Source: Bacillota bacterium (GTDB lineage: Bacteria; Bacillota_I; Bacilli_A; Acholeplasmatales; Acholeplasmataceae). From it: 63,217 nucleotides of DNA. Each line of letters starts with the position of its first letter. The first letter of the stretch is position 1. Shown here piece after piece: positions 1 through 63,217 of this stretch. The translations under genes were made by a program, and so were the position numbers. The notes beneath the pieces are model-generated. The model saw only the letters and a list, made by a program, of their open reading frames with translations, ran no database searches and was not told where the DNA came from. The DNA lies in NCBI GenBank assembly GCA_018817915.1, contig JAHISX010000019.1:1-63217 (forward strand), written 5' to 3'.

Positions 1-2
1 GG

Positions 3-107
3 ATTCATGACGAATCTCTTTTAAACATGCCAGAAAACAGCTGGTTTTGATATGTTTTCCACAATGAGATGGCTAAGATAAAGAAAAAAGGACTGCTAAG
101 TCCATGA
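3..107 (+). pseudogene. Possible decayed gene tail at window edge
   Basis: One forward frame reads as a plausible protein tail (ending in KIKKKGLLSP before a TGA at 105-107) but has an in-frame TGA at 48-50. The upstream part lies outside the window. I do not recognise the family. It could be the decayed end of a transposase or simply noncoding sequence. The other frames are no better. Confidence 0.2.
84..107 (-). terminator. Rho-independent terminator after the gtrA-like gene
   Basis: On the minus strand a short GGACT/AGTCC stem with a four-base loop is followed by a run of T. It lies 23-46 bp beyond the stop of the GtrA-like gene. Confidence 0.55.
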
Positions 108-129
108 AGAAAATTAAATCTTCATTTCG

Positions 130-591
130 TTACAGCCCCTTGTTTTTTACTGCTGTATTGATTGCATTTCTATAAACATAAAACTTTGTAAATAGAAATT
201 CAGTAATTAAATTAATCACCATAGTAACAAATAATACGATGTATTTATTCCATCCTTGCCCATCCACTAGTGCATCTCCCCACCATGTTGATAGTGGTGT
301 GAATACTACATAATATCCAGCAACCTTCATCATTGCTATTGGAATATTATTTGCTGACTTAAATGTAAATTTGCGATTCCACGTGTAATTCCATAAAACA
401 GATAGCGTTAAAGCAATCAAATATGCTGGCCAATAAATGAGATGTGCAATCTCACTTAATAATGTAAATGATAATGCTTGAATAACACCAGCTGATATCG
501 AGAATAGTAAAAATTTAATAGCTTGAGTATAATGATCTTTTTTTGTTAATTCGATTGGGGATTTAATCGTTTCTACTTTATTCTTATCCAT
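130..591 (-). CDS. GtrA-like family membrane protein
   Basis: The protein has 153 residues and four predicted membrane segments (about 25-47, 52-70, 88-108 and 118-140). The pattern W-x-Y-x-W-N-R-x-F-T-F-K after the second helix is typical of the GtrA/DPMS family, which is thought to move polyprenyl-linked sugars across the membrane or to assist glycosyltransferases. No glycosyltransferase gene is next to it here, so its substrate is unknown. The start is the ATG at 589-591, preceded by a weak AGGTAAG ribosome site. It appears to be transcribed alone, with a short terminator downstream. The family assignment is fairly secure and the role is inferred. Confidence 0.75.
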   Translation of the reverse strand: MDKNKVETIKSPIELTKKDHYTQAIKFLLFSISAGVIQALSFTLLSEIAHLIYWPAYLIALTLSVLWNYTWNRKFTFKSANNIPIAMMKVAGYYVVFTPLSTWWGDALVDGQGWNKYIVLFVTMVINLITEFLFTKFYVYRNAINTAVKNKGL

Positions 592-650
592 GTGCTTACC
601 TATTTCTCATTCTTAATTCTTTTATTATAACATCACTTTAATAATATACT

Positions 651-676
651 AAAAAAAAGAGTATCTCTACTCTTTT
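651..676 (-). terminator. Terminator of the SOUL gene
   Basis: AAAAGAGTA and TACTCTTTT pair around a four-base loop, and on the minus strand the stem runs into a T tract. The stop codon of the SOUL gene (667-669) lies inside the hairpin. Confidence 0.7.
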
Positions 677-1182
677 GGTTGTTCTATTTTAACAATGATT
701 TCAGTATGTCTTAACATCGGAATGCTAAATGGAGGATTAAATCGAGCAAGCCTGTATGGCCCATTTGGAATTATGTGATTGCTATCTATCCAAGCCATTA
801 ATTTTTTCTTTTCTTTTTCAACATGATGAGAATTACTTAATCCTGAAAAAGAAATCGTAGCTGCATAATGCTCTGGATAATGTTTAGTGACTAGATTCGG
901 ATGATTAGGGATAGGAATATCATCATCTTGATATTTCGATGGAACAACAAATTCCATGGACATATGCTCATCATTGAATTCATTGATGACAGGAACTGTC
1001 ATCGACATCTTCTCATTTTTTTTATTGTCTCCACTAATATAACTAAATAAAAGACCGAAACCTGAATATCCAGATAATTTCTTTTCATTGACTGAAGTTG
1101 TATTAAAACCTTCATATTTTCTAACTTCAAAATGATCTTCTTTTTTAATCACTTGATATTTTGGTGCTTCGTATTTTGACAT
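667..1182 (-). CDS. SOUL-family haem-binding protein
   Basis: This 171-residue soluble protein starts with the typical SOUL opening (APKYQVIKKEDHFEVRKYEGF). It also has the later family pieces: a KISMTVPV-like segment (here KMSMTVPV), FVVPSKY, and a C-terminal R-x-A-R-F-N-P-P-F. SOUL/HBP proteins bind haem or other tetrapyrroles, and in bacteria the physiological role is poorly defined. There is no signal peptide, so it is probably cytoplasmic. The start is well supported by an AAGGAAGTGAT ribosome site just upstream of the ATG at 1180-1182. It has its own terminator and no haem-synthesis neighbour, so nothing here says which tetrapyrrole it meets. Confidence 0.85.
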   Translation of the reverse strand: MSKYEAPKYQVIKKEDHFEVRKYEGFNTTSVNEKKLSGYSGFGLLFSYISGDNKKNEKMSMTVPVINEFNDEHMSMEFVVPSKYQDDDIPIPNHPNLVTKHYPEHYAATISFSGLSNSHHVEKEKKKLMAWIDSNHIIPNGPYRLARFNPPFSIPMLRHTEIIVKIEQPKE

Positions 1183-1292
1183 GATATCACTTCCTTATCT
1201 ATATTTTAACACTTAAAACATACTTTATTTTTATTAATGCATAATGATTTCTATTAAATGAATACATAAAATCCCATACAATGCTATTTAAC

Positions 1293-1321
1293 TTGTAACA
1301 AGGTTCTATCACTAGTATAAT
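1293..1321 (+). promoter_or_regulatory. SigA-type promoter for the rhomboid gene
   Basis: TTGTAA (1293-1298) and TATAAT (1316-1321) are separated by 17 bp. The GAGGAG ribosome site and ATG of the rhomboid gene follow about 10-25 bp further on. Confidence 0.65.
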
Positions 1322-1345
1322 AAGCAATAGAGGAGATGACAAATT

Positions 1346-2002
1346 ATGCGTTACTCTGAAAAATTAAAACACTATATGAGCAATCATCCCATCACAAGTT
1401 TAATTCTTCTTGTGAATTTTGTGATGACTCTTATTTTATGGCTAGATGGCAATTTTTCTCTTTCCTCATTAGTTAAGTATGGGGGACTAAATCCTATACT
1501 CATTACCCAGTATCATGAATACTACCGATTAATTACAGTTATGTTCTTACATGGCAGTCTCATCCATTTTCTTTTAAACTCATTTGCTATTTATTATATT
1601 GCTGGCCAAATGGAATTAATGCTGGGACCTCTCAAATACGCATTACTCTATTTCATCTCTGGATTAGGCTCCAGTGCCCTTGTCGTTTTACTCGGTGATC
1701 CATTAGTTGTTACTGTTGGAGCAAGCGGTGCAATCTTCGGCATCTTAGGTGGTATGCTTATGCTCACATTTACTAGAACAAAATGGTTCACTCCAAGTGG
1801 TATCCGTTCAATTAGGCAACTTACAATCATCAACTTAGCGATTACGTTCTTACTACCAACCATAAGTAAGGAAGGTCATATTGGTGGTTTACTCACCGGA
1901 ATTATTTTATTTTATTTCATCACTCCAGAAATCCCTTATTACTATGCAAAATTAAAAAACAAAAAAATAAATGTAACAAAAAAAGACCAGTTCGATTATT
2001 GA
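1346..2002 (+). CDS. Rhomboid-family intramembrane serine protease
   Basis: The protein has 218 residues and about six membrane helices. The catalytic serine motif G-A-S-G-A-I-F-G is at about residues 126-133. The partner histidine is in E-G-H-I-G-G at about 176-181, and the helix-2 block H-x-x-x-x-H-F-L-L-N is at about 70-79. These mark an active-looking rhomboid that cuts transmembrane segments of other membrane proteins. A GAGGAG ribosome site 7 bp before the ATG and a consensus promoter support this start. The gene is the only plus-strand gene in the first 18 kb. Its stop (TGA) falls in the loop of a bidirectional terminator. The substrate is unknown. Confidence 0.9.
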   Translation: MRYSEKLKHYMSNHPITSLILLVNFVMTLILWLDGNFSLSSLVKYGGLNPILITQYHEYYRLITVMFLHGSLIHFLLNSFAIYYIAGQMELMLGPLKYALLYFISGLGSSALVVLLGDPLVVTVGASGAIFGILGGMLMLTFTRTKWFTPSGIRSIRQLTIINLAITFLLPTISKEGHIGGLLTGIILFYFITPEIPYYYAKLKNKKINVTKKDQFDY

Positions 2003-2014
2003 ACAGGTCTTTTC
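1976..2014. terminator. Bidirectional terminator between convergent genes
   Basis: AAAAGACC-A-GTTC pairs with GAAC-A-GGTCTTTT around a seven-base loop, with T-rich sequence on both sides. It can end the plus-strand rhomboid gene and the minus-strand DUF1097 operon. Confidence 0.75.
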
Positions 2015-2032
2015 TTTACAATCATATGTATA

Positions 2033-2545
2033 CTATTTTTTAGCGCCTTCAAATTTACCATTTAAGTAAACAGCAACAACTTCAGAAAGCCATCCGAAAG
2101 CTAATCCAAGAATCAAACCAATAATTGCTGGCCATAAAGTAGCTCCAGTAATTGTTGCTCCTAGAGCAAAGAATGTTGAAGCGCCAATGAAAGCACCAGG
2201 AATAAAGCTTAATAATTTAATATGAGCTTGGAAACACATCATACCAGCGCCTACTGCAACTGCAATGAAAGCACCTAGTGTATTAAAGTTAAACCAATTC
2301 CAAATCACAACGATGACAACACCCCAAAGCACACCAGTAAGATTCGCTGCTAAGCCTTTAACAAAGCCATCTTTTTTACCGCCAGCTGCATAGAAACTAG
2401 CCCATCCAAGAAAACCTGCAACACCAACTCCAGCAAGTGCAAAATCTGCAACAACAGTTGGATACACTTGAACTAATACTTGCCATAAACCTGCTAAAAC
2501 ACCAACGCTTAGTGAAACTGCTAGTAAAAACTTGTTTAATTTCAT
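2033..2545 (-). CDS. DUF1097 family membrane protein
   Basis: This protein is 170 residues from the second possible ATG and has about five hydrophobic helices. It carries the DUF1097 pattern, including L-G-W-A-S-F-Y-A-A-G-G-K after the second helix. Two in-frame ATGs are available. The ribosome site AGGAG at 2553-2557 sits one base from the first (2551) but seven bases from the second (2543-2545), so the second is preferred. It is the last gene of an operon with the Tm-1-like and TIM-barrel genes. My inference is that it is the membrane partner of that pathway, possibly a transporter. No function is established for the family. Confidence 0.8.
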   Translation of the reverse strand: MKLNKFLLAVSLSVGVLAGLWQVLVQVYPTVVADFALAGVGVAGFLGWASFYAAGGKKDGFVKGLAANLTGVLWGVVIVVIWNWFNFNTLGAFIAVAVGAGMMCFQAHIKLLSFIPGAFIGASTFFALGATITGATLWPAIIGLILGLAFGWLSEVVAVYLNGKFEGAKK

Positions 2546-2574
2546 TTTCATTCTCCTATTTTTTTATTTTTATC

Positions 2575-3402
2575 TTAAACTTGTAATTTCTTAAAATTCT
2601 TGACTTGATCGGTAATTGCTATTTCGGTTGGTAGACGTTCAATACTTGAAGCACCAAAGAAACCAGCAATGCCTTTAGTTCTTGCTAATACATATTTTGC
2701 ATCTTCTGGTTCAGCAATTGGACCACCATGCATAATGACTAGAATTTCCGGATTAACTTTTTTAGCTGCATCATGAATTTCTTGCACTTTAATAACACAA
2801 TCATCTAAAGTAAGTGCAGTATGTGCACCAATAGATCCTTTAGTTGTTAAGCCCATGTGAGCAACTAAACAATCTGCTCCTGCTTCAGCCATTTTTTCTG
2901 CATCATCTGTATTAAATACATAAGGTGTAGTAAATAAACCTTGCTTATGTGCTTCACGAATCATGTCAATTTCTAATTGATAGCCCATGCCTGTTTCTTC
3001 TAAATTAGCACGGAAGTTTCCATCAATAAGTCCTACTGTTGGAAAGTTTTGAACACCGGAAAATCCCATGTTCTTTAAATCTCTTAGGAAATAAGTCATA
3101 TCTCTAAATGGATCAGTTCCACAAACACCAGCGAAAACTGGAGTTTTTCTAGCGATAGGAAGTACTTCACGAGCCATTTCTACAACAACTTGGTTTGCAT
3201 CACCATAAGGCATTAAGCCTGCTAATGATCCTCTGCCAGCCATTCTATAACGACCTGAGTTGTAAATAATAATCATATCAACTTCGCCTTTTTCAGCACA
3301 TTTTGCTGAGATACCAGTACCTGCACCAGCACCTACTATTGCACGACCTTGTTTAAGTTGACCTTGTAATCTTGTACGGATTTCTTCAATTGTAAAAGCC
3401 AT
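2575..3402 (-). CDS. Phosphoenolpyruvate hydrolase-family TIM-barrel protein
   Basis: This 275-residue soluble protein belongs to the PEP hydrolase/TIM-barrel signal-transduction family (PF09370 type). Family marks include I-V-G-A-G-A-G-T-G at about 22-30, N-S-G-R-Y-R-M-A-G-R-G-S at about 48-59, F-A-G-V-C-G-T-D-P, N-F-P-T-V-G-L-I-D-G and a late H-G-G-P-I. In plants the same fold forms the C-terminal half of the tomato mosaic virus resistance protein Tm-1, whose N-terminal half matches the neighbouring upstream gene. The reaction is not firmly known. An AGGAG site supports the ATG at 3400-3402, and the gene follows the Tm-1-like gene after 17 bp. The fused regulator at 4874-6697 carries a paralogue of this barrel, which suggests a shared ligand. 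Confidence 0.85.
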   Translation of the reverse strand: MAFTIEEIRTRLQGQLKQGRAIVGAGAGTGISAKCAEKGEVDMIIIYNSGRYRMAGRGSLAGLMPYGDANQVVVEMAREVLPIARKTPVFAGVCGTDPFRDMTYFLRDLKNMGFSGVQNFPTVGLIDGNFRANLEETGMGYQLEIDMIREAHKQGLFTTPYVFNTDDAEKMAEAGADCLVAHMGLTTKGSIGAHTALTLDDCVIKVQEIHDAAKKVNPEILVIMHGGPIAEPEDAKYVLARTKGIAGFFGASSIERLPTEIAITDQVKNFKKLQV

Positions 3403-3419
3403 CTTCTTATTCTCCTTTT

Positions 3420-4631
3420 CTATTTGTTGATTAACTCAATTAATTTTTTAGCCATAGCTAGAGCATATTCTTTATCATTGATATGTAAGTCAAGCTCAAT
3501 TAATTCAACCTTTTTAGTATCTAAGTTCTTACGTAATGCATTAAATAATGCTTTGTCTTCTTCAACACCTACGAAAGGCATACCGACAGCATCAATCATT
3601 GAAACGCCTTTTAGAGGAATAAAGAATGCTGCATTACCAACGGATTGACTAACTTTCTTACCAATAATTTCTCCAAGTTTAGCATTTTCTTCAACTGTAG
3701 TACGCATTAATGTCACTGTTGAATTGTGAACGTAGAAGTTACGACCTTCAAATTTAGCAGGAATAGTATCAACTGGTCCAAAGTTAACCATATCAAGTGC
3801 ACCTACAGAAACAACTTGTGGAATACCACCTAAAGCGGCTGCATCCAAACGATGTGGTCCAGCATTTAAAACGCCACCAACTAATTCATCACACCATTCA
3901 GTTGTCGTAATATCTAAGACACCTGTGAAATATCCTGATGAGATTAAACCTTCCATTGATTTTCCACCAGAACCAGTAGCATGGAAGACAACAACTTCAT
4001 AACCTTTTGATTCTAAATATTCGCGAGCAGTTGTTACACATGGTGTCGTTACACCAAACATTGTAGCAGCAATTAAAGGTTTAGTTGATTTTTCAATTTC
4101 TTTCTTATTCTTAACGATTCCAGCAATTGCTAAACCAGCATTTGTTAAAATTTCTCTAAGAATATTATTTAATCCTGCAACGTCGACGATAGAGTACATC
4201 ATCATAATGTCTTTAACGCCCACATATGGAGATACATCACCAGCACCCATTGTTGAAACGAGAATCTTTGGAACGCCAACTGGTAATTGTTGCATAACAT
4301 GTGCAGCAATAGATGATCCACCGGATCCACCTAAAGAGATAATTCCGCCTACTTCGCCCTTATCATAAAGAGCTTTGACAATCTTTGCAGCACCTTGCAT
4401 CATTGTTAAAACGTTTGTGCCTCTGTCGTTGACTTCTCTAAGCTTAGCTAGATCAGCACCTTGAGCTTTACAAACTTCTAGATTAGACACATCGGGTTTA
4501 AATGTAGGTTCAAATATACCTGCATCAACGACGATTGTTCCTACACCTTGAGCTTCAATAATATCCTTCAAAAATTTGAATTCATTGCCCTTAGTATCGA
4601 GTGTCCCTAAAACAACAACTTTTTTAGCCAT
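3420..4631 (-). CDS. Tm-1-like ATP-binding (UPF0261) protein
   Basis: The protein has 403 residues. It opens with the UPF0261 signature V-V-V-L-G-T-L-D-T-K-G-N-E and has a glycine-rich G-G-S-G-G-S-S loop at about 102-108, V-S-T-M-G-A-G-D-V at about 126-134 and H-A-T-G-S-G-G-K-S-M-E at about 217-227. Plant Tm-1 binds ATP with this domain. The bacterial function is unknown. It is the first gene of the operon, with AGGAGG nine bases before the ATG and a consensus promoter at 4687-4715. With the next gene it forms the split equivalent of full-length Tm-1, so the two products probably act together, for example as a carboxylate- or phosphate-handling complex. That last step is inference. Confidence 0.85.
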   Translation of the reverse strand: MAKKVVVLGTLDTKGNEFKFLKDIIEAQGVGTIVVDAGIFEPTFKPDVSNLEVCKAQGADLAKLREVNDRGTNVLTMMQGAAKIVKALYDKGEVGGIISLGGSGGSSIAAHVMQQLPVGVPKILVSTMGAGDVSPYVGVKDIMMMYSIVDVAGLNNILREILTNAGLAIAGIVKNKKEIEKSTKPLIAATMFGVTTPCVTTAREYLESKGYEVVVFHATGSGGKSMEGLISSGYFTGVLDITTTEWCDELVGGVLNAGPHRLDAAALGGIPQVVSVGALDMVNFGPVDTIPAKFEGRNFYVHNSTVTLMRTTVEENAKLGEIIGKKVSQSVGNAAFFIPLKGVSMIDAVGMPFVGVEEDKALFNALRKNLDTKKVELIELDLHINDKEYALAMAKKLIELINK

Positions 4632-4686
4632 TTTTTCTTTCCTCCTTATTCATCTGTAACATTCTTCTTCGAATGTACGCATCTTG

Positions 4687-4715
4687 ATTATAGAGTAAAG
4701 CGTTTTCACTGTCAA
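4687..4715 (-). promoter_or_regulatory. Consensus SigA promoter of the Tm-1-like operon
   Basis: On the minus strand TTGACA (4710-4715) and TATAAT (4687-4692) are exactly 17 bp apart. The spacer holds a cre-like core TGAAAACGCTTTAC. No -24/-12 sigma-54 promoter (TGGCAC, then TTGCA) is visible anywhere between 4632 and 4873. Confidence 0.8.
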
Positions 4716-4725
4716 TATGAATATA

Positions 4726-4736
4726 TTTTCCCACTT
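4726..4736 (-). promoter_or_regulatory. Half operator site near -35
   Basis: TTTTCCCACTT at 4726-4736 is one arm of the palindrome found at 4838-4861 and 6736-6752. It sits about 11 bp upstream of the -35 box, where an activator could touch RNA polymerase. Confidence 0.4.
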
Positions 4737-4764
4737 TTTTGCTTGTTTTTCGTTAAATATTGTG

Positions 4765-4787
4765 AAGTGAGAAATATTTGCTCACTT
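4765..4787. promoter_or_regulatory. Palindromic upstream site of the Tm-1-like operon
   Basis: AAGTGAG and CTCACTT flank a nine-base AT-rich centre. This resembles the AAGTGGGAAA/TTTCCCACTT palindrome 50 bp further upstream. The centre is about 95 bp before the predicted start of transcription, a position typical of an activator site. I infer that it binds the neighbouring Fis-type regulator. Confidence 0.45.
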
Positions 4788-4823
4788 TGTTTGAAATTAA
4801 AAGTAGATGCTTGAATATTGAAT

Positions 4824-4861
4824 AAAAATCCATTAAAAAGTGGGAAATTCGTTTCCCACTT
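4824..4861 (-). terminator. Terminator of the regulator gene, also a perfect palindrome
   Basis: Ten-base arms AAGTGGGAAA and TTTCCCACTT enclose four bases and are followed on the minus strand by TTTAATGGATTTTT. It lies 12 bp past the stop of the regulator. The same GTGGGAAA/TTTCCCAC word occurs at the regulator's own promoter, so the element may also be a protein binding site. Confidence 0.65.
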
Positions 4862-4873
4862 GCTATTTTATAT

Positions 4874-6697
4874 TCACAAAACTTTTTTTTCTAATTCGTA
4901 CTTTTTGATCTTATTGTAAAGGGTTCTTCTTGTCATACCTAATTTTTCTGCAACTCTTGTCTGATTCCACTGTGTTTTCAACAACTCGGATAAAATGAGT
5001 TCCTTCTCAATGACCATTGATGAATTCTTAATATAATTTACTGTATCATCAATTGGGATTAACCCGTAGAAAGTTGCTGGTAAGAATTGAATGTCTAGCA
5101 AATCTCTATCACATAGAATTGCTCCACGTTCCAAAGCATTCTTAAGTTCTCTCACATTACCTGGCCAATCATAATTCATGAATGCATTCATTACGCGAGA
5201 TGAAACCGAAATATTTGAATTATGTTTTTCATTAATGACTTCCATAAATGTAGAAACATATAAAGGAATGTCTTCCTTATGAGATCTTAGAGGGGGGAGC
5301 TCTAGGGTGATGACATTGAGCAAATAGAATAAGTCTTCTCTAAATCTCTTTTCTTCTATTTCTTTATAAACATCTTTATTGGTTGTTGAAAGGATACGCA
5401 CATCAATATGAATCGTTTCATCTCCACCAACGCGTTCAAATTCATTATCTTGAATAACTCTTAACACTTTAGCTTGCACATCTAAATCAAGTTCTGTGAT
5501 GTGATCTAAAAAGAGTGTCCCATGATTGGCAGATTCAAATCTTCCAATATGCTGTTTATCCGCACCAACAAAAGCACCTTTTTCATGGCCAAACAACTCA
5601 CTTTCTATCAAGTTTTTGGGAATAGACGCACAGTTCACTTTAATGATTGGATAAATTGCACGATTTGAATTGTAGTGAATGGCTTTAACAACTAGATCCT
5701 TGCCGGATCCATTTTCACCTTTAACTAGAACATTACTATCATAATTAGATATCTTAATAATCAAATCACTGAGTTCTTTAATCACTTGACTATTTCCTAT
5801 AACTGTTGTTACACCTTTTTTACCCATCAGATGCTGTTTTAAGACTTCATTTTCTTTTTCTAGTTCCATAACACGATTGACACTCTTGAATCGCTTGGTG
5901 GCATCTTTAATGCTGTTCTCAACTGGTGTTACCTCAAAGACGGAACCACCAATATAGCCTATGGCTGATGTTTCATTATAAAAGCGTGACATCACTTCTG
6001 GATCTCTGACAATCGATCCACCATAAATGGTTGGGATGATATCTGGTTTAATTTCTAGAATCTTTTCAAATACAAGATTAGCTTTAGTAATTTGACGATC
6101 AACATAAGGCTCTAATTCATCTTCACTAGGTCTATTAATATATGTCCATCCAAAGTGAAGACATAAAACATCGACATTGGCTTTTGCCATTTCAATCGCT
6201 TCTTCTAATGTCACAGCAAAACCGACTGTAAATATGCCTTTTTCTGATGCCATTCTTAATAAATCAACTTCTTTTTCAAAGCCTTCCCCATTTTCTTCAA
6301 GAAATTCTCTGTATTGACCATCAATTAAACTAACTGATGGAAAATTATTGATGCCATCAAATCCTGCATGAACAAGTTTTTCGATCAACTCTTCATGTGT
6401 ATACGTAGGATCTTGAGCGCATGCCCCAAAGATGATTGGTATATTATCGACTCTAGGAATAACTTCATGATGGGCAAACTCAAACACCATATCATTAGAA
6501 TTCGAGAAAGGAAGCATAGCAGCAATCGAAGTAACACCACTCATTCTAAAACGACCAGCATTGAGCGCAAGCAATAAATCAGCTCCTCCAAAAGAAGCTT
6601 GTTGTCCAGAACGACCGTTACCAATACAAACGCCAATAATCGGTTCTTTTGATATCATTGTACCTTGTAGATTGTTGATGATTGTTGCTCGATCCAC
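4874..6697 (-). CDS. Fused TIM-barrel/AAA+/Fis-type regulator with degenerate AAA+ motifs
   Basis: The protein has 607 residues from a GTG start at 6695-6697, which follows GGAG by eight bases. A longer reading to 6781 lacks a ribosome site. Residues 1-265 are a PEP-hydrolase-family TIM barrel paralogous to the enzyme at 2575-3402. Residues about 296-535 are an NtrC-type AAA+ domain with an intact Walker A (GENGSGKD, 327-334). Three features differ from working sigma-54 activators: the GAFTGA loop reads GAFVGA (374-379), Walker B reads LFLDH so the catalytic Glu is His399, and the second arginine finger is Leu459. A Fis-type HTH occupies about 578-602. It probably senses the barrel's ligand and controls the downstream operon without sigma-54. 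Confidence 0.85.
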   Translation of the reverse strand: MDRATIINNLQGTMISKEPIIGVCIGNGRSGQQASFGGADLLLALNAGRFRMSGVTSIAAMLPFSNSNDMVFEFAHHEVIPRVDNIPIIFGACAQDPTYTHEELIEKLVHAGFDGINNFPSVSLIDGQYREFLEENGEGFEKEVDLLRMASEKGIFTVGFAVTLEEAIEMAKANVDVLCLHFGWTYINRPSEDELEPYVDRQITKANLVFEKILEIKPDIIPTIYGGSIVRDPEVMSRFYNETSAIGYIGGSVFEVTPVENSIKDATKRFKSVNRVMELEKENEVLKQHLMGKKGVTTVIGNSQVIKELSDLIIKISNYDSNVLVKGENGSGKDLVVKAIHYNSNRAIYPIIKVNCASIPKNLIESELFGHEKGAFVGADKQHIGRFESANHGTLFLDHITELDLDVQAKVLRVIQDNEFERVGGDETIHIDVRILSTTNKDVYKEIEEKRFREDLFYLLNVITLELPPLRSHKEDIPLYVSTFMEVINEKHNSNISVSSRVMNAFMNYDWPGNVRELKNALERGAILCDRDLLDIQFLPATFYGLIPIDDTVNYIKNSSMVIEKELILSELLKTQWNQTRVAEKLGMTRRTLYNKIKKYELEKKVL

Positions 6698-6735
6698 GAT
6701 AGAATCTCCCTTGTATTTTTTATGCGTCTTACTAC

Positions 6736-6752
6736 TGGGAAAAAATTTCCCA
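6736..6752. promoter_or_regulatory. Palindromic operator at the regulator's own promoter
   Basis: TGGGAAA, three bases, TTTCCCA form a perfect palindrome just downstream of the predicted -10 box and about 40 bp before the GTG start. A protein bound here would block transcription, which fits autorepression. Confidence 0.5.
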
Positions 6753-6763
6753 CTATTAATACT

Positions 6764-6791
6764 ATGATAGCATGAAAACAAAGAAAGTAAA
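6764..6791 (-). promoter_or_regulatory. Candidate promoter of the regulator gene
   Basis: On the minus strand TTTACT (6786-6791) and TATCAT (6764-6769) are 16 bp apart. The palindrome at 6736-6752 lies over the expected first transcribed bases. Confidence 0.5.
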
Positions 6792-6799
6792 TATTTAAG

Positions 6800-6829
6800 A
6801 AAAAAAAGGGAATAGTTTAGATATCCCCT
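6800..6829 (-). terminator. Terminator of htpG
   Basis: AAGGGGATA pairs with TATTCCCTT (one G-U pair) around a seven-base loop, followed on the minus strand by eight or more T. It begins 10 bp past the htpG stop. Confidence 0.8.
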
Positions 6830-6838
6830 TCGTTGATA

Positions 6839-8710
6839 TTATTTGGATGAATCAATCATGAGTTTAACTAAATGATTAGAAAATTCTGTTGGGTCTTCAA
6901 TAGGAAGCCCTTCGATGAGTAAAGCTTGATGATAAAGAATACTTGCATACTCATTAATCTTCTTTTCATCTTTTTCATAGATTACCTTCAAAGCTTGAAA
7001 TAATTCATGATCAGGATTAATTTCTAAGATTTTATCAGCATGAATATCTTTAGCATTTGGCATTTGCTTTAAAACTTTTTCCATCTCCATGCTGATACCT
7101 TCACCAGATACTAGACAGACTGCAGACTCTTTGAGTCTATAGGATAACTTGACATCTTTAACTTTATCTTTAAGTGCTTTTTTGATTGCTTTCATGATGT
7201 CTTTATTATCTTTTTCTTTGGACTTAAGGTCTTCCTTCTTTGTTTCATCCATTAAATCTGTATCAGCTTGTTGGATGGATTTGAATGGTACTTCATTATA
7301 AGATTGCATGACTTGAATCATGAATTCATCGATTTCATCGGTGAATAATAAAACTTCAAGGTCTTTATCTTTCATAATATCCATTTGCGGAAGATTTAAA
7401 ATGCTTTGCTTCGATTTACCAGTAGCATAGTAAATCGCATGTTGATCGATTTGCTTTCTTTCTATGTACTCTTTCAAGGTTAGATAGTCATCGCTCTTAT
7501 TTGTTTTGAAAAGAATTAAGTCTTGAAGCTTTTCTTTATTTAAGCCAAAGCTTTCATAAATACCATATTTCAAGGTGTTCTTATAATTTTCATAAAATGT
7601 TAAATACGTTTCTTTTTCATGCAAAAGCATACTTTCCAATTCACTCTTAATTTTCTTTTCTAGATGGGCAGCAATCTTTTTAACTTGATGGTTTTGTTGT
7701 AAGACTTCACGTGAAATATTTAAAGAGATATCCGCTGAATCAACAAGTCCTTTAACAAACTTGAAGTAATCAGGAAATAAGTCTTTATTCTTATCTTGGA
7801 TAAAGACGCCTTTTGAATAGAGTTGAAGCCCTTTTTCATATTTTTCACTATAAAAATCATAAGGTGCTTTCTTTGGAATGAAAAGGAGTGCAGTATAAGT
7901 TAACATCCCTTCGACACTTGTATGAATCACCTTGAGTGGATCTTCATAATCACCAAATTGATGTTTATAAAATGCATTCATGTCTTCATCTTTAATATCA
8001 GCTTTTGATCGCTTCCAAATAGGAACCATTTGATTCAAGGTTTCTACTTCTTGAGATTCTTTTTCATCTTTTTTGTTTGTTACCATCATGTTGATTGGAT
8101 ATCTAACATAATCACTATACTTTTTGACTAGTGATCTTAATGTATAAGGTTTTGTATAAGTTGAGAATGTTTCTTCGTTTTCTTCATCATCTTGTCTTAA
8201 ATTCAGTGTAATGGTTGTTCCTAAAGTCTCTTTTTCAATTTCATCAATGGTATAAGATGTTTCTCCATTGGATGTCCATTTGTAACCTGTAGATGCATAA
8301 GGTGATCTTGTTTCCACGGTGACTTCATCTGCAACCATGAAAGCACTGTAAAAACCTACACCAAACTGACCTATTAAATCTAGATTTTTTTCGTCCATCT
8401 TTTCAAGAAAGGATTTTGAACCACTTTCTGCAATTGTTCCTAAATTATTGATAAGTTCTTCTTCTGTAAACCCGATCCCATTATCAGTGATGATCAGTGT
8501 ATTGTTCACTTCATCTGGAGTTATCCAAATTTCATAGGTTTCAGCTGGAATACTCGTATCTGTTAGGGAAAGAAAATGACGCTTGTCAATCGCATCACTT
8601 GCATTAGAAATGAGCTCTCTTAAAAAAATTTCCTTTTGTGTGTAAATTGAATGTGTCATTAAATGTAAGAGTTTCTTTGACTCTGTTTTAAATTGTTTTG
8701 TTTTTGCCAT
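6839..8710 (-). CDS. htpG: Chaperone protein HtpG (Hsp90)
   Basis: The protein has 623 residues from ATG 8708-8710, eight bases after GGAGG. An in-frame GTG at 8725 lies inside the ribosome site and is rejected. The N-terminal ATPase domain has the GHKL motifs: E-L-I-S-N-A-S-D-A at about 32-40, D-N-G-I-G-F-T at about 79-85 and G-Q-F-G-V-G-F-Y-S-A-F. The middle domain has the conserved S-R-E-x-L-Q-Q segment. The length matches bacterial Hsp90. It is a cytosolic ATP-dependent chaperone dimer. It appears monocistronic, with a consensus promoter at 8731-8759. No CIRCE inverted repeat or other heat-shock operator is visible upstream. Confidence 0.97.
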   Translation of the reverse strand: MAKTKQFKTESKKLLHLMTHSIYTQKEIFLRELISNASDAIDKRHFLSLTDTSIPAETYEIWITPDEVNNTLIITDNGIGFTEEELINNLGTIAESGSKSFLEKMDEKNLDLIGQFGVGFYSAFMVADEVTVETRSPYASTGYKWTSNGETSYTIDEIEKETLGTTITLNLRQDDEENEETFSTYTKPYTLRSLVKKYSDYVRYPINMMVTNKKDEKESQEVETLNQMVPIWKRSKADIKDEDMNAFYKHQFGDYEDPLKVIHTSVEGMLTYTALLFIPKKAPYDFYSEKYEKGLQLYSKGVFIQDKNKDLFPDYFKFVKGLVDSADISLNISREVLQQNHQVKKIAAHLEKKIKSELESMLLHEKETYLTFYENYKNTLKYGIYESFGLNKEKLQDLILFKTNKSDDYLTLKEYIERKQIDQHAIYYATGKSKQSILNLPQMDIMKDKDLEVLLFTDEIDEFMIQVMQSYNEVPFKSIQQADTDLMDETKKEDLKSKEKDNKDIMKAIKKALKDKVKDVKLSYRLKESAVCLVSGEGISMEMEKVLKQMPNAKDIHADKILEINPDHELFQALKVIYEKDEKKINEYASILYHQALLIEGLPIEDPTEFSNHLVKLMIDSSK

Positions 8711-8730
8711 GTGTATCGCCTCCACTAAAA

Positions 8731-8759
8731 ATCTTAATCAAAAGTTTTCAGTATGTCAA
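8731..8759 (-). promoter_or_regulatory. SigA promoter of htpG
   Basis: TTGACA (8754-8759) and TAAGAT (8731-8736) on the minus strand are 17 bp apart, about 20 bp before the start codon. Confidence 0.7.
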
Positions 8760-8789
8760 GTTTTTTGTATTTTATTTTAAAATACACGA

Positions 8790-9473
8790 TTAGGAATGAT
8801 GGATTTCATGTTTCTTAGTTTTAGGAATAGAAAGTAAGATTCCTAAGACAACAGATAGATAAGCTGCCATTAAGACACGATAGTTTTCAGGTAATAAGAA
8901 TGTGATGGTGTGTGCTGGTATCCAAAAGAAAGGTATCGTTTTTAGGACCACAAAATTTAAAAACTCATGAAAATCGATATGATCAGTAACCTCTCTAAAT
9001 TTCACATGAATAATTTTATTGATGTTGCCCTCTCCAAGTTCTATATATCTGTCTGTTATTTTATGGAATAGCATGAATGTGGGAGCAAAGAAAACATTCA
9101 TTAAAATACTGATCAAAGCAGCTGTTAAGAGCGATGCTAAAAATGATGTATTTTGAATGCTTGGTAATAGATTTGCTTGCTCAGCACTTGCAACTCCAGA
9201 AGCAAACAGTTTAAAAATGATCACAAAAACCATCCCTAAAAAGCCCCAAACAATAAATTTAAGTAAAATACCGCGATCACCAAAATAAGTTCCAGTTCTT
9301 AATCTATGTGCTAATCTCTCACCGAGACTAGCTAAAATAGCCGTCTTAATAAATCCCATCAAATAAGGGTGAGATGCTGTTGACGCTTCAAAAACTGATC
9401 TTGATTGAGGAATGATCACTATTAAAGAAAGTAAAACAAGAGATAGTATCCAAAGAAAATCACTTTTTCTCAT
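8790..9473 (-). CDS. Mpv17/PMP22-like integral membrane protein
   Basis: The protein has 227 residues and about five hydrophobic segments. The C-terminal block F-W-I-P-A-H-T-I-T-F-L-L-P-x-x-Y-R-V (about 180-197) resembles the W-x-x-P-x-x-x-x-x-F-x-x-P-x-x-x-R signature of the Mpv17/PMP22 family, which is also found in Firmicutes. Function in bacteria is unknown. It stands alone between htpG and a lipoprotein gene on the same strand. The family call rests on one motif, so it is moderate. Confidence 0.55.
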   Translation of the reverse strand: MRKSDFLWILSLVLLSLIVIIPQSRSVFEASTASHPYLMGFIKTAILASLGERLAHRLRTGTYFGDRGILLKFIVWGFLGMVFVIIFKLFASGVASAEQANLLPSIQNTSFLASLLTAALISILMNVFFAPTFMLFHKITDRYIELGEGNINKIIHVKFREVTDHIDFHEFLNFVVLKTIPFFWIPAHTITFLLPENYRVLMAAYLSVVLGILLSIPKTKKHEIHHS

Positions 9474-9579
9474 ATAACCTCCAGATGTAAAATAGGAAAG
9501 GGTGCAACTTGTGTATTATTATATCATATTCATTTCAGCTTTTATTTTCATTATTCCAAAGAATGATAGGAAAATATAT

Positions 9580-9610
9580 AAAAAACTGATCAAATAAATG
9601 ACCAGTTTTT
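9580..9610 (-). terminator. Terminator of the lipoprotein gene
   Basis: AAAAACTG-TC and GA-CAGTTTTT form a stem with one mismatch around AAATAAAT, followed on the minus strand by T-rich sequence. It lies about 20 bp past the stop at 9631. Confidence 0.6.
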
Positions 9611-9630
9611 AGGATTGAGTCGATACCTAA

Positions 9631-10542
9631 TTATTTAACTTCTGTTTCTAATTTTCCAAAAGCAGTTTGTGCTAATAGGAAATACTCTTGAAAAGATGAA
9701 TTGGTTGCACCAGTTACCATATCAGCAACTTGCCAATATGTATCTTCAACACCATTGAGTGTAGTAAGAACTGTAGTAAACGCCAATGTATCAAAAGCTG
9801 CACCATTTTCTTCTAAGAATGCTTCAATGGTATCAATATTAGCTTGCCAACCAAAATTGCCTTCACTAGCTTGCCAGTAGTTTGAATTTCCATCTTTATA
9901 TAAATTTTCACTAACAACAATCGGACTTGTATCACCAAAAGACTTTAATAATTTGAATCCACCAGTATTGAGTTCATCATAGTATGCTTTCATGTTAGCT
10001 TCGCTTTTTATGATGTCCATATCTAAGTTTTTAATATCTCTACTACCAGTTTTTAAAGCTCCAGTTTCATCAACTGCAGAATAAACTAATAATCCAGCCT
10101 CTGTTTGTAAAGCTTTGAATACAGCATCATTATAACTGATGTATAATGCATAGCTTACATAACCAATAACTAAAGTGTTGGATTCGTTCCAATCAGTAGG
10201 TGCAGATAAAGTCGATAGAGTGACTTCAGCCAATGTATGCGGCATAAATGCTTCATTGATTTCAACATCCAAAACACCGTCTTCTACAACAATGACTACT
10301 TGCCCTACATATCCACCGTGAGTATATTGATATGCTTCTACGGTCTGATCTTTATAACTAACCATTTTTGAATCTAATTCATTTTGTAAAGCTGATTTTT
10401 CATCACTTAGTATATCAACTTCACTTTCTAAATCATTTTTTTCAGAAATTAGCGTATTATAATCTTCTTGGCTAATATTTGAACAAGCTGATAAAGTAAG
10501 GATTAATCCTAATACTATGACTAATAATAATTTTTTTCTCAT
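9631..10542 (-). CDS. Lipoprotein with an FMN-attachment (ApbE-type) motif
   Basis: The protein has 303 residues. The N-terminus is a lipoprotein signal ending in L-S-A-C (Cys20), followed by a short coiled coil (about 25-58) and a globular domain. Near the C-terminus, D-M-V-T-G-A-T-N-S-S (274-283) matches the ApbE flavinylation consensus D-x-x-T/S-G-A-T-x-S/T, with Thr280 as the expected FMN acceptor. The domain starting G-G-Y-x-G-x-V-V-I-V-V-E-D-G resembles the FMN-binding lipoproteins related to PplA of flavin-based extracellular electron transfer. It would be anchored on the outer face of the cytoplasmic membrane. No apbE or NADH-dehydrogenase partner is next to it. The flavin is inferred from the motif only. 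Confidence 0.65.
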   Translation of the reverse strand: MRKKLLLVIVLGLILTLSACSNISQEDYNTLISEKNDLESEVDILSDEKSALQNELDSKMVSYKDQTVEAYQYTHGGYVGQVVIVVEDGVLDVEINEAFMPHTLAEVTLSTLSAPTDWNESNTLVIGYVSYALYISYNDAVFKALQTEAGLLVYSAVDETGALKTGSRDIKNLDMDIIKSEANMKAYYDELNTGGFKLLKSFGDTSPIVVSENLYKDGNSNYWQASEGNFGWQANIDTIEAFLEENGAAFDTLAFTTVLTTLNGVEDTYWQVADMVTGATNSSFQEYFLLAQTAFGKLETEVK

Positions 10543-10896
10543 TTTACTTCCTCCTATTTTCTTCGGTCAGGTTAGATTTTAGCAAATACGATTAGTCAAG
10601 TCAAGGAAAACAATAATAAAAAAACAAGCTTATTCAATTTTCTTTTTTATTGAATAAATATCCTGTTTTTAGTGCTATTTAACAGCCTTATTGTGCTGTT
10701 TATTAACAAAAAATATTATAAATAAGAAACCGTATTTTTAAGAAAAAAACATCACTGCAAGCAAATCACAGTGACGTCTTAATTTATTTTTGAAAAGTTA
10801 TTTCATACTTACTTTCATCAATATTTAACCTATAAACTTTTGATCATAAATTTTAATAAAATAATATAGCGACAACCCTTTTTTTTATGATTATAT
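10543..10896. other. Intergenic region between the lipoprotein and hydA genes
   Basis: I see no credible gene here. It holds the hairpin at 10742-10777 and a second AT-rich inverted repeat, TTATTCAAT/ATTGAATAA at about 10630-10655, followed on the minus strand by a T run. The two together probably insulate the lipoprotein gene from hydA transcription. The promoter of the lipoprotein gene should also be here but is not clear. Confidence 0.4.
10742..10777 (-). terminator. Terminator downstream of hydA
   Basis: ACGTCACTG and CAGTGATGT pair (one wobble) around an 11-base loop, followed on the minus strand by seven T. It lies 120 bp past the hydA stop. Confidence 0.65.
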
Positions 10897-12627
10897 TTAA
10901 TTTTTGTTCTTGTGATTACGATCGTGATAATGTGTGTGAAGTAGATGATGTGACAATTCTCCAAGAGGTTCCTTGAGGAAATCTTCATAAAGTGCAATAA
11001 CTTCAGGATTTTCATGTGATTTTCTTATCGCCATATTCGCATCAACACGATAAGTTGAATCTATTCTTTCCTGACGAACTTTATTGGTTGTTCCATAAGG
11101 TTGTCCACCACCGCCAATACAGCCACCTGGGCAAGTCATAATTTCGATAAATGCATAAGGTGATGTGCCTTCTCTAACTTGGTCGCATAAGACTTTAGCC
11201 ATGGATAGAGTATGTGCAACAGCAACCTTCACCATTGAACCACCTAGATTAACTTCAGCTTCTTTAATCCCTTCAAGGCCTCTTAATTCTTTAAAATCAA
11301 GACTTTCCAAAGGTTTCTTATTGACGACTTCGTAAACTGTTCTAATTGCAGCTTCCATAACACCACCGGTTGCTCCAAAGATTGCAGCAGCACCAGTTGT
11401 AATACCAAATGGTGAGTCAAATGGTTTTTCATCAAGACTTTCGAAATCAATACCCATTTGTTTGATCATCTTACCTAATTCTCTAGTTGTTAAAACAACA
11501 TCGATATCAGGACTATTTTCATCGACTCTCATTTCTTCACGTTTAGCTTCATACTTCTTTGCAGTACAAGGCATAACAGAGACAACAAAGACATTTTTAG
11601 GATCTAATCCTGCTCTTTGTGGATAATAAGATTTAGCAAGTGCACCAAACATTTGTTGTGGTGACTTACAAGATGAAATATGATCTAAAATATCTGGATA
11701 GCGCGTTTCAGCATAATTGATCCAACCTGGGCAACATGATGTCATCATCGGTAGTGTACCACCATTGGTCACACGATGAATGAGTTCATTACCTTCTTCA
11801 ATAATTGTTAAATCTGCAGTGAAATCAGTATCAAACACTTGATCAAATCCTAAGATCTTCATTGCAGATACCATTTTACCTGTAACGATTGTTCCAACTT
11901 TTTGACCAACTTCTTCACCTAATGAAACGCGAACTGCAGGTGCAACTTGAACAATGACATGCTTTTTAGGATCGGTAAGTGCTCTCCAAACTAAATCTGT
12001 ATCATCTTTTTCTGTAATTGCTCCTACTGGACAAACGCTTGCGCATTGTCCACAGAATGTACAAAAATCATCAGATAATTCTTCATCAAAAACTGCAGAT
12101 ACTCTAGTTTCTTGTCCTCTACCTAAAATAGCTAAAACGCTTGTGCCTTGTACATTGTTACATACATCAACGCAACGACCACATTTAATACATAAATTAG
12201 GGTTTCTAACGATGGAAGGATTACTTTCATCAATTTCGCATTTTTCAAAGACACTTGGAAATCTATTTTCATCAATCCCTAAGTTTTTAGCTAGGTTTTG
12301 AAGTTCACATCTCATGTTTTTTACGCAAGTTGTACAATTGGTATCATGATTAGATAAAATCAGTTCAACGATTGTTTTACGTGCATTCAAAACTCTAGGT
12401 GAATTGGTTTGAACAACCATTCCTTCAGAAACAATTGTCGAGCACGATGATACAAGTCCTTTTTTACCTTCAACTTCAACAACACATACACGACAATCAG
12501 ACTTGATGTTCAAATCTTCATAATAACATAGTGTAGGAATGTTCATGCTGAACTTCTTTGCTGCTTTTAAGATTGAAGTATTCTCTTCAACGGATACTTT
12601 GACATTATTAATTGTTAAATTTACCAT
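10897..12627 (-). CDS. hydA: [FeFe] hydrogenase catalytic subunit HydA, NADH-linked type
   Basis: The protein has 576 residues. AGGAGG stands eight bases before ATG 12625-12627, so this start is preferred to longer readings. Domains in order: a 2Fe-2S plant-type ferredoxin fold (cysteines around 34-65), a His-Cys3 cluster site (N-H-D-T-N-C-x-x-C-x-x-x-x-x-C), two 4Fe-4S motifs (CIKCGRC and CTFCGQC, each with a following C) and the H-cluster domain with T-S-C-C-P-G-W, M-P-C-T-A-K-K and M-T-C-P-G-G-C-I-G-G-G. All H-cluster cysteines are present. It reduces protons or oxidises H2 with electrons passed through HydB and HydC. It is last in hydCBA. The H-cluster maturases HydEFG are not in the window. 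Confidence 0.95.
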   Translation of the reverse strand: MVNLTINNVKVSVEENTSILKAAKKFSMNIPTLCYYEDLNIKSDCRVCVVEVEGKKGLVSSCSTIVSEGMVVQTNSPRVLNARKTIVELILSNHDTNCTTCVKNMRCELQNLAKNLGIDENRFPSVFEKCEIDESNPSIVRNPNLCIKCGRCVDVCNNVQGTSVLAILGRGQETRVSAVFDEELSDDFCTFCGQCASVCPVGAITEKDDTDLVWRALTDPKKHVIVQVAPAVRVSLGEEVGQKVGTIVTGKMVSAMKILGFDQVFDTDFTADLTIIEEGNELIHRVTNGGTLPMMTSCCPGWINYAETRYPDILDHISSCKSPQQMFGALAKSYYPQRAGLDPKNVFVVSVMPCTAKKYEAKREEMRVDENSPDIDVVLTTRELGKMIKQMGIDFESLDEKPFDSPFGITTGAAAIFGATGGVMEAAIRTVYEVVNKKPLESLDFKELRGLEGIKEAEVNLGGSMVKVAVAHTLSMAKVLCDQVREGTSPYAFIEIMTCPGGCIGGGGQPYGTTNKVRQERIDSTYRVDANMAIRKSHENPEVIALYEDFLKEPLGELSHHLLHTHYHDRNHKNKN

Positions 12628-12640
12628 TTTCATATCCTCC

Positions 12641-13900
12641 TTAACCTCTCTCAGGGTGTTCAACACGATCAATGTAATCGTCTCTGAAATATCTGAGTGA
12701 TGAAATAATAGCTGTAGGCGAAGTTTGACCTAAACCACATAATGATGCTTGGTGAATGACACGAGCAAGTGATTCCAATGAAGCGATATCTGCCATCGTT
12801 GCTTTTCTTTCAATAAATTTGATGACAAGATTAGCTAGTTGGATATGCCCTTCACGACAAGGTGTACATTTTCCACATGATTCGTGTTGGAAAAAGCGAA
12901 CAACTTTAAGTAATATATCGAATAAGTCAAATCTTTCGTCCATGACGATGATAGCACCTGCGCCAGTCTTAGATTCAAACTCTTCAAAACGTTCAAAATC
13001 AATCATCATATCGAGCATATATTCAGGAATAATTGGACCGCAAGCGCCACCCAATTGAACCATCTTAATCTTTCTGTCCTTTTCAATACCGCCACCTAGC
13101 TTGTAGATGACATCGCGAATAGGAACGCCAAATGGAATTTCAAAGACACCTTTATTTTTAACATTACCTGATAATGAAATCAGTTTGGTACCTGTCGAAG
13201 AAGGTGTACCTATTTTAGCAAATGCTTCGCCACCCATTTCAAGTATGGTTGGTATTGTTGAGAAGGTTTCAACATTATTGATTAATGTTGGTTTGCCATA
13301 AACTCCTACTTGAGTAGGGAATGGAGGCTTAACTCTAGTTCTACCAGGGTTACCTTCAATAGATTCAATTAAGGCAAATTCTTCACCACAAACATAGGAA
13401 CCAGCACCAGATCTAACTTCAATATCAAAATTAAATTTAGTTCCTAAAATCTTTTTACCTAAAAAGCCTTTTTTCTTAGCTTCGTCAATTGACCACTTAA
13501 GTAAGCTGATTGATTTTTGATATTCACCACGTACATAAATAAAGCCTTTGGTGCCACCAGTTGCATAAGCAACAATAATCATACCTTCAATGACTTGATG
13601 TGGATCGTTTTCCATTAAATAACGATCCTTAAAGTTACCTGGTTCACCTTCATCAGCATTACAGATAATGTATTTTTCTTTATTGGTTTCTTTAGCCAAA
13701 CCCATCATTTTAATTGCTGCTGGAAATCCGGCACCACCTCTACCACGTAGATAGGCTTTTTGAACTTCTTCAATAATCTCTGTCTTTTCCATAGACAAAG
13801 CTTTCTTTAAATTAGTATAACCGTCAAATTTGATGTATTCATCAATGGATAATGGGTTAATTTTTCCAAATCGTTTGGAGATCAATTTCATTTCTATCAT
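12641..13900 (-). CDS. hydB: NADH-binding hydrogenase subunit HydB (NuoF-like), minimal form
   Basis: The protein is about 419 residues and NuoF-like. R-G-R-G-G-A-G-F-P (FMN/NADH site), C-N-A-D-E-G-E-P-G-N-F-K-D-R and the 4Fe-4S motif S-C-G-K-C-T-P-C-R-E-G with a distal C in S-L-C-G-L-G are all intact. It lacks both the N-terminal thioredoxin-like 2Fe-2S domain and the C-terminal ferredoxin domain of the about 600-residue HydB of electron-bifurcating hydrogenases. Its start overlaps the end of hydC (ATG 13898-13900, or GTG one codon earlier), with little ribosome site, so it is probably translationally coupled. It delivers NADH electrons to HydA, whose gene follows after 13 bp. Confidence 0.92.
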   Translation of the reverse strand: MIEMKLISKRFGKINPLSIDEYIKFDGYTNLKKALSMEKTEIIEEVQKAYLRGRGGAGFPAAIKMMGLAKETNKEKYIICNADEGEPGNFKDRYLMENDPHQVIEGMIIVAYATGGTKGFIYVRGEYQKSISLLKWSIDEAKKKGFLGKKILGTKFNFDIEVRSGAGSYVCGEEFALIESIEGNPGRTRVKPPFPTQVGVYGKPTLINNVETFSTIPTILEMGGEAFAKIGTPSSTGTKLISLSGNVKNKGVFEIPFGVPIRDVIYKLGGGIEKDRKIKMVQLGGACGPIIPEYMLDMMIDFERFEEFESKTGAGAIIVMDERFDLFDILLKVVRFFQHESCGKCTPCREGHIQLANLVIKFIERKATMADIASLESLARVIHQASLCGLGQTSPTAIISSLRYFRDDYIDRVEHPERG

Positions 13901-14358
13901 CACATGTACACCCGATACTCAGATAATATCGCTTTAATTTTATCCGCAGTTAAATGCGTATAGATCTTGTCATTGATTCTCATGGCAGGACCGACTTCAC
14001 AACAACCTAAACAGCTTGTATACTCTAAAGTAAACTGTTGATTGGCTGTTGTTTCATTGACACGAATTCCGAGCTCCTTTTCAATTATTTTTAAAATATC
14101 CACATCAGAACTTACATAGCAAGGGATATCCTTGCATACTTGAATAATGTGTTTGCCTCTTGGCTTGTCTGAAAAAAACGTATAAAATGATAAAACACTG
14201 CAAACCTTGCTTTCAGGTATGCTTAAATATGAAGCAATCTCAATGATTTCTTCTTTAGAGATATAGTGATTGCTTTTGACCGTTTGATAATCTAGTAGAA
14301 TTTCAATCAATTGGTCTTCTTTCTTTGGATACTTTTGTAGCACTTCTTTTAACAACAT
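13900..14358 (-). CDS. hydC: 2Fe-2S hydrogenase subunit HydC (NuoE-like)
   Basis: This 152-residue protein has a thioredoxin-like fold with the four NuoE-type ligands in two pairs, C-K-D-I-P-C and C-L-G-C. It carries one 2Fe-2S cluster and works with HydB. The N-terminal helical part (about 1-70) is typical of the family. The ribosome site AGGAGG is seven bases before the ATG. It is the first gene of hydCBA. Its stop overlaps the hydB start, and the predicted promoter lies about 220 bp upstream, leaving a long leader. Confidence 0.92.
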   Translation of the reverse strand: MLLKEVLQKYPKKEDQLIEILLDYQTVKSNHYISKEEIIEIASYLSIPESKVCSVLSFYTFFSDKPRGKHIIQVCKDIPCYVSSDVDILKIIEKELGIRVNETTANQQFTLEYTSCLGCCEVGPAMRINDKIYTHLTADKIKAILSEYRVYM

Positions 14359-14586
14359 AGTTATTCCTCCTGTTTAAAGTAAAAAACAAACAATTCCATA
14401 AAACTGCCATAGTGTAGAGTGTTGTGTCCATTATCATGTAAACGTAAGATGTATCTTAGAGTAGAAATTGTCTCCTTCCTACCTTTAAGCTCATAAAAAG
14501 TAATTACTCAAAGTAAAAAAGTTGTTGTCATTATAAAAAAACTGTATAAACCTCCATTTCTTCAGTTCATCGAATAATTTACCTTA
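14359..14586 (-). other. Long AT-rich 5' leader of hydCBA
   Basis: There are about 220 bp between the promoter at 14587-14615 and the hydC start. I find no gene, no terminator-like T run and no riboswitch core I recognise (the FMN, SAM and cobalamin cores were considered). A small self-complementary TAAGAT/ATCTTA pair lies around 14445-14458. A closer second promoter cannot be excluded. Confidence 0.35.
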
Positions 14587-14615
14587 ATGATATTATGAAA
14601 ACGCTTGAAAGTCAA
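14587..14615 (-). promoter_or_regulatory. Candidate hydCBA promoter with an embedded cre-like box
   Basis: TTGACT (14610-14615) and TATCAT (14587-14592) on the minus strand are 17 bp apart. The spacer contains TGAAAACGCTTGAA (14596-14609, plus strand), close to a CcpA cre site. No Rex-type TTGTGAA/TTCACAA box was seen. Confidence 0.6.
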
Positions 14616-14685
14616 TGAAATTTGGGAAAAAACAATAATATAACATAATATGAAAGATATATAATATCTAGATGTTTATTTTAAA

Positions 14686-14720
14686 AGAAAAAAGCTCAAC
14701 ATTGTCTTTGTTGGGCTTTT
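14686..14720 (-). terminator. Terminator of the RND-tetR unit
   Basis: AAAGCCCAAC pairs with GTTGAGCTTT (one wobble) and runs into T on the minus strand. It lies 10 bp past the TetR stop. Confidence 0.8.
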
Positions 14721-14729
14721 GTTTAGTAT

Positions 14730-15317
14730 TTATGATTTTTTAACTATATCAAGCGTTTGTTCATAAATTAATTCAAATAGATCATGCTCTTCAATCTCGA
14801 TTGCCTCATTGATATATTGAAACAATAATCCTGAAATCAGTGCTTGAACAACATGGCTTACATAAGGTTTTGGAACTTTAGGCTCTATTAACCCTTCGAT
14901 AATACCGAGTCTAAATATACCTTCAAAACGACTTTTCATTTGATCTCTAATATCACTCGCACAAGTCTCTAGTTGCTTACCTTGATGAATAAATGATACT
15001 TGATCAAAATTCATAATTGCATTCATGATGATTTTTGCATCTTTCATCACAAATAAGATCTTATCTAATTGTTCGAAAAATGCGTTTTTGAAACTCATAT
15101 TTTCAATATCTGACATCAAAATGGTTTTATAATGATTGAGTAGGTAGATGTATGTTTCTGATACCATATCTTCTTTACTACTGAAATGTTCATAAACTGT
15201 GCTTTTCCCTATTTCAGCCTCAGCTGCTATCTTGGAAATGGTAATCTGTTCTAGATTGTCGCCATCTTTAATATGAGAAATAACAGCACTTAATATTTTA
15301 TCCTTGGTTGACATCAT
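14730..15317 (-). CDS. TetR/AcrR-family repressor of the RND pump
   Basis: The protein has 195 residues. The N-terminal HTH (about 5-50) contains the TetR signature I-T-I-S-K-I-A-A-E-A-E-I-G-K-S-T-V-Y-E-H-F-S-S-K-E. The rest is the helical ligand-binding domain. The start (ATG 15315-15317, a second ATG follows directly) overlaps the end of the pump gene by 20 bp, so the two are co-transcribed. A G+C-rich palindrome between the shared promoter and the pump start (18716-18735) is the likely operator, giving autoregulated, drug- or lipid-inducible efflux. The inducer is unknown. Confidence 0.88.
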   Translation of the reverse strand: MMSTKDKILSAVISHIKDGDNLEQITISKIAAEAEIGKSTVYEHFSSKEDMVSETYIYLLNHYKTILMSDIENMSFKNAFFEQLDKILFVMKDAKIIMNAIMNFDQVSFIHQGKQLETCASDIRDQMKSRFEGIFRLGIIEGLIEPKVPKPYVSHVVQALISGLLFQYINEAIEIEEHDLFELIYEQTLDIVKKS

Positions 15318-18300
15318 TTTTCTTCGCCTCTTCTCTTACTTTTTTGAAGTTTAGCGCTGCATAGATGGTTGGAACAACAACGAGTGTTAAGATGGTTGCG
15401 TAAATGAGTCCTCCGATTGCAGTGATTGCCATAGGTTGTAATAACTCAGCACCTTGACCAACGCCAATTGCCATTGTAAACAATGCAAGAATCGTTGTTA
15501 AAGCAGTCATTAAGATTGGTCTAAGTCTTGTTTGTCCGGCTTCAACAATAGCTTCCATGATGGTTCGACCTCTCGCTCTCAATTTATTAATATAATCAAT
15601 CAAGACAATACCATTGTTAACGACGACACCAATTAAGATGATGAGTCCCATAATTGAGACTAGGCTTAAATTAGAGTTTGTAATTAGAAGTGCAAACATA
15701 CCACCTGTAAATGCTAAAGGAATGGTTCCTAAAATAATGAAAGGATAGACAAGTGATTGGAATTGAATAGCCATAACCATGTAAACTAGTAATATGGCAA
15801 CAATAGCTGCTAATGCTAGATCAGATACTGCAGATAAGATGGATTCGTTCTCACCCTCAAATACAACACTATACCCATTACCATATGCAGCAAAAGCACT
15901 ACTGTCTAGATAATTATTCACTTCATCAATAACACCTTGGCTCACCAAAGTAATATTCTTACCGGGTTCAATTTGAGCAGTCACATTTAAGTAACGATTG
16001 GTACCATCTGTGTTGATGGTAGAAAACCCTGTGACTTTCTCAACTGTCGTCACACTATTTACATCATCTGTGACATAAAGTGGAGCAAGACTTAATTCGG
16101 TTAGATGCGGATCAAGGCTCATTGGATTCATCACAATTTCTCCACCTGTAACAACCAAATATGGATTGACAACAAACTGAATAGGTGAAAATGGAACATA
16201 TGTAGGAAGCATTGCGTTTAAAACATAAATCCCTAAGCCTGCTGATTCAGTATATGCATGAATCATATCGATCGTAGCTGCATCAAATAATTGAACACCA
16301 CCTAAAAAGAATAGATAATCTCCAAAGACATTGAAATCAATACCACCGGCGACTGTTTCATTTGGTAGGTCAAGTGTATAATCAACACCTTCTAAAGTAA
16401 TGGTTGCTGATTGAGTAGCTCCAAGTGCAGATAGATTTGCATAAAGTAAATCAATATTATTACTGACATCTTGACTTGTTAAACCGTATGCCATTGCATT
16501 GGTTCTATCAATTGTGATTTTCACATTGTCAGCACCTTGATTGACACCATTATCTACTTTGATGATATCAGCAGAATTATTTAATATTTCTGTTAAGTCA
16601 TTTGCGATCGATTCAAGTGTTAATAAATCATAACCGCTGACTTTAATATTGATACCTGTTGAACCTGTTAATCCAGCTGTACTGTTTTGTGCTGCAACAG
16701 ATATCTCATTGACTTGGTCTTCTGTAATCGCACCAGCTAAATCATAATCAATGTCTTCCATTAGACTTCTAATGTAATCTTCATAATAAGCTGTTGATTC
16801 GGTTCTTGAATCCTTAAGATTGACTGTAAATGCAATCGAACCTGAAGTGCCACCCATCATAGTCGATCTCATGGATGTAAACCCACCGCTATCGATGGTA
16901 GCTGAAACAGTTTCCACTGCATCAATTTCCATAAGAAGTGTAGTGACATAATCAGCAAACTCAGCTTTATCAGCAAAGATGACTTGTGATGAAGTGTCTA
17001 CAGAAATGCCAATGGTTCCTTCATCTGAAGTAGGTAACATAATAAACCCTTTTGAAATAACTAAGAAGAGTGAACCAGCCAATAAAACTAAAACAACAAT
17101 CAGTGTTAATGCTTTATTTTTAAGTGTAAATAAAACAGAAGACTTATACCATGCTTTCATCTTATGCATGACTTTACTTTCAGCTTTGTTGTTGTGATCG
17201 TTTAACATGTTAGCAGCCATTGCTGGAACCATCGTTAATGCAATTAATAAACTTGCACCTAATGAATAAGCAATTGTAAGTGCCATACTGATAAAGACAT
17301 CAGCAACCATACCTTCAATAAATGCGATCGGTAGGAATACAGCAACTGTTGTTAATGTTGATGCAGTGATTGCACCAGCAACTTGTTTAGAACCTTCAAT
17401 TGCAGCTTCTTTTCTTGTCTTACCTTCGCCAATCATCCTAAAGATGTTTTCAATAACGACAATTGAATTGTCCACCAACATCCCAATACCTAAAGCAAGG
17501 CCACCCATCGATATTAAGTTCAAACTGACATTTGTAAAGTACATGAGCATAAATGCAGCAACAACCGAAATTGGGATAGCAAGGCCAACAATCAGTGTTG
17601 GCTTAACATCTCTCAAAAAGACAAATAGAATGAATATGGCAAGTAATCCACCAATGATAATATTTTGAAGAACAGATCCAATCGCAAGATTGATATATTC
17701 TCCTTGGTCTAAAAGAATTGTATAATTTGCATCAGTTCCTTCTCTTTCCATAATCAAATCTAGACGTTCAGCAATGTTCTTTGTAACTTCTGTAATACCG
17801 TAATCCGATTGTTTTTGGAAGGATACTTGAATGCCTTGTATACCGTTAATTTTAGAATATGTATCAGTGTTTGCATTGATATATTGAATACCATCTTCAA
17901 CAACAAGGTCACTTAAAAGAATGACATTACCGCCATCATTTAAGATTGGTAGTGATTCTATTTCACTCAGATTACTTGGCTTATTCCCTAAATAAAGCAT
18001 ACGCAATTCACCTGAATCAAGTGCTACACCAATGAGCCCACCAATATTTTGATCTTCAATAATGGATAATACCTCTTCGTGTGTAATACCATAAGCGTCA
18101 ATGATATCATTATCTAAATTGACTTCTAATACAACATCAGCTGCACCAGAAACTGTGACATCAGCAACCCCAGGAATACTTTGTAAATCAAGGAGGATAT
18201 CTCTATTGATCCATTCTGTATTTCTGATTAATGCTTCTTCATCAGTGATATCTTCACCATATGTTTTATATAATGTTACCGTCATGACTGGTAACATATC

Positions 18301-18687
18301 TGGGCTAATTCTTAAAATTCTTGTTGTTCCAACACCATCTGCAAAACTGATATTATTGATGAGTTCTCTTAACTCAATAACAACAGAATCCATGTTTGCA
18401 CCATCAGCAAATGTAACGATGCTGATTCCAAAGTGCTCATTAGACATTGAAGAAACTTCTTTAAAGTTACCAATCGTAGAAACAGCTGATTCGATTTGAG
18501 TAGCAATTTCAAATTCAACTTCTTCTGGTGATGCACCTTCATAGGTTGTAATTGTTACAACATAAGGCAGATTAATATCTGGAAATAATGTTAAGGGTAA
18601 TTTCGTAACCGAAAATAAACCCAATACGATAATGATTAATATACCCATCAATACGGTTATGGGTCTTCTAACGCTGTGTGAACTCAT
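15298..18687 (-). CDS. RND-family efflux permease (SwrC/HAE1-like)
   Basis: The protein has 1129 residues from ATG 18685-18687, six bases after AAGGAG. The upstream ATG at 18708 overlaps that ribosome site and is rejected. It has twelve membrane helices in two halves with two large extracellular loops. The opening R-R-P-I-T-V-L-M-G and L-F-P-D-I-N-L-P-Y-V are family marks. Helix 4 reads G-M-L-V-D-N-S-I-V-V-I-E-N, so the first aspartate of the proton relay is present and the second position is Asn. There is no membrane-fusion or outer-membrane channel gene beside it, which fits a monoderm, SwrC-like exporter of amphiphiles. It is regulated by the overlapping TetR gene. Confidence 0.92.
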   Translation of the reverse strand: MSSHSVRRPITVLMGILIIIVLGLFSVTKLPLTLFPDINLPYVVTITTYEGASPEEVEFEIATQIESAVSTIGNFKEVSSMSNEHFGISIVTFADGANMDSVVIELRELINNISFADGVGTTRILRISPDMLPVMTVTLYKTYGEDITDEEALIRNTEWINRDILLDLQSIPGVADVTVSGAADVVLEVNLDNDIIDAYGITHEEVLSIIEDQNIGGLIGVALDSGELRMLYLGNKPSNLSEIESLPILNDGGNVILLSDLVVEDGIQYINANTDTYSKINGIQGIQVSFQKQSDYGITEVTKNIAERLDLIMEREGTDANYTILLDQGEYINLAIGSVLQNIIIGGLLAIFILFVFLRDVKPTLIVGLAIPISVVAAFMLMYFTNVSLNLISMGGLALGIGMLVDNSIVVIENIFRMIGEGKTRKEAAIEGSKQVAGAITASTLTTVAVFLPIAFIEGMVADVFISMALTIAYSLGASLLIALTMVPAMAANMLNDHNNKAESKVMHKMKAWYKSSVLFTLKNKALTLIVVLVLLAGSLFLVISKGFIMLPTSDEGTIGISVDTSSQVIFADKAEFADYVTTLLMEIDAVETVSATIDSGGFTSMRSTMMGGTSGSIAFTVNLKDSRTESTAYYEDYIRSLMEDIDYDLAGAITEDQVNEISVAAQNSTAGLTGSTGINIKVSGYDLLTLESIANDLTEILNNSADIIKVDNGVNQGADNVKITIDRTNAMAYGLTSQDVSNNIDLLYANLSALGATQSATITLEGVDYTLDLPNETVAGGIDFNVFGDYLFFLGGVQLFDAATIDMIHAYTESAGLGIYVLNAMLPTYVPFSPIQFVVNPYLVVTGGEIVMNPMSLDPHLTELSLAPLYVTDDVNSVTTVEKVTGFSTINTDGTNRYLNVTAQIEPGKNITLVSQGVIDEVNNYLDSSAFAAYGNGYSVVFEGENESILSAVSDLALAAIVAILLVYMVMAIQFQSLVYPFIILGTIPLAFTGGMFALLITNSNLSLVSIMGLIILIGVVVNNGIVLIDYINKLRARGRTIMEAIVEAGQTRLRPILMTALTTILALFTMAIGVGQGAELLQPMAITAIGGLIYATILTLVVVPTIYAALNFKKVREEAKKNDVNQG

Positions 18688-18715
18688 TTTATTCTCCTTG
18701 TGTGTCATTCTCTAG

Positions 18716-18735
18716 CCGACCGAACGGTCGGTCGG
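18716..18735. promoter_or_regulatory. TetR-type operator of the pump operon
   Basis: CCGACCG-AA-CGGTCGG (18716-18731) with a further TCGG repeat is a strikingly GC-rich palindrome in AT-rich DNA. It lies directly downstream of the predicted transcription start and upstream of the ribosome site, so binding would block initiation. Confidence 0.8.
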
Positions 18736-18744
18736 ACATAGATG

Positions 18745-18773
18745 ATTATATCAAAGAGCTTTGAACAAGTCAA
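18745..18773 (-). promoter_or_regulatory. Consensus SigA promoter of the pump operon
   Basis: TTGACT (18768-18773) and TATAAT (18745-18750) on the minus strand are 17 bp apart, ending 10 bp before the TetR operator. Confidence 0.8.
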
Positions 18774-18895
18774 TCAAAAGGCAATCATTTATTGCATATT
18801 TTACTATATATAAAGATGACATGATGTGAGCGTTAATCTTGTCTTCTCCACTTTCGCAGTATATGATAGATATATAACATAAGGAGGAAATCATA

Positions 18896-19441
18896 ATGAC
18901 AAATCAATTAAACATAGGTATTATTCTAGGAAGTACGAGAGAAGGACGCGTAAGTCCACAAGTAGGAAAATGGGTTAAAGAGCTTGCTGACAAAAAAGGG
19001 AATGCAAACTATCAAATTGTAGATATCAAATCGTATCATTTACCTTTATTAGGTGAATCAACAGATACCGAAGGCATAATGAAATGGAATGCTAAGCTTG
19101 CTGAATTAGATGGATTCATCTTTGTAACTGCTGAATATAATCATGGTATGCCAGCATCACTTAAAAATGCACTTGATCTTGCAAAAGATGCTTGGAATAA
19201 TAAAGCTGCTGGAATTATTAGTTATGGTTCAGCAGGAGGAGCAAGAGCTGCAGAACATTTAAAAGGTGTTTTAGGTGAATTACAAATAGCTGATGTAAGA
19301 GCACAAGTGCTTCTATCTTTATTTACAGATTTTGAAAATTATTCTAATTTCAAGCCTCAAGCACTTCATCAAGCTAATATGGATGCGTTACTAGATCAGG
19401 TTGTCTCATGGTCTACAACATTAAAGCAAATTAGAAAATAG
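18896..19441 (+). CDS. NADPH-dependent FMN reductase-family protein
   Basis: This 181-residue protein has a flavodoxin-like fold. G-S-T-R-E-G-R at about 11-17 is the phosphate loop, and E-Y-N-H-G-M-P-A-S-L-K-N-A-L-D (about 80-94) is the conserved flavin-binding block of the NAD(P)H:FMN/quinone reductase family. It probably reduces flavins, quinones or azo or nitro compounds in the cytoplasm. AAGGAGG precedes the ATG. It is a single-gene unit transcribed divergently from the pump operon and ended by a bidirectional hairpin. The physiological substrate cannot be read from sequence. Confidence 0.88.
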   Translation: MTNQLNIGIILGSTREGRVSPQVGKWVKELADKKGNANYQIVDIKSYHLPLLGESTDTEGIMKWNAKLAELDGFIFVTAEYNHGMPASLKNALDLAKDAWNNKAAGIISYGSAGGARAAEHLKGVLGELQIADVRAQVLLSLFTDFENYSNFKPQALHQANMDALLDQVVSWSTTLKQIRK

Positions 19442-19466
19442 TAATTCAAAATAACTCAATATAAAC

Positions 19467-19513
19467 AAAAAACACATATGCTCATCTTATGATGAATTCA
19501 TATGTGTTTTTTT
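19467..19513. terminator. Bidirectional terminator
   Basis: AAAAAACACATATG and CATATGTGTTTTTT pair around about 18 bases, with A/T tracts on both sides. It serves the plus-strand reductase and the minus-strand DUF4097 gene. Confidence 0.8.
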
Positions 19514-19531
19514 ATCATTGATTAGATATTG

Positions 19532-20485
19532 TTATCCAATATTTATTTCTCCTGAAAGTGTGCTTTTTTTGACAATTTCAATATAGCGCTTTTCCTGATT
19601 CTTAATGTTAACATCTCCACTGACTGATTTCAATGTAACTTTTTTAGGATAGAACTCTTTACCATCAACATCTCCACTGACTGCATGCATTTCAAAATCT
19701 TCGCAAGTAACATCATTGAGTTCAACATCACCACTGACAGTATTCGCTTTAAAATTACCACTTATTGTTACATGATCAAGTTCAGTATCTCCACTAACTT
19801 GTGATAAATTGAATTCAACAATTTTCGAGTCTTCAATTGAACAATCGCCACTAACTGAATTTAACTTGAACTTTTCAATTTGATTATGCGTAATGACTAA
19901 GTCTCCACTTGTTGTGTTTACTTTTAAATCATTCACTTTTAAGTTTTTAAATGTTGAATCTGAACTGATAGTCACATGCTTTAATTCTTTGACAACAACA
20001 TGCTTTGGGAGCTCGACCACAAATCGAAGATCATCACCTTTGCCAAATGAGAAGTTGAATCCCAAGCGTTTAGGTGCGGACAATCTAAACTCATTCTTTT
20101 CGTACGATATTTCATATTTTTCTACCTTAGCCTTTCCTTCATAATAAACCTTAATTTCTGAACTATCACTTAATTGATAAGTTATGTCCTCAGAAATTAG
20201 ATTTACATCTACACTGAGTGAATCATGTTCAACTTGATATGTTTTCCATAATACTAGATCATCATTGTCATCTTGCTCAGCTACAACATCTTCATTATTA
20301 TCAGCAAGTTCTTCAGCAACCTGTTTAGGTTGACCGAATTTAGCTTTAATCTGTTCTTCTGATAATCCTTCTTCCATTGCTGTACGAATCATTTCTTCGT
20401 GATCAGCTATAATTTCTTCAATTTCTTTACTTGTTAGCTTTTGTTTCTGTAATTCTTGTCTTAAATCTTCTAAATATTTCTTCAT
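19532..20485 (-). CDS. HAAS-domain/DUF4097 beta-repeat protein
   Basis: The protein has 317 residues from ATG 20483-20485, preceded by AGGAGG. The N-terminal helical part (1-60, with G-L-S-E-E-Q-I-K-A-K-F-G-Q-P-K-Q-V-A) is the DUF1700/HAAS type that commonly follows PadR genes. The C-terminal half is a right-handed beta-repeat (DUF4097) with five or more S-G-D turns (V-S-G-D-C, V-S-G-D-T, V-S-G-D-V repeated). Such proteins occur with PadR regulators and are suspected signalling or envelope-stress factors. There is no obvious membrane segment. It overlaps the PadR gene by 59 bp. Confidence 0.8.
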   Translation of the reverse strand: MKKYLEDLRQELQKQKLTSKEIEEIIADHEEMIRTAMEEGLSEEQIKAKFGQPKQVAEELADNNEDVVAEQDDNDDLVLWKTYQVEHDSLSVDVNLISEDITYQLSDSSEIKVYYEGKAKVEKYEISYEKNEFRLSAPKRLGFNFSFGKGDDLRFVVELPKHVVVKELKHVTISSDSTFKNLKVNDLKVNTTSGDLVITHNQIEKFKLNSVSGDCSIEDSKIVEFNLSQVSGDTELDHVTISGNFKANTVSGDVELNDVTCEDFEMHAVSGDVDGKEFYPKKVTLKSVSGDVNIKNQEKRYIEIVKKSTLSGEINIG

Positions 20486-20804
20486 TCTTCTTTCCTCCTT
20501 GATTAATGATTTGATATACACCACCGATAAAGGCATCCCATTCTTCTCTTAATCTCAAATAATAGATAAAGCCTTTTTCAGTCATCTTGTAATATTTTCT
20601 TGGTGCGCCTTCGTTTGATTCTTCAAGATAAGTCTCGAAGTAATCCTCTTTTGTTAGTCTTCTTAAAATAGGATAAATGGTATTTTCGTTTACATCAATG
20701 AAATCGGAGAGTTGATTGATGATGAGATAGCCATACATATCTTTTTCCACTAGAACTGACAAGACACAAAGTTCAATAATACCTCTTTTAAATTGTGCGT
20801 TCAT
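20427..20804 (-). CDS. PadR-family transcriptional regulator
   Basis: The protein has 125 residues from ATG 20802-20804, with AGGAGG six bases upstream. It has a winged-helix domain with the PadR pattern F-K-R-G-I-I-E-L-C-V-L-S-V-L, Y-G-Y-L-I-I-N-Q-L and N-E-N-T-I-Y-P-I-L-R-R-L. The last 20 residues (N-E-E-I-F-R-R-F-K onward) read through the start of the next gene in another frame, an overlap of 59 bp that suggests a lost original stop codon. It probably represses its own operon together with the HAAS/DUF4097 gene. Confidence 0.88.
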   Translation of the reverse strand: MNAQFKRGIIELCVLSVLVEKDMYGYLIINQLSDFIDVNENTIYPILRRLTKEDYFETYLEESNEGAPRKYYKMTEKGFIYYLRLREEWDAFIGGVYQIINQGGKKNEEIFRRFKTRITETKANK

Positions 20805-20824
20805 GTAATCCCTCCTATGCACTA

Positions 20825-20865
20825 ATTATAGCACACTACTGTTTGTCACACAATACCTAATGACA
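20825..20865 (-). promoter_or_regulatory. PadR promoter with a dyad
   Basis: TTGTGT (20848-20853) and TATAAT (20825-20830) on the minus strand are 17 bp apart. A TGTCA/TGACA dyad (20844-20848 and 20861-20865) spans the -35 region and could be the PadR site. The promoter is good and the operator weak. Confidence 0.5.
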
Positions 20866-20937
20866 CATTTTGTGTATTTTTGTTGTTATTACATTAAAAA
20901 AAGGAGTATTTTTAACAATTCTCCTTAGTTTTTTGCT

Positions 20938-21759
20938 TTAAATCTCAGAAATAATATTTTTTATCAGATTTCTGAATTTTACTTGAACACTTTGAGCGAC
21001 ATCTAAAACCTCTTGATGTGAAAGCTTTTGATCTAAAATGCCACTTGCCATATTGGTTAGACATGAGATACCCAAAACCTTCATATCCATGTGAGATGCT
21101 ACTAAAGCTTCTGGTACTGTTGACATACCCACAGCATCCGCACCTAGTATTCGAATCATTTTAATTTCAGCTGGTGTCTCATATGATGGACCTGTCCACC
21201 ACGCGTAGACACCATCTCTTAAACTAAATCCCAGGTTTTTCGCAGTTTGATGTGCGATTGTTCTTAATGATTTTGTATATATTTCACTAGAGTCAGGAAA
21301 TCTCGGACCGAATTCATCAATATTTTTTCCCATCAGTGGATTATTTGATACAAGGTTCAGGTGGTCATTAATCACCATTAAATCACCAGGTTTGAAATCT
21401 TTATTGATCGCGCCACACGCGTTCGTTAAAATTAAGGTTGAAACACCTAGAAGCTTCATGACTCGAATTGGGAAAGTAACAACAGATAAATCGTAGCCTT
21501 CATAAAAGTGATATCTTCCAGAAAGTGCTACAATTAATATCTTATTCAATTTACCAATAACAAGCTTACCTGAATGTCCTTGTGTTGTAGACACTTCAAA
21601 ATGTGGTAGCTCTTCAAAACTAAAAACTTTGGTCTCAGTCATTTCATCAATCAAACTACCTAAACCAGAACCTAGGATTAAACCAATTTTAGGATGTTGA
21701 TTGGAATAGTGTTTATTAATGTATTCTATTGTTTGTTGTGCCTGTTGATAAATATTCAT
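20938..21759 (-). CDS. punA: Purine-nucleoside phosphorylase, trimeric PNP type
   Basis: The protein has 273 residues and belongs to the PNP/MTAP family. I-L-G-S-G-L-G (27-33) binds phosphate, and later marks are T-T-Q-G-H-S-G-K, N-A-C-G-A-I-N, Y-A-W-W-T-G-P-S-Y-E-T-P-A-E, G-A-D-A-V-G-M-S-T-V-P-E and T-N-M-A-S-G. It splits inosine and guanosine with phosphate in purine salvage, in the cytoplasm. The conserved Asn of 6-oxopurine enzymes is present in T-N-M-A-S. GAGG precedes the ATG. It follows the diguanylate cyclase gene after 10 bp, so the two are probably co-transcribed. Confidence 0.93.
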   Translation of the reverse strand: MNIYQQAQQTIEYINKHYSNQHPKIGLILGSGLGSLIDEMTETKVFSFEELPHFEVSTTQGHSGKLVIGKLNKILIVALSGRYHFYEGYDLSVVTFPIRVMKLLGVSTLILTNACGAINKDFKPGDLMVINDHLNLVSNNPLMGKNIDEFGPRFPDSSEIYTKSLRTIAHQTAKNLGFSLRDGVYAWWTGPSYETPAEIKMIRILGADAVGMSTVPEALVASHMDMKVLGISCLTNMASGILDQKLSHQEVLDVAQSVQVKFRNLIKNIISEI

Positions 21760-21769
21760 GATATCCTCT

Positions 21770-22948
21770 TTAAGCGTAATGATGATTAAGCTTATTATTT
21801 CTTTTTATTTCGTACATTCTTTCATCTGCTATTTTAACCATTTCTTCAATCGACTTAACTTTATCCTTGACTGAGCAGCACCATCCAATGGAAACTGAAA
21901 CCGTAAATCCACACGATTGACATAGATGCGTTAAGTTTTCTTCTATTTTTTCTGTATATCTTAGTACATTCTCACCATCTAGACCATCAAGTATAAGAAC
22001 GAATTCATCTCCACCAATTCGGTAAATCTTGTGATGTTCAGAAAATGTCTGTTTCATTGCTTTTGCGAGTGCAATCAACGCCCTATCTCCCATTTGATGA
22101 CCATGCTGGTCATTAATAAGTTTGAGATCATTGATATCAATAGTCATTAATAAAACTTTATCTGTAATTTTTTTTATTTTTTCTTCTTCAAATGCTCTTC
22201 GATTCTTAAGCATTGTCATTGCATCTTCATACGCGTATCTATAATAGATATCCTTGAGTTCCATTTGACTCTTATGGTACTTACTATCCAATTCAAGCAT
22301 TGCTAATTCTCTTTTCTCATTATACATCTCTACATCTTTTGAAATAAGGCGGAAAATAATGATATATGTAATACCTATAAAAAAAGTGACTAAAATAAAT
22401 ACTGGAGCATCTTCTAGTCTTTCGCTTATCTTTGTCGGATAGATAGACATAATCGATAATAACACATATGCAGTTAAGGAAAATCCTGAAATCAATACCC
22501 AACCTGTTTGAATCTGATTTTGAAGATTGATGTAATGTGTTCTAAATCTCTTGAGAGCATAAATCGTTACTGAATAAAATACGATAGCAGCACCAATAAT
22601 CAAAAAAACTTGATTATCAAATAGAATAGAAACAAATCTTGAGTAAGTATAAATGATATAGCCAATTGTCGTTGCAGTAAAGAAGCTAAAAACAAATTGG
22701 AAATCTCTTTTTTTGACAATAAAAGCAGAAAAGATAAATGCAGGAATAGCTAATATCGTCGTGGGTATTACACTTTGAAATATCCCACTTTCATTGATTA
22801 CGAGAAGTAACCCAAAGGATGAAAAAATGAATACAATAAAAGTAATCAAAGATGCTTTTAATGTATACTTGAGATCAGCGATAAGTACAAACATAATACC
22901 AATGGTAGCATAAGATAAAAAGTTAATGATATTTAGAGTAGTGAACAT
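21770..22948 (-). CDS. Membrane-bound diguanylate cyclase (GGDEF)
   Basis: The protein has 392 residues. About seven N-terminal membrane helices (1-203) form a sensor of unknown type, followed by a short coiled coil (205-235) and a GGDEF domain with R-I-G-G-D-E-F at 310-316 and the metal-binding D-I-N-D-L-K-x-I-N-D at 271-280. It should make c-di-GMP from GTP. The product-inhibition R-x-x-D site five residues before GGDEF is absent (S-E-H-H there). It is co-directional with punA, 10 bp downstream. A phosphodiesterase lies at 44544-46937. Confidence 0.9.
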   Translation of the reverse strand: MFTTLNIINFLSYATIGIMFVLIADLKYTLKASLITFIVFIFSSFGLLLVINESGIFQSVIPTTILAIPAFIFSAFIVKKRDFQFVFSFFTATTIGYIIYTYSRFVSILFDNQVFLIIGAAIVFYSVTIYALKRFRTHYINLQNQIQTGWVLISGFSLTAYVLLSIMSIYPTKISERLEDAPVFILVTFFIGITYIIIFRLISKDVEMYNEKRELAMLELDSKYHKSQMELKDIYYRYAYEDAMTMLKNRRAFEEEKIKKITDKVLLMTIDINDLKLINDQHGHQMGDRALIALAKAMKQTFSEHHKIYRIGGDEFVLILDGLDGENVLRYTEKIEENLTHLCQSCGFTVSVSIGWCCSVKDKVKSIEEMVKIADERMYEIKRNNKLNHHYA

Positions 22949-23296
22949 AATTTATCCCCCAAGTCAATGATAAATATCTTATCCCCCTATGTCATTATAC
23001 TGCTAAACCAACAAATACACACATTTATATTTCCTATCCAATCGCTTATCAAATAAATATATACAAATAAATATGTTATTAAAATACGAGTTGTTTATTT
23101 TTATGGCTGCTAGGACTTATAAGTACTTAATTTGCATCAATATGTTTATATGAATCACATATATTTACATAATGGCAAATAATTGACTCAAAGTGACTGA
23201 TATTTTGACATGTTCTATACTGTAATGTTATGCTTAAACTGAATTGATGTATCAATTGGTTACACACGAATATAAATGATATGGAGAAAAATTAAA
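22949..23296. other. Intergenic region between divergent genes
   Basis: This AT-rich stretch of about 350 bp must hold the promoters of the GGDEF gene (minus) and the degV-like gene (plus). A TTGACA at about 23205 could be the -35 of the latter, but its -10 is poor. I see no gene, repeat or structured RNA. Confidence 0.3.
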
Positions 23297-24142
23297 ATGA
23301 AAGTAGCAATCATTACAGACTCAGCAGCAAATCTGCTGCCTGAAACACTTAAAAAATATTCAAATTTGTTTGTTGTCCCATTAATGATCGTCGTTGATGA
23401 AAAAAGCTATCGCGATCAAGTTGAGATTTCAGCAGATGAAGTCTATCAGTTGTTAGATGATCATCATGTGTCAACAAGTCTTCCAAGTATGGATGACCTA
23501 AATGCTTTATTAGATAAACTTAAAAAAGAAGGTTATACAGACGCTTTAGTCATCAACCTATCTTCTGGTCTTAGTGGAACCTACAATGCCTTTAGATTGG
23601 CATTTGAACACGTTGAGGGCATTCATATTACTCACATCGACTCAAGAACACTAGGTGGCGGATTATCAATTCTTGTTGAAGAAGCATGCGAAATGGTTAA
23701 ACAAAATAAACCAATTCCAGAAATTGTAGAAAAAATTAAAAAAATAAGATATGAAGATAGCATCGCTCTTTATACAATCAACACTTTAAAGTATTTGCGT
23801 AAAGGTGGTAGAATTGGTAAAGTTGAAGGAACTATTGGTAACATCCTTCATATTAAACCTGTCATTACCGTCAATGATGATGGTGTCTATGTCACAGTTT
23901 CAAAAGGATTTGGCATCCAACGTTCCTTTCTTGCCATGAAAGATTTATTAGTTGAAAAATTTAAAGCGGCAGCAATCGATCTCATCGTTCATTTCGGTGA
24001 TGATTTAGAAAAAGCTAGACAACTTGGTGAGTCTTTAAAGAAGGTATTGAACATTAGAAACATTTCATTGTCAAAGCTAACACCTGTTCTAGGTATTCAT
24101 ACAGGACCAATGATGTTTGCTTATGTAGCAAGAACAGTTTAA
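23297..24142 (+). CDS. DegV-family fatty-acid-binding protein
   Basis: The protein has 281 residues from ATG 23297-23299, preceded by GGAG. An in-frame ATG at 23276 lies upstream of that site and is not preferred. Marks are V-A-I-I-T-D-S-A-A-N-L, T-S-L-P-S (lipid-binding serine region), L-S-S-G-L-S-G-T-Y-N and the C-terminal H-T-G-P-M-M-F-A-Y. DegV/FakB proteins bind a fatty acid and present it to the FakA kinase. No fakA is seen here. It is a single gene ended by a strong terminator. Confidence 0.9.
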   Translation: MKVAIITDSAANLLPETLKKYSNLFVVPLMIVVDEKSYRDQVEISADEVYQLLDDHHVSTSLPSMDDLNALLDKLKKEGYTDALVINLSSGLSGTYNAFRLAFEHVEGIHITHIDSRTLGGGLSILVEEACEMVKQNKPIPEIVEKIKKIRYEDSIALYTINTLKYLRKGGRIGKVEGTIGNILHIKPVITVNDDGVYVTVSKGFGIQRSFLAMKDLLVEKFKAAAIDLIVHFGDDLEKARQLGESLKKVLNIRNISLSKLTPVLGIHTGPMMFAYVARTV

Positions 24143-24156
24143 TAATAATCTAAAAT

Positions 24157-24184
24157 AAGATGAGCATCGTGCTCATCTTTTTAT
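24157..24184 (+). terminator. Terminator of the degV-like gene
   Basis: AAGATGAGCA-TCG-TGCTCATCTT, a perfect ten-base stem followed by TTTTATTT. Confidence 0.85.
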
Positions 24185-24232
24185 TTACTCGCTTATCTTA
24201 TGGTATATTATAATTAATAACGAGGTGAAATT

Positions 24233-25201
24233 ATGGTCAGATTTGGAGTGATTGGTGCAGGAAGCATAGCAAATACTTTTTGTACAGCAGTAAATAGTAT
24301 TAAAGGTAATCTTTATGCAGTCGCATCAAGAGATTTAAAGAAAGCAGAATCACTTAAGGAAACATATGGCTTTGAAAAAGCTTATGGCAATTATGAAGAT
24401 CTTTTAAATGATCCAAATGTTGATTGTGTCTATGTTGCAACACCACATGCACTTCATTATGAACAAATGATGATGATTCTTGAACACAAGAAACATATCC
24501 TTTGTGAAAAATCATTTACTCTGAATGCTAAACAAGCTGAAACTATATTGTATAAAGCAAAAGAAAATAATTTATTTGTCATGGAAGCCATGTGGACAAG
24601 ATTTCTTCCTATAATCCAACAAGCAGTTCAATTGGTCCAAGATGGTATCATTGGAAATATTACTCACGTTGAATCTAGCTTTGGATTTTTCGCACCAATT
24701 GGATCAAAAAATAGATTATTTGATCTCAAACTAGGTGCAGGTGCTCTTCTTGATGTAGGCATTTATACTCTTAATTTTGCTCACTTATTTTTGGGTAATC
24801 CTACTCATTTTGAATCTGAAGTCATCATGGATCCAAATGGATTCGATTTATCTGAATCCATCACATTCCATTACCCAAATGCTTTCGCTAAAATGTCTAG
24901 CTCGATTCATCATACCTTAGATAACGTTGGTATCGTTTATGGAGATCAGGGTTATTTAAAGATTCCTGACTTTTGGAAAGCTGAACGTGCATTTTTCTAT
25001 GATTTAAATGATCAACTTATCAAAGCAATTGCTCACCCTCATCTATCCAATGGCTTTGAATATGAAATCCAAGAAGTCATTCAATGTATTGAATCGGGTT
25101 TAACTGAAAGCAAAATCATGCCCCATTCAACTACATTAGAGATTATGAAACAAATGGATGGCTTAAGATATGCATGGGGATTAAAATACCCACAAGAATA
25201 A
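24233..25201 (+). CDS. Gfo/Idh/MocA-family oxidoreductase
   Basis: This 322-residue protein has an N-terminal Rossmann fold with G-V-I-G-A-G-S-I-A at 5-13. The catalytic lysine lies in C-E-K-S (the usual EKP Pro is Ser). The C-terminal domain has G-A-L-L-D-V-G-I-Y-T-L-N, the arrangement seen in dimeric dihydrodiol dehydrogenase-like members in which the usual catalytic His is replaced by Tyr. It probably uses NAD(P) to oxidise a sugar or similar polyol. GAGGTG precedes the ATG. It is monocistronic, and its substrate cannot be assigned. Confidence 0.85.
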   Translation: MVRFGVIGAGSIANTFCTAVNSIKGNLYAVASRDLKKAESLKETYGFEKAYGNYEDLLNDPNVDCVYVATPHALHYEQMMMILEHKKHILCEKSFTLNAKQAETILYKAKENNLFVMEAMWTRFLPIIQQAVQLVQDGIIGNITHVESSFGFFAPIGSKNRLFDLKLGAGALLDVGIYTLNFAHLFLGNPTHFESEVIMDPNGFDLSESITFHYPNAFAKMSSSIHHTLDNVGIVYGDQGYLKIPDFWKAERAFFYDLNDQLIKAIAHPHLSNGFEYEIQEVIQCIESGLTESKIMPHSTTLEIMKQMDGLRYAWGLKYPQE

Positions 25202-25224
25202 ACAGGTGGCAACCTGTTTTTTTT
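25201..25224 (+). terminator. Terminator of the Gfo/Idh gene
   Basis: AACAGGT-GGCA-ACCTGTT followed by six T, starting at the last base of the stop codon. Confidence 0.8.
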
Positions 25225-25230
25225 ATATAT

Positions 25231-25266
25231 AAAACCAGATTCCCTATTTACTAAGGAATCTGGTTT
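25231..25266 (-). terminator. Terminator of the first alpha-glucan operon
   Basis: AAACCAGATTCC and GGAATCTGGTTT pair (12 bp) around 11 bases. On the minus strand TTATATAT follows. It lies 53 bp past the last permease gene. Confidence 0.7.
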
Positions 25267-25318
25267 GGAGGAGAAAATTAATCCGGTATAATCAATGAAA
25301 ATCTTTGGATAGTTTTAT

Positions 25319-26206
25319 TTATCCTTTGATAGCTCCTGAAGTTAATCCTTTTATAAAATATTTTTGGAGTAACAAGTAGAAAATGACTACAGGTATCATC
25401 GCCATCACTGACATCGCAAATACATAACCCCAATCGGTACGATTATGAGCTTGGAAAAACATTGTAATTGCTACTGGTAATGTTCTGATAATATCAGTCT
25501 TTAGGATTGCTTGTGACCAACCTAATTCCTCAAAAGGAAATAGGAAGTTCAAAATACTAACTGCAGCAATCGCTGGAGCTGTCATTGGAATAATGATGTA
25601 ACGGTATACAGAAAAGACACTACCTCCATCAATAAAAATGGACTCATCTAACTCATAGGGTACATTATCTTCAATATAACCTTTGAGTAAGAATGTTGAA
25701 AAAGGAATAACCCATGCTGAATAAAATAGAATAACGCCCCATGTTTTATTAATAAGCCCAAAATAAGCAGCTAATTCAAATTGAGGAACAATCATTGCCA
25801 ATCCAGGAATCAACATGATTGAAATGATGAAACCATAAATAATCTTTTTCCCAGGTATATCTAGTCTAGCAAAAGAATATGCGAGCAATGATGAAACAAG
25901 AGCGGAAATCAGCACCGTCATACTTGCAACAAATATCGTGTTAAATAAATATCTAAAGAATATAACATTATCTAATATATACTTGTAGTTCTCAAAAGTA
26001 ATTGCACTAAATTTAGGAAACAAAACTGGCGGATAAATAAACGTTGTCGCATTATCTTTTAATGATGATACAACCATATAAAACATTGGTATGACCATAA
26101 TCATTACGCCTAAAATTAGAAGCACATATCTAATGATCATAAAGGTATCCATATTTTTTGCTTTATGGTGATTCTTTTGATACTTTAGATTAGATAGCAT
26201 TTTCAT
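25319..26206 (-). CDS. Sugar ABC transporter permease, MalG type
   Basis: The protein has 295 residues from ATG 26204-26206, five bases after AGAGG. Another ATG two codons on is possible. It has six membrane helices. The ATPase-docking EAA loop reads E-L-D-E-S-I-F-I-D-G-G-S-V-F, with Gly where Ala is usual. It is the second permease of a CUT1-type importer and overlaps the MalF-type gene by 17 bp. No ATPase gene is present, so it probably uses a shared MsmX/MalK-like ATPase coded elsewhere. Confidence 0.9.
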   Translation of the reverse strand: MKMLSNLKYQKNHHKAKNMDTFMIIRYVLLILGVMIMVIPMFYMVVSSLKDNATTFIYPPVLFPKFSAITFENYKYILDNVIFFRYLFNTIFVASMTVLISALVSSLLAYSFARLDIPGKKIIYGFIISIMLIPGLAMIVPQFELAAYFGLINKTWGVILFYSAWVIPFSTFLLKGYIEDNVPYELDESIFIDGGSVFSVYRYIIIPMTAPAIAAVSILNFLFPFEELGWSQAILKTDIIRTLPVAITMFFQAHNRTDWGYVFAMSVMAMIPVVIFYLLLQKYFIKGLTSGAIKG

Positions 26207-27107
26207 CACCACCTCTTCTCATAAACTTAAACATGACTAAAGTGATGATCATGATAATCATGGCTATAATAACTGAAAGAGCTGCAGAATAACCCATATT
26301 AAGAGCATCAAATGTTTGAAAATACATCCAAGTTAAAACAACTTCAGTTTGATGGAATGGATTTCCTCCAGTAAGAATAGCAATTGGTGTATATGTATTA
26401 AATCCACCAATTGTTAACATAATTAATGCGAACAAAATTGTCCCTCTGATACTTGGCAGTGTGATGCGGAAAAACTTTTGACTTCTATTAGCTCCGTCGA
26501 TATCTGCGGCTTCATACTGATCTTTAGGAACAGCTTGAAGTGCAGCTAGAAAGATAATCATATTCCAGCCAATACCCTTCCAAATTCCTAAAAGCATTGC
26601 TGCAAATAAAGCTGAAAATCTTGTACTCAACCAACCAATAGGTTCACCAGTTAGATGCAACGTATCAGATATAAAATAATTAAGTAGACCATAATTACTA
26701 AATATATATCTAAAAAGTAAAGCAACAACAACCCATGATGTAATCACCGGTAAATAATAAGCAAGTTTAAAATGAACACTTAATTTTGTAATGCCATTGA
26801 TTAATACGGCAATAGATAGCCCAATAACCATTTGCAAAGGTACTGTCACAATCACATAAAGTAAAGTATTTGTTATAGCAATAATAGCAATAGGATCTCC
26901 TAAGACATCTGTATAATTGACCAAGCCTACAAAAGGAGATGTTTGTTGATATCCAATTTGCCAATCAAAGAAACTCATAATAATCATCTTTAGCATCGGA
27001 TAGAAAGTAAATAATGAAACGAAAAATAAGCCTGGTAAAAATATAGCCCATATCCGCCAATCCATCTTTTTGATTTTCTTTTTTAGATTATTCATCTTAT
27101 CGCTCAC
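26190..27107 (-). CDS. Sugar ABC transporter permease, MalF type
   Basis: This 305-residue protein has six membrane helices. Its EAA loop Y-E-A-A-D-I-D-G-A-N-R-S-Q-K-F-F-R-I-T-L-P is fully canonical. The start is GTG 27105-27107, seven bases after GGAG. It forms the translocation channel with the MalG-type partner. It lies downstream of the binding-protein gene, separated by an intercistronic hairpin. The substrate is inferred to be malto- or isomalto-oligosaccharide from the linked GH13 enzyme and LacI regulator. Confidence 0.92.
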   Translation of the reverse strand: MSDKMNNLKKKIKKMDWRIWAIFLPGLFFVSLFTFYPMLKMIIMSFFDWQIGYQQTSPFVGLVNYTDVLGDPIAIIAITNTLLYVIVTVPLQMVIGLSIAVLINGITKLSVHFKLAYYLPVITSWVVVALLFRYIFSNYGLLNYFISDTLHLTGEPIGWLSTRFSALFAAMLLGIWKGIGWNMIIFLAALQAVPKDQYEAADIDGANRSQKFFRITLPSIRGTILFALIMLTIGGFNTYTPIAILTGGNPFHQTEVVLTWMYFQTFDALNMGYSAALSVIIAMIIMIITLVMFKFMRRGGDENAI

Positions 27108-27134
27108 TTAAATACTCCATTCATATTAAAAATA

Positions 27135-27174
27135 AGGGTAGTCCGATGTTTGATGTATATACTCAGACTACCCT
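27135..27174 (-). terminator. Intercistronic hairpin after the binding-protein gene
   Basis: AGGGTAGTC-x-GA pairs with TC-x-GACTACCCT. On the minus strand the stem is followed by TATTTTTAATATG. Such hairpins after binding-protein genes usually cause partial termination or stabilise the upstream mRNA, so the lipoprotein is made in excess over the permeases. Confidence 0.65.
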
Positions 27175-27197
27175 AATTCTAATCCATTACATGCTAA

Positions 27198-28436
27198 TTA
27201 ACTCCCAAGAAGTGCATCAATTTCTGTAGCAGCTTCATCTAAGGCAACTTGAACTGTCTTTTCACCAGTAATAGCTAGTGCGACTTTAGTTGCAATAATA
27301 TTTTCTACTTCGCTCCATTCAGGAATAACTGGTCTAGCTTTAGCAGTCAATAATGCTTCTGCAAATATAGGAAGTAAAGGCATAGCAGCAAAAGCTTCTG
27401 CATTGGTAATTGCATCTAAATTAACTGGCATTTGACCAACTTTTGCCATTTCAACTTGTGCATGTTCATCAGTCATAAACTTAACAAATTCCCAGGTTGC
27501 ATTACGATGAGCTTCATCTGAAGTCTTGAATTGCATAAAGTTTTCACCACCAAGAACACTTATTGATCCAGCACTACCTGCAGGAAGTGGCATAGCACCA
27601 TATTCAATACCAGCAGTATCATTTGAGGCAGCTCTCCATGGTCCATCAAGTTCTAAAGCATATGTTCCAGCAGCCCAACCATCAGTATCGCCTACAGCAC
27701 CTGGATCCATTGATGGGCCAGCAAGTGAACCTTCAGCATATAAATCAGCGAGTTGTTGAATGACATCGACAACGATTTGGCTATTGATATATCCATCAGC
27801 TGTTGTGTTATCTGGTGATAAAACATCTCCACCTTCACTCCAAATGTATGGTCCAACATTCCAAATACCTGTCCAAGGTTCAACCATTCCAATAACTGTT
27901 TCATCAGTTAATGAACTAGCTGCTTGCCATACTTGGTCTAAAGTTGTAGGAACACTTACTCCAGCTGCAGTTAATAAAGTTTCATTATAGAATAAAATCT
28001 TAGTGTTTGTATTTGCAGCGATTCCATAATATTCATCACCCATCATATTAGAACTATTAGGTTGAGCTAAAACTTTAGCAGCTTGCGTTTCATAGTCTGA
28101 GAACTCACTCATAGCATAAAGTGTATTCAAACTTTGAAATTGAGGAACAAATGCAATATCACCACGTAATAAATCTGGCAATACGCCTGTTGATGCTCCC
28201 AAAACAACACTATTTTTTAGTGCTGACCAATCCATAAAGACTTGGTTGACTTTGATATTTGGATTTGCTTCTTCAAATTCAGAAATTAAAGTTTCCAATA
28301 CTGCAACCTGTCCATCTCCAGCAGAATAATTGTGCCAAAATTCTATTGTTACAACTTCTTCATCTTTAGCACACCCAACAAGTAATGCTGATCCAAAAAC
28401 TAATAGCATTACGATTAAAATCATCTTTTTTCTCAT
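27198..28436 (-). CDS. Sugar ABC transporter substrate-binding lipoprotein
   Basis: The protein has 412 residues. The lipoprotein signal ends L-V-G-C (Cys22), followed by a family 1 extracellular solute-binding fold (E-F-W-H-N-Y-S at about 33-39). It captures the sugar outside the membrane for the MalF/MalG-type permeases downstream. AGGAG precedes the ATG. It sits between the GH13 gene and the permeases in one operon with LacI control. The exact sugar is not readable from sequence. Confidence 0.93.
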   Translation of the reverse strand: MRKKMILIVMLLVFGSALLVGCAKDEEVVTIEFWHNYSAGDGQVAVLETLISEFEEANPNIKVNQVFMDWSALKNSVVLGASTGVLPDLLRGDIAFVPQFQSLNTLYAMSEFSDYETQAAKVLAQPNSSNMMGDEYYGIAANTNTKILFYNETLLTAAGVSVPTTLDQVWQAASSLTDETVIGMVEPWTGIWNVGPYIWSEGGDVLSPDNTTADGYINSQIVVDVIQQLADLYAEGSLAGPSMDPGAVGDTDGWAAGTYALELDGPWRAASNDTAGIEYGAMPLPAGSAGSISVLGGENFMQFKTSDEAHRNATWEFVKFMTDEHAQVEMAKVGQMPVNLDAITNAEAFAAMPLLPIFAEALLTAKARPVIPEWSEVENIIATKVALAITGEKTVQVALDEAATEIDALLGS

Positions 28437-28484
28437 TTTTCTCTCCTAATGAATATATTTTTTTACTACTTGATTCTCATCATG

Positions 28485-30224
28485 TTAAGCAAGTATTTCA
28501 AATTTCATTTCGTTATCCTTTTCGATAACTTTTATGATTCTAAATGTGTTTTCACTGATATGAAATTTCACCTTATATCCTTTGCCTGCATCAACTACTT
28601 GTTGATTAAAAATTGAAATGTCAAAATTTACATTTTTCCCTTGAGTTCCGTTATTGAATAATACAACAATTGATTCATCTTCAAAAGTTCTCACAAATCC
28701 ATACACATCATCTTCGATATCAAAATGTTTGAAATCACCATACTTCAATCCTTTTTGTGTTGACCTCATTTGAATCATTTGTTGATAAAAGGAAAAGATT
28801 TCCTTATTTTGTTTTTCCCATTTCATTGTTGCTCTACAATCAGGATCTGTATTACCTTCTATACCGATTTCATCACCATAATAAATGATTGGCATTCCTG
28901 GATAAGTCATTTGAAATGCAACTACCATTTTAAGTAAATCTATCTCATGATTTGCTATCGTGAGTAATCTTGGAGTATCATGGCTACCAAGCAAGTTATA
29001 TAATATATCTTTTGTTTGTACGGGATATTGAAACATTAATTCTTCGATTTTAAATTTGAAGGATTCTTTATCCAATTTTTGTCTGATAAAGTAATCTAAA
29101 ACATATTCTCTAAATCTATAATTCATTATAGAATCTAATTGATCTCCACGAATTAAATCTCTCGCATCATGCCATGTTTCACCTATAAGTAATGCATCAG
29201 GCTTAACCGATTTAATTGATTTTCTGAATTCTTGCCAGAAGGTGTAGTCTATTTCATCAGCAACATCTAAACGCCATCCGTCAATGTTAGCTTCTTTGAT
29301 CCAGTAAGTTCCAACATTAAGAATATATAATCTAAGTTCTTTACTTGAATAACGTAACTTAGGCATCAGTTTGTAATCTCCAACACATTCAAAATTCATG
29401 TTTTCGACATCAACTGTATCTCCTTTGATATAAAACCAGTTCCAATATGGAGAGTTCTTACCCTTTTCAATAACATCTTGAAATTGTTTTGAATAGAATC
29501 CTATATGATTGAATACACCGTCTAAGACAATTTTAATATTGACTTGATGCGCTTTACTTACAAGTTCTTTTAAGTCTTCTATACTACCAAAAGCTGGATC
29601 AATCTCAAAATAATCGATTGTATCATATTTGTGATTAGAAGATGAGGTAAAGATAGGAGTTAAAAAGATTGCGTCAATTCCAAATGTCTTTAAATAGTCT
29701 ATTTTGTTTATAATGCCTCGAATATCACCTCCAAAGAAATTGATTCTACTTGGTTTGTTATCCCAATCTTCAATATTCTTTCGATCGAGATGAACGTTCC
29801 CGCGATGAAATCTATCTGGGAATATGTGATAACCTGTAATACCTTTTGCCCAACTTGGTGTTTTAAATATATCATTTTCATTCGTACTTTGATATTCGAA
29901 AAACCGGTTTGTGTTTTCTTGTGAGATTCCATATGGAGTATAATAGAAAACTTCATCCTGATCAATAATCTCAAAATAGTAATTTAAGTACCTTACTGAT
30001 TCTGAAAAATCTAGCTCAACTTGATAGAAATGGCTGAATCCTGAAAAATTAAAATTTTTTAGGGTCACTTTTTTCGATTTATTCTGGTTGAATCGCTTCC
30101 AATAAACAAGATTAATGATTAATTCTTTATCAACAAGGCATTCAAGTTTAATGACAACTGAATTTCTACTTGTTGGATAAATGTACTCTTTGGTTTCGTT
30201 ATGTCTTACTATAAATTGATTCAT
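28485..30224 (-). CDS. GH13 neopullulanase/cyclomaltodextrinase-like glucosidase
   Basis: The protein has 579 residues. An N-terminal beta-sandwich (about 1-110, CBM34-like) precedes the (beta/alpha)8 barrel. Catalytic residues are visible: region I D-G-V-F-N-H (235-240), nucleophile Asp320 in G-W-R-L-D-V-A-D-E, acid/base Glu349 in L-I-G-E-T-W and Asp416 in G-S-H-D-T-P. This pattern fits GH13_20 enzymes that cut cyclodextrins, pullulan or maltodextrins. There is no signal peptide, so it acts on imported oligosaccharides in the cytoplasm. No Shine-Dalgarno sequence is seen within 15 bases of the ATG. Confidence 0.88.
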   Translation of the reverse strand: MNQFIVRHNETKEYIYPTSRNSVVIKLECLVDKELIINLVYWKRFNQNKSKKVTLKNFNFSGFSHFYQVELDFSESVRYLNYYFEIIDQDEVFYYTPYGISQENTNRFFEYQSTNENDIFKTPSWAKGITGYHIFPDRFHRGNVHLDRKNIEDWDNKPSRINFFGGDIRGIINKIDYLKTFGIDAIFLTPIFTSSSNHKYDTIDYFEIDPAFGSIEDLKELVSKAHQVNIKIVLDGVFNHIGFYSKQFQDVIEKGKNSPYWNWFYIKGDTVDVENMNFECVGDYKLMPKLRYSSKELRLYILNVGTYWIKEANIDGWRLDVADEIDYTFWQEFRKSIKSVKPDALLIGETWHDARDLIRGDQLDSIMNYRFREYVLDYFIRQKLDKESFKFKIEELMFQYPVQTKDILYNLLGSHDTPRLLTIANHEIDLLKMVVAFQMTYPGMPIIYYGDEIGIEGNTDPDCRATMKWEKQNKEIFSFYQQMIQMRSTQKGLKYGDFKHFDIEDDVYGFVRTFEDESIVVLFNNGTQGKNVNFDISIFNQQVVDAGKGYKVKFHISENTFRIIKVIEKDNEMKFEILA

Positions 30225-30311
30225 AGTTATTGTATAAATAGCATACCAAATGTTATTTATTGTGCCCCTTCCTAAGTAATTTTATCTTGCGACTCGCTTT
30301 TTATATGTAAA

Positions 30312-31322
30312 CTACTTTGTTGTCTGTCTATTCTCAAGACTTGTTGATATTAATAAACCTTGATCTCTTGTTTCTGGATCCTCAATCATTTCAAATAATA
30401 ATTTTGCTGCTTGATACCCCATTTCATATAAATCAACATGAACTGTTGTTATGGTTGGATACGATAATTCTGCTATTTGCTGATTATCAAAACTGATTAA
30501 ACCTATATTTTCAGGAATTACTAATCCTGCTTCTTGTATTGCTTTAATTGCTCCTATGCTAAGGATGTTATCTGCACAAATAACTGCATCTGGAACGTTC
30601 TTCTCATTCAATAATTTTTTCATTTGAGTATATCCTTCATCTTTTGTATTTCCACATTCGATGACAAGATCAGGGACTACTGCAATTCCACTGCTAGTTA
30701 ATGCGTTTGAATATCCTTCATATCTTCTATTACTAAAATTTTTAGTGTGGTCATAACCAAGAAAAGCAATATTTTTATATCCTTTATCGAGTAACTCATA
30801 AGTTGCAATCTCTGCACCTTTTTTATTATCAACGTCCACCCAACTCACAGATTCTTTTAATTGGGTTGTCTCACCAATCGAAACAAACGGTACATGATCT
30901 CTTTTAAGTTCTTCAACAATAGCTGAAGTTAAAATCGAAGATGGCAATATAACACCCTCTGTTCTTTTACCCTTGACTAACCATTCTAAAACACTTTGTT
31001 TTTTGAGTGTGGTATTTAAATTTGCAACTATTAAAGAAAACTCTTTATGATAGACAAGTTTTTCTATACCATGCATAATTTCATAAAAGAATGGATTCTG
31101 GAATGATTTTTCATCTTCTACATCAACAAGTAAGGTAACTGTATAAGATTTACTATTGGTCAAAGCTTTCGCAATACTATTTGGTGAATAATTCATTTCT
31201 TTGATGATGCTAAAAATTCTATCTTTGGTTTCCTTTGAGATAGATGAACTATTGTTAATTGTTCTTGAAACGGTTGAAGTTGATACACCAGCAGCTTTAG
31301 CGACATCTTTGATATTTGACAT
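30312..31322 (-). CDS. LacI-family regulator of the first alpha-glucan operon
   Basis: The protein has 336 residues. The N-terminal HTH is classical (I-K-D-V-A-K-A-A-G-V-S-T-S-T-V-S-R-T-I-N at about 4-23) and is followed by a periplasmic-binding-protein-like sugar domain. It is the first gene of the operon it presumably represses, upstream of GH13, the binding protein and the permeases. Two identical TGCAATCGGTTGCA operators flank its promoter region. The ribosome site is weak (AGGGTG). The inducer is probably a malto-oligosaccharide, inferred from the linked genes. Confidence 0.92.
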   Translation of the reverse strand: MSNIKDVAKAAGVSTSTVSRTINNSSSISKETKDRIFSIIKEMNYSPNSIAKALTNSKSYTVTLLVDVEDEKSFQNPFFYEIMHGIEKLVYHKEFSLIVANLNTTLKKQSVLEWLVKGKRTEGVILPSSILTSAIVEELKRDHVPFVSIGETTQLKESVSWVDVDNKKGAEIATYELLDKGYKNIAFLGYDHTKNFSNRRYEGYSNALTSSGIAVVPDLVIECGNTKDEGYTQMKKLLNEKNVPDAVICADNILSIGAIKAIQEAGLVIPENIGLISFDNQQIAELSYPTITTVHVDLYEMGYQAAKLLFEMIEDPETRDQGLLISTSLENRQTTK

Positions 31323-31358
31323 AAAAATTCACCCTACTTTCTGTTCTTCATTATTTTA

Positions 31359-31372
31359 TGCAATCGGTTGCA
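31359..31372. promoter_or_regulatory. LacI operator, proximal copy
   Basis: TGCAATCGGTTGCA is a near-perfect palindrome with the central CG typical of LacI-family sites, 37 bp upstream of the regulator's start. An identical 14-mer lies at 31446-31459, 87 bp away, about eight helical turns, so a DNA loop is possible. Confidence 0.75.
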
Positions 31373-31387
31373 TTGTTTTTTATTAAT

Positions 31388-31402
31388 ATATAGCGCTTAC
31401 AT
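31388..31402 (-). promoter_or_regulatory. cre-like box in an inverted repeat
   Basis: On the minus strand ATGTAAGCGCTATAT matches a CcpA cre consensus at all but one conserved position. It is one arm of the inverted repeat TAGCGCTTA/TAAGCGCTA (31391-31399 and 31412-31420). Confidence 0.45.
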
Positions 31403-31445
31403 TTCTATATTTAAGCGCTATTTTTAGTTTTTGAAATATTAGTCG

Positions 31446-31459
31446 TGCAATCGGTTGCA
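31446..31459. promoter_or_regulatory. LacI operator, distal copy
   Basis: The second TGCAATCGGTTGCA. It lies 12 bp downstream of the -10 box, so a bound repressor would block early transcription. Confidence 0.75.
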
Positions 31460-31471
31460 TTATTCACTTGT

Positions 31472-31500
31472 AGTCTATCATTTGTAAGTGTATCTGTCAA
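31472..31500 (-). promoter_or_regulatory. SigA promoter of the first alpha-glucan operon
   Basis: TTGACA (31495-31500) and TAGACT (31472-31477) on the minus strand are 17 bp apart, leaving a leader of about 140 bases that contains both operators. Confidence 0.7.
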
Positions 31501-31582
31501 GAGTATTTTTATACTTTTGCTCGATTTTTTTTACATAGGCTTTTTATAACATGAATGTTATATTGACTAATGGTTAAGCTAT

Positions 31583-31638
31583 AAAAAAACTTCCCAAAGA
31601 TATTGGTATGAGCGATAAACTCATTCTTTGGGAAGTTT
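31583..31638 (-). terminator. Terminator of the TPR/zinc-ribbon membrane protein gene
   Basis: AAACTTCCCAAAGA and TCTTTGGGAAGTTT form a 14-base stem with a 24-base loop, followed on the minus strand by TTTTTTA. Confidence 0.8.
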
Positions 31639-31660
31639 ATATTGCTAAATGAATGAACTA

Positions 31661-34096
31661 TTATAAGATGAGACCGGAAATCGAATAACCTAAAGCTGCT
31701 AATATAATGATGATCAAAAAGACGATGTTAATCCAACTCTTAACGATTGATTTTTTATTATCGGTTTTTTCCTTAAGCTTCATATGATAACTTCTTAGAA
31801 TAAAGAACGATCCGATTGCTACCAAGAAAAAGAGTACACCTGAAACCAAATAAGTTGAAAGTCCGAATATTGTTGAACCTAGATATTTAGTGAGTGCCCA
31901 AGGAATAACTCCACCAGCAGTAAGACCTATCGCCGCAAATGCTAAACCCAATAAGATTGCTCTAAGTAATCCTTTTACTAATCCTTTGCCTTCAATGATT
32001 GATTGGACAATAAATGCGAGTAGGAAGGCTCCAATAACGATATATCCACCTAGATCTTTCATAAAGAGCCAGAAAGTCCATGCAGTACCTCTACCATCAT
32101 ATGCACCATCTCCACCAAAGAACGTTCTAATGTTGCTTTCCATGAATGCGAAAGCAACCACGATGATGACAATCACTGAACGCATGAATAAATTGCTTGT
32201 TCTTGCTTGTTCATCTTTGACGAGAACTTCAATTTCTTTTTTGATTTCAGGAACGATGGTTTCTATAAATGTATGGATATCAGCATCTGCGCACTTTTCT
32301 TCTAAATAATCATAGTGCTTATTTGCCATCTTTCTAAATTTTCTGCTTTCAGGAACTGGTTGTTTGAGTTGATCATGTAACTCATAAAACTTAATGTAAT
32401 CACCAGGATTATTCGTCGAATTGATGGTATGTGCAAAATCAGGATATTCCATTAAATCTTTCTTCCCATACATTAACACATCGAAATTCGTGTTAGCTCC
32501 AAGAGCTATCTTAAGCTTATTCCAATGTGCTTCAGATAGTAATGGATCTTTTTCTATTAATTGATCAACGTATTTTTCAGCTTCTTTATATCTTTCCTTA
32601 TAAATCAAGTGATTTGAAAAATCAATGAGTGATTCGCTTAATACTGCATCTTGTTTTTTAGGTAAATGCGTGATAAAGAGATCAATTAACTGAATGGCTT
32701 GTTTGAAGTTGTTTTGATCAATCAAATCACCAGCAGCAAGTCTTAGTTCATTAAAGACATCCATATTTGAATATCCACTTGTTACTAAGTCCTCAAAGAC
32801 TTTAATCTGTTTAAGGTCTTTTAATGCTGTATGTAATTCTGAGATTTGAGGAACCTTATAGGTCGTGCATAGTTGAATGAGCAATGCATCTTGGTTCTTG
32901 CTGTTTTCTAATAAAACAACTTCAGCAAGCTTCAAAGCATCCTTATATAATTCTAATATATTCAAATCTTGAGCGATTTCAATGTATCTAGAAATATATT
33001 GTTCTTTATCATCTTCAAGGTCAAACTTGGTAGCAAAAGCAAGTGCTTCATGTAACCAACTCACATCTGCTATCTTTTCATTTTCAAGCAAGCCTTTAAT
33101 TTTAGTGAAAAGATGATTAGCGAATGTTTTTTGTTCACCCTTCTTTTTCCAACTCATGATGTAATCATAAAGTTCTTGATCAAAATGATAGATACTTTCC
33201 AATTTCTTAAAGAAATAAGTTTCAAGTGTCTTTAAATAAGGATTTTCATCAGCCTTACTCAAACACTCCATCACTTCTTCAAATAAAGGGAAGATGGTGT
33301 TGATTTTAATGTTAAATCCCAATAAATCAAAATCACTAACTTGAAGTTTACATAGAAGTTCTCCCCATATTGCTCTTTTAGCGCATGGGTCAACTTCTAA
33401 GACTTCTTCAAATATTTTATTTGCACGACTAAACTTACCAGTCTTTAAATATAGGACTTCAGCATTCTTGATCTTGTTTTCTAATATAGGATCAATCTTA
33501 TACCCTTCAACAAGCTTTGAGGCTCTCTTTTGCATAAGTGCACTTTCAGTAGATATTTCGACTGGTGCTTTTTCTACAACTTCAACCTTTTTACTCAACT
33601 TACTCTTTTCAGCTTTTTTAAGTGCAGGTTTTGAATCTCTCCAAAAACGGTCGATAACCTCACCCTCAGAAACAAAATGTTTATGTTTATACTTATCATT
33701 AACTAATTCTAAAACCTTGAGATAATGTCTATTTTGTGTTGGTGTATCATCACTATATCGATACATCACTGGCATATATCGGTTTTGATTATCACCATCT
33801 GTATATAAAATGCCATAGCTACACAAAAACATACCCCAATGTGGTTCAATTAATTCAGGGTGTTCTTTTGAGATTGCTTCATATTCATCAAATGCTTCAT
33901 TAAATTGTTTAGCATTCTTCTTAATGTCAGCAGCAGACAATGCTGACATAATCTTTTGATCATATGAAACATCTACATAGTGCTCATTCTTACACTTTGG
34001 ACATTGTACTAAACCAGGTAACAATTCGTTCTTTTTTTCCAGTCTTTCTCCACAATACGAGCAATCTGGATATATTCTGGCTTTGAGTTTTTGCAT
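31661..34096 (-). CDS. Large zinc-ribbon/TPR-like membrane protein
   Basis: The protein has 811 residues. Two CxxC pairs near the N-terminus (C-S-Y-C at about 12-15 and C-P-K-C at about 32-35) form a zinc ribbon. A long helical, TPR-like region follows (about 55-620, with repeats such as F-N-E-A-F-D-E-Y-E-A-I-S-K-E-H-P-E and Y-K-E-A-E-K-Y-V-D-Q-L-I-E-K-D-P). The C-terminal 170 residues have five or six membrane helices. I do not recognise a named family. It looks like a membrane-tethered scaffold with a cytoplasmic repeat arm. GAGGTGATA precedes the ATG. It stands alone. Confidence 0.75.
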   Translation of the reverse strand: MQKLKARIYPDCSYCGERLEKKNELLPGLVQCPKCKNEHYVDVSYDQKIMSALSAADIKKNAKQFNEAFDEYEAISKEHPELIEPHWGMFLCSYGILYTDGDNQNRYMPVMYRYSDDTPTQNRHYLKVLELVNDKYKHKHFVSEGEVIDRFWRDSKPALKKAEKSKLSKKVEVVEKAPVEISTESALMQKRASKLVEGYKIDPILENKIKNAEVLYLKTGKFSRANKIFEEVLEVDPCAKRAIWGELLCKLQVSDFDLLGFNIKINTIFPLFEEVMECLSKADENPYLKTLETYFFKKLESIYHFDQELYDYIMSWKKKGEQKTFANHLFTKIKGLLENEKIADVSWLHEALAFATKFDLEDDKEQYISRYIEIAQDLNILELYKDALKLAEVVLLENSKNQDALLIQLCTTYKVPQISELHTALKDLKQIKVFEDLVTSGYSNMDVFNELRLAAGDLIDQNNFKQAIQLIDLFITHLPKKQDAVLSESLIDFSNHLIYKERYKEAEKYVDQLIEKDPLLSEAHWNKLKIALGANTNFDVLMYGKKDLMEYPDFAHTINSTNNPGDYIKFYELHDQLKQPVPESRKFRKMANKHYDYLEEKCADADIHTFIETIVPEIKKEIEVLVKDEQARTSNLFMRSVIVIIVVAFAFMESNIRTFFGGDGAYDGRGTAWTFWLFMKDLGGYIVIGAFLLAFIVQSIIEGKGLVKGLLRAILLGLAFAAIGLTAGGVIPWALTKYLGSTIFGLSTYLVSGVLFFLVAIGSFFILRSYHMKLKEKTDNKKSIVKSWINIVFLIIIILAALGYSISGLIL

Positions 34097-34253
34097 ATTA
34101 TCACCTCGAGCCTTCCTTGATAGATATTTAATATCTAATCTTTGACTTCATTATATCATATCCTATTGTTGATTGTTAAATATCGAATATCAAGATAAAT
34201 TATAAATGAATACGCATTCAAGGACACAATCTTAACATAATGTCGATTATGTG

Positions 34254-34282
34254 TTGACTTTATTAAAAATAGACACTAAAAT
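34254..34282 (+). promoter_or_regulatory. SigA promoter of the ferredoxin gene
   Basis: TTGACT (34254-34259) and TAAAAT (34277-34282) are 17 bp apart, 28 bp before the ferredoxin ATG. Confidence 0.75.
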
Positions 34283-34309
34283 GTAAGTATAAACTACGGA
34301 GGAAAAAAT

Positions 34310-34480
34310 ATGCCAAGAAGAATTACTGAAGATTGTACTTGCGATGGTTCATGTGTTGAAGTGTGTCCTGTTGATTGTATCAGCGAAGGATCACCTATAT
34401 TTATAATCGATGAAGATACTTGTATAGATTGTGGCGCTTGCCAAGCTGTATGTCCATCAGACGCAATTATTGAAGTTTAA
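34310..34480 (+). CDS. Small 2[4Fe-4S]-type ferredoxin with an atypical first motif
   Basis: This short gene encodes 56 residues. GGAGG lies seven bases before the ATG and a consensus promoter precedes it. The second cluster motif is classical: C38-I-D-C41-G-A-C44-Q-A-V-C48-P. The first reads C9-T-C11-D12-G-S-C15-V-E-V-C19-P, so the position of the second ligand is Asp12 (CxxDxxC) with an extra Cys at 11 and another at 23. An Asp here occurs in archaeal ferredoxins whose cluster converts readily to 3Fe-4S. It probably carries low-potential electrons, for example for pyruvate oxidation. No partner enzyme is adjacent. Confidence 0.9.
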   Translation: MPRRITEDCTCDGSCVEVCPVDCISEGSPIFIIDEDTCIDCGACQAVCPSDAIIEV

Positions 34481-34506
34481 AAAAACTAAAAACATTCAAA
34501 AGAATA

Positions 34507-34545
34507 AAAAAACATGATTCTATCATAAGAGTCATGTTTTTTTAT
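34507..34545 (+). terminator. Terminator of the ferredoxin gene
   Basis: AAAAAACATGA and TCATGTTTTTT (11-base stem), followed by more T. Confidence 0.8.
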
Positions 34546-34550
34546 GCAAA

Positions 34551-34576
34551 AGAAAAAGGCAAGACTTGCCTTTTTT
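34551..34576 (-). terminator. Terminator of the NERD gene
   Basis: AAAAAGGCAA-GAC-TTGCCTTTTT, T-rich on the minus strand after the stem, about 8 bp past the stop at 34583. Confidence 0.75.
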
Positions 34577-34582
34577 AGTTTT

Positions 34583-35146
34583 TTACTTTTTCTTGAGTGC
34601 TAAAATCAAATGATACATATCTTCAGCTTGTTTAGCATCTAAAACTTCTTGAGCTTTCTTATTTTTTAAAACTTGGCTGAAAGCTAGTGGATATTCCACT
34701 GGAACATGTACAGTCTTAACAGCGAGGCTGCCTCTGCCTGTAAAAACAATGTATGAAAAGAATGGAACATCTGTATTAAGTACTTTCTTTAAAGAATAGA
34801 TGTGTCCAGAGTTTTGTTTAATTGGACTATAGAACTTTTTCTTGAGCTTTCCATGTTCTAAAGTTTGTTCCCATTCGGTATCAGATTCTTTACCATAAAT
34901 GATACCTGCTAAGTTTTGTGTTTCAATGACATGAATACCTTGTTTGTTAATCACGATGTGATCAACATGTACTTCTTGGATGCCATCATTGAATTCAAGA
35001 TCACTGATAACAAATTTACCCTTTTTTGAACTGTTGCCACCAATCAAGGTACGAATGACAAATTCACCTGTTAAACCTTTACCAACTGGGGATACAAAAA
35101 ATATAGCGACTGCTATTACGATAAATACTGGAACGAAAAACCACAT
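34583..35146 (-). CDS. Membrane-anchored NERD-domain protein
   Basis: The protein has 187 residues. One N-terminal membrane helix (about 3-20) precedes a NERD (nuclease-related) domain with G-E-F-V-I-R-T-L-I, V-H-V-D-H-I-V-I and G-I-H-V-I-E-T-Q-N. In typical NERD domains the last motif is E-T-K-N, the ExK of the PD-(D/E)xK fold. Here the lysine is glutamine, so nuclease activity is doubtful. The domain would face the cytoplasm. It is a single-gene unit of unknown role. Confidence 0.8.
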   Translation of the reverse strand: MWFFVPVFIVIAVAIFFVSPVGKGLTGEFVIRTLIGGNSSKKGKFVISDLEFNDGIQEVHVDHIVINKQGIHVIETQNLAGIIYGKESDTEWEQTLEHGKLKKKFYSPIKQNSGHIYSLKKVLNTDVPFFSYIVFTGRGSLAVKTVHVPVEYPLAFSQVLKNKKAQEVLDAKQAEDMYHLILALKKK

Positions 35147-35286
35147 TTAATTCGCCTTCTTTGCTAGATATATTTTTTACGTGCTATTAGTATTTTAACA
35201 TAATTTTTAACTAAATAAACAACTTTTATATATGTAATCTATATAAATCTATATTTCTTTAGTGATTAAAAGTGTGATAGTCATAA

Positions 35287-36117
35287 CTAAACTTTCCTAA
35301 TCACCATAAAGATATAAACCATCCATCCAATTAAACCAAGATGAAGGATGTCATTGGCTGAAAAAAAGAATGCATATGTCTCGTAAAGATATTCGGGTAA
35401 TCCACTAAAAAAGTATATGAAATAAATAATGTTAATCAAGAGCATTGATAACCAAACAATGATTAACCCGCGATCTAATTTATTTTTACTCTTTTTATAA
35501 CCTTTTAGGTTCATCATAAAAAACGAAATGAAATACGGTAAGAAAAACAATAAGAAATATTCGTAAGTAATTAAAAATTTAATTTCAACAATCACACCGA
35601 ATAAGAGGGACAGACTGTAGAGAACTAAGCCAATGGTTGCTACTTTTAAGTAAAGCTTTCTTGTCGTTTCATTTAAGGCTTCAATAGATACAGCATAAGC
35701 CATGAAAGTAATGCTGATTGCAGTAACAAGCAGATAACTTAACTCAAACCAACTTGTAAATAAGCAATATACCTGATCTTCACACTTCAGCTCATAACCA
35801 AGTCCTTGATAACTGGTTCCTGCAAGTAAAGTTCCGATACCCCATAAAATGAGTGTTAATCCCCATAACTTCTTCGTTTCATTTTCTTCTTTGAAAGCAA
35901 GTTTAATCCCAAATAATAGAGTTATGATCCCAAGTAGATAAACAATGATTGTAGATGAAGGCGTAATGATTGTTATATTGCCTATTTCAAGATAGGGTAT
36001 ATTGCTTAAATAATAACAAGGAGTAACCATAGGATCAGCTAGAATTGACACAGGAAAAACAGCAAATAATACCAATATTACAACTATTCCGATCAATGCT
36101 ATTATTTTTTTGTTCAT
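35287..36117 (-). CDS. Multi-pass membrane protein of unknown function
   Basis: The protein has 276 residues from ATG 36115-36117, eight bases after AGGAAG. A TTG two codons earlier is less likely. About eight hydrophobic helices are separated by short charged loops (E-E-N-E-T-K-K, K-K-S-K-N-K-L-D-R). A conserved-looking S-A-N-D-I-L-H-L-G-L precedes the last helix, and four cysteines are predicted to be extracytoplasmic (around 36, 114 and 119-120). I do not recognise the family with confidence. It follows the thioesterase gene after 12 bp and is probably co-transcribed. Confidence 0.65.
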   Translation of the reverse strand: MNKKIIALIGIVVILVLFAVFPVSILADPMVTPCYYLSNIPYLEIGNITIITPSSTIIVYLLGIITLLFGIKLAFKEENETKKLWGLTLILWGIGTLLAGTSYQGLGYELKCEDQVYCLFTSWFELSYLLVTAISITFMAYAVSIEALNETTRKLYLKVATIGLVLYSLSLLFGVIVEIKFLITYEYFLLFFLPYFISFFMMNLKGYKKSKNKLDRGLIIVWLSMLLINIIYFIYFFSGLPEYLYETYAFFFSANDILHLGLIGWMVYIFMVIRKV

Positions 36118-36129
36118 GTTCAATTCTTC

Positions 36130-36543
36130 CTATTCTTCCAATTGTTTTTTGAACAACTCATAAATATCCGCATGATCTTTATAAATATTTAGTGGTTTCA
36201 AGTCTTTACCTAACCATACAAGTTTGGTTTCACCTTGATTAATCATTTCATTGGCATCATTATAGACTTCATATTTAAAAGTCATTCTAACTTTAGAAAA
36301 TTCAGTTAATCTCGTCTCAATTCTAACAAATTCTCCAAAACGAGCTGGTTTCAAATAGGTTAAAGCCATGTGAACCATGACTAATCCAACGCCTCTTTGT
36401 TCGATATGTTGAAAAGGTAATCCAATATCGAAACAAAACTTAACTCTAGCCATCTCATACCATACTGGATAGACTGAATGGTGAATAATCCCCATTTGAT
36501 CTGTTTCTGCATATCTTGGTTCAATTATAATTTCTGATTTCAT
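36130..36543 (-). CDS. YbgC-type acyl-CoA thioesterase (4HBT fold)
   Basis: The protein has 137 residues from ATG 36541-36543, with GAGG five bases upstream. A GTG two codons earlier overlaps that site. It has a single hotdog domain. E-T-D-Q-M-G-I-I-H-H-S-V-Y-P-V-W-Y-E-M-A-R (written as separated residues) is the YbgC/4HBT active-site block, with the catalytic Asp followed by the His pair. It likely hydrolyses short or medium acyl-CoA. It is co-directional with the downstream membrane protein gene. Confidence 0.9.
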   Translation of the reverse strand: MKSEIIIEPRYAETDQMGIIHHSVYPVWYEMARVKFCFDIGLPFQHIEQRGVGLVMVHMALTYLKPARFGEFVRIETRLTEFSKVRMTFKYEVYNDANEMINQGETKLVWLGKDLKPLNIYKDHADIYELFKKQLEE

Positions 36544-36584
36544 AAACACCTCAATAAAATTTGATTATACATAGTATAACATAA

Positions 36585-36609
36585 TAAAAAGGAAGATTGC
36601 TCTTCCTTT
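36585..36609 (-). terminator. Terminator of the InlB-repeat/binding-protein pair
   Basis: AAAGGAAGA-TTGC-TCTTCCTTT, a perfect nine-base stem, T-rich afterwards on the minus strand. Confidence 0.8.
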
Positions 36610-36625
36610 ATGGTTCAAACAAAGA

Positions 36626-38236
36626 TTACCAACCAATCATCAAATCATCATATGCTTCTTGCAGTGCAGCACTGACGTTGCCGTCGCCTAGCATGATACG
36701 CTCTAAAGCGATTGTCATAGGATCATTGATTCTTGAAGCATGCATGAATGCTGGTGCAAAGAACATAACATCAAGTTGACTATAAGTTGCTTGAGCAACA
36801 AGTGACATATAATATTGTTCAACTGATGGACTATTCAATAGTTCTTGATACAAGATGCTATCATAAGCACTAGTTCTAACAGGTAAGAAACCTGTATTTA
36901 AAGCCCAATCGGTTGTATTTTCAGTATTGGTTAAATACTTTAAGAATAACCAAGAAGCTAATTGTTGTTGCTCAGTTCCAGTATTCATTAATGAGATGTT
37001 TGTTCCTTCTTGAATCACGGCATTTGATTCAAGAACATCTAGGTTATAAGGTACTGGAGCAACTCCTATTTGAAAAATGGGTAAACCGGTTAATTGATCA
37101 ATTGGGGGAACATTATATCTGACTGATAAGGATGAGGTCACAATAGCAAACGTCTTTTGTTGAATAAAAGGTGTTGAAGCATAAGATTCATCCCAAAAAT
37201 CAGGCAATGTGATGTATGCTTTATTATCTTCAAGAAAGTTCATTGCTGCTATTGTGTTTGGACTACTGTTAAATAAGTAATTGCCTAACATGGTATCGTA
37301 ATTAATGGATGTAAAAGATCCATGATATTGTTTAGCAAAGGTTAAAGCTGCATTGCCAGCTGATTCGTAGGCTGCAACAGTCATTTGATTGAGATTCGTA
37401 AATTGTTCTGCATATATTCTCATCAATCCATCTACAGATTGAAAATCTTGCCAGACTTCTGGTGCTCCATATCCAATTTCATCATAAGCTGTCTTATTAT
37501 AAATCAATATTTCAGTACTTTTAGCAAAAGGTAATGCATAATAGGATCCCGCTTCATCAAATTGACTGCATTCATCTCTAAATGATGGTAAGAAATCAGA
37601 AAGCACATCTGAATCATTTAAACCATAATTATCATTTTCAATATAATAATCTAAATTGATGACTGAATCACTATAATAGTATTCTGCTGTATGTTCAGGA
37701 AGTGCTTGAACTAGATTTGGTAGAGTGCCTCCACCAATTGCAGATGTCACATTTGATTTGAGTGCATCTAAACTGTAACTGCTATCAGGAATATTAACTG
37801 TAATATTAGGGTATAAATCCATAAACCCATTTGCATATTTTTGAAGTAATGCTTTCTGAACAGTGCCTAAAGCATGCCACATGGTGATCTCAATTGGATC
37901 AGTTGTCAGTGTAAGTGTAGGTTGTTCTTGGTCTTGTAAATACCACTTTGCGTAAACTGTCATGATGTTTGCTACATATGCTTCTGGTATCGCATCTGTA
38001 GTTAGAGGTATTTCAAATGTTTTATCATCCCAAAACCATCCACCAAATGAATAACCATCTCTTGTTGGTTCAGTAGGTAATGTGATTGATTTACCATCTG
38101 TTAATTGTGGTGCTACTGATGACCCACCATTTGAATCAAACTCCAAAGAAATCTCAAGAGGTTGAGTACATGAGGATAAGACTACTCCTAGTAAAAAGAC
38201 TAGCAAGACCAAATAAAATTTTTTATAAACTTTCAT
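36626..38236 (-). CDS. Lipoprotein: one InlB B-type repeat plus family 1 solute-binding domain
   Basis: The protein has 536 residues. The lipoprotein signal ends L-S-S-C (Cys23). Residues about 28-95 are an InlB/Listeria-Bacteroides beta-repeat (F-D-S-N-G-G-S through G-Y-S-F-G-G-W to V-Y-A-K-W). From about 110 on there is a CUT1-type extracellular binding fold (I-T-M-W-H-A-L-G, L-P-N-L-V-Q-A-L-P and later blocks). The N-terminal module is almost the same as in the gene 26 bp upstream, while the binding domain is different. No permease gene is next to it. It could be a surface sugar receptor, a scavenging protein or a sensor. GGAGG precedes the ATG. Confidence 0.85.
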   Translation of the reverse strand: MKVYKKFYLVLLVFLLGVVLSSCTQPLEISLEFDSNGGSSVAPQLTDGKSITLPTEPTRDGYSFGGWFWDDKTFEIPLTTDAIPEAYVANIMTVYAKWYLQDQEQPTLTLTTDPIEITMWHALGTVQKALLQKYANGFMDLYPNITVNIPDSSYSLDALKSNVTSAIGGGTLPNLVQALPEHTAEYYYSDSVINLDYYIENDNYGLNDSDVLSDFLPSFRDECSQFDEAGSYYALPFAKSTEILIYNKTAYDEIGYGAPEVWQDFQSVDGLMRIYAEQFTNLNQMTVAAYESAGNAALTFAKQYHGSFTSINYDTMLGNYLFNSSPNTIAAMNFLEDNKAYITLPDFWDESYASTPFIQQKTFAIVTSSLSVRYNVPPIDQLTGLPIFQIGVAPVPYNLDVLESNAVIQEGTNISLMNTGTEQQQLASWLFLKYLTNTENTTDWALNTGFLPVRTSAYDSILYQELLNSPSVEQYYMSLVAQATYSQLDVMFFAPAFMHASRINDPMTIALERIMLGDGNVSAALQEAYDDLMIGW

Positions 38237-38262
38237 TACTCTTCCTCCAATTAAATAGAATA

Positions 38263-40572
38263 TTATTTTATGATAATTTCACTGATACTTTCAAATCCTC
38301 TAATTGTATTCCATACTGGATTTGAAGTTGATAAATCAAGGATTGTTAATTTCATCGAATCGACACCCCATCTTTTTCCACCCGAATAATCAACAAATCC
38401 ACCCATTGGAATTCCTACAGGAGATTCCTCTAGAGCGGCAATGTACGATTGCCAGTTTAATTCACTAGAACCCACTCTAAGTAACCCTTCAATGAATACA
38501 GATGCAGCAATATAACCTGCTATCGCATATGAATTGGTCGTATATTCAGAATAACCCGCATCAGTCATATCACTCATGAAATCATTACAGTCATCGGAAA
38601 ATCCACCAACACCATCAGGATCCATAAAATCAAGCCATGCATTGAAATACATGTTAAATCCATAATCGATATTCATATCAATAGCTGATGGAGTTGCATT
38701 CATGTAAGATGTAAAAACAGGAGCTTCCATATGTTGAGAATTTAAAGATTCAATAGCTACCATAAATGGAACAGCATTTGAAGCAATAATCACCGCACCT
38801 ACGTTTGCGGATTTCAATTCGAGAATTGAGCTATTAAGTGATGAAAGGTTATCTGGATCAAATGCTCGATAAATGAATGATGATGTTCTATCTTCTTCAA
38901 GTGCTTGTAATTCTATGCCTTGCTTCATGGATAGTCCAATGCTATCACTTGTATATAACACACCAATTTGAGTGCTTAATCCTAGTTTTTGATCTAAATT
39001 AACTCCAAATAAAGATTCATTTAATACTCGTGCTGTCATGACACGACCTTCGGTCATGTAGATGGGTTGAACTGGCATGATGGGATTTCCAGATGATTCA
39101 TGAAAATATAATTCATTAATATTGGTTGCAGCATAAACCATTGGAATGCCAGATTCTTGAATATAATCCAATGTTGCACTGACTGTTGGAGTCCCAAAGT
39201 GACCTACGAGAGCAAACACTTGATCTTCTTCAACCAACTTTTGTGTATATGTCATACCTAATGTTGAATCATATGCGTCATCATAATGTATAAAACTAAT
39301 GGTTCGTCCATTGATGCCTCCAGCTTGATTGATCTGAAAAAAGTATGCTTCAATACCAGCATTAAAAGGCACACCTATTACAGCAAAATAACTTGATGTA
39401 GCCGCTGTATTGCCTACTAAAATTTGTGTGTCTGTAACCCCTTGAACAAAACTTTCTGCCCATTTAGCATATAAGATGATATCAGATGACGGCATCAAAT
39501 CAAATATAAATGGCTCAGTATAGGCCTGGTCAGTAAACCATCCTACAAAAAATGAACCATCATCATTTGTTGGATTTTCTGGTTTTTCAATGGCTGAATT
39601 GAAAACTTGAGTTATTGAATCAACAAACGATCCGCCCATTGATTCAAATGTAATTGTATATTCGTTAATAATATATTGTGCAGTAATAGTGACTTTGTGT
39701 GCGGGCATTGACGACGGAATTGAAATATCCCATTCAACAAAATCATACCCATCAAAAGCAGCTATAGGATAGGAGACATTATCTAATGTTTCTCCAAATT
39801 GATAATCTGTAGTCTGCAAGATCGTACCATCTCTATTTAAAAATTCAAGTGTATATCTACCGATTTCCCATTGTGCATACAATGTTACATCAGATGCTGG
39901 CATTGTTATGGGGATATCGATGTCCCACCCTAAAAAAACATATCCCTCTTTTATTGGTATTGGAACTTCTAAGTCACTCAAGTCCACACTATATTCATAT
40001 AAAGACGATTCAATAACTGATTCATCTAAATCAAGAAATTGCAAGGTATATGAATTGATATTCCATTTAGCATAAAGAGTAATGTTATCTTTTGGCAGTG
40101 ATGCAAAACTATAAGGTGATGTCATGGCTTCATCAAAATAAAATGCATCAAATGTATATCCTTCTTTGTTTGGATCCGTGATACTTAGTGATGATGATTC
40201 AACATTAAATGTTGTTGGATTATCAGAAATAACAATTCCACCATCCAACTCATAGGTAATTGTATAATTGATCAAATCCCATTTCGCATAAACAACCATG
40301 ATATCTTGGATGTATGTATCTTCTATTGCTGACTCTATTAGAGGTTCAGAAAATATACCATTATCCCAAAACCATCCTTCGAATGAATACCCTTCTTTTG
40401 TCGGCTCAGCGGGTAATGTTAATGATTTACCATCTGTTAAGAGTGATGAAACTGATGAACCTCCATTTGAATCAAACTCTAATGAAATCTCAACAGGTTG
40501 AGTACATGCCGTAAGTGATAAGCTCATCAATAGATAAAATATGAATAGATAAAGATATTTATGTTTTTTCAT
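38263..40572 (-). CDS. Lipoprotein: five InlB B-type repeats plus LivJ-type binding domain
   Basis: The protein has 769 residues from ATG 40570-40572, four bases after GGGAGG. The signal ends L-T-A-C. About residues 25-395 hold five or so InlB-type repeats, each ending Y-A-K-W, Y-A-Q-W or similar. From about 400 the sequence is a type 1 periplasmic-binding fold of the branched-chain amino acid receptor class (I-L-V-G-N-T-A-A-T-S, G-G-I-N-G-R, F-A-L-V-G-H-F-G-T-P-T). No liv permease or ATPase genes are near. The repeats probably hold the receptor away from the membrane. It is co-transcribed with the next lipoprotein gene. Confidence 0.85.
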   Translation of the reverse strand: MKKHKYLYLFIFYLLMSLSLTACTQPVEISLEFDSNGGSSVSSLLTDGKSLTLPAEPTKEGYSFEGWFWDNGIFSEPLIESAIEDTYIQDIMVVYAKWDLINYTITYELDGGIVISDNPTTFNVESSSLSITDPNKEGYTFDAFYFDEAMTSPYSFASLPKDNITLYAKWNINSYTLQFLDLDESVIESSLYEYSVDLSDLEVPIPIKEGYVFLGWDIDIPITMPASDVTLYAQWEIGRYTLEFLNRDGTILQTTDYQFGETLDNVSYPIAAFDGYDFVEWDISIPSSMPAHKVTITAQYIINEYTITFESMGGSFVDSITQVFNSAIEKPENPTNDDGSFFVGWFTDQAYTEPFIFDLMPSSDIILYAKWAESFVQGVTDTQILVGNTAATSSYFAVIGVPFNAGIEAYFFQINQAGGINGRTISFIHYDDAYDSTLGMTYTQKLVEEDQVFALVGHFGTPTVSATLDYIQESGIPMVYAATNINELYFHESSGNPIMPVQPIYMTEGRVMTARVLNESLFGVNLDQKLGLSTQIGVLYTSDSIGLSMKQGIELQALEEDRTSSFIYRAFDPDNLSSLNSSILELKSANVGAVIIASNAVPFMVAIESLNSQHMEAPVFTSYMNATPSAIDMNIDYGFNMYFNAWLDFMDPDGVGGFSDDCNDFMSDMTDAGYSEYTTNSYAIAGYIAASVFIEGLLRVGSSELNWQSYIAALEESPVGIPMGGFVDYSGGKRWGVDSMKLTILDLSTSNPVWNTIRGFESISEIIIK

Positions 40573-40617
40573 TTTTCCTCCCATAAATAAAGTTATATTT
40601 CGTTAATTAACTTTAAC

Positions 40618-41031
40618 TTATGTATTCATTAATATGCCAATAAACATTCCATACACTAAGGCAAAACCACATAAAGTTAATCCTATAATTGATAAAATAT
40701 TTCCAACTGTAGAAAATTCTCCACTATTTTGTTTATCCTTTTTAATTAATATGAGTGCTGCGATAGCAAGACCAATGCCTAAGAGATGAACAAACATAAT
40801 GCCTAAAACATTCATGAGAAAACAAAATATAGAAAATACCCCTAAAATGATCGTTGCATTTTCATATATAGGAGAACTATTTGCATTGCTTATTTTTTCA
40901 CCGATTTTAGTACCTGTTAACCATTCATCTTGTCGTGTTTCAAATTTGTACTCTTGTTCTATCTTTTGACCACAAGCAGGACAAAAATTATCATCTGCTT
41001 TCACTTCTTTACCACATTTTGAGCAATACAT
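40618..41031 (-). CDS. Zinc-ribbon membrane protein
   Basis: The protein has 137 residues. The N-terminal zinc ribbon is C-S-K-C-G (3-7) paired with C-P-A-C-G (17-21). A polar linker and two or three membrane helices (about 60-85, 88-97 and 108-132) follow. This DUF4190-like architecture is common in Firmicutes and has no assigned function. It lies 45 bp upstream of the InlB-repeat lipoprotein genes on the same strand and may be co-transcribed with them. Confidence 0.75.
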   Translation of the reverse strand: MYCSKCGKEVKADDNFCPACGQKIEQEYKFETRQDEWLTGTKIGEKISNANSSPIYENATIILGVFSIFCFLMNVLGIMFVHLLGIGLAIAALILIKKDKQNSGEFSTVGNILSIIGLTLCGFALVYGMFIGILMNT

Positions 41032-41149
41032 AGAAACCCCCTAAAGTTATTGTGTATGATGATATATTTGCTTTGGAAAAACTACATATTAAATTTTAGA
41101 TATTTCCCCCAAAAGCAATGTAAACATCTATATCCCTATTATACATTTT

Positions 41150-41200
41150 AGAACAAAAATAAACAAGATACTGAATGACAAAAAGAAATCAGTGTCTTGT
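41150..41200 (-). terminator. Terminator of the malic enzyme gene
   Basis: ACAAGACACTGA and TCAGTATCTTGT pair (one wobble) around 14 bases, followed by TTTATTTTTG on the minus strand. Confidence 0.65.
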
Positions 41201-41235
41201 TCTAATATTAACGAGATTTATATAAATTTGTTCTT

Positions 41236-42393
41236 TTATTTTTTCATTTGACACTTTATGATAGCTGAACTAATTACTTTCACAACATCTTCGTTAAATA
41301 CATCTGGAATAATATAATCTTCATGCAATTCTTGGTCTGATACAAGACTAGCTAACGCTTTGCAAGCTGCAATTTCCATATCTGTATCGATTTGTTTGAC
41401 TCTTGCTTTTAATAACCCTTTAAATAAACCAGGAAAGACAAGTGCATTATTGATTTGGTTCGGTATATTGGATATACCAGCACCATAAACACGTGCTCCA
41501 CCTTCAAGTGCTTTATCTCTTGATATTTCAGGCGTTGGATTTGCAAGTGCAAATACAATCGCATCTTGATTCATTGATTGAACCATCGAAACATTAACAA
41601 CATTACCAGCACTGACACCAATAAATGCATCAGCTCCAGCAAGAGCAACACTTAAACTACCCTTAATGTTTTCTTTATTAGATAGATGAGCCATTTCTAT
41701 TTGTGCTGAATTTAAATGCTTATCTTCAGGATCTAAGATTCCAGCTTTATCACAGACAACTAAATTTTGTGCTCCCAGTCCTAATAGGAATGTTGAGATA
41801 GCAATACCTGCACTACCCGCACCATTGATGACAATCTTCGAAGTTGCTAAATCTTTTTTAACAAGCTTTAATGCATTTAAAAGTGCTGCACTACATGCGA
41901 TTGCTGTCCCGTGTTGATCATCATGAAAAACAGGAATATCAAGCATACTTCTTAATCTCTTTTCAACTTCAAAACATCGAGGTGCACTAATATCTTCTAA
42001 ATTAATCCCACCAAAAGAAGGCGCTAAATAGTAAATCGTTTGAACTAATTCATCAACATCTTTTGTATTAAGTACAATCGGAATGGCATCAATACCAGCA
42101 AATCTTTTAAAGATTGCACATTTACCTTCCATCACTGGAATTGCCGCTAGTGGGCCAATATCACCCAATCCTAATACTGCTGTGCCATCACTGATGACAG
42201 CAACAGTATTATTTTTAGATGTTAATTGATAAGCCTCTTCTGGGTGATCTTTAATCGCTAGGCAGCTGCTTGCAACACCTGGTGTATATACAAGTGATAA
42301 ATCCTTCTTGTTCTTAATATCAAATTTGCTCTCTACAGATATTTTTCCTTTGAGCATTCTATGTAATGCTAATGATTCATCCATTATATCCAT
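41236..42393 (-). CDS. Malic enzyme (malate dehydrogenase, decarboxylating)
   Basis: The protein has 385 residues, the short bacterial form without a C-terminal phosphotransacetylase domain. Marks: Y-T-P-G-V-A-S-S-C (catalytic Tyr at about 37), F-H-D-D-Q-H-G-T-A (metal and substrate site at about 155-163) and the dinucleotide loop N-G-A-G-S-A-G-I-A at about 188-196. It converts malate to pyruvate and CO2 with reduction of NAD or NADP. It links C4 acids to pyruvate and so to ferredoxin and hydrogen metabolism, an inference from gene content. The start is uncertain by three codons (ATG 42393 or the next ATG). Confidence 0.93.
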
Positions 42394-42533
42394 CTCATCA
42401 GTGCCTTTCTAAATAGTATAATCGTATATTTTATTGCTTTCATTCCCTAAATAAAATCATTTAAATTGTACTCAACTGTGAATGCATAAAGAATTGATTT
42501 TGTTTTTTGTTAGCAAAATTCACCATCTTAAGT

Positions 42534-43793
42534 TCAAATCATGGTGCTCTTTTTCTTTCCCTTTGATGATCCTTTTGGTTGAACTGCTTCAATTTTTGCT
42601 ATTTGGCTTTCTTGTTTTTTTCTTTGCTCTTCAAGTTCACCAAAATATTCTAGAAATGCACGAATAGTTCCTGCTAAAGGTACAGCAAGTAAGACGCCAA
42701 CAAATCCAAAGACACCACCAAAGAAAATCAAACTTGAAAGAACAGCAAGTGGATGGATATGTACTTGTTTGCCAATGACATTAGGTTGTATGACACTCAT
42801 TTCAAGTGCTTGTTCAACCAGGTGAATAATTAACACAATCAACATTGCTATTAAGTAAATATTGTCATATCCTGGTACACTTTGATTTTCTAAATGAAGC
42901 GTAAATAAAAAGATCATAGGAGCAAACAATCCCAACCATGCACCAACATAAGGTATCAAATTGAATAATCCCATCAAAAGAGCGAAAATCACAACATGAT
43001 ATAGACTGAATCCATCAATGAAAAAAGATAATATGCCCAAGGTTATAGAAAAATATACAAAGATGATCATCATCATGATACCTTGGCCTTTAAAGTATTT
43101 TCTAATGACAGAATCACTTCTTCTGCCCAATTCAACAACGTGATGTCTAATACTTTTAGGTGCAACTTTAGAAATACTCGTAAAAATGAGGGTCTTTTCT
43201 TTCATTAAGTAATACATAAATACTGGTGTTAATGCCAAAACAACAATCATTGAAATAATACTGGATGCAAATCCAGTGATTGTAGCAATCAATGAGCCTA
43301 ATAAAATAAACACTCTTTCTATGGACGATCCATTTTGCATGATTTCATCAATGATTGAGGATATATTGTTATTTGCTAAGTAAGTTCCAATCATTTGGCT
43401 TAATTCTAAGAACATACTATTTAAAGATGCATTATCAATGAGACCTACCAAACTCACTAAAATCGTATTGAGTTGAGTGATGATAAATAAAATTGAAACC
43501 AATAAGATACCTAATATGAAGATGATTCCAAGAAGGATAGCTAATATGATACTGACCGTTTGATTCATCTTAAGTTTTTTCTCAAACCAAGTAGCAATAG
43601 ATCCAACGATGAAACTTAAAAAAAATGCAATCACAAAGGGTATCAAGACCGCACGAATGGCACCAAACAAACGGTTTAGAATGCTTGATGAGATCACCCC
43701 CAAATAATAAAGCCCAATTAAAGTGATTGTAACTATTGATACAATCAATAAGTAATTCAGTAACTTTTCTTTTGTAAACAAATTTCTATTCAT
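42534..43793 (-). CDS. AI-2E/PerM-family membrane transporter
   Basis: This 419-residue protein has about seven or eight membrane helices. The large central loop and the late block G-L-F-N-L-I-P-Y-V-G-A-W-L-G (about 280-293), followed by L-V-E-Q and V-I-G-K-Q-V-H-I-H-P-L-A-V-L, are typical of the AI-2E (UPF0118) family. Members have been linked to Na+(Li+)/H+ exchange or autoinducer-2 export. The substrate here is unknown. The C-terminal tail is rich in Lys and Ser. GGAG precedes the ATG. It is transcribed alone. Confidence 0.9.
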   Translation of the reverse strand: MNRNLFTKEKLLNYLLIVSIVTITLIGLYYLGVISSSILNRLFGAIRAVLIPFVIAFFLSFIVGSIATWFEKKLKMNQTVSIILAILLGIIFILGILLVSILFIITQLNTILVSLVGLIDNASLNSMFLELSQMIGTYLANNNISSIIDEIMQNGSSIERVFILLGSLIATITGFASSIISMIVVLALTPVFMYYLMKEKTLIFTSISKVAPKSIRHHVVELGRRSDSVIRKYFKGQGIMMMIIFVYFSITLGILSFFIDGFSLYHVVIFALLMGLFNLIPYVGAWLGLFAPMIFLFTLHLENQSVPGYDNIYLIAMLIVLIIHLVEQALEMSVIQPNVIGKQVHIHPLAVLSSLIFFGGVFGFVGVLLAVPLAGTIRAFLEYFGELEEQRKKQESQIAKIEAVQPKGSSKGKKKSTMI

Positions 43794-43865
43794 TTATTTT
43801 CTCCATCATTTGACATATCTCTATTATATCATGATTAAATACTGATGAAATCATCATTAAGTTAG

Positions 43866-43904
43866 ATATAAAAGAGGTATTCAGATAAAATCCTGAATAC
43901 CTCT
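43866..43904 (-). terminator. Terminator of the ohr-like gene
   Basis: AGAGGTATTCAG and CTGAATACCTCT form a perfect 12-base stem, followed by TTTTATAT on the minus strand. Confidence 0.8.
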
Positions 43905-43934
43905 GATATTTGATTATGATATCTTTATGTGAAG

Positions 43935-44348
43935 TTAATCGATAAACGTTACTTCAACATTGCCTTTGATTGCTTTTGAGTAAGGACAGAAATCATAAGC
44001 TTTTTTGATATATTCTTTTTCAATAGCTTTAGATACACCTAAAACCCGAGCATTGACATTGATGGCAAATTGAAATCCCGTTTTTTCATCCATCATGAGT
44101 AATGTATCTGCTTTAACAAAAAGTGATTCATAAGCGATATGCTGCGTGACCAATAAATATTCTAATGAACTAGCAAGGCATGCACTATATCCCATCGAGA
44201 ACAATTCTTCAGGATTAGTTCCTATGGAATTTTTACCTCCCATTTCCATTGGTTTACTCAATTTAACGCTATATCCAGACAAAGTGTCTTTAATTTCTCC
44301 ATCTCTACCACCATATGTGGTTGCAGTTCTTTCTAAAATCTTTTTCAT
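43935..44348 (-). CDS. ohr: Organic hydroperoxide resistance protein (Ohr/OsmC family)
   Basis: The protein has 137 residues. Both redox cysteines are present: G-Y-S-A-C at about 54-58 and C-P-Y-S-K-A-I at about 121-127. N-P-E-E-L-F-S-M-G comes just before the first. The opening T-A-T-T-Y-G-G-R-D-G is Ohr-like. It reduces organic peroxides with thiols in the cytoplasm. AGGAGG precedes the ATG. No OhrR-type MarR regulator is adjacent, so control is unknown. Confidence 0.9.
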   Translation of the reverse strand: MKKILERTATTYGGRDGEIKDTLSGYSVKLSKPMEMGGKNSIGTNPEELFSMGYSACLASSLEYLLVTQHIAYESLFVKADTLLMMDEKTGFQFAINVNARVLGVSKAIEKEYIKKAYDFCPYSKAIKGNVEVTFID

Positions 44349-44483
44349 AATGTATATCCTCCTTATGATATGTTTATTATACCAGTGAGAAGGGTTATAA
44401 CAAATTAGATTGCTTGATGCATCGATGGATAGTTTGTGATTATTTGATCTAGTTAGATGATAGAAATCTACAATATTTATTTA

Positions 44484-44528
44484 TGTAAAAAAGACTGAAT
44501 CAACACCCGTTGACTCAGCCTTTTTTTC
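44484..44528 (-). terminator. Terminator of the EAL phosphodiesterase gene
   Basis: GGCTGAGTCAAC and GTTGATTCAGTC pair with two wobbles around GGGT, flanked by T and A runs. It overlaps the region 15-60 bp past the stop. Confidence 0.8.
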
Positions 44529-44543
44529 ATTTTTAGTTCCATG

Positions 44544-46937
44544 TTATTTTTCAACTATATAGTCTTTAAAATCTATTTTTTCAGGTCGATGATAATAATA
44601 TCCTTGATGCAAGAAACAGTCATACATGAGCAATTGATCACTCATAGTTTTTGTTTCTACTCCCTCAGCAATCACACGTCTTCCATCTAACTTTGCAATT
44701 TTGATAATCATTTGAACAATCAGATTATTTTTCTCAGAATCCATATTAGAGATGAACGATCCATCAATTTTGATGAGATCATAATCAATTACATCCAAGA
44801 TAGAAAGTGATGAGTAGTGACTTCCAAAATCGTCAATAGCAATCATGTATCCATATTTCTTATAATTTTTTATATACTCATTACATTGATCAAAACCATG
44901 AACAAAGGTGTTTTCCGATACCTCGATGACAATATCATTTGTCTTCAATTGATTTTTTTCGATTTGAGCATTGAGAATAAAAATAAAATCATCACGTAAA
45001 AATGTGCCAGAAGAAAGATTAAGAGCTAATTTTGCATGCTTATATGGTTCGTTTTTACAAATTTGTGCATAAGAATCAATCGCTTTTTTAACTAGATATT
45101 CATCAAGTTGATCGATTAGATTAGATTGTATGGCAATATCGAAAAAGTGATCAGGTGAGATTTGTCCTTTGTTAACATCATTCCATCTCGCAAGTGCTTC
45201 AATATAGACGACTTGGTTCGATCTCACATCCACTATTTTTTGGAAAAACACTTCGATTTCTGATTTACTGATTGCTTGATATAATTCATATGCTAATGAA
45301 ACATTTTGAATCAATCGCATGCTCATTGGCTTTTCATATTTGATGACAATGTTGTGGACTTGAATTGAAGATTCACGCATCGCAAGAATCGCATAAGCGA
45401 TGAGTTCAGTTAAGTTATTTGTATCGTCTGGGTATTGTGCATATCCGATATTCTTCTTGGTTTGAACTGCAACTTGATGCACATCATAGACTGTAAATAC
45501 ACTTTCTTGAAATCTCATTAATATTGCTTGAGTTTCACTCTTTGTGGGGTTGATTGCAATGTAGACAAATTGATTGCTTGAATATCTTGCAATCAAATGA
45601 TTATTAATATTCATGATAATAAGTTCTTCTGCTACTTGTTTGATCAGTGTATCTGAAATTTCATTTCCGTAATAACTTGCAATGAGTGAGTAGTTGCTGA
45701 TTTCTATGAAAAAAGCAATTGCTTTTGTAATTCCATTTTGCATACTAATCATATTATATAGTCCCTTATAATCAAGTAAACCTGTCAAGGTATCATGTTT
45801 ACTCTGAAAATCGAGTTTTTGATTGAGTTCAACTATTTCTGTAATATCTTGACCTACAGAGACTACAAATTCAACTTTATCAAACGCATCAAACAACACA
45901 TCATTCTTCCAAAAAATGTATCTTTTTTCATGATTGATTGTCAAAATGCTTTGATCAGAAGATGCGTATTCCTTGATTGCTTGATAGAACCATTGCCGAT
46001 CATTCCGATTCTTCAGTGGATACAGTTTGAATATGTTTTCACCAACAACTCTTCTTTGACCTTCACCAAAAGCCTTAATGAAACTTTCAGAAGCAAATAC
46101 AACTTTGCCATTTAAATCCATCTTGACAATTAAACTTTGCGTATTGGCAATGATTTTCTTGCTTTCGATTTCTAATAAATCATATTGAACTTTTTGATCT
46201 TCTAAAGATTTTTGAGTGTTTTCATAATCAGTCACATCAAATCCAATGAAGATATAACGTTGTTCTAGTGTGAAAGATCCCCGAATATATAGAAATACAT
46301 AAGCATCCATTGAAGGAAACTTCAATCTAAATTTAGCACCATTTATTTTCGTATTTTGATTGATATTCTCAAAATATGGGAATATATACTGATCCTCTTC
46401 ATGAACAAATGATTTAAATTCTTTGAATTCTGTTACATAAGCTTTGTAGGAAAGTGCATGTGTATGCTGAAACTGCTGAGAAAATTCAATCTTTATTTTT
46501 CCTGTTTTTTTGAAATATTCTATGAAAATAGCTTCATTTTGATCGTAAGATGCACTGGTAATTTGCGAGATTTTTTGATGCTTAAATATCTCGGAATAAA
46601 CTGCAAATGCCACAACAGCTAAGGACATTGAATTGACAAAATGAAATGCGATATCAAACGGTTTACTGATGATGATGCCATCTTCATATAATCCAAATTG
46701 ATGCTGAAGAAACTCAAAAACTGCAAACATCATCAAGATGAATGCAGCTAAATATAATTTCTTATTATTGAGTTCTACACCAAATAGCATGATTAAAAAT
46801 GACAACATGAAAAGTGATCCAAGATTCATGTTATCGTGGAAGTCATGTAGTGGACTTGTAAATCTCAAATACAAATAATAAACTGCATACATGACGACTA
46901 CAGTGATTAAAATAATAAGAATAGCCTTTTTTCTCAT
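44544..46937 (-). CDS. c-di-GMP phosphodiesterase: PAS, degenerate GGDEF, EAL
   Basis: The protein has 797 residues. About four membrane helices (5-25, 40-55, 60-80 and 97-117) are followed by PAS-type domains (about 135-240 and 262-370), a GGDEF domain whose signature is S-S-N-Q-F (453-457) and so inactive, and an EAL domain with E-A-L-A-R-W (580-585), A-L-N-L-S, E-V-S-E-N, I-D-D-F-G, L-I-K-I-D-G and A-E-G-V-E-T. All the usual metal and catalytic residues of EAL appear present, so it should hydrolyse c-di-GMP. It counterbalances the GGDEF protein at 21770-22948. GGGGAT precedes the ATG. Confidence 0.9.
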   Translation of the reverse strand: MRKKAILIILITVVVMYAVYYLYLRFTSPLHDFHDNMNLGSLFMLSFLIMLFGVELNNKKLYLAAFILMMFAVFEFLQHQFGLYEDGIIISKPFDIAFHFVNSMSLAVVAFAVYSEIFKHQKISQITSASYDQNEAIFIEYFKKTGKIKIEFSQQFQHTHALSYKAYVTEFKEFKSFVHEEDQYIFPYFENINQNTKINGAKFRLKFPSMDAYVFLYIRGSFTLEQRYIFIGFDVTDYENTQKSLEDQKVQYDLLEIESKKIIANTQSLIVKMDLNGKVVFASESFIKAFGEGQRRVVGENIFKLYPLKNRNDRQWFYQAIKEYASSDQSILTINHEKRYIFWKNDVLFDAFDKVEFVVSVGQDITEIVELNQKLDFQSKHDTLTGLLDYKGLYNMISMQNGITKAIAFFIEISNYSLIASYYGNEISDTLIKQVAEELIIMNINNHLIARYSSNQFVYIAINPTKSETQAILMRFQESVFTVYDVHQVAVQTKKNIGYAQYPDDTNNLTELIAYAILAMRESSIQVHNIVIKYEKPMSMRLIQNVSLAYELYQAISKSEIEVFFQKIVDVRSNQVVYIEALARWNDVNKGQISPDHFFDIAIQSNLIDQLDEYLVKKAIDSYAQICKNEPYKHAKLALNLSSGTFLRDDFIFILNAQIEKNQLKTNDIVIEVSENTFVHGFDQCNEYIKNYKKYGYMIAIDDFGSHYSSLSILDVIDYDLIKIDGSFISNMDSEKNNLIVQMIIKIAKLDGRRVIAEGVETKTMSDQLLMYDCFLHQGYYYHRPEKIDFKDYIVEK

Positions 46938-47162
46938 TTAATTCATCCCCTATGATATACCGCGAATTTACGCCTTAAGTATATCAAATATAAGGCAAGA
47001 AGATAGAAGAAACGCTTAAATTTAATAAATACTTAAGGAATTTCTGAGTAGATCACGAACAAATCAATTCATTGATATCGGTTTCGAATAGCATAAGGAT
47101 AAATATATACATGAAAGAACTGTTACTCATGTATGATGAAAGATAATTGTAAGTTGATTCAT

Positions 47163-49136
47163 TCACCAGTTCTTATGCACGAAAACAAATGTCTTGTTAT
47201 GATCGCCGGAAACAGAAATCGAACCTTCTTTCCAATCAATGAAACAATCAGAGTGATTATCCATATAATGATATCTGCCCTGTACTCCATAAAGTATAAC
47301 TGTCAATGTATCGTTATCTAACTGATTTCCAACATCACTTGGAAACATTTGATTTTCTCCTAAATTTAACACCAAAGCACTACCTTTTTTAGCAAATACT
47401 TGAATATCATTCAAAGTAGTTTTAAGATGATGAATTTTATTTCCTGAATATGTTTGGTCATTTAAGAGATGCTTCCATTCGCCTGCTGGAAAATAGATGT
47501 CTTGTTCATATTGATTTTCTTCTATCACAGGTGCAACCAACAAATGTCCAAACAGATACTGATGATGGTACTCATAAGCAAGAGGATCATCAGGATATTC
47601 AATCATCAAATGCTTCATCAGTGTTGTTTTATATCTCACAGCTTTGATGGATTCACTATAAATATATGGAAGCAAATTCATTCTCATCCAATAGTATGAT
47701 TGAAATATGTGCAATAAGTCTTCACGATTGTAATGTTTCATCATATTCCATGGTGTACGTTCGTTATTCATGATCTTTGATGCATCTAAAAGTGCAAATT
47801 GCCCACCAATAGGTTCTGAATGAAATTGCATGATAGGAGTAAAAACAGCAAATTCTGTGCCACGCAGATAAAGTTCCATGCTCGGAAGATCTCCAGCAAA
47901 ACCTCCAATATCAAATCCCCAAAAAGTTTGTCCACTTAAGCTCGCATTGATACCTGCCTGATAGACTGCTTGAAATTCTTTCCAAGTTGATTTTTGATCT
48001 CCAGCCCATTGAATCGTGTTAGATTGTTGACCCAAGTAGCCAGCACGAGAAAATAGGACTCGATTATGACCGGAAAATTCATGATATGCTTTGATATAGT
48101 CTTTTGAATATTGATTAATCATATCCCTACCCATAAGATTTGAAGAAAAAACAATATCATCAGAGTAAATAAATTCCCCACCATCTGTCTTAAATCCATC
48201 AACACCCATATCTAAAAGATATTGTCTTTTATTAAACCACCAATTTTTCATCGATTGATTGCTAAAATCTGGAATCATCGAACCTGGAAACCAACGACCT
48301 TCTGGAATGGTATATATGGATTGATCTTGTTTTTTGCAGATGAGATCGTGCTCTATGACATATTGTTGATCGAGTTCATGTTGTGCATTCATGGGCTCAT
48401 GAGACTCTAGAGCTTTGATGACTGGAGTTTGCCACAAAATGAGTTTAATGCCCTGTTGGTGAATCATATCAATCATCTTTTGAGGATCGTACCAAGGATC
48501 CTCTTTATCATATAAAATATCAGAAGATTTTAACCCCTCTTTTTTTGGAGCATATTTGGATTGATTAAAAGCATAAAATGTTGCTTCATCACTCCACTGT
48601 TCAATAACAAGTGTTGTCATAGGTAGCCGATATTGAATACTATAGGTTAATTGTTCTTCTATCATCGCTTGTTTGTTCCATCGATGTGCTGACATCCATG
48701 GACCAAAAGCCCATTTTGGAGGTAGAAGTGTTTCTCCAGTTAACTCCATGAAGTCACTGATCATGTCCTTGGGTTTTCCAGTAAACACATAAATCACGAG
48801 GTCATCTTCTAACTTACTGAAGTCAACATCAATATCATTTTCAAGACTAAACTCAAATACTCTTCTCGTATGAATCAATATACCTAATCCTTCCTTTAAG
48901 AAGAAAAATGGGAGAGGAAAATAAGTTTTTTCATTCTGATTGCAAAACTGGTCACTTACCTTATTTTCAATATGGTGACCTTTTTGATTAATTGCATTAT
49001 ATTTTTCACCAAAACCAAAAATATAATTGAATTGACCAGAAATCTTTAATTGATCTTTGTTGATGGTAAGTTTGATGAGATCCAAATCAAGTTGATAATT
49101 CTTAATCTCAGATCTTAACAGTTTTGCTAGAATCAT
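47163..49136 (-). CDS. GH31 alpha-glucosidase
   Basis: The protein has 657 residues. The GH31 marks are F-G-F-G-E-K-Y (40-46), nucleophile Asp318 in F-K-T-D-G-G-E and acid/base Asp380 in W-A-G-D-Q-K-S-T-W, with F-S-R-A-G between them. There is no signal peptide, so it acts inside the cell on imported alpha-glucosides or isomalto-oligosaccharides. AAGGAG is eight bases before the ATG. The start overlaps the GH15-like gene by 29 bp. It is the last gene of the second alpha-glucan operon. Confidence 0.9.
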   Translation of the reverse strand: MILAKLLRSEIKNYQLDLDLIKLTINKDQLKISGQFNYIFGFGEKYNAINQKGHHIENKVSDQFCNQNEKTYFPLPFFFLKEGLGILIHTRRVFEFSLENDIDVDFSKLEDDLVIYVFTGKPKDMISDFMELTGETLLPPKWAFGPWMSAHRWNKQAMIEEQLTYSIQYRLPMTTLVIEQWSDEATFYAFNQSKYAPKKEGLKSSDILYDKEDPWYDPQKMIDMIHQQGIKLILWQTPVIKALESHEPMNAQHELDQQYVIEHDLICKKQDQSIYTIPEGRWFPGSMIPDFSNQSMKNWWFNKRQYLLDMGVDGFKTDGGEFIYSDDIVFSSNLMGRDMINQYSKDYIKAYHEFSGHNRVLFSRAGYLGQQSNTIQWAGDQKSTWKEFQAVYQAGINASLSGQTFWGFDIGGFAGDLPSMELYLRGTEFAVFTPIMQFHSEPIGGQFALLDASKIMNNERTPWNMMKHYNREDLLHIFQSYYWMRMNLLPYIYSESIKAVRYKTTLMKHLMIEYPDDPLAYEYHHQYLFGHLLVAPVIEENQYEQDIYFPAGEWKHLLNDQTYSGNKIHHLKTTLNDIQVFAKKGSALVLNLGENQMFPSDVGNQLDNDTLTVILYGVQGRYHYMDNHSDCFIDWKEGSISVSGDHNKTFVFVHKNW

Positions 49137-50976
49137 GATCTTTTCTCCTTAAATTTTCGATTTCTTTAATATATGCTGCAGTGATAAATTCTGCATTCGC
49201 CCACATGAGTGGATTGATAAATGGTATATTCTCATCAGTTGCCTGAATAGCCTCAGGTAACAAACCATAATGATTGCGGTGTGCAATCATCCATAGCATC
49301 AAATGATGATAATTACTCATGTCGTTTGTCAAAAAAGCGACTTCTGCAGCTGCTGCAGTATTAAATATCCACGGTCCGTTATGATACTCTTGCTCACTAT
49401 AACCAATACCATAATTAAAATAATTCGAAATGTTGAGTAATGTCTGATAGTTTTTAATATAATGCTCGGTCATAGGATATCCTAGTGATAATGATAGTAA
49501 TTGTGGTGTATCATATCTTTTGATAACTTCATTGTGATAACTGACATATCCATAGGGATAATATTGTTCTTCAAGAAAGGTTTGTTCAATATTTGACTGA
49601 ATATTTTCTGCTATGTTTTTCCAAGTATCCGCATCATCTGCATGGTTTAGTTCATTTGCTAGATATGACGCACCATATAAACCTCCAACAATGAACATGT
49701 TTGTAGAAATAATATATGCTGGTCCATAAACACCTTCGTTAACGCCACCTTCTGGTCCAAATAATCCATTCTTTTTTGATATATGCTTTAATGAATTGAT
49801 CATAGACTGATAATATGAATAAGGAACAATCATCTGTTTTGTTAACGCATAATCATCGGCAATGATCCTAGCAAAATACCCAATTGCATCTATTTGCGAT
49901 GAGACATTGTTGTTTGCACCTTCATCTGGCATTTGATTAGCATTATAACGTTGAAAAAACTCTCCATTCTCTTTGAGTTGACATCCTGTCAAAAAATGAA
50001 TAATAGATTTATATTCGTCATAGAATCCTGAATATAAAAATGCTCTAGCACCCATTAAGGCATCTCTAACATAAAAGCATGCTTTGCCATTAGCAAAATA
50101 GTGCCCTGTCAAATCTGCAGGCAAAAATCCATTGAGTAATGCTCCTCTTAGAGCAACAAGCATGGTATGGGATTCCTCTTGATAATGAGGTGTTTTTTTA
50201 GCATTATAAAGCCACTTTTTCCAATATGATTTTATGGATTCTAATTGATCCTCAAAACTATAATCATCGACTAGTCTCCGGATTTCTGTTTCATCGGTTG
50301 CAACTAAAATAGCCCACCTGATAGTCTTTTTTTCATCGGGCTTTAAATCAACATTTTGATTTATTGACATTGCAATCGGTAAATGAGAATTGATTTGTCC
50401 TTCAAAATGATTTTTATTGTACAAGATATCTTCAATACCGTGGTATGCAAATCCACTAGGTGCATCTAAAGAAACACGCATATCAAAACCATTTTGTTGG
50501 ATCACTGCAAAATATTTGTTTACTAAAGCATAAATCAATGATTGTCTATACGAAGTCACACATGCGTGATTACCGTGACTAGAAATGACAAGTGATGAAA
50601 CTTGAAACTGTTGATAATCTTTTGTCGTGTTTTTGATTTCCGTTTCAAATGTTAAGTGATTCTTTCCAGCACCAACACGGTCAATCTTGATAAACTTTGG
50701 ATAGCTAAACACATCGACCGTCACAGAATGATCTTCAATATATGTCTTGCTTGATGTCACTCTTTGAGCATGACCAATTCTCGGTTTTATGCGATCTCCA
50801 AAATATGCTTTTTCTTGATGTGTGACAACGGTACATGCACTATGAATCAAATCTTCTTTAAAATCATTAATATAAAGATGTTGTACACCTATGGCTTTTT
50901 GATCAATGATGCACTCATTCAGTCCATAAGATGTGGTAAATTGGCTTGATCCTAAATATGTTAGTCCACGATACAT
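49108..50976 (-). CDS. GH15-like six-hairpin glycosidase
   Basis: This 622-residue protein has an N-terminal beta domain (about 1-240) and a C-terminal (alpha/alpha)6 barrel. Blocks such as F-Y-V-R-D-A (about 308-313) and the late L-L-P-E-A-I-Q with N-P-L-M-W-A-N-A-E (about 570-600) resemble glucoamylase-type GH15 enzymes, where the Glu of L-P-E is catalytic. No signal peptide. Its ATG shares an A with the stop of the MalG-type gene (TAATG), so the two are tightly coupled. It probably trims imported glucans together with the GH31 and GH13 enzymes. The exact family is tentative. Confidence 0.65.
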   Translation of the reverse strand: MYRGLTYLGSSQFTTSYGLNECIIDQKAIGVQHLYINDFKEDLIHSACTVVTHQEKAYFGDRIKPRIGHAQRVTSSKTYIEDHSVTVDVFSYPKFIKIDRVGAGKNHLTFETEIKNTTKDYQQFQVSSLVISSHGNHACVTSYRQSLIYALVNKYFAVIQQNGFDMRVSLDAPSGFAYHGIEDILYNKNHFEGQINSHLPIAMSINQNVDLKPDEKKTIRWAILVATDETEIRRLVDDYSFEDQLESIKSYWKKWLYNAKKTPHYQEESHTMLVALRGALLNGFLPADLTGHYFANGKACFYVRDALMGARAFLYSGFYDEYKSIIHFLTGCQLKENGEFFQRYNANQMPDEGANNNVSSQIDAIGYFARIIADDYALTKQMIVPYSYYQSMINSLKHISKKNGLFGPEGGVNEGVYGPAYIISTNMFIVGGLYGASYLANELNHADDADTWKNIAENIQSNIEQTFLEEQYYPYGYVSYHNEVIKRYDTPQLLSLSLGYPMTEHYIKNYQTLLNISNYFNYGIGYSEQEYHNGPWIFNTAAAAEVAFLTNDMSNYHHLMLWMIAHRNHYGLLPEAIQATDENIPFINPLMWANAEFITAAYIKEIENLRRKDHDSSKTVKI

Positions 50977-51800
50977 TATTTGATGCCACCTTCCTGAATA
51001 CCCCTAATGAAATACTTCTGAGCAATTGCATAAATGATTAATATTGGTAGCATCGATATTAATGAACCGGCCATCAATGTGTTATACTCTGTGCCATATT
51101 GTGCATTAAGTTTACTCAATAAAACAGGGAGTGTTATCTTGTTGGGATCCGTTAAAATGATCAGTGGCCAAAAATAATCATTCCAATAGCTCATGAAATT
51201 GATGATGAATAATGTTGTCATTGGAACGATGCTCATTGGGACGATAATTTTCAAGTAAATTTGAAACATATTCGCACCATCTATCACAGCAGCTTCTATA
51301 TATTCATTAGATATTTTTTTCATGTATTGTCTAAGTAAAAAGATAGCAAATACATTAAATATCGATGGTATGATGACTCCAAAGTATGAATTTGTCAAAC
51401 CGAGTTTCATTAAAATGATAAATATAGGTATGCCTGTAACCTGAAGAGGCACCATCATACTTGCTAAAAATAGAACAAAAATGGTATTTTTGAACTTAAA
51501 GTCGAATTTTGCAAAAACAAATGCTGCAAGACTCGATGAAATAAGTGTCAGTATCGTTGAGCTCAACGATACAATAAGACTGTTAAAAAAGGATTTAATA
51601 AATGGTAGTTGAGTGAGCACTTTGATATATGAATCAAAGGACACATGCTCTGGAATCCATTCAATTGGAATTGCCATTAAAGCGCCAGCATTTTTTAAAG
51701 ATGTTGAAATCATCCAAAAAAATGGAACAAGACTTAAGAGAGTGATTATAAATAATACGATAAATACTGTATAGTTGGTTAATTTCTGATTGTTATTCAT
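50976..51800 (-). CDS. Sugar ABC permease, MalG type (second operon)
   Basis: The protein has 274 residues and six membrane helices. The EAA loop reads Y-I-E-A-A-V-I-D-G-A-N-M-F-Q-I-Y. It overlaps the MalF-type gene by 8 bp and the GH15-like gene by one base. It is a component of a CUT1 importer with no ATPase gene in the operon. Confidence 0.93.
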   Translation of the reverse strand: MNNNQKLTNYTVFIVLFIITLLSLVPFFWMISTSLKNAGALMAIPIEWIPEHVSFDSYIKVLTQLPFIKSFFNSLIVSLSSTILTLISSSLAAFVFAKFDFKFKNTIFVLFLASMMVPLQVTGIPIFIILMKLGLTNSYFGVIIPSIFNVFAIFLLRQYMKKISNEYIEAAVIDGANMFQIYLKIIVPMSIVPMTTLFIINFMSYWNDYFWPLIILTDPNKITLPVLLSKLNAQYGTEYNTLMAGSLISMLPILIIYAIAQKYFIRGIQEGGIK

Positions 51801-52674
51801 AGAACACCCACTTCTTTTGTAATTTCAATTGGATGAGGGTAATTGTAATAATAATCACCAGTAAAATAATCGATAATGCGGTTGCATATCCCATATTGAA
51901 ATATCTGAATCCATAAGTATAGATTCTTTCAACAATCACTTGTGTTGAACCGACTGGTCCCCCACCTGTCATAACCATCACTTGTGGAAATAATTGAAAT
52001 GAGTTGATCATGGTTGTAATTAAAACAAAAAATAGGGTTGGTGTAACTAACGGAAATGTGATTTTAGCTAAGATTTGTCTACTGTTTGCTCCATCAATTT
52101 TCGCAGCTTCATAAAGCGTATAGTCAACACTTCGCAAACCTCCAAAAATGATTAAAGAAAAAAAGCCTAAATCTTTCCAGACACTGACCATCACAATGGA
52201 AACCATAGCCCATTTGGGATCTGTCAACCAGGCTGGACCTTCAATGCCAATTAAAGCTAAAGCATTATTGAGTAAACCATATTGTCCATTTAAAACCGAT
52301 TTCCATATAACAGCACCTGCAACCCAGGATGTCAAAACAGGAATAAATAATAACGTACGATATGCGCCTGCACTTTTTGCTTTTGAATCAAACAACAAAG
52401 CTATGACAAATGATGAAATCATAATTGCAGGTATATAGAGAACTATAAACTTCAAAGTGTTCGTCATGACTCTATAAAACTCATCGCCTTTGAAAATATC
52501 AATATAGTTCTTAAATCCAATAAACTCCGGACTGCCTCCAATGACACTCCACGATGTAAAACTTAAATAAAACGCTGAAATAATTGGAAGCAAAGAAAAG
52601 ACGATGAATCCAATAAGACTTGGAACAAGAAGGAGAAGAATTACTACTTTTGCTTTTTTTTGGATGTTGATCAT
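51793..52674 (-). CDS. Sugar ABC permease, MalF type (second operon)
   Basis: The protein has 293 residues and six membrane helices. The EAA loop is L-Y-E-A-A-K-I-D-G-A-N-S-R-Q-I-L. GAGG lies seven bases before the ATG. It pairs with the overlapping MalG-type permease and the binding lipoprotein whose gene lies 45 bp upstream. Confidence 0.93.
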   Translation of the reverse strand: MINIQKKAKVVILLLLVPSLIGFIVFSLLPIISAFYLSFTSWSVIGGSPEFIGFKNYIDIFKGDEFYRVMTNTLKFIVLYIPAIMISSFVIALLFDSKAKSAGAYRTLLFIPVLTSWVAGAVIWKSVLNGQYGLLNNALALIGIEGPAWLTDPKWAMVSIVMVSVWKDLGFFSLIIFGGLRSVDYTLYEAAKIDGANSRQILAKITFPLVTPTLFFVLITTMINSFQLFPQVMVMTGGGPVGSTQVIVERIYTYGFRYFNMGYATALSIILLVIIITITLIQLKLQKKWVFYE

Positions 52675-52719
52675 CGTCTATCCTCACTTTCACTATTTAT
52701 CTATATCATACCTCAAAAA

Positions 52720-53952
52720 TCAATTATATTTATCTTCGATAAACGCTTGTGCTTGATCTAATGCTTGTTGTGCAGTCAATTCACCATTAATAGCTCTTGA
52801 AAGATAAAGTTGTAAATCATCAGCAACTTCTCCAAATCTTTCTAAGGATGGTGGCATTACTAAATAATTAAGCGATTCAAATACTGCATCTTTATTCGCA
52901 GGAGGTGTAACAGCCTTATATGCTGTGACAACAGCATCTGTCAATGCAACTGGTAAGTCCCAGTTAGCATTTGCACGAAGCAATGCAGCTTCTTCACTAC
53001 CCGATAGGAATGCAGCAAATCGAGTTGCTGCTTCTTTTTCATCTGAGTTTTCACTTACAACAACAGCATCAGAAAAGAAATGTGTAGCTTTTTGAGTAAT
53101 ACCTGGTTCAACAGCGATGTCCCATGCAAAATCAGCTTGTTCTGCAAATGTTCCAAATGCCCATATACCTGTAACGATCATTCCAAGTCTGCCAGAAAGG
53201 AATAAGTCCCAGTCACCCATGCCACCTAATTGATCAACAGTTGGTGTGACATTTGTACCATTGACACGATCAATCATCATGGTCAATGCTTCGACATTTT
53301 GCGTTGAATTCAAAGTGAATGCTGATTGATCAGCATTCATCATGCTTCCACCATTTTGAGCAACAGTTTTGTAGAATTCCCATGTTTGAATCGGTCTATA
53401 GACACCATAAATGTCATCGCCTAATGCACGAATTGCTTGAGCTGCAGCAAGTTCATCAGCCCATGTCCATGTATTGGTAGGATAATCCACTTCAGCTTGA
53501 TCAAATAAGTCTTTGTTATAAATTAAGACAACATTTGAGAACTTTGTTGGTAAACCATATTGGTCGCCATCAATTTGAAATGCAGTTAGTGTTGTTGCAT
53601 TGATTTCACTGATATCAATGGTTGTTGTATCAATTTCAGCAATCGCGCCTTTATCTGCATAAGCTCTGAAATTTTCGATATTGAGTTCGAATACATCAGG
53701 TGCTTGACCACCAGCAACACGGATAGCAAGTTGAGTGAAATAATCAGTATAGCCGAGTGTTTCAACAGTGACATTGACATCTGGATTTGCAACTTCAAAT
53801 GCATCCACCATGGCTTCAAGTGTTGCTTCCTGCCCACCATTTGATGAATAATTTAAAAATGTGATATCTGTAATACCATCATCTTCTGCTGCGCAAGCAG
53901 TAACGAAGAATAACAATGCAATTACAGCAATTAAAACCTTAATCTTTGACAT
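52720..53952 (-). CDS. Sugar-binding lipoprotein (second operon)
   Basis: The protein has 410 residues from ATG 53950-53952, which gives a proper lipoprotein signal ending V-T-A-C. The longer reading to 54033 puts 27 polar residues before the signal and overlaps the GH13 gene, so it is rejected. The body is a family 1 extracellular solute-binding fold. It delivers an alpha-glucan oligosaccharide to the permeases downstream. GGAG lies 11 bases before the ATG, a longer spacing than usual. Confidence 0.92.
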   Translation of the reverse strand: MSKIKVLIAVIALLFFVTACAAEDDGITDITFLNYSSNGGQEATLEAMVDAFEVANPDVNVTVETLGYTDYFTQLAIRVAGGQAPDVFELNIENFRAYADKGAIAEIDTTTIDISEINATTLTAFQIDGDQYGLPTKFSNVVLIYNKDLFDQAEVDYPTNTWTWADELAAAQAIRALGDDIYGVYRPIQTWEFYKTVAQNGGSMMNADQSAFTLNSTQNVEALTMMIDRVNGTNVTPTVDQLGGMGDWDLFLSGRLGMIVTGIWAFGTFAEQADFAWDIAVEPGITQKATHFFSDAVVVSENSDEKEAATRFAAFLSGSEEAALLRANANWDLPVALTDAVVTAYKAVTPPANKDAVFESLNYLVMPPSLERFGEVADDLQLYLSRAINGELTAQQALDQAQAFIEDKYN

Positions 53953-54001
53953 AATTTGTATTTCTCCTTTTTCTATTTTTTTGATACACGATGAATTTGT
54001 T

Positions 54002-55624
54002 TTATTGGTTGCTAAATAAAACAATCGATTCATAGGGTCTCAAGTTTAAACCTTTAGTCATGTTTGAATCTTTGTAATTGGACAATAGAAGTCTTTCATG
54101 TGAAACAAAATCTGGTAATGAAATACGCGTATTGTGAAAATTACATAATACAGTTAAACACTTACCTTGATAAGATCTTTGATATGCGAACAAATCCGGA
54201 TGATCTTGATATATCAATTTAAAAGTTCCTCTAGCAATCACATCTGAATATAGACTTTTCCTTCTAAACCAGATCAAAGTCTTATAATGTTCCAGTATCG
54301 AATCAGGATCATTCTTTTGCGATTCCATATTGATTGTGACATAATTGGGATTACACTTTATCCATGGTTTTTCTTCACTAAATCCAGCATACACCTTATT
54401 GTTCCACTGATAGGGTGTTCTTGCATTATCTCTACCTTTAGCATGAATGGATTTCATAATGGAGGGTAGATCATATCCCAATTTAAGTCTTTGCTTGATC
54501 ATATTTAAGGATTCAATATCCCTTAAATCCTCTAAGTTTTCAAACTTCATATTGGTCATGCCGATTTCTTCACCCTGATAAATATAAGGGGTACCTTGCA
54601 TGAAGTGTAATAACGTCGCAAGCATTTTTGCTGATTCTACTCTATATTCTTGATCGTTTCCCCATCTAGAGACAATTCTAGGTAAATCGTGGTTATTCCA
54701 AAACAGAGAATTCCATCCTGCTTGATATAATTCTTGTTGTTGCTCATTCAATGTTTGTTTCAATTTGATTAAGTCAAGAGGATATAAATCCCATTTTTCT
54801 TTGCCTTCTTCTTGATCCAACAAGATATGTGCAAAATTGAATATCATGGAAAATTCACTGTGATCAGGATTTGAATACATCTTCGCTTTTTCTACTGTCG
54901 CACCCCAAGTTTCACCCACGGTGATCAAGTCTTTATCCTTGAATGTGTTTTTTGCCATTTCCTTGATATAAGGATGCAGTAACGGACCGTCACCGATGAT
55001 GTCATGATCCATATCTTTGGCAATCAGATCAATCACATCGAATCTAAAACCTTTAATGCCTTTATCTATCCAAAAATTTAATATATCATAAATGCTTTTT
55101 CTTACGGGTTCATGGTGCCAATTCAAATCAGGTTGACCTTTAGCAAACAGATGAAGGTAATATTCATTTGTAGCTGGATTCAGCTCCCAAGCTGAATCTA
55201 GGAAAACCGATTGAAGGTCTGAAGGGAGAACACCATTGTTATCTTTGAATACATAATATTCATGATATAGATTATTTTCATCTGATGAAGCTTCTATAAA
55301 CCATCTGTGTTCTTTAGATGTATGATTGGCAACGATGTCCATCATCAAGAAAATGTCTCTTTTTTTTGCTTCAAAGATCAGTTCTTCCATATCTTTCATA
55401 GAACCATATTCTTTTGATAGATCGTAGTAATCGCTGATGTCATATCCATTATCCTCATTAGGGGATGCATAAACCGGACATAACCAAATCACATTGATGC
55501 CTAAATACTTCAAATAATCCAATCTAGATATGATGCCTTGAATATCACCGATGCTATCTTGATTGGTATCCATGAAACTTCTAGGATATATTTGATACAC
55601 TACTGCTTTCTTCCACCATTCCAT
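54002..55624 (-). CDS. malL: GH13 oligo-1,6-glucosidase-like alpha-glucosidase
   Basis: The protein has 540 residues. W-W-K-K-A-V-V-Y-Q-I-Y-P-R-S-F at the N-terminus is typical. The nucleophile is Asp196 in G-F-R-F-D-V-I, the acid/base is Glu238 in V-G-E-T-W and the stabiliser is Asp313 in N-N-H-D-L-P-R. The Val after the nucleophile is the known mark of alpha-1,6 specificity (oligo-1,6-glucosidase, dextran glucosidase) rather than alpha-1,4. It is cytoplasmic. AAGGAG precedes the ATG. A copy of the LacI operator lies just upstream (55639-55654). Confidence 0.9.
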   Translation of the reverse strand: MEWWKKAVVYQIYPRSFMDTNQDSIGDIQGIISRLDYLKYLGINVIWLCPVYASPNEDNGYDISDYYDLSKEYGSMKDMEELIFEAKKRDIFLMMDIVANHTSKEHRWFIEASSDENNLYHEYYVFKDNNGVLPSDLQSVFLDSAWELNPATNEYYLHLFAKGQPDLNWHHEPVRKSIYDILNFWIDKGIKGFRFDVIDLIAKDMDHDIIGDGPLLHPYIKEMAKNTFKDKDLITVGETWGATVEKAKMYSNPDHSEFSMIFNFAHILLDQEEGKEKWDLYPLDLIKLKQTLNEQQQELYQAGWNSLFWNNHDLPRIVSRWGNDQEYRVESAKMLATLLHFMQGTPYIYQGEEIGMTNMKFENLEDLRDIESLNMIKQRLKLGYDLPSIMKSIHAKGRDNARTPYQWNNKVYAGFSEEKPWIKCNPNYVTINMESQKNDPDSILEHYKTLIWFRRKSLYSDVIARGTFKLIYQDHPDLFAYQRSYQGKCLTVLCNFHNTRISLPDFVSHERLLLSNYKDSNMTKGLNLRPYESIVLFSNQ

Positions 55625-55638
55625 GAGCGCTTCTCCTT

Positions 55639-55654
55639 GGTATAACGGTAAACC
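55639..55654. promoter_or_regulatory. LacI operator upstream of the malL-like gene
   Basis: GGTATAACGGTAAACC is a 16-bp near-palindrome with a central CG, 15 bp before the malL-like start. Fifteen of its 16 bases recur, in the opposite orientation, at the regulator's own promoter (56714-56729). Confidence 0.65.
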
Positions 55655-55690
55655 TTTATAAACATACTTAATGCTTCACAAGTGATAGCA

Positions 55691-56704
55691 TTAAGTAGAT
55701 TCTTTAATCAATAATTCAACAGGTAGTTTTAACTGTTCAACGGTTGTTGATTCACCGCTTAATTTTCTCATTAAGAGATTGACACTCATTTCACCTTTAA
55801 CTGTAATATCTTGTTTGATTGTTGTCAATTTGGGTTCCGATAATTCACCAATATAGAGTCCATCAAAGCCAACAACTGCAATATCTTCAGGAACTCTAAG
55901 ACCATATGTCTTTAAACCCTTGATGACTCCTAATGCTAAGATATCTGAGTAAACGAACAATGCATCATATTGATCTTTATGCGAGCTGATATATTTTCCA
56001 ATTTGATCACCGAATTCAAATGAGGGGAATCCTTCAAATAACCATGATGCTTGAAAGTCAATATGACTTGAGGCAAGTGCTTGACGGTATCCGTCATAGC
56101 GCTTGCTCGCTACACCGACTTCTTTGATAGAACTGACAACAATTCCTATTTTTCTTCTACCTGTTTGGTATAGATAATCAGTAGCCAGAAATCCACCTTT
56201 CTCATCATCAGTAATGATCATATCATTTTTTGCTATATCAATATAAGTATCTAGATAGACGGTAGGCACATTCACTTCTTTAAACATGACGTCCATTTCT
56301 TTTTCAATAGCCCCTAAGATAATGACACCGTCGATATTCCAATTGATCACCAAATTAGATAATATTTCATTTTCATTGATAAATCTAAACATCAAGTAAT
56401 ATCCATGTTTACGCAAATTGTATTCAACGCTGTTGATGAGTTCTCCATAAAAAGGATTATTAAACGCCTTATTCTTATAGGGATCATTTTCAATGGTCTG
56501 AGGAATAGCGAGTAAAACGATTTTGGAAGTATTTGATTTCAAACTTCTCGCAAATAAATTAGGTGTATAATTGGTTTCAGCTATGATGCGTTCGATTTTA
56601 TCAATCGTTTCTTTAGAAACCTTGGAATACTTTTTATTGATGACATTGGAAACAGTCATTTTACTTACTTTAGCTAGTCTTGCAATCTCAATTATAGATG
56701 ACAT
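55691..56704 (-). CDS. LacI-family regulator of the second alpha-glucan operon
   Basis: The protein has 337 residues with the HTH I-E-I-A-R-L-A-K-V-S-K-M-T-V-S-N-V-I-N at about 5-23 and a sugar-binding effector domain. It is the first gene of the second operon. Its promoter and the region before the malL-like gene share a LacI-type operator, so it probably represses both itself and the catabolic genes. GGAGG precedes the ATG. Likely inducer: an isomalto- or malto-oligosaccharide, inferred. Confidence 0.92.
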   Translation of the reverse strand: MSSIIEIARLAKVSKMTVSNVINKKYSKVSKETIDKIERIIAETNYTPNLFARSLKSNTSKIVLLAIPQTIENDPYKNKAFNNPFYGELINSVEYNLRKHGYYLMFRFINENEILSNLVINWNIDGVIILGAIEKEMDVMFKEVNVPTVYLDTYIDIAKNDMIITDDEKGGFLATDYLYQTGRRKIGIVVSSIKEVGVASKRYDGYRQALASSHIDFQASWLFEGFPSFEFGDQIGKYISSHKDQYDALFVYSDILALGVIKGLKTYGLRVPEDIAVVGFDGLYIGELSEPKLTTIKQDITVKGEMSVNLLMRKLSGESTTVEQLKLPVELLIKEST

Positions 56705-56713
56705 AATTTCCTC

Positions 56714-56729
56714 CGTTTACCGTTATACC
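56714..56729. promoter_or_regulatory. LacI operator at the regulator promoter
   Basis: CGTTTACCGTTATACC here matches the reverse complement of the site at 55639-55654 in 15 of 16 bases. It begins just downstream of the -10 box. Confidence 0.65.
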
Positions 56730-56732
56730 TAA

Positions 56733-56761
56733 AATATATAACAAACGCTTACATAAGTCAA
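56733..56761 (-). promoter_or_regulatory. SigA promoter with a cre-like spacer, second operon
   Basis: TTGACT (56756-56761) and TATATT (56733-56738) are 17 bp apart on the minus strand. The spacer is almost filled by ATGTAAGCGTTTGTT (56740-56754), a cre-like box with one mismatch. Confidence 0.7.
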
Positions 56762-56804
56762 GCATATTTATTCATTTTTATTTTTTGTTGATGGGAAAAG
56801 AGCT

Positions 56805-56841
56805 AAAGAGACAGAAAAAGCAATCGTTATAACGATTGCTT
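56805..56841 (-). terminator. Perfect 24-bp palindrome, probable terminator
   Basis: AAGCAATCGTTA and TAACGATTGCTT are adjacent perfect complements (56818-56841). On the minus strand TTTTTCTGTCTCTTT follows. It lies 185 bp past the small membrane protein gene and just upstream of the LacI promoter, which it would insulate. Confidence 0.6.
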
Positions 56842-57025
56842 GAATCGTGTAAAATAATAAATATTTAAAGTAATTCATAAAGTCATGAAAGATGAAAAAA
56901 CTCCTTTGAGTGCTCATTTACTAATCATGATCCTAGACTGAATGGACATGGTAAACTCAGTAAATAAAAGATGATGACAATTTAATAACGGCTTATATGA
57001 ATATATGTTAAGAAATTAATATGTG

Positions 57026-57448
57026 CTATGATATAATCTTTTCAATTGGAAGTTTTAAATACAGCAAGATTGCTAAGACATAAAATAACAACACCATCAT
57101 AAATGCGATTAACATGCCATATTGCATGTAGAAATTAATTGTTCCTTGTGGCGCTATTATTTGTGCGACTACACGGGTAAACCATAAAATAATGTTAACC
57201 AAGAGTATTGTGGTGATGGTATGCTTTGATGTATGTTTGCTTGAGATAATGATGATGTTCATTGTTCCCAAAAGAACCATGATGAGTGAAAAAAATAGAT
57301 TTGTTGCTCTAACAGCAAAAACCAATTCTTGAGCGTTGGTATCCATATATGAATACCACTCAAAGATGGTTGGAATGAAAAAATGCCATACTCCAAAGCA
57401 AATAGATAGAGCACTTCCCAAGTATGTTGATAGTTTATAATTCACCAT
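57026..57448 (-). CDS. Small four-helix membrane protein
   Basis: The protein has 140 residues and four predicted membrane helices (about 8-28, 45-66, 78-97 and 105-131). I do not recognise a family. GGAGG stands only three bases from the ATG and six from the next codon, a GTG, so the start could be one codon later. It stands alone between the second glucan operon and the accessory region. Confidence 0.6.
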   Translation of the reverse strand: MVNYKLSTYLGSALSICFGVWHFFIPTIFEWYSYMDTNAQELVFAVRATNLFFSLIMVLLGTMNIIIISSKHTSKHTITTILLVNIILWFTRVVAQIIAPQGTINFYMQYGMLIAFMMVLLFYVLAILLYLKLPIEKIIS

Positions 57449-57814
57449 TTTCCTCCAAGGACTTGATTAATCTGATTCATCCAAATATGAAATGCTAGAT
57501 AATTAAAAAAATAAAACTCAATTTTCACTAATCAAAAATGATCTACTTATTACAACTGTAGCTAAACTTATATATTTAAATTCCCAATTTGTTTTGTCCG
57601 TTTTACTTCATTTTTTAATCAATATGTTCCCACATACATGTTGCGTGGAGTATATCTGATTGCTCGAAAATTTGTCGGTTCGTGTACGTCGGAAACATAT
57701 TTTTAGCCATTTTATGTTCCCCCATTCCAGACTTTTTCCAGTGTGGAAACATATTTTTCTTTTGTTTATCTTTATTTGAGAAGAGTTAACATAAGGTTTA
57801 ACGCTTGAGATTTC
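57449..57814. other. Intergenic region with repeated GGAAACATATTTTT words
   Basis: I see no credible intact gene. Two similar units occur, each starting with TATGTTCCC and ending with GGAAACATATTTTT (about 57623-57704 and 57713-57758). One minus-strand frame through them reads KNMFPHWKKSG and later KNMFPTYTN, suggesting a decayed repeat-bearing tail of the gene or element to the right. Confidence 0.3.
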
Positions 57815-58171
57815 TAATGAATAAATTGAAGCAAATACAGTGCAATAAGACCTAAACCTACCGAAGCCAGTATGCACATGAAATCACCGCAACTATTTTC
57901 AAATTTATAAGCAATTCCGAAATTGACAATTTGTACTTTGTTCAATGGGTCATCTTTAAATATCAATCCACATTCAGCAATAGTGATCAGATAGTATTAG
58001 AACAATATCCCTCGAGTTCTTCCAGTTGATGGGAAGAAAGTTATTGACCCATGTGATGACCAGTTCTTTATCTGTCACTTCGCCAAGTATATCTGTTTGA
58101 GTGTGTTATCTTACAACAGGATTACCTTTGCCAAAGAGCGATTGTATTACAGTTTTAATACCCTTCTTCAT
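57815..58171 (-). pseudogene. Decayed gene with an internal stop and a frameshift
   Basis: On the minus strand an ATG at 58169-58171, after GGGAGG, opens a frame broken by TAA at 58106-58108. It continues in frame (HTQTDILGEVTDKELV and onward, with WVNNFLPINW) to a TGA and then, after a one-base shift, as ECGLIFKDDPLNKVQIVNFG to a hydrophobic end (about 20 residues) and TAG at 57815-57817. The composition looks protein-like throughout, so this is probably a recently broken gene. I do not recognise it. It overlaps the last bases of the toroid gene, with which it was probably coupled. Confidence 0.5.
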
Positions 58172-59090
58172 TCAACCTCCCCATACCTCTGAGATATAGC
58201 ATATTCAAAATCGCTCCATTGCCTTTCCACCAGTTCTTACTGATAGACCACTCTTCGGGGTAACCGTTCCAACCCCACGGTATATTCCAAGAGCCGTCAT
58301 CAAGTTGCGATTTGATGATAAAATCACATTCATAGTAGGCAATATCTCTGTTATCAGTATAGAAAATACTGCATAAAGTATTGAAAAACTGCGACGGTTT
58401 GCAGATATAACCCGTTTCCCATTCGTCGATATTTTTTGTAATGCTATGTTTCACTTGCTCCCGCAGGCGTTCTTTCAACGCAGTTAGGTCAATGAAATCA
58501 ACCATACCTATGTCGTCGCAATACTGCCAAAGTCTGATATAGCATGTTGCTGTATGCATATCGCCAAGTAAATCTTGTGAGAAATAAGCATTGTAGGCTT
58601 CTTTGGCAATACGACAGCCAAGCTGATACAAATCGCTATCCCTGTCAGCAAATCGAACTATAAATCCAGCAAGACAAGCTGTCGGATTGTAGGAGTGATG
58701 ACAAGTGCTATTGTTATCGGTGTGCCACCACGGCGCATGGGGATAATCATTATTGCTTAGTACAGTGTTGTACCAGAACTTGCTCTCAAAATCTTTACCG
58801 CTTGCTAAATAACTCAGAATGCCTTGAATAATTGGATGAGTGTTGTCGGTAAAATCAATCTCACGTAAGATCTCTGTTGCTGTCCATGTCTGAATAGGCG
58901 ATGAGTTGGGATTCCAAGAGTCCGGCTCGAGTGCGTGACCAAAGCCACCATCCTCGTTTTGGTAAGCGGAAAGTGCAGTCAGGACTGCTTCCTTCGAGCC
59001 GTTCTCAAAGTGGTATTGCCACCTCGCCAAGTCGAGCGGACGGGCATTGCGGTATATAAATTGGCGAGATTGTTTATAAATGCAAGTCAT
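58155..59090 (-). CDS. Alpha/alpha-toroid (prenyltransferase/squalene-cyclase-like repeat) protein
   Basis: This 311-residue soluble protein has terpenoid-cyclase/prenyltransferase-type repeats: A-Y-Q-N-E-D-G-G-F-G-H-A-L-E-P-D and, near the end, S-Q-L-D-D-G-S-W-N-I-P-W-G-W. The DxDD acid of true squalene-hopene cyclases is not visible, so the substrate and even catalysis are uncertain. The gene is clearly richer in G+C than its surroundings, which suggests horizontal transfer. AAGGAG is eight bases before the ATG. A decayed gene overlaps its 3' end. Confidence 0.7.
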   Translation of the reverse strand: MTCIYKQSRQFIYRNARPLDLARWQYHFENGSKEAVLTALSAYQNEDGGFGHALEPDSWNPNSSPIQTWTATEILREIDFTDNTHPIIQGILSYLASGKDFESKFWYNTVLSNNDYPHAPWWHTDNNSTCHHSYNPTACLAGFIVRFADRDSDLYQLGCRIAKEAYNAYFSQDLLGDMHTATCYIRLWQYCDDIGMVDFIDLTALKERLREQVKHSITKNIDEWETGYICKPSQFFNTLCSIFYTDNRDIAYYECDFIIKSQLDDGSWNIPWGWNGYPEEWSISKNWWKGNGAILNMLYLRGMGRLNEEGY

Positions 59091-59298
59091 TGCTGTATCT
59101 CCTTTAATTTTTTACGAGTTCAGTTAAATAATGTCTTTATCATCTAAGATAATGACTTTAAACTGTTTCTTAAGATATAATCATATCAATTGTCATTAAG
59201 TATACAGTTATCTTCGAAAAATCTCAATTTGTCAATTTTATTCATAGTGAACTTTGTATCTATATCAAAATGTGCTAAAAGTAACGAATATGCTTAAA

Positions 59299-59796
59299 TT
59301 ATCGATAAAGACAACAATAGTTTTCATAATTTTTTAATGCAAACATTCTCATACCATTTGCTGCATTGTAATAAGGATAAATACTTCTGTATTCATTTTC
59401 GGCATCAATAAATTTTATTGATTTCAGATGACCAATAGAAGCAAGATATAATAAACCTATAGTAGGAGATCTGGACTCCCCTTTATTACAATGAACTAAC
59501 ACTTTCATATTAGCATGGAGTTTCTCATGAATAAACTTTATGCTTTCATCAATTATGTTTTTCGGAATGTACATTAGGTCATTGGCATCAACAAGATTAA
59601 GATATAATCTATTACCCCTATTTGCAAAATAATAATCCGGATGTTCTTTTGGTGCACCTTGTGTTCGGTATCCTAACAATTGTCTATGATATGGTTCTTT
59701 ACAAGCATGTACTATCGCCCAACCAGACTCATATTTGACAGTATATTCATAATCATCCTGATTACCGACAAATAAATTTTTTAATACCTCAATCAC
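59299..59796 (-). CDS. Dual-specificity-type protein phosphatase
   Basis: The protein has 165 residues. The signature H-C-N-K-G-E-S-R-S-P (102-111) gives the nucleophile Cys103 and Arg109 of the HCx5R loop. Asp70 in L-N-L-V-D-A-N-D is a good candidate for the general acid. The start is GTG 59794-59796, seven bases after GGAGG. It is the last gene of the accessory cluster, 24 bp after the nucleotidyltransferase gene. It could remove phosphate from a protein, RNA or nucleotide made or modified by its neighbours. The role is inferred. Confidence 0.82.
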   Translation of the reverse strand: MIEVLKNLFVGNQDDYEYTVKYESGWAIVHACKEPYHRQLLGYRTQGAPKEHPDYYFANRGNRLYLNLVDANDLMYIPKNIIDESIKFIHEKLHANMKVLVHCNKGESRSPTIGLLYLASIGHLKSIKFIDAENEYRSIYPYYNAANGMRMFALKNYENYCCLYR

Positions 59797-59820
59797 TTTA
59801 ACGCCTCCATTTTAGCATAA

Positions 59821-60435
59821 TCAATCAATAGTTTCATTAACTGCTTCAATCAACAAAGAAAATGAATGTTTTCTCAAATCTTTAGACAAACTTTGCTGAG
59901 ATTCTCTTTTCCCTTTATAAATTGATCTTAGTTTTTTCCATTGTTCAACACCAGAAATCATGTTGTATTTATTTGCAAAATCAGATGCTTTAGGTACTTC
60001 AACAAAATGATAGGGACCGTTTCCATTATTATCGGTCTTTTCATTTTTCAATATTAAATATTCATCATTCTTATTTTTTCTCATTATAGCAACATCATAA
60101 GCATAAATGAGCTTTTTGTTTTCTAGTCTCTTCGTTGTTAAAACATGCGTTGAGTCCTCACATGGAGTTAGATTATATGTTTCAATAATATTATCAAGTT
60201 CAGATTTAAATTTCAGTTTTATATCCTTATCGCTCAGATTAGGCGATTTTTGTAAATATATATGATAGTCAAGATCGTACCCTTCATTTCCAACTAGAAC
60301 GAGATTTCTTTTAGCACTCCCAACTAATCGATAACTTATACTCCATTCATTACCTAGTTTTTTCGTTAATTTATCAAAAAAATTTTTAAACTCTTGACGG
60401 TTAACTTTGGTTTCATTCTTAGATAAATACTCCAT
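59821..60435 (-). CDS. Pol-beta-type nucleotidyltransferase
   Basis: The protein has 204 residues. G39-S40 followed 13 residues later by D54-L-D56 and then Asp114 in Y-A-Y-D-V-A-I give the three-acid active site of the Pol-beta nucleotidyltransferase fold. The spacing after GS is longer than the x10 of MntA antitoxins. Its start overlaps the HEPN-like gene by 17 bp, the usual arrangement for HEPN-NTase pairs. It may modify the HEPN partner, a tRNA or a nucleotide second messenger. The alternative is a stand-alone CD-NTase-like enzyme. The fold is likely and the function open. Confidence 0.65.
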   Translation of the reverse strand: MEYLSKNETKVNRQEFKNFFDKLTKKLGNEWSISYRLVGSAKRNLVLVGNEGYDLDYHIYLQKSPNLSDKDIKLKFKSELDNIIETYNLTPCEDSTHVLTTKRLENKKLIYAYDVAIMRKNKNDEYLILKNEKTDNNGNGPYHFVEVPKASDFANKYNMISGVEQWKKLRSIYKGKRESQQSLSKDLRKHSFSLLIEAVNETID

Positions 60436-61132
60436 GACTAAACCTCCTTAAGCAATATCTATTCAAGTTAGGCAATTGATTTTTAAAATCTCCACCTTTG
60501 TAATTTCCAATATTAATTGCCTTCTCAAAAGAGTACTTCATCTCATCATCTAGCAATTTCCATAATAGAGATATTTTTGATTCTAAGCTCTCTATTTCAT
60601 GATTAACATCTTCCACAGTGGTTTTATATGAAAATAATATCAAATTATGATGCATAACACTATTTCTGAGAATTTTTATTGATTGATACATTTCGTCAGT
60701 TATATTCATATCTATTGTATGTCTATTAGCTTTAAAAACGTCTATCAACTTATTTAGTGTAAATGACCTGTTGTATGAAGCCCAATAAAAAGTTGAATCG
60801 GAAAAATGCTTCTTAATTATAATCTTTGTTATGTCAATTTCTGCTTTGACTACTTCGATCTTACCTAACTCATATTCAAAATTATCGAATGCTACTGCTC
60901 TCCATTGTTCTTCTAGAGCTGAGAGATACTTGTATAGCGTATCTCGAATATATTTGTCGTATCGGATAATCCTTGAAATTTCGCTATATTTCGCTTTTTC
61001 ATCAGTTAATAATAAAGTTTCATAGACTTGTTTGTGTAAAAATCTACCTTTGAGTCTGATGTAATTTAAAAATGTATCTTTTTCATTATCCTCAATATCC
61101 ATTTTAGGGAATAGCTCAAATATATCATTCAT
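60419..61132 (-). CDS. HEPN/Abi-like protein
   Basis: This 237-residue protein is nearly all helical. R156-N-S-V-M-H161 matches the Rx4-6H motif of HEPN ribonucleases. The N-terminal block (R-L-K-G-R-F-L-H-K, I-S-R-I-I-R-Y-D-K-Y-I-R-D-T-L and S-A-L-E-E-Q-W-R) resembles abortive-infection (Abi_2/AbiD/F-like) proteins. It overlaps the PIN-like gene by 4 bp (ATGA) and the nucleotidyltransferase gene by 17 bp, so all three are translated as a unit. It is a candidate RNA-cutting toxin of the cluster. Confidence 0.65.
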   Translation of the reverse strand: MNDIFELFPKMDIEDNEKDTFLNYIRLKGRFLHKQVYETLLLTDEKAKYSEISRIIRYDKYIRDTLYKYLSALEEQWRAVAFDNFEYELGKIEVVKAEIDITKIIIKKHFSDSTFYWASYNRSFTLNKLIDVFKANRHTIDMNITDEMYQSIKILRNSVMHHNLILFSYKTTVEDVNHEIESLESKISLLWKLLDDEMKYSFEKAINIGNYKGGDFKNQLPNLNRYCLRRFSHGVFI

Positions 61133-62343
61133 GACTTATTTGCTCCTTCATAAGATTTAGAATAGCTTGTAATAACACTTCTCTCTAGATTCGAGATAAC
61201 ATTATCATAATCAATATTCATTTTGGTAGAAATGCGATCAAAATGCTTTTCCGATTGAAAATACTTGTGTATTTCTTCTTTTGAAAGCATCTTCATAACT
61301 TGTTCACTCTGGTAAAAAGGATAGTAGTTCCCCGTTTTTGTGTTGTAGGCTATTGCTTTCAGTTTAATTATCTCTTGTATTTCAATTAGTCTTTTATCAA
61401 GAGTACAGAACAATACCAAATTGACATCAATACCTTTAACCGGCTTAACACTCAAAAGAAACTCTTGATATCTAAGATGGAAAATATCCCATGATAAGTT
61501 CTTGATAATATCAACGATATCCTTCTTTCCTTTCTGTAATTTTCCGAAGAATGAAAGATTCTGCTTTTTCACAAAGTAAACAGCAGCAATTTCTAATAGA
61601 CAAATATCCATCGCTTTAATGTCGTTTGCCATAAAATCAATCAGTTTAATAATTTTATCTTTCTTGTTTGAATTGCTTAAGTTAAGTAGGGCGATCATCA
61701 ACACTGAACTATAGATTATTTTAAATTGCTGCTTAAATATGTCGGCTAAAGGACTGTTTAGCAGAAACTCCTGATTTTTAATAATCATCTCAGTTGATTT
61801 TTTGGACTTTCTTTTAGCTATGAAACTCCATCTATGGTGAAACTTGTTAAGATAATAAAAGAAATTGTAAATTGTTTCCTTATAGTGAGGATTAATTTGT
61901 CCTTCAAAAAGACAATTTTCGTTAAGATAAGGAGATAGATTGATTGTACTAGCAATTTGTCTATGTTTTCCTAATCTTTTCACCATTTCTAAAGGTTTAC
62001 CATCTAAATCAGTACCTCTCTGAAATCGATCAATATAACTTACAATATTTGTATCTAGTGATATATCAAAAAAGTATAGCATTGGTGATAAACTGGAAAC
62101 AAATTCTTCATTTAGAGTATAAAGTTTGTTTGAATGAAATGGGGAAAAAATATATTGAGAATCGATTTGTAAAACATCAAGCATATATTTATAGTTATTC
62201 TTGCCAACTTTATCATCTACAAAAGTTATTGCATAGTCTTTTATAACATCAAAATAGTTTTGATATAATACGAATTTATCGTCGTAATCAGCATCAATAA
62301 TTGATTGCAAAACGTTGATTTCTTTAAAATACACATCCATCAT
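61129..62343 (-). CDS. Large protein with PIN-like nuclease motifs
   Basis: The protein has 404 residues. S-L-D97-T-N-I-V-S-Y-I resembles the first motif of PIN/VapC nucleases. A later D246-I-C-L-L-E251-I-A-A-V-Y and F-C-T-L-D316-K-R-L could supply the remaining acids. The sequence is much longer than VapC, with about 90 extra residues before and a C-terminal part rich in charged helices (about 340-404). I do not recognise a named family, and the PIN call rests on motif likeness only. It is the second gene of the cluster, 41 bp after the metallopeptidase gene. Ribosome site GGGGG, two adjacent ATGs. Confidence 0.5.
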   Translation of the reverse strand: MMDVYFKEINVLQSIIDADYDDKFVLYQNYFDVIKDYAITFVDDKVGKNNYKYMLDVLQIDSQYIFSPFHSNKLYTLNEEFVSSLSPMLYFFDISLDTNIVSYIDRFQRGTDLDGKPLEMVKRLGKHRQIASTINLSPYLNENCLFEGQINPHYKETIYNFFYYLNKFHHRWSFIAKRKSKKSTEMIIKNQEFLLNSPLADIFKQQFKIIYSSVLMIALLNLSNSNKKDKIIKLIDFMANDIKAMDICLLEIAAVYFVKKQNLSFFGKLQKGKKDIVDIIKNLSWDIFHLRYQEFLLSVKPVKGIDVNLVLFCTLDKRLIEIQEIIKLKAIAYNTKTGNYYPFYQSEQVMKMLSKEEIHKYFQSEKHFDRISTKMNIDYDNVISNLERSVITSYSKSYEGANKS

Positions 62344-62384
62344 AATCTATACCCCCAAAAATCAAATCAGTTACGAAAATCGGT

Positions 62385-62870
62385 CTAAATTGACAATACT
62401 TTTTTAAGAATACCCTTTGGAATCACAGTCTTGACACCAAAGAACTCATAAATCTTATCATGCGTAAATGATATTGCATCAATCTCGATTAATTGATTTA
62501 AGTAATCATGATCATCAACTTCATTATTCTTTCCAGTAGGACGAATATAATTCAGCGTTTCATATTCCCATTTGTCTAGAGTATCTTTTGACTCTAGTGA
62601 CCTAGTTCTTATACAATATCCTTGATATGCATGTCTTGTTTCATGAAAGGCAGTAACTATAACCTCAATCCATTGAGATTTTGCTACCCATTCGTCATTG
62701 AATATAATTTCGTCAGATTCGAACAGATACATACCTGTAATCTCATTATTAGATATTTTTGAGGGGTCAAAGAAGCTGATGAGCGGTACAGGTAAATTTA
62801 ATATTTTAGCTATAATTTTTACGCCATTAATTGCTACTTCGTGATTATTCATTATGACACCAACTTTCAC
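62385..62870 (-). CDS. HExxH zinc metallopeptidase-like protein
   Basis: The protein is 161 residues (or 155 from ATG 62850-62852; the longer reading uses a GTG without a good ribosome site). H76-E77-T-R-H80 in A-F-H-E-T-R-H-A-Y-Q-G is a gluzincin-type active site. E129-I-D-A at about 129-132 could provide the third zinc ligand, as in ImmA/IrrE-like peptidases. It is small and soluble. It heads a run of five same-strand genes. In mobile elements such peptidases often cut repressors, so it might activate the cluster. That is inference. Confidence 0.65.
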   Translation of the reverse strand: MKVGVIMNNHEVAINGVKIIAKILNLPVPLISFFDPSKISNNEITGMYLFESDEIIFNDEWVAKSQWIEVIVTAFHETRHAYQGYCIRTRSLESKDTLDKWEYETLNYIRPTGKNNEVDDHDYLNQLIEIDAISFTHDKIYEFFGVKTVIPKGILKKVLSI

Positions 62871-62909
62871 TTATTAAAATTATATGCTATCTAGATTTTG
62901 GAACTCACA

Positions 62910-63131
62910 TTAATCACTGTATTTATTGAACAACGCAAGACAGGCACCTTCAATTGCTCCACCAATGATAGTTGGAATAATTAAAAAGAGAATAATCCAC
63001 ACTAGAGCTGGTAAGGGTACTGACAATGTTTTGAGTGGTTCATATAACTCTGTTAGAATTGGCAATAAGAAAATTGCTGTAAAAATCTCTCCGATTATGA
63101 ATGCTAGGAAAACAAATAATGCTTTATTCAC
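62910..63131 (-). CDS. Small two-helix membrane protein
   Basis: The protein has 73 residues, with hydrophobic segments at about 3-28 and 42-66 separated by a short loop. The start is GTG 63129-63131, preceded by GGGGGA. TATAAT at about 63170 on the minus strand could be its -10. I do not recognise it. It could be part of the cluster that follows or an independent gene. Confidence 0.45.
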   Translation of the reverse strand: MNKALFVFLAFIIGEIFTAIFLLPILTELYEPLKTLSVPLPALVWIILFLIIPTIIGGAIEGACLALFNKYSD

Positions 63132-63217
63132 AATTCTTTTCCCCCAGTCTAGTAAATATGTATAGTTTAATTATAACATCACACTTAATAGAATAAAAAT
63201 AAAAAATGACCATACCC

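Follow-up and report, generated by a model that had tools for sequence, protein, structure and literature searches.

Substrate-binding proteins (SBPs) of importers tend to be identified through the permeases that accompany them, and their role is usually judged in the same way. We describe two adjacent SBP genes, gene 1 and gene 2, that stand apart from this arrangement. The nearest counterparts of gene 1 are UgpB and the dinucleotide-binding CUT1 SBPs (4mfi, 7c0f, 9lff). Its domain has the same two-lobed fold (Z about 34-40, 18-21% identity), but it carries a repeat stalk, has no adjacent permease and is changed at six of the seven ligand contacts that could be mapped. Gene 2 compares with the LivJ/LivK-type SBPs of HAAT importers, its domain being a Peripla_BP_6 domain and sister to the Liv-operon SBP of a close relative, but it has a five-repeat stalk and no adjacent LivHMGF. 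Both stalks consist of the InlB B-repeats of internalins (PF09479, List_Bact_rpt), matched above cut-off. Unlike internalins, the two proteins join these repeats to a lipid anchor and an SBP domain and have no LRR cap; the full-length internalin model scores 113.6 bits against a cut-off of 1600, and Pfam gives no LRR match. An operon relative of gene 1, on contig C59 of the same genome, lies in a locus of the kind described as 'DNA-degradation loci' of Ca. Izemoplasmatales (Wasmund 2021, PMC8289736), together with an ABC importer and SNase-domain and lamin-tail lipoproteins, whereas gene 1 itself lies outside that locus and its pocket is altered. The titles and abstract openings of the literature searched contain no description of InlB B-repeats joined to a solute-binding protein, and those on Mollicutes repeats, stalks, Ig-stalked SBPs, orphan SBPs and moonlighting contain nothing on a repeat-SBP architecture.

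The gene pair, its repeat module and its relatives

The window, the whole stretch of DNA that was analysed (63,217 nt), is the entire contig C51 of a 2.13-Mb draft genome (89 contigs, 95% complete). The bacterium, a member of the Acholeplasmataceae, is wall-less. No transpeptidase domain was found in its genome, which is consistent with a wall-less cell; such a domain is present in 10 of 14 control genomes. Peloplasma aerotolerans, a named relative, is described as a mollicute that lacks a cell wall and is non-motile (PMC11122141).

Both genes lie on the minus strand, gene 2 first and gene 1 after a gap of 26 bp, and both open reading frames are intact (Table 1). For gene 2 the start at 40572 is preferred over that of the ORF list (40584), with a GGGAGG-type ribosome site upstream of 40572. 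The hairpin after gene 1 is the probable end of a gene 2-gene 1 transcript, and a promoter scan yielded fewer sites than in shuffled sequences. The earlier note on this DNA had described adjacent lipoproteins with InlB-type repeats, different binding folds and no transporter genes alongside, and this description holds. Both proteins have a lipobox and Pfam matches above the gathering cut-offs, the matches of gene 1 being Flg_new/InlB B-repeat (46 bits) and SBP_bac_8 (86 bits, cut-off 27). Counted along the sequence, repeats end at residue 98 in gene 1 and at residues 98, 170, 235, 300 and 371 in gene 2, so that the earlier estimate of one against about five becomes one against five. Based on the ORF list and Pfam, no permease or ATPase in the window adjoins either gene, and within the window ABC permeases come no nearer than 25319-27107 and 50976-52674, in each case next to a binding protein of their own. 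Likewise, no sensor partner, kinase, chemoreceptor or other output gene was recognised next to the pair among the ORFs and Pfam matches.

Table 1 Features of the gene pair and its downstream flank (positions in the window)
Feature	Position	Strand	Basis
Gene 2, 769-aa lipoprotein, five InlB B-repeats and LivJ-type (Peripla_BP_6) domain	38263..40572	-	ORF; Pfam Flg_new 162 bits, Peripla_BP_6 110 bits
Gene 2 lipoprotein signal peptide, lipobox LTAC, Cys23	40504..40572	-	sequence
Gene 2 repeat 1, module common to gene 1	40279..40494	-	Pfam, sequence, repeat-module tree
Gene 2 repeat 2	40063..40278	-	Flg_new search of genome, sequence
Gene 2 repeat 3	39868..40062	-	Flg_new search of genome, sequence
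Gene 2 repeat 4, divergent	39673..39867	-	sequence
Gene 2 repeat 5	39460..39672	-	Flg_new search of genome, sequence
Gene 2 LivJ-type binding domain; sister is the Liv-operon SBP of the closest relative	38263..39447	-	homologue search, trees
Gene 1, 536-aa lipoprotein, one InlB B-repeat and UgpB/CUT1-type (SBP_bac_8) domain	36626..38236	-	ORF; Pfam; AlphaFold2 (mean pLDDT 91.7)
Gene 1 lipoprotein signal peptide, lipobox LSSC, Cys23	38168..38236	-	sequence
Gene 1 repeat 1	37943..38158	-	Pfam, Flg_new search, sequence
Gene 1 binding domain; ligand-contact positions altered: L156, L179, E181, E410, F450, N504; S240 kept	36626..37909	-	alignments
Terminator-like hairpin directly after gene 1	36588..36609	-	consensus scan

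The signal-plus-repeat modules of the two genes are identical at 60 of 106 residues, with 84-85% DNA identity in the best stretch. The DNA-level likeness pointed out before is real: the 66 nt in question are 85% identical, and none of 200 codon-shuffled controls exceeded 52%. The gene 2 copy is at 40501-40436, a few bases from where it had been placed. In the repeat-module tree, which has 77 columns and mostly weak forks, the modules of the two genes are each other's closest relatives (93/84) and fall among those of stalked SBPs (90/94). The binding domain of gene 2 is instead sister to the type-A Liv-operon SBP of the relative G149 (97/98 and 98/97 in two trees). This conflict between the trees supports the module shuffling that the earlier note had proposed, and about ten further proteins of the genome also bear the repeats. 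On this sequence evidence, domain shuffling in the gene pair is well supported.

A malic-enzyme gene lies upstream in the window. In the stretches fetched from G149, G104, G147, G137 and G096 no ortholog of gene 1 or gene 2 adjoins the malic-enzyme gene, and in G134 its neighbourhood has a gene 1 relative and no gene 2. Together with the module tree, these neighbourhoods without gene 2 fit the view that gene 2 received a copy of the module within the lineage of the window. A second protein with repeats and Peripla_BP_6 comes from G106 (L128); its repeats are placed apart in the module tree, and it looks like a separate fusion.

In a tree based on the C-terminal 430 residues of each protein, gene 1 forms a clade (100/99) with Flg_new plus SBP_bac_8 proteins from three genomes of the genus (G096, G149 and G134), which have two repeat stretches each. 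No permease was recognised in the fetched flanks of these three. A further orphan, on contig C56 of G134, is nearer to the operon SBPs. Most other close homologues of gene 1 lie in operons with MalK-like and permease genes, often with SNase- or lamin-tail-type lipoproteins, and most of the operon-borne homologues that were scanned have Ig-type stalks. Operon SBPs with Flg_new repeats occur in three related genomes (L187/L226, with two permeases identified by Pfam, and L222 and L231, with permeases identified by BLAST). In Ca. Izemoplasma acidinucleici (L229) a repeat-stalked SBP has no permease match nearby based on BLAST and ORF starts. The branch lengths are 0.59 for gene 1 and 0.66 for gene 2, compared with 0.05-0.3 for most operon SBPs.

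Ligand pockets of the two binding domains

The AlphaFold2 model of gene 1 is that of an ordinary two-lobed SBP, with Z values of 39.9 to M. tuberculosis UgpB and about 38 to the dinucleotide-binding SBPs (378-379 residues), and its SBP_bac_8 family and fold were confirmed by Pfam, Foldseek and VIA-align. We took pocket contacts from the UgpB structure paper (PMC12718374) and from the residues named in the dinucleotide-binding mutant entries (7c0*), and mapped seven positions using HMMER and MAFFT alignments. All seven contacts (Y, Y, D, S, Q, Y, R) are kept in 42 out of 42 operon homologues, a set hand-picked from loci with importer genes nearby and biased at S, which the search pattern covers. 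Gene 1 retains only the serine (Table 1), that is, one of the seven, and the other three members of its clade retain two, three and none. All seven are intact in the stalked orphans of G134 (C56) and Ca. Izemoplasma acidinucleici (L229).

The loss in the pocket of gene 1 exceeds that at other operon-invariant positions (1/7 versus about 125/176 kept; Fisher p = 0.004, gene 1 alone). Across the clade, the orphans keep 64-70% of the operon-invariant residues. At the first three pocket positions the four orphans have L/L/E, L/T/Y, Y/T/E and V/T/Y. Given that the contacts are mostly lost in the clade, the ligand of gene 1 has probably changed and probably differs from that of its operon relative. 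With one of seven contacts kept, gene 1 can hardly be a plain second SBP of the C59 importer, and a role as a redundant copy was ruled out on these residues.

The closest relatives of gene 2 are Liv-operon SBPs, several of which are ~150 residues longer at the N-terminus; the two long ones scanned with Pfam have two Big_3 domains. The branch of gene 2 is long relative to that of its sister, the type-A Liv SBP of G149 (0.66 versus 0.08). Gene 2 keeps 85% of the residues that are invariant in eight type-A SBPs, compared with 84-88% in equally diverged operon SBPs. By this measure, its sequence is under operon-like constraint. It retains A100, A101 and T102, with T at S79, from the carboxylate side of the E. 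coli LivJ pocket; the ammonium side is not recognisable or alignable in gene 2-type proteins or in their operon relatives. An AlphaFold2 model of gene 2, made without a usable alignment, was discarded (pLDDT 32). No type-A Liv permease was found in the window's genome (assembly 95% complete), where BPD_transp_2 matches are on C3 and C76 only. The Liv operon on C3 belongs to a different type: identity to the second operon of G149 is 92-94% for the SBP, two permeases and one ATPase. A scan of viral contigs found no relatives of gene 2.

Transport, surface binding or drift

We propose, with confidence that is about evenly balanced, that gene 1 and gene 2 are stalked copies of ABC-importer SBPs that still bind ligand and hand it to distant permeases. 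Both proteins would be lipid-anchored SBPs held off the surface of the wall-less cell by InlB B-repeat stalks. The orphan clade of gene 1 would have diverged from the SBP of a CUT1 importer linked to nucleases, and gene 2 would have formed when a stalk module like that of gene 1 was duplicated alongside it and fused to a Liv-type SBP. As auxiliary, far-reaching SBPs, both would still bind ligand and pass it to permeases encoded elsewhere, of Liv type on C3 and of CUT1 type on C59; the case for binding and handover is stronger for gene 2 than for gene 1. Consistent with this proposal, repeat-stalked SBPs inside permease operons and Ig or Big_3 stalks on operon SBPs indicate that a stalk is compatible with transport, and two stalked orphans, G134 C56 and L229, have kept their pocket intact. 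Against it, no permease adjoins gene 1, gene 2 or the other orphans of the gene 1 clade, gene 1 and gene 2 are on long branches, and the C3 Liv permeases are of a different Liv type than the source of the gene 2 domain.

The earlier note favoured receptors, sensors or adhesins over transport parts. This preference is not secure, because the repeat-stalked SBPs inside importer operons (L187/L226, L222 and L231) weaken the inference from a missing permease. The note had itself set against this preference the same architecture in a transporter component; InlB-type repeats with SBP_bac_8 do occur inside permease operons, which comes close to such a case. For gene 1, a role outside transport is still conceivable in view of the changed pocket of its clade.

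If the domains were freed from permease docking, they could hold or sense a ligand at the surface as receptors or scavengers without transport, which is how the earlier note read the pair. All four members of the gene 1 clade are orphans with differing neighbours, the pocket of gene 1 is specifically rewritten and both stalked genes have long branches. However, the ORFs and Pfam matches next to the pair reveal neither a kinase nor a chemoreceptor nor any other output gene, gene 2 retains operon-like constraint and chemotaxis is unlikely given that P. aerotolerans is described as non-motile (PMC11122141), so that we regard this reading as rather unlikely. A role as adhesins, by which the cell would hold on to polymers or surfaces (e.g., nucleic acids or polysaccharides) through the binding domains while the repeats give reach, draws on the internalin type of the repeats and on their joining to LRR and RCC1 domains in the same genome. 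SBP clefts bind small solutes, however, and the predicted structure of gene 1 is an ordinary two-lobed SBP; we consider adhesion improbable.

It seems similarly improbable that gene 1 is decaying or drifting freely as a copy whose ligand is no longer under selection. The pocket replacements do differ among the four orphans, as drift would allow, but the frames are intact in four species, 64-70% of operon-invariant residues are kept and the loss is concentrated in the pocket rather than evenly spread (p = 0.004). Chance resemblance or an assembly artefact is scarcely credible even for a draft genome of 89 contigs, as the Pfam scores are far above the cut-offs and the same architecture recurs in other assemblies.

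Further stalked proteins in the genome

A Flg_new search of the genome gave 26 matches. In the genes scanned, the repeats are joined to Bmp/PnrA-type and PhnD-type SBPs, RCC1, an S8 subtilase, an S41 peptidase and endonuclease I, and three genes combine them with LRR (in one of these the repeats are below the Pfam cut-off). One repeat protein of 1,177 aa matches no other Pfam family. The repeats are near the N-terminus in most proteins and follow the protease domain in the subtilase. Next to the stalked Bmp and PhnD genes, the ORF starts point to no transporter gene.

The distant permeases that the earlier note had suggested looking for were found as same-class systems: C3 holds a Liv operon, C76 a PnrA-type system, C5 a PhnD-type system and C59 the CUT1-type operon, whose SBP has Ig-type stalk domains. 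The C3 and C76 permeases are family matches, and the other components of these systems, as well as the transport genes on C5 and C59, were assigned by their ORF starts and surroundings. For every one of the four stalked SBPs, the genome thus encodes a canonical system of matching class at another site. With PhnD and PnrA/Bmp orphans besides gene 1 and gene 2, we read the stalking of SBPs as a process that has probably been repeated. A further reading is that four unrelated SBP classes were put on the same kind of repeat chassis and that at least the gene 1 lineage turned into a surface receptor that works without a permease, binds a new ligand and is conserved among species of the genus; we regard this as possible but doubtful.

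Stalked, permease-free copies of four SBP classes beside canonical systems, and relatives with stalked SBPs in operons, offer a natural basis for comparing binding proteins that stay in transport with those that leave it. The gene 1 clade lends itself to testing, as all 42 operon homologues keep the parent pocket and the orphan lineage has rewritten it. Identity to the canonical counterpart is 76.5% for the stalked PhnD domain (C5 protein) and 45% for the stalked Bmp domain (C76 protein). Across 20 genomes of the genus, the other PhnD- and Bmp-type matches have frames of canonical or smaller size.

Operon relatives of gene 1 and their possible cargo

All seven mapped UgpB/dinucleotide contact positions are kept in 42/42 operon-encoded substrate-binding proteins (SBPs) related to gene 1 (one InlB B-repeat, UgpB-type domain), a set chosen from loci with importer genes nearby; the search pattern covered the S position, which biases that one position. 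SNase- or lamin-tail-type lipoproteins often adjoin these SBPs (contig C59 of the window's genome; operons among the fetched loci L188-L267). Given the conserved contacts and these frequent neighbours, the sequences suggest phosphate-bearing (oligo)nucleotides as the cargo of these importers, whose loci resemble the 'DNA-degradation loci'; transporters of the latter are considered probable nucleoside or nucleobase transporters (Wasmund 2021, PMC8289736).

Stalked and multidomain binding proteins

The repeat-stalked SBP of Ca. Izemoplasma acidinucleici has an intact pocket, and no permease matches were found within its fetched flanks. Mycoplasmatota strain zrk2 combines cohesin, dockerin, Ig-like, SBP_bac_8, aBig_2 and SNase domains in a single 1,318-aa frame. 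The PhnD-type match in the related genome G134 contains six in-frame stops and is probably a broken copy.

LivJ-type fusions and importers of other types

Besides gene 2 (five InlB B-repeats, LivJ-type domain), genome G106 encodes a further such fusion, apparently independent; the repeat query also hit an 824-aa frame on the same contig. Thiolase-, SDR-, CoA-transferase- and hydrolase-like genes, typed from ORF starts only, accompany the Liv-type operons L054, L118-L127 and L268-L273; these neighbours point to an organic acid, instead of an amino acid, as a possible ligand. The window itself holds two CUT1-type importers with other companions.

Coordinates of the loci discussed
Locus	Position	Feature
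L051 (C59)	1-11128	Gene 1-related importer operon (others among L188-L267)
L229 (MAG-BB-5)	5593-7473	UgpB-type SBP on repeat stalk
L228 (zrk2)	5011-8967	Multidomain frame
L279 (G134 C11)	518-1186	PhnD-type match
L128 (G106 C177)	5498-7849	InlB-repeat + LivJ-type fusion
G106 C177	15-2489	824-aa frame
Window	25319-31322	CUT1-type importer genes; alpha-amylase-like and LacI-type genes (assigned from ORF translation alone)
Window	47163-56704	Second CUT1-type importer; GH31 enzyme, alpha,alpha-phosphotrehalase-like enzyme, LacI-type regulator
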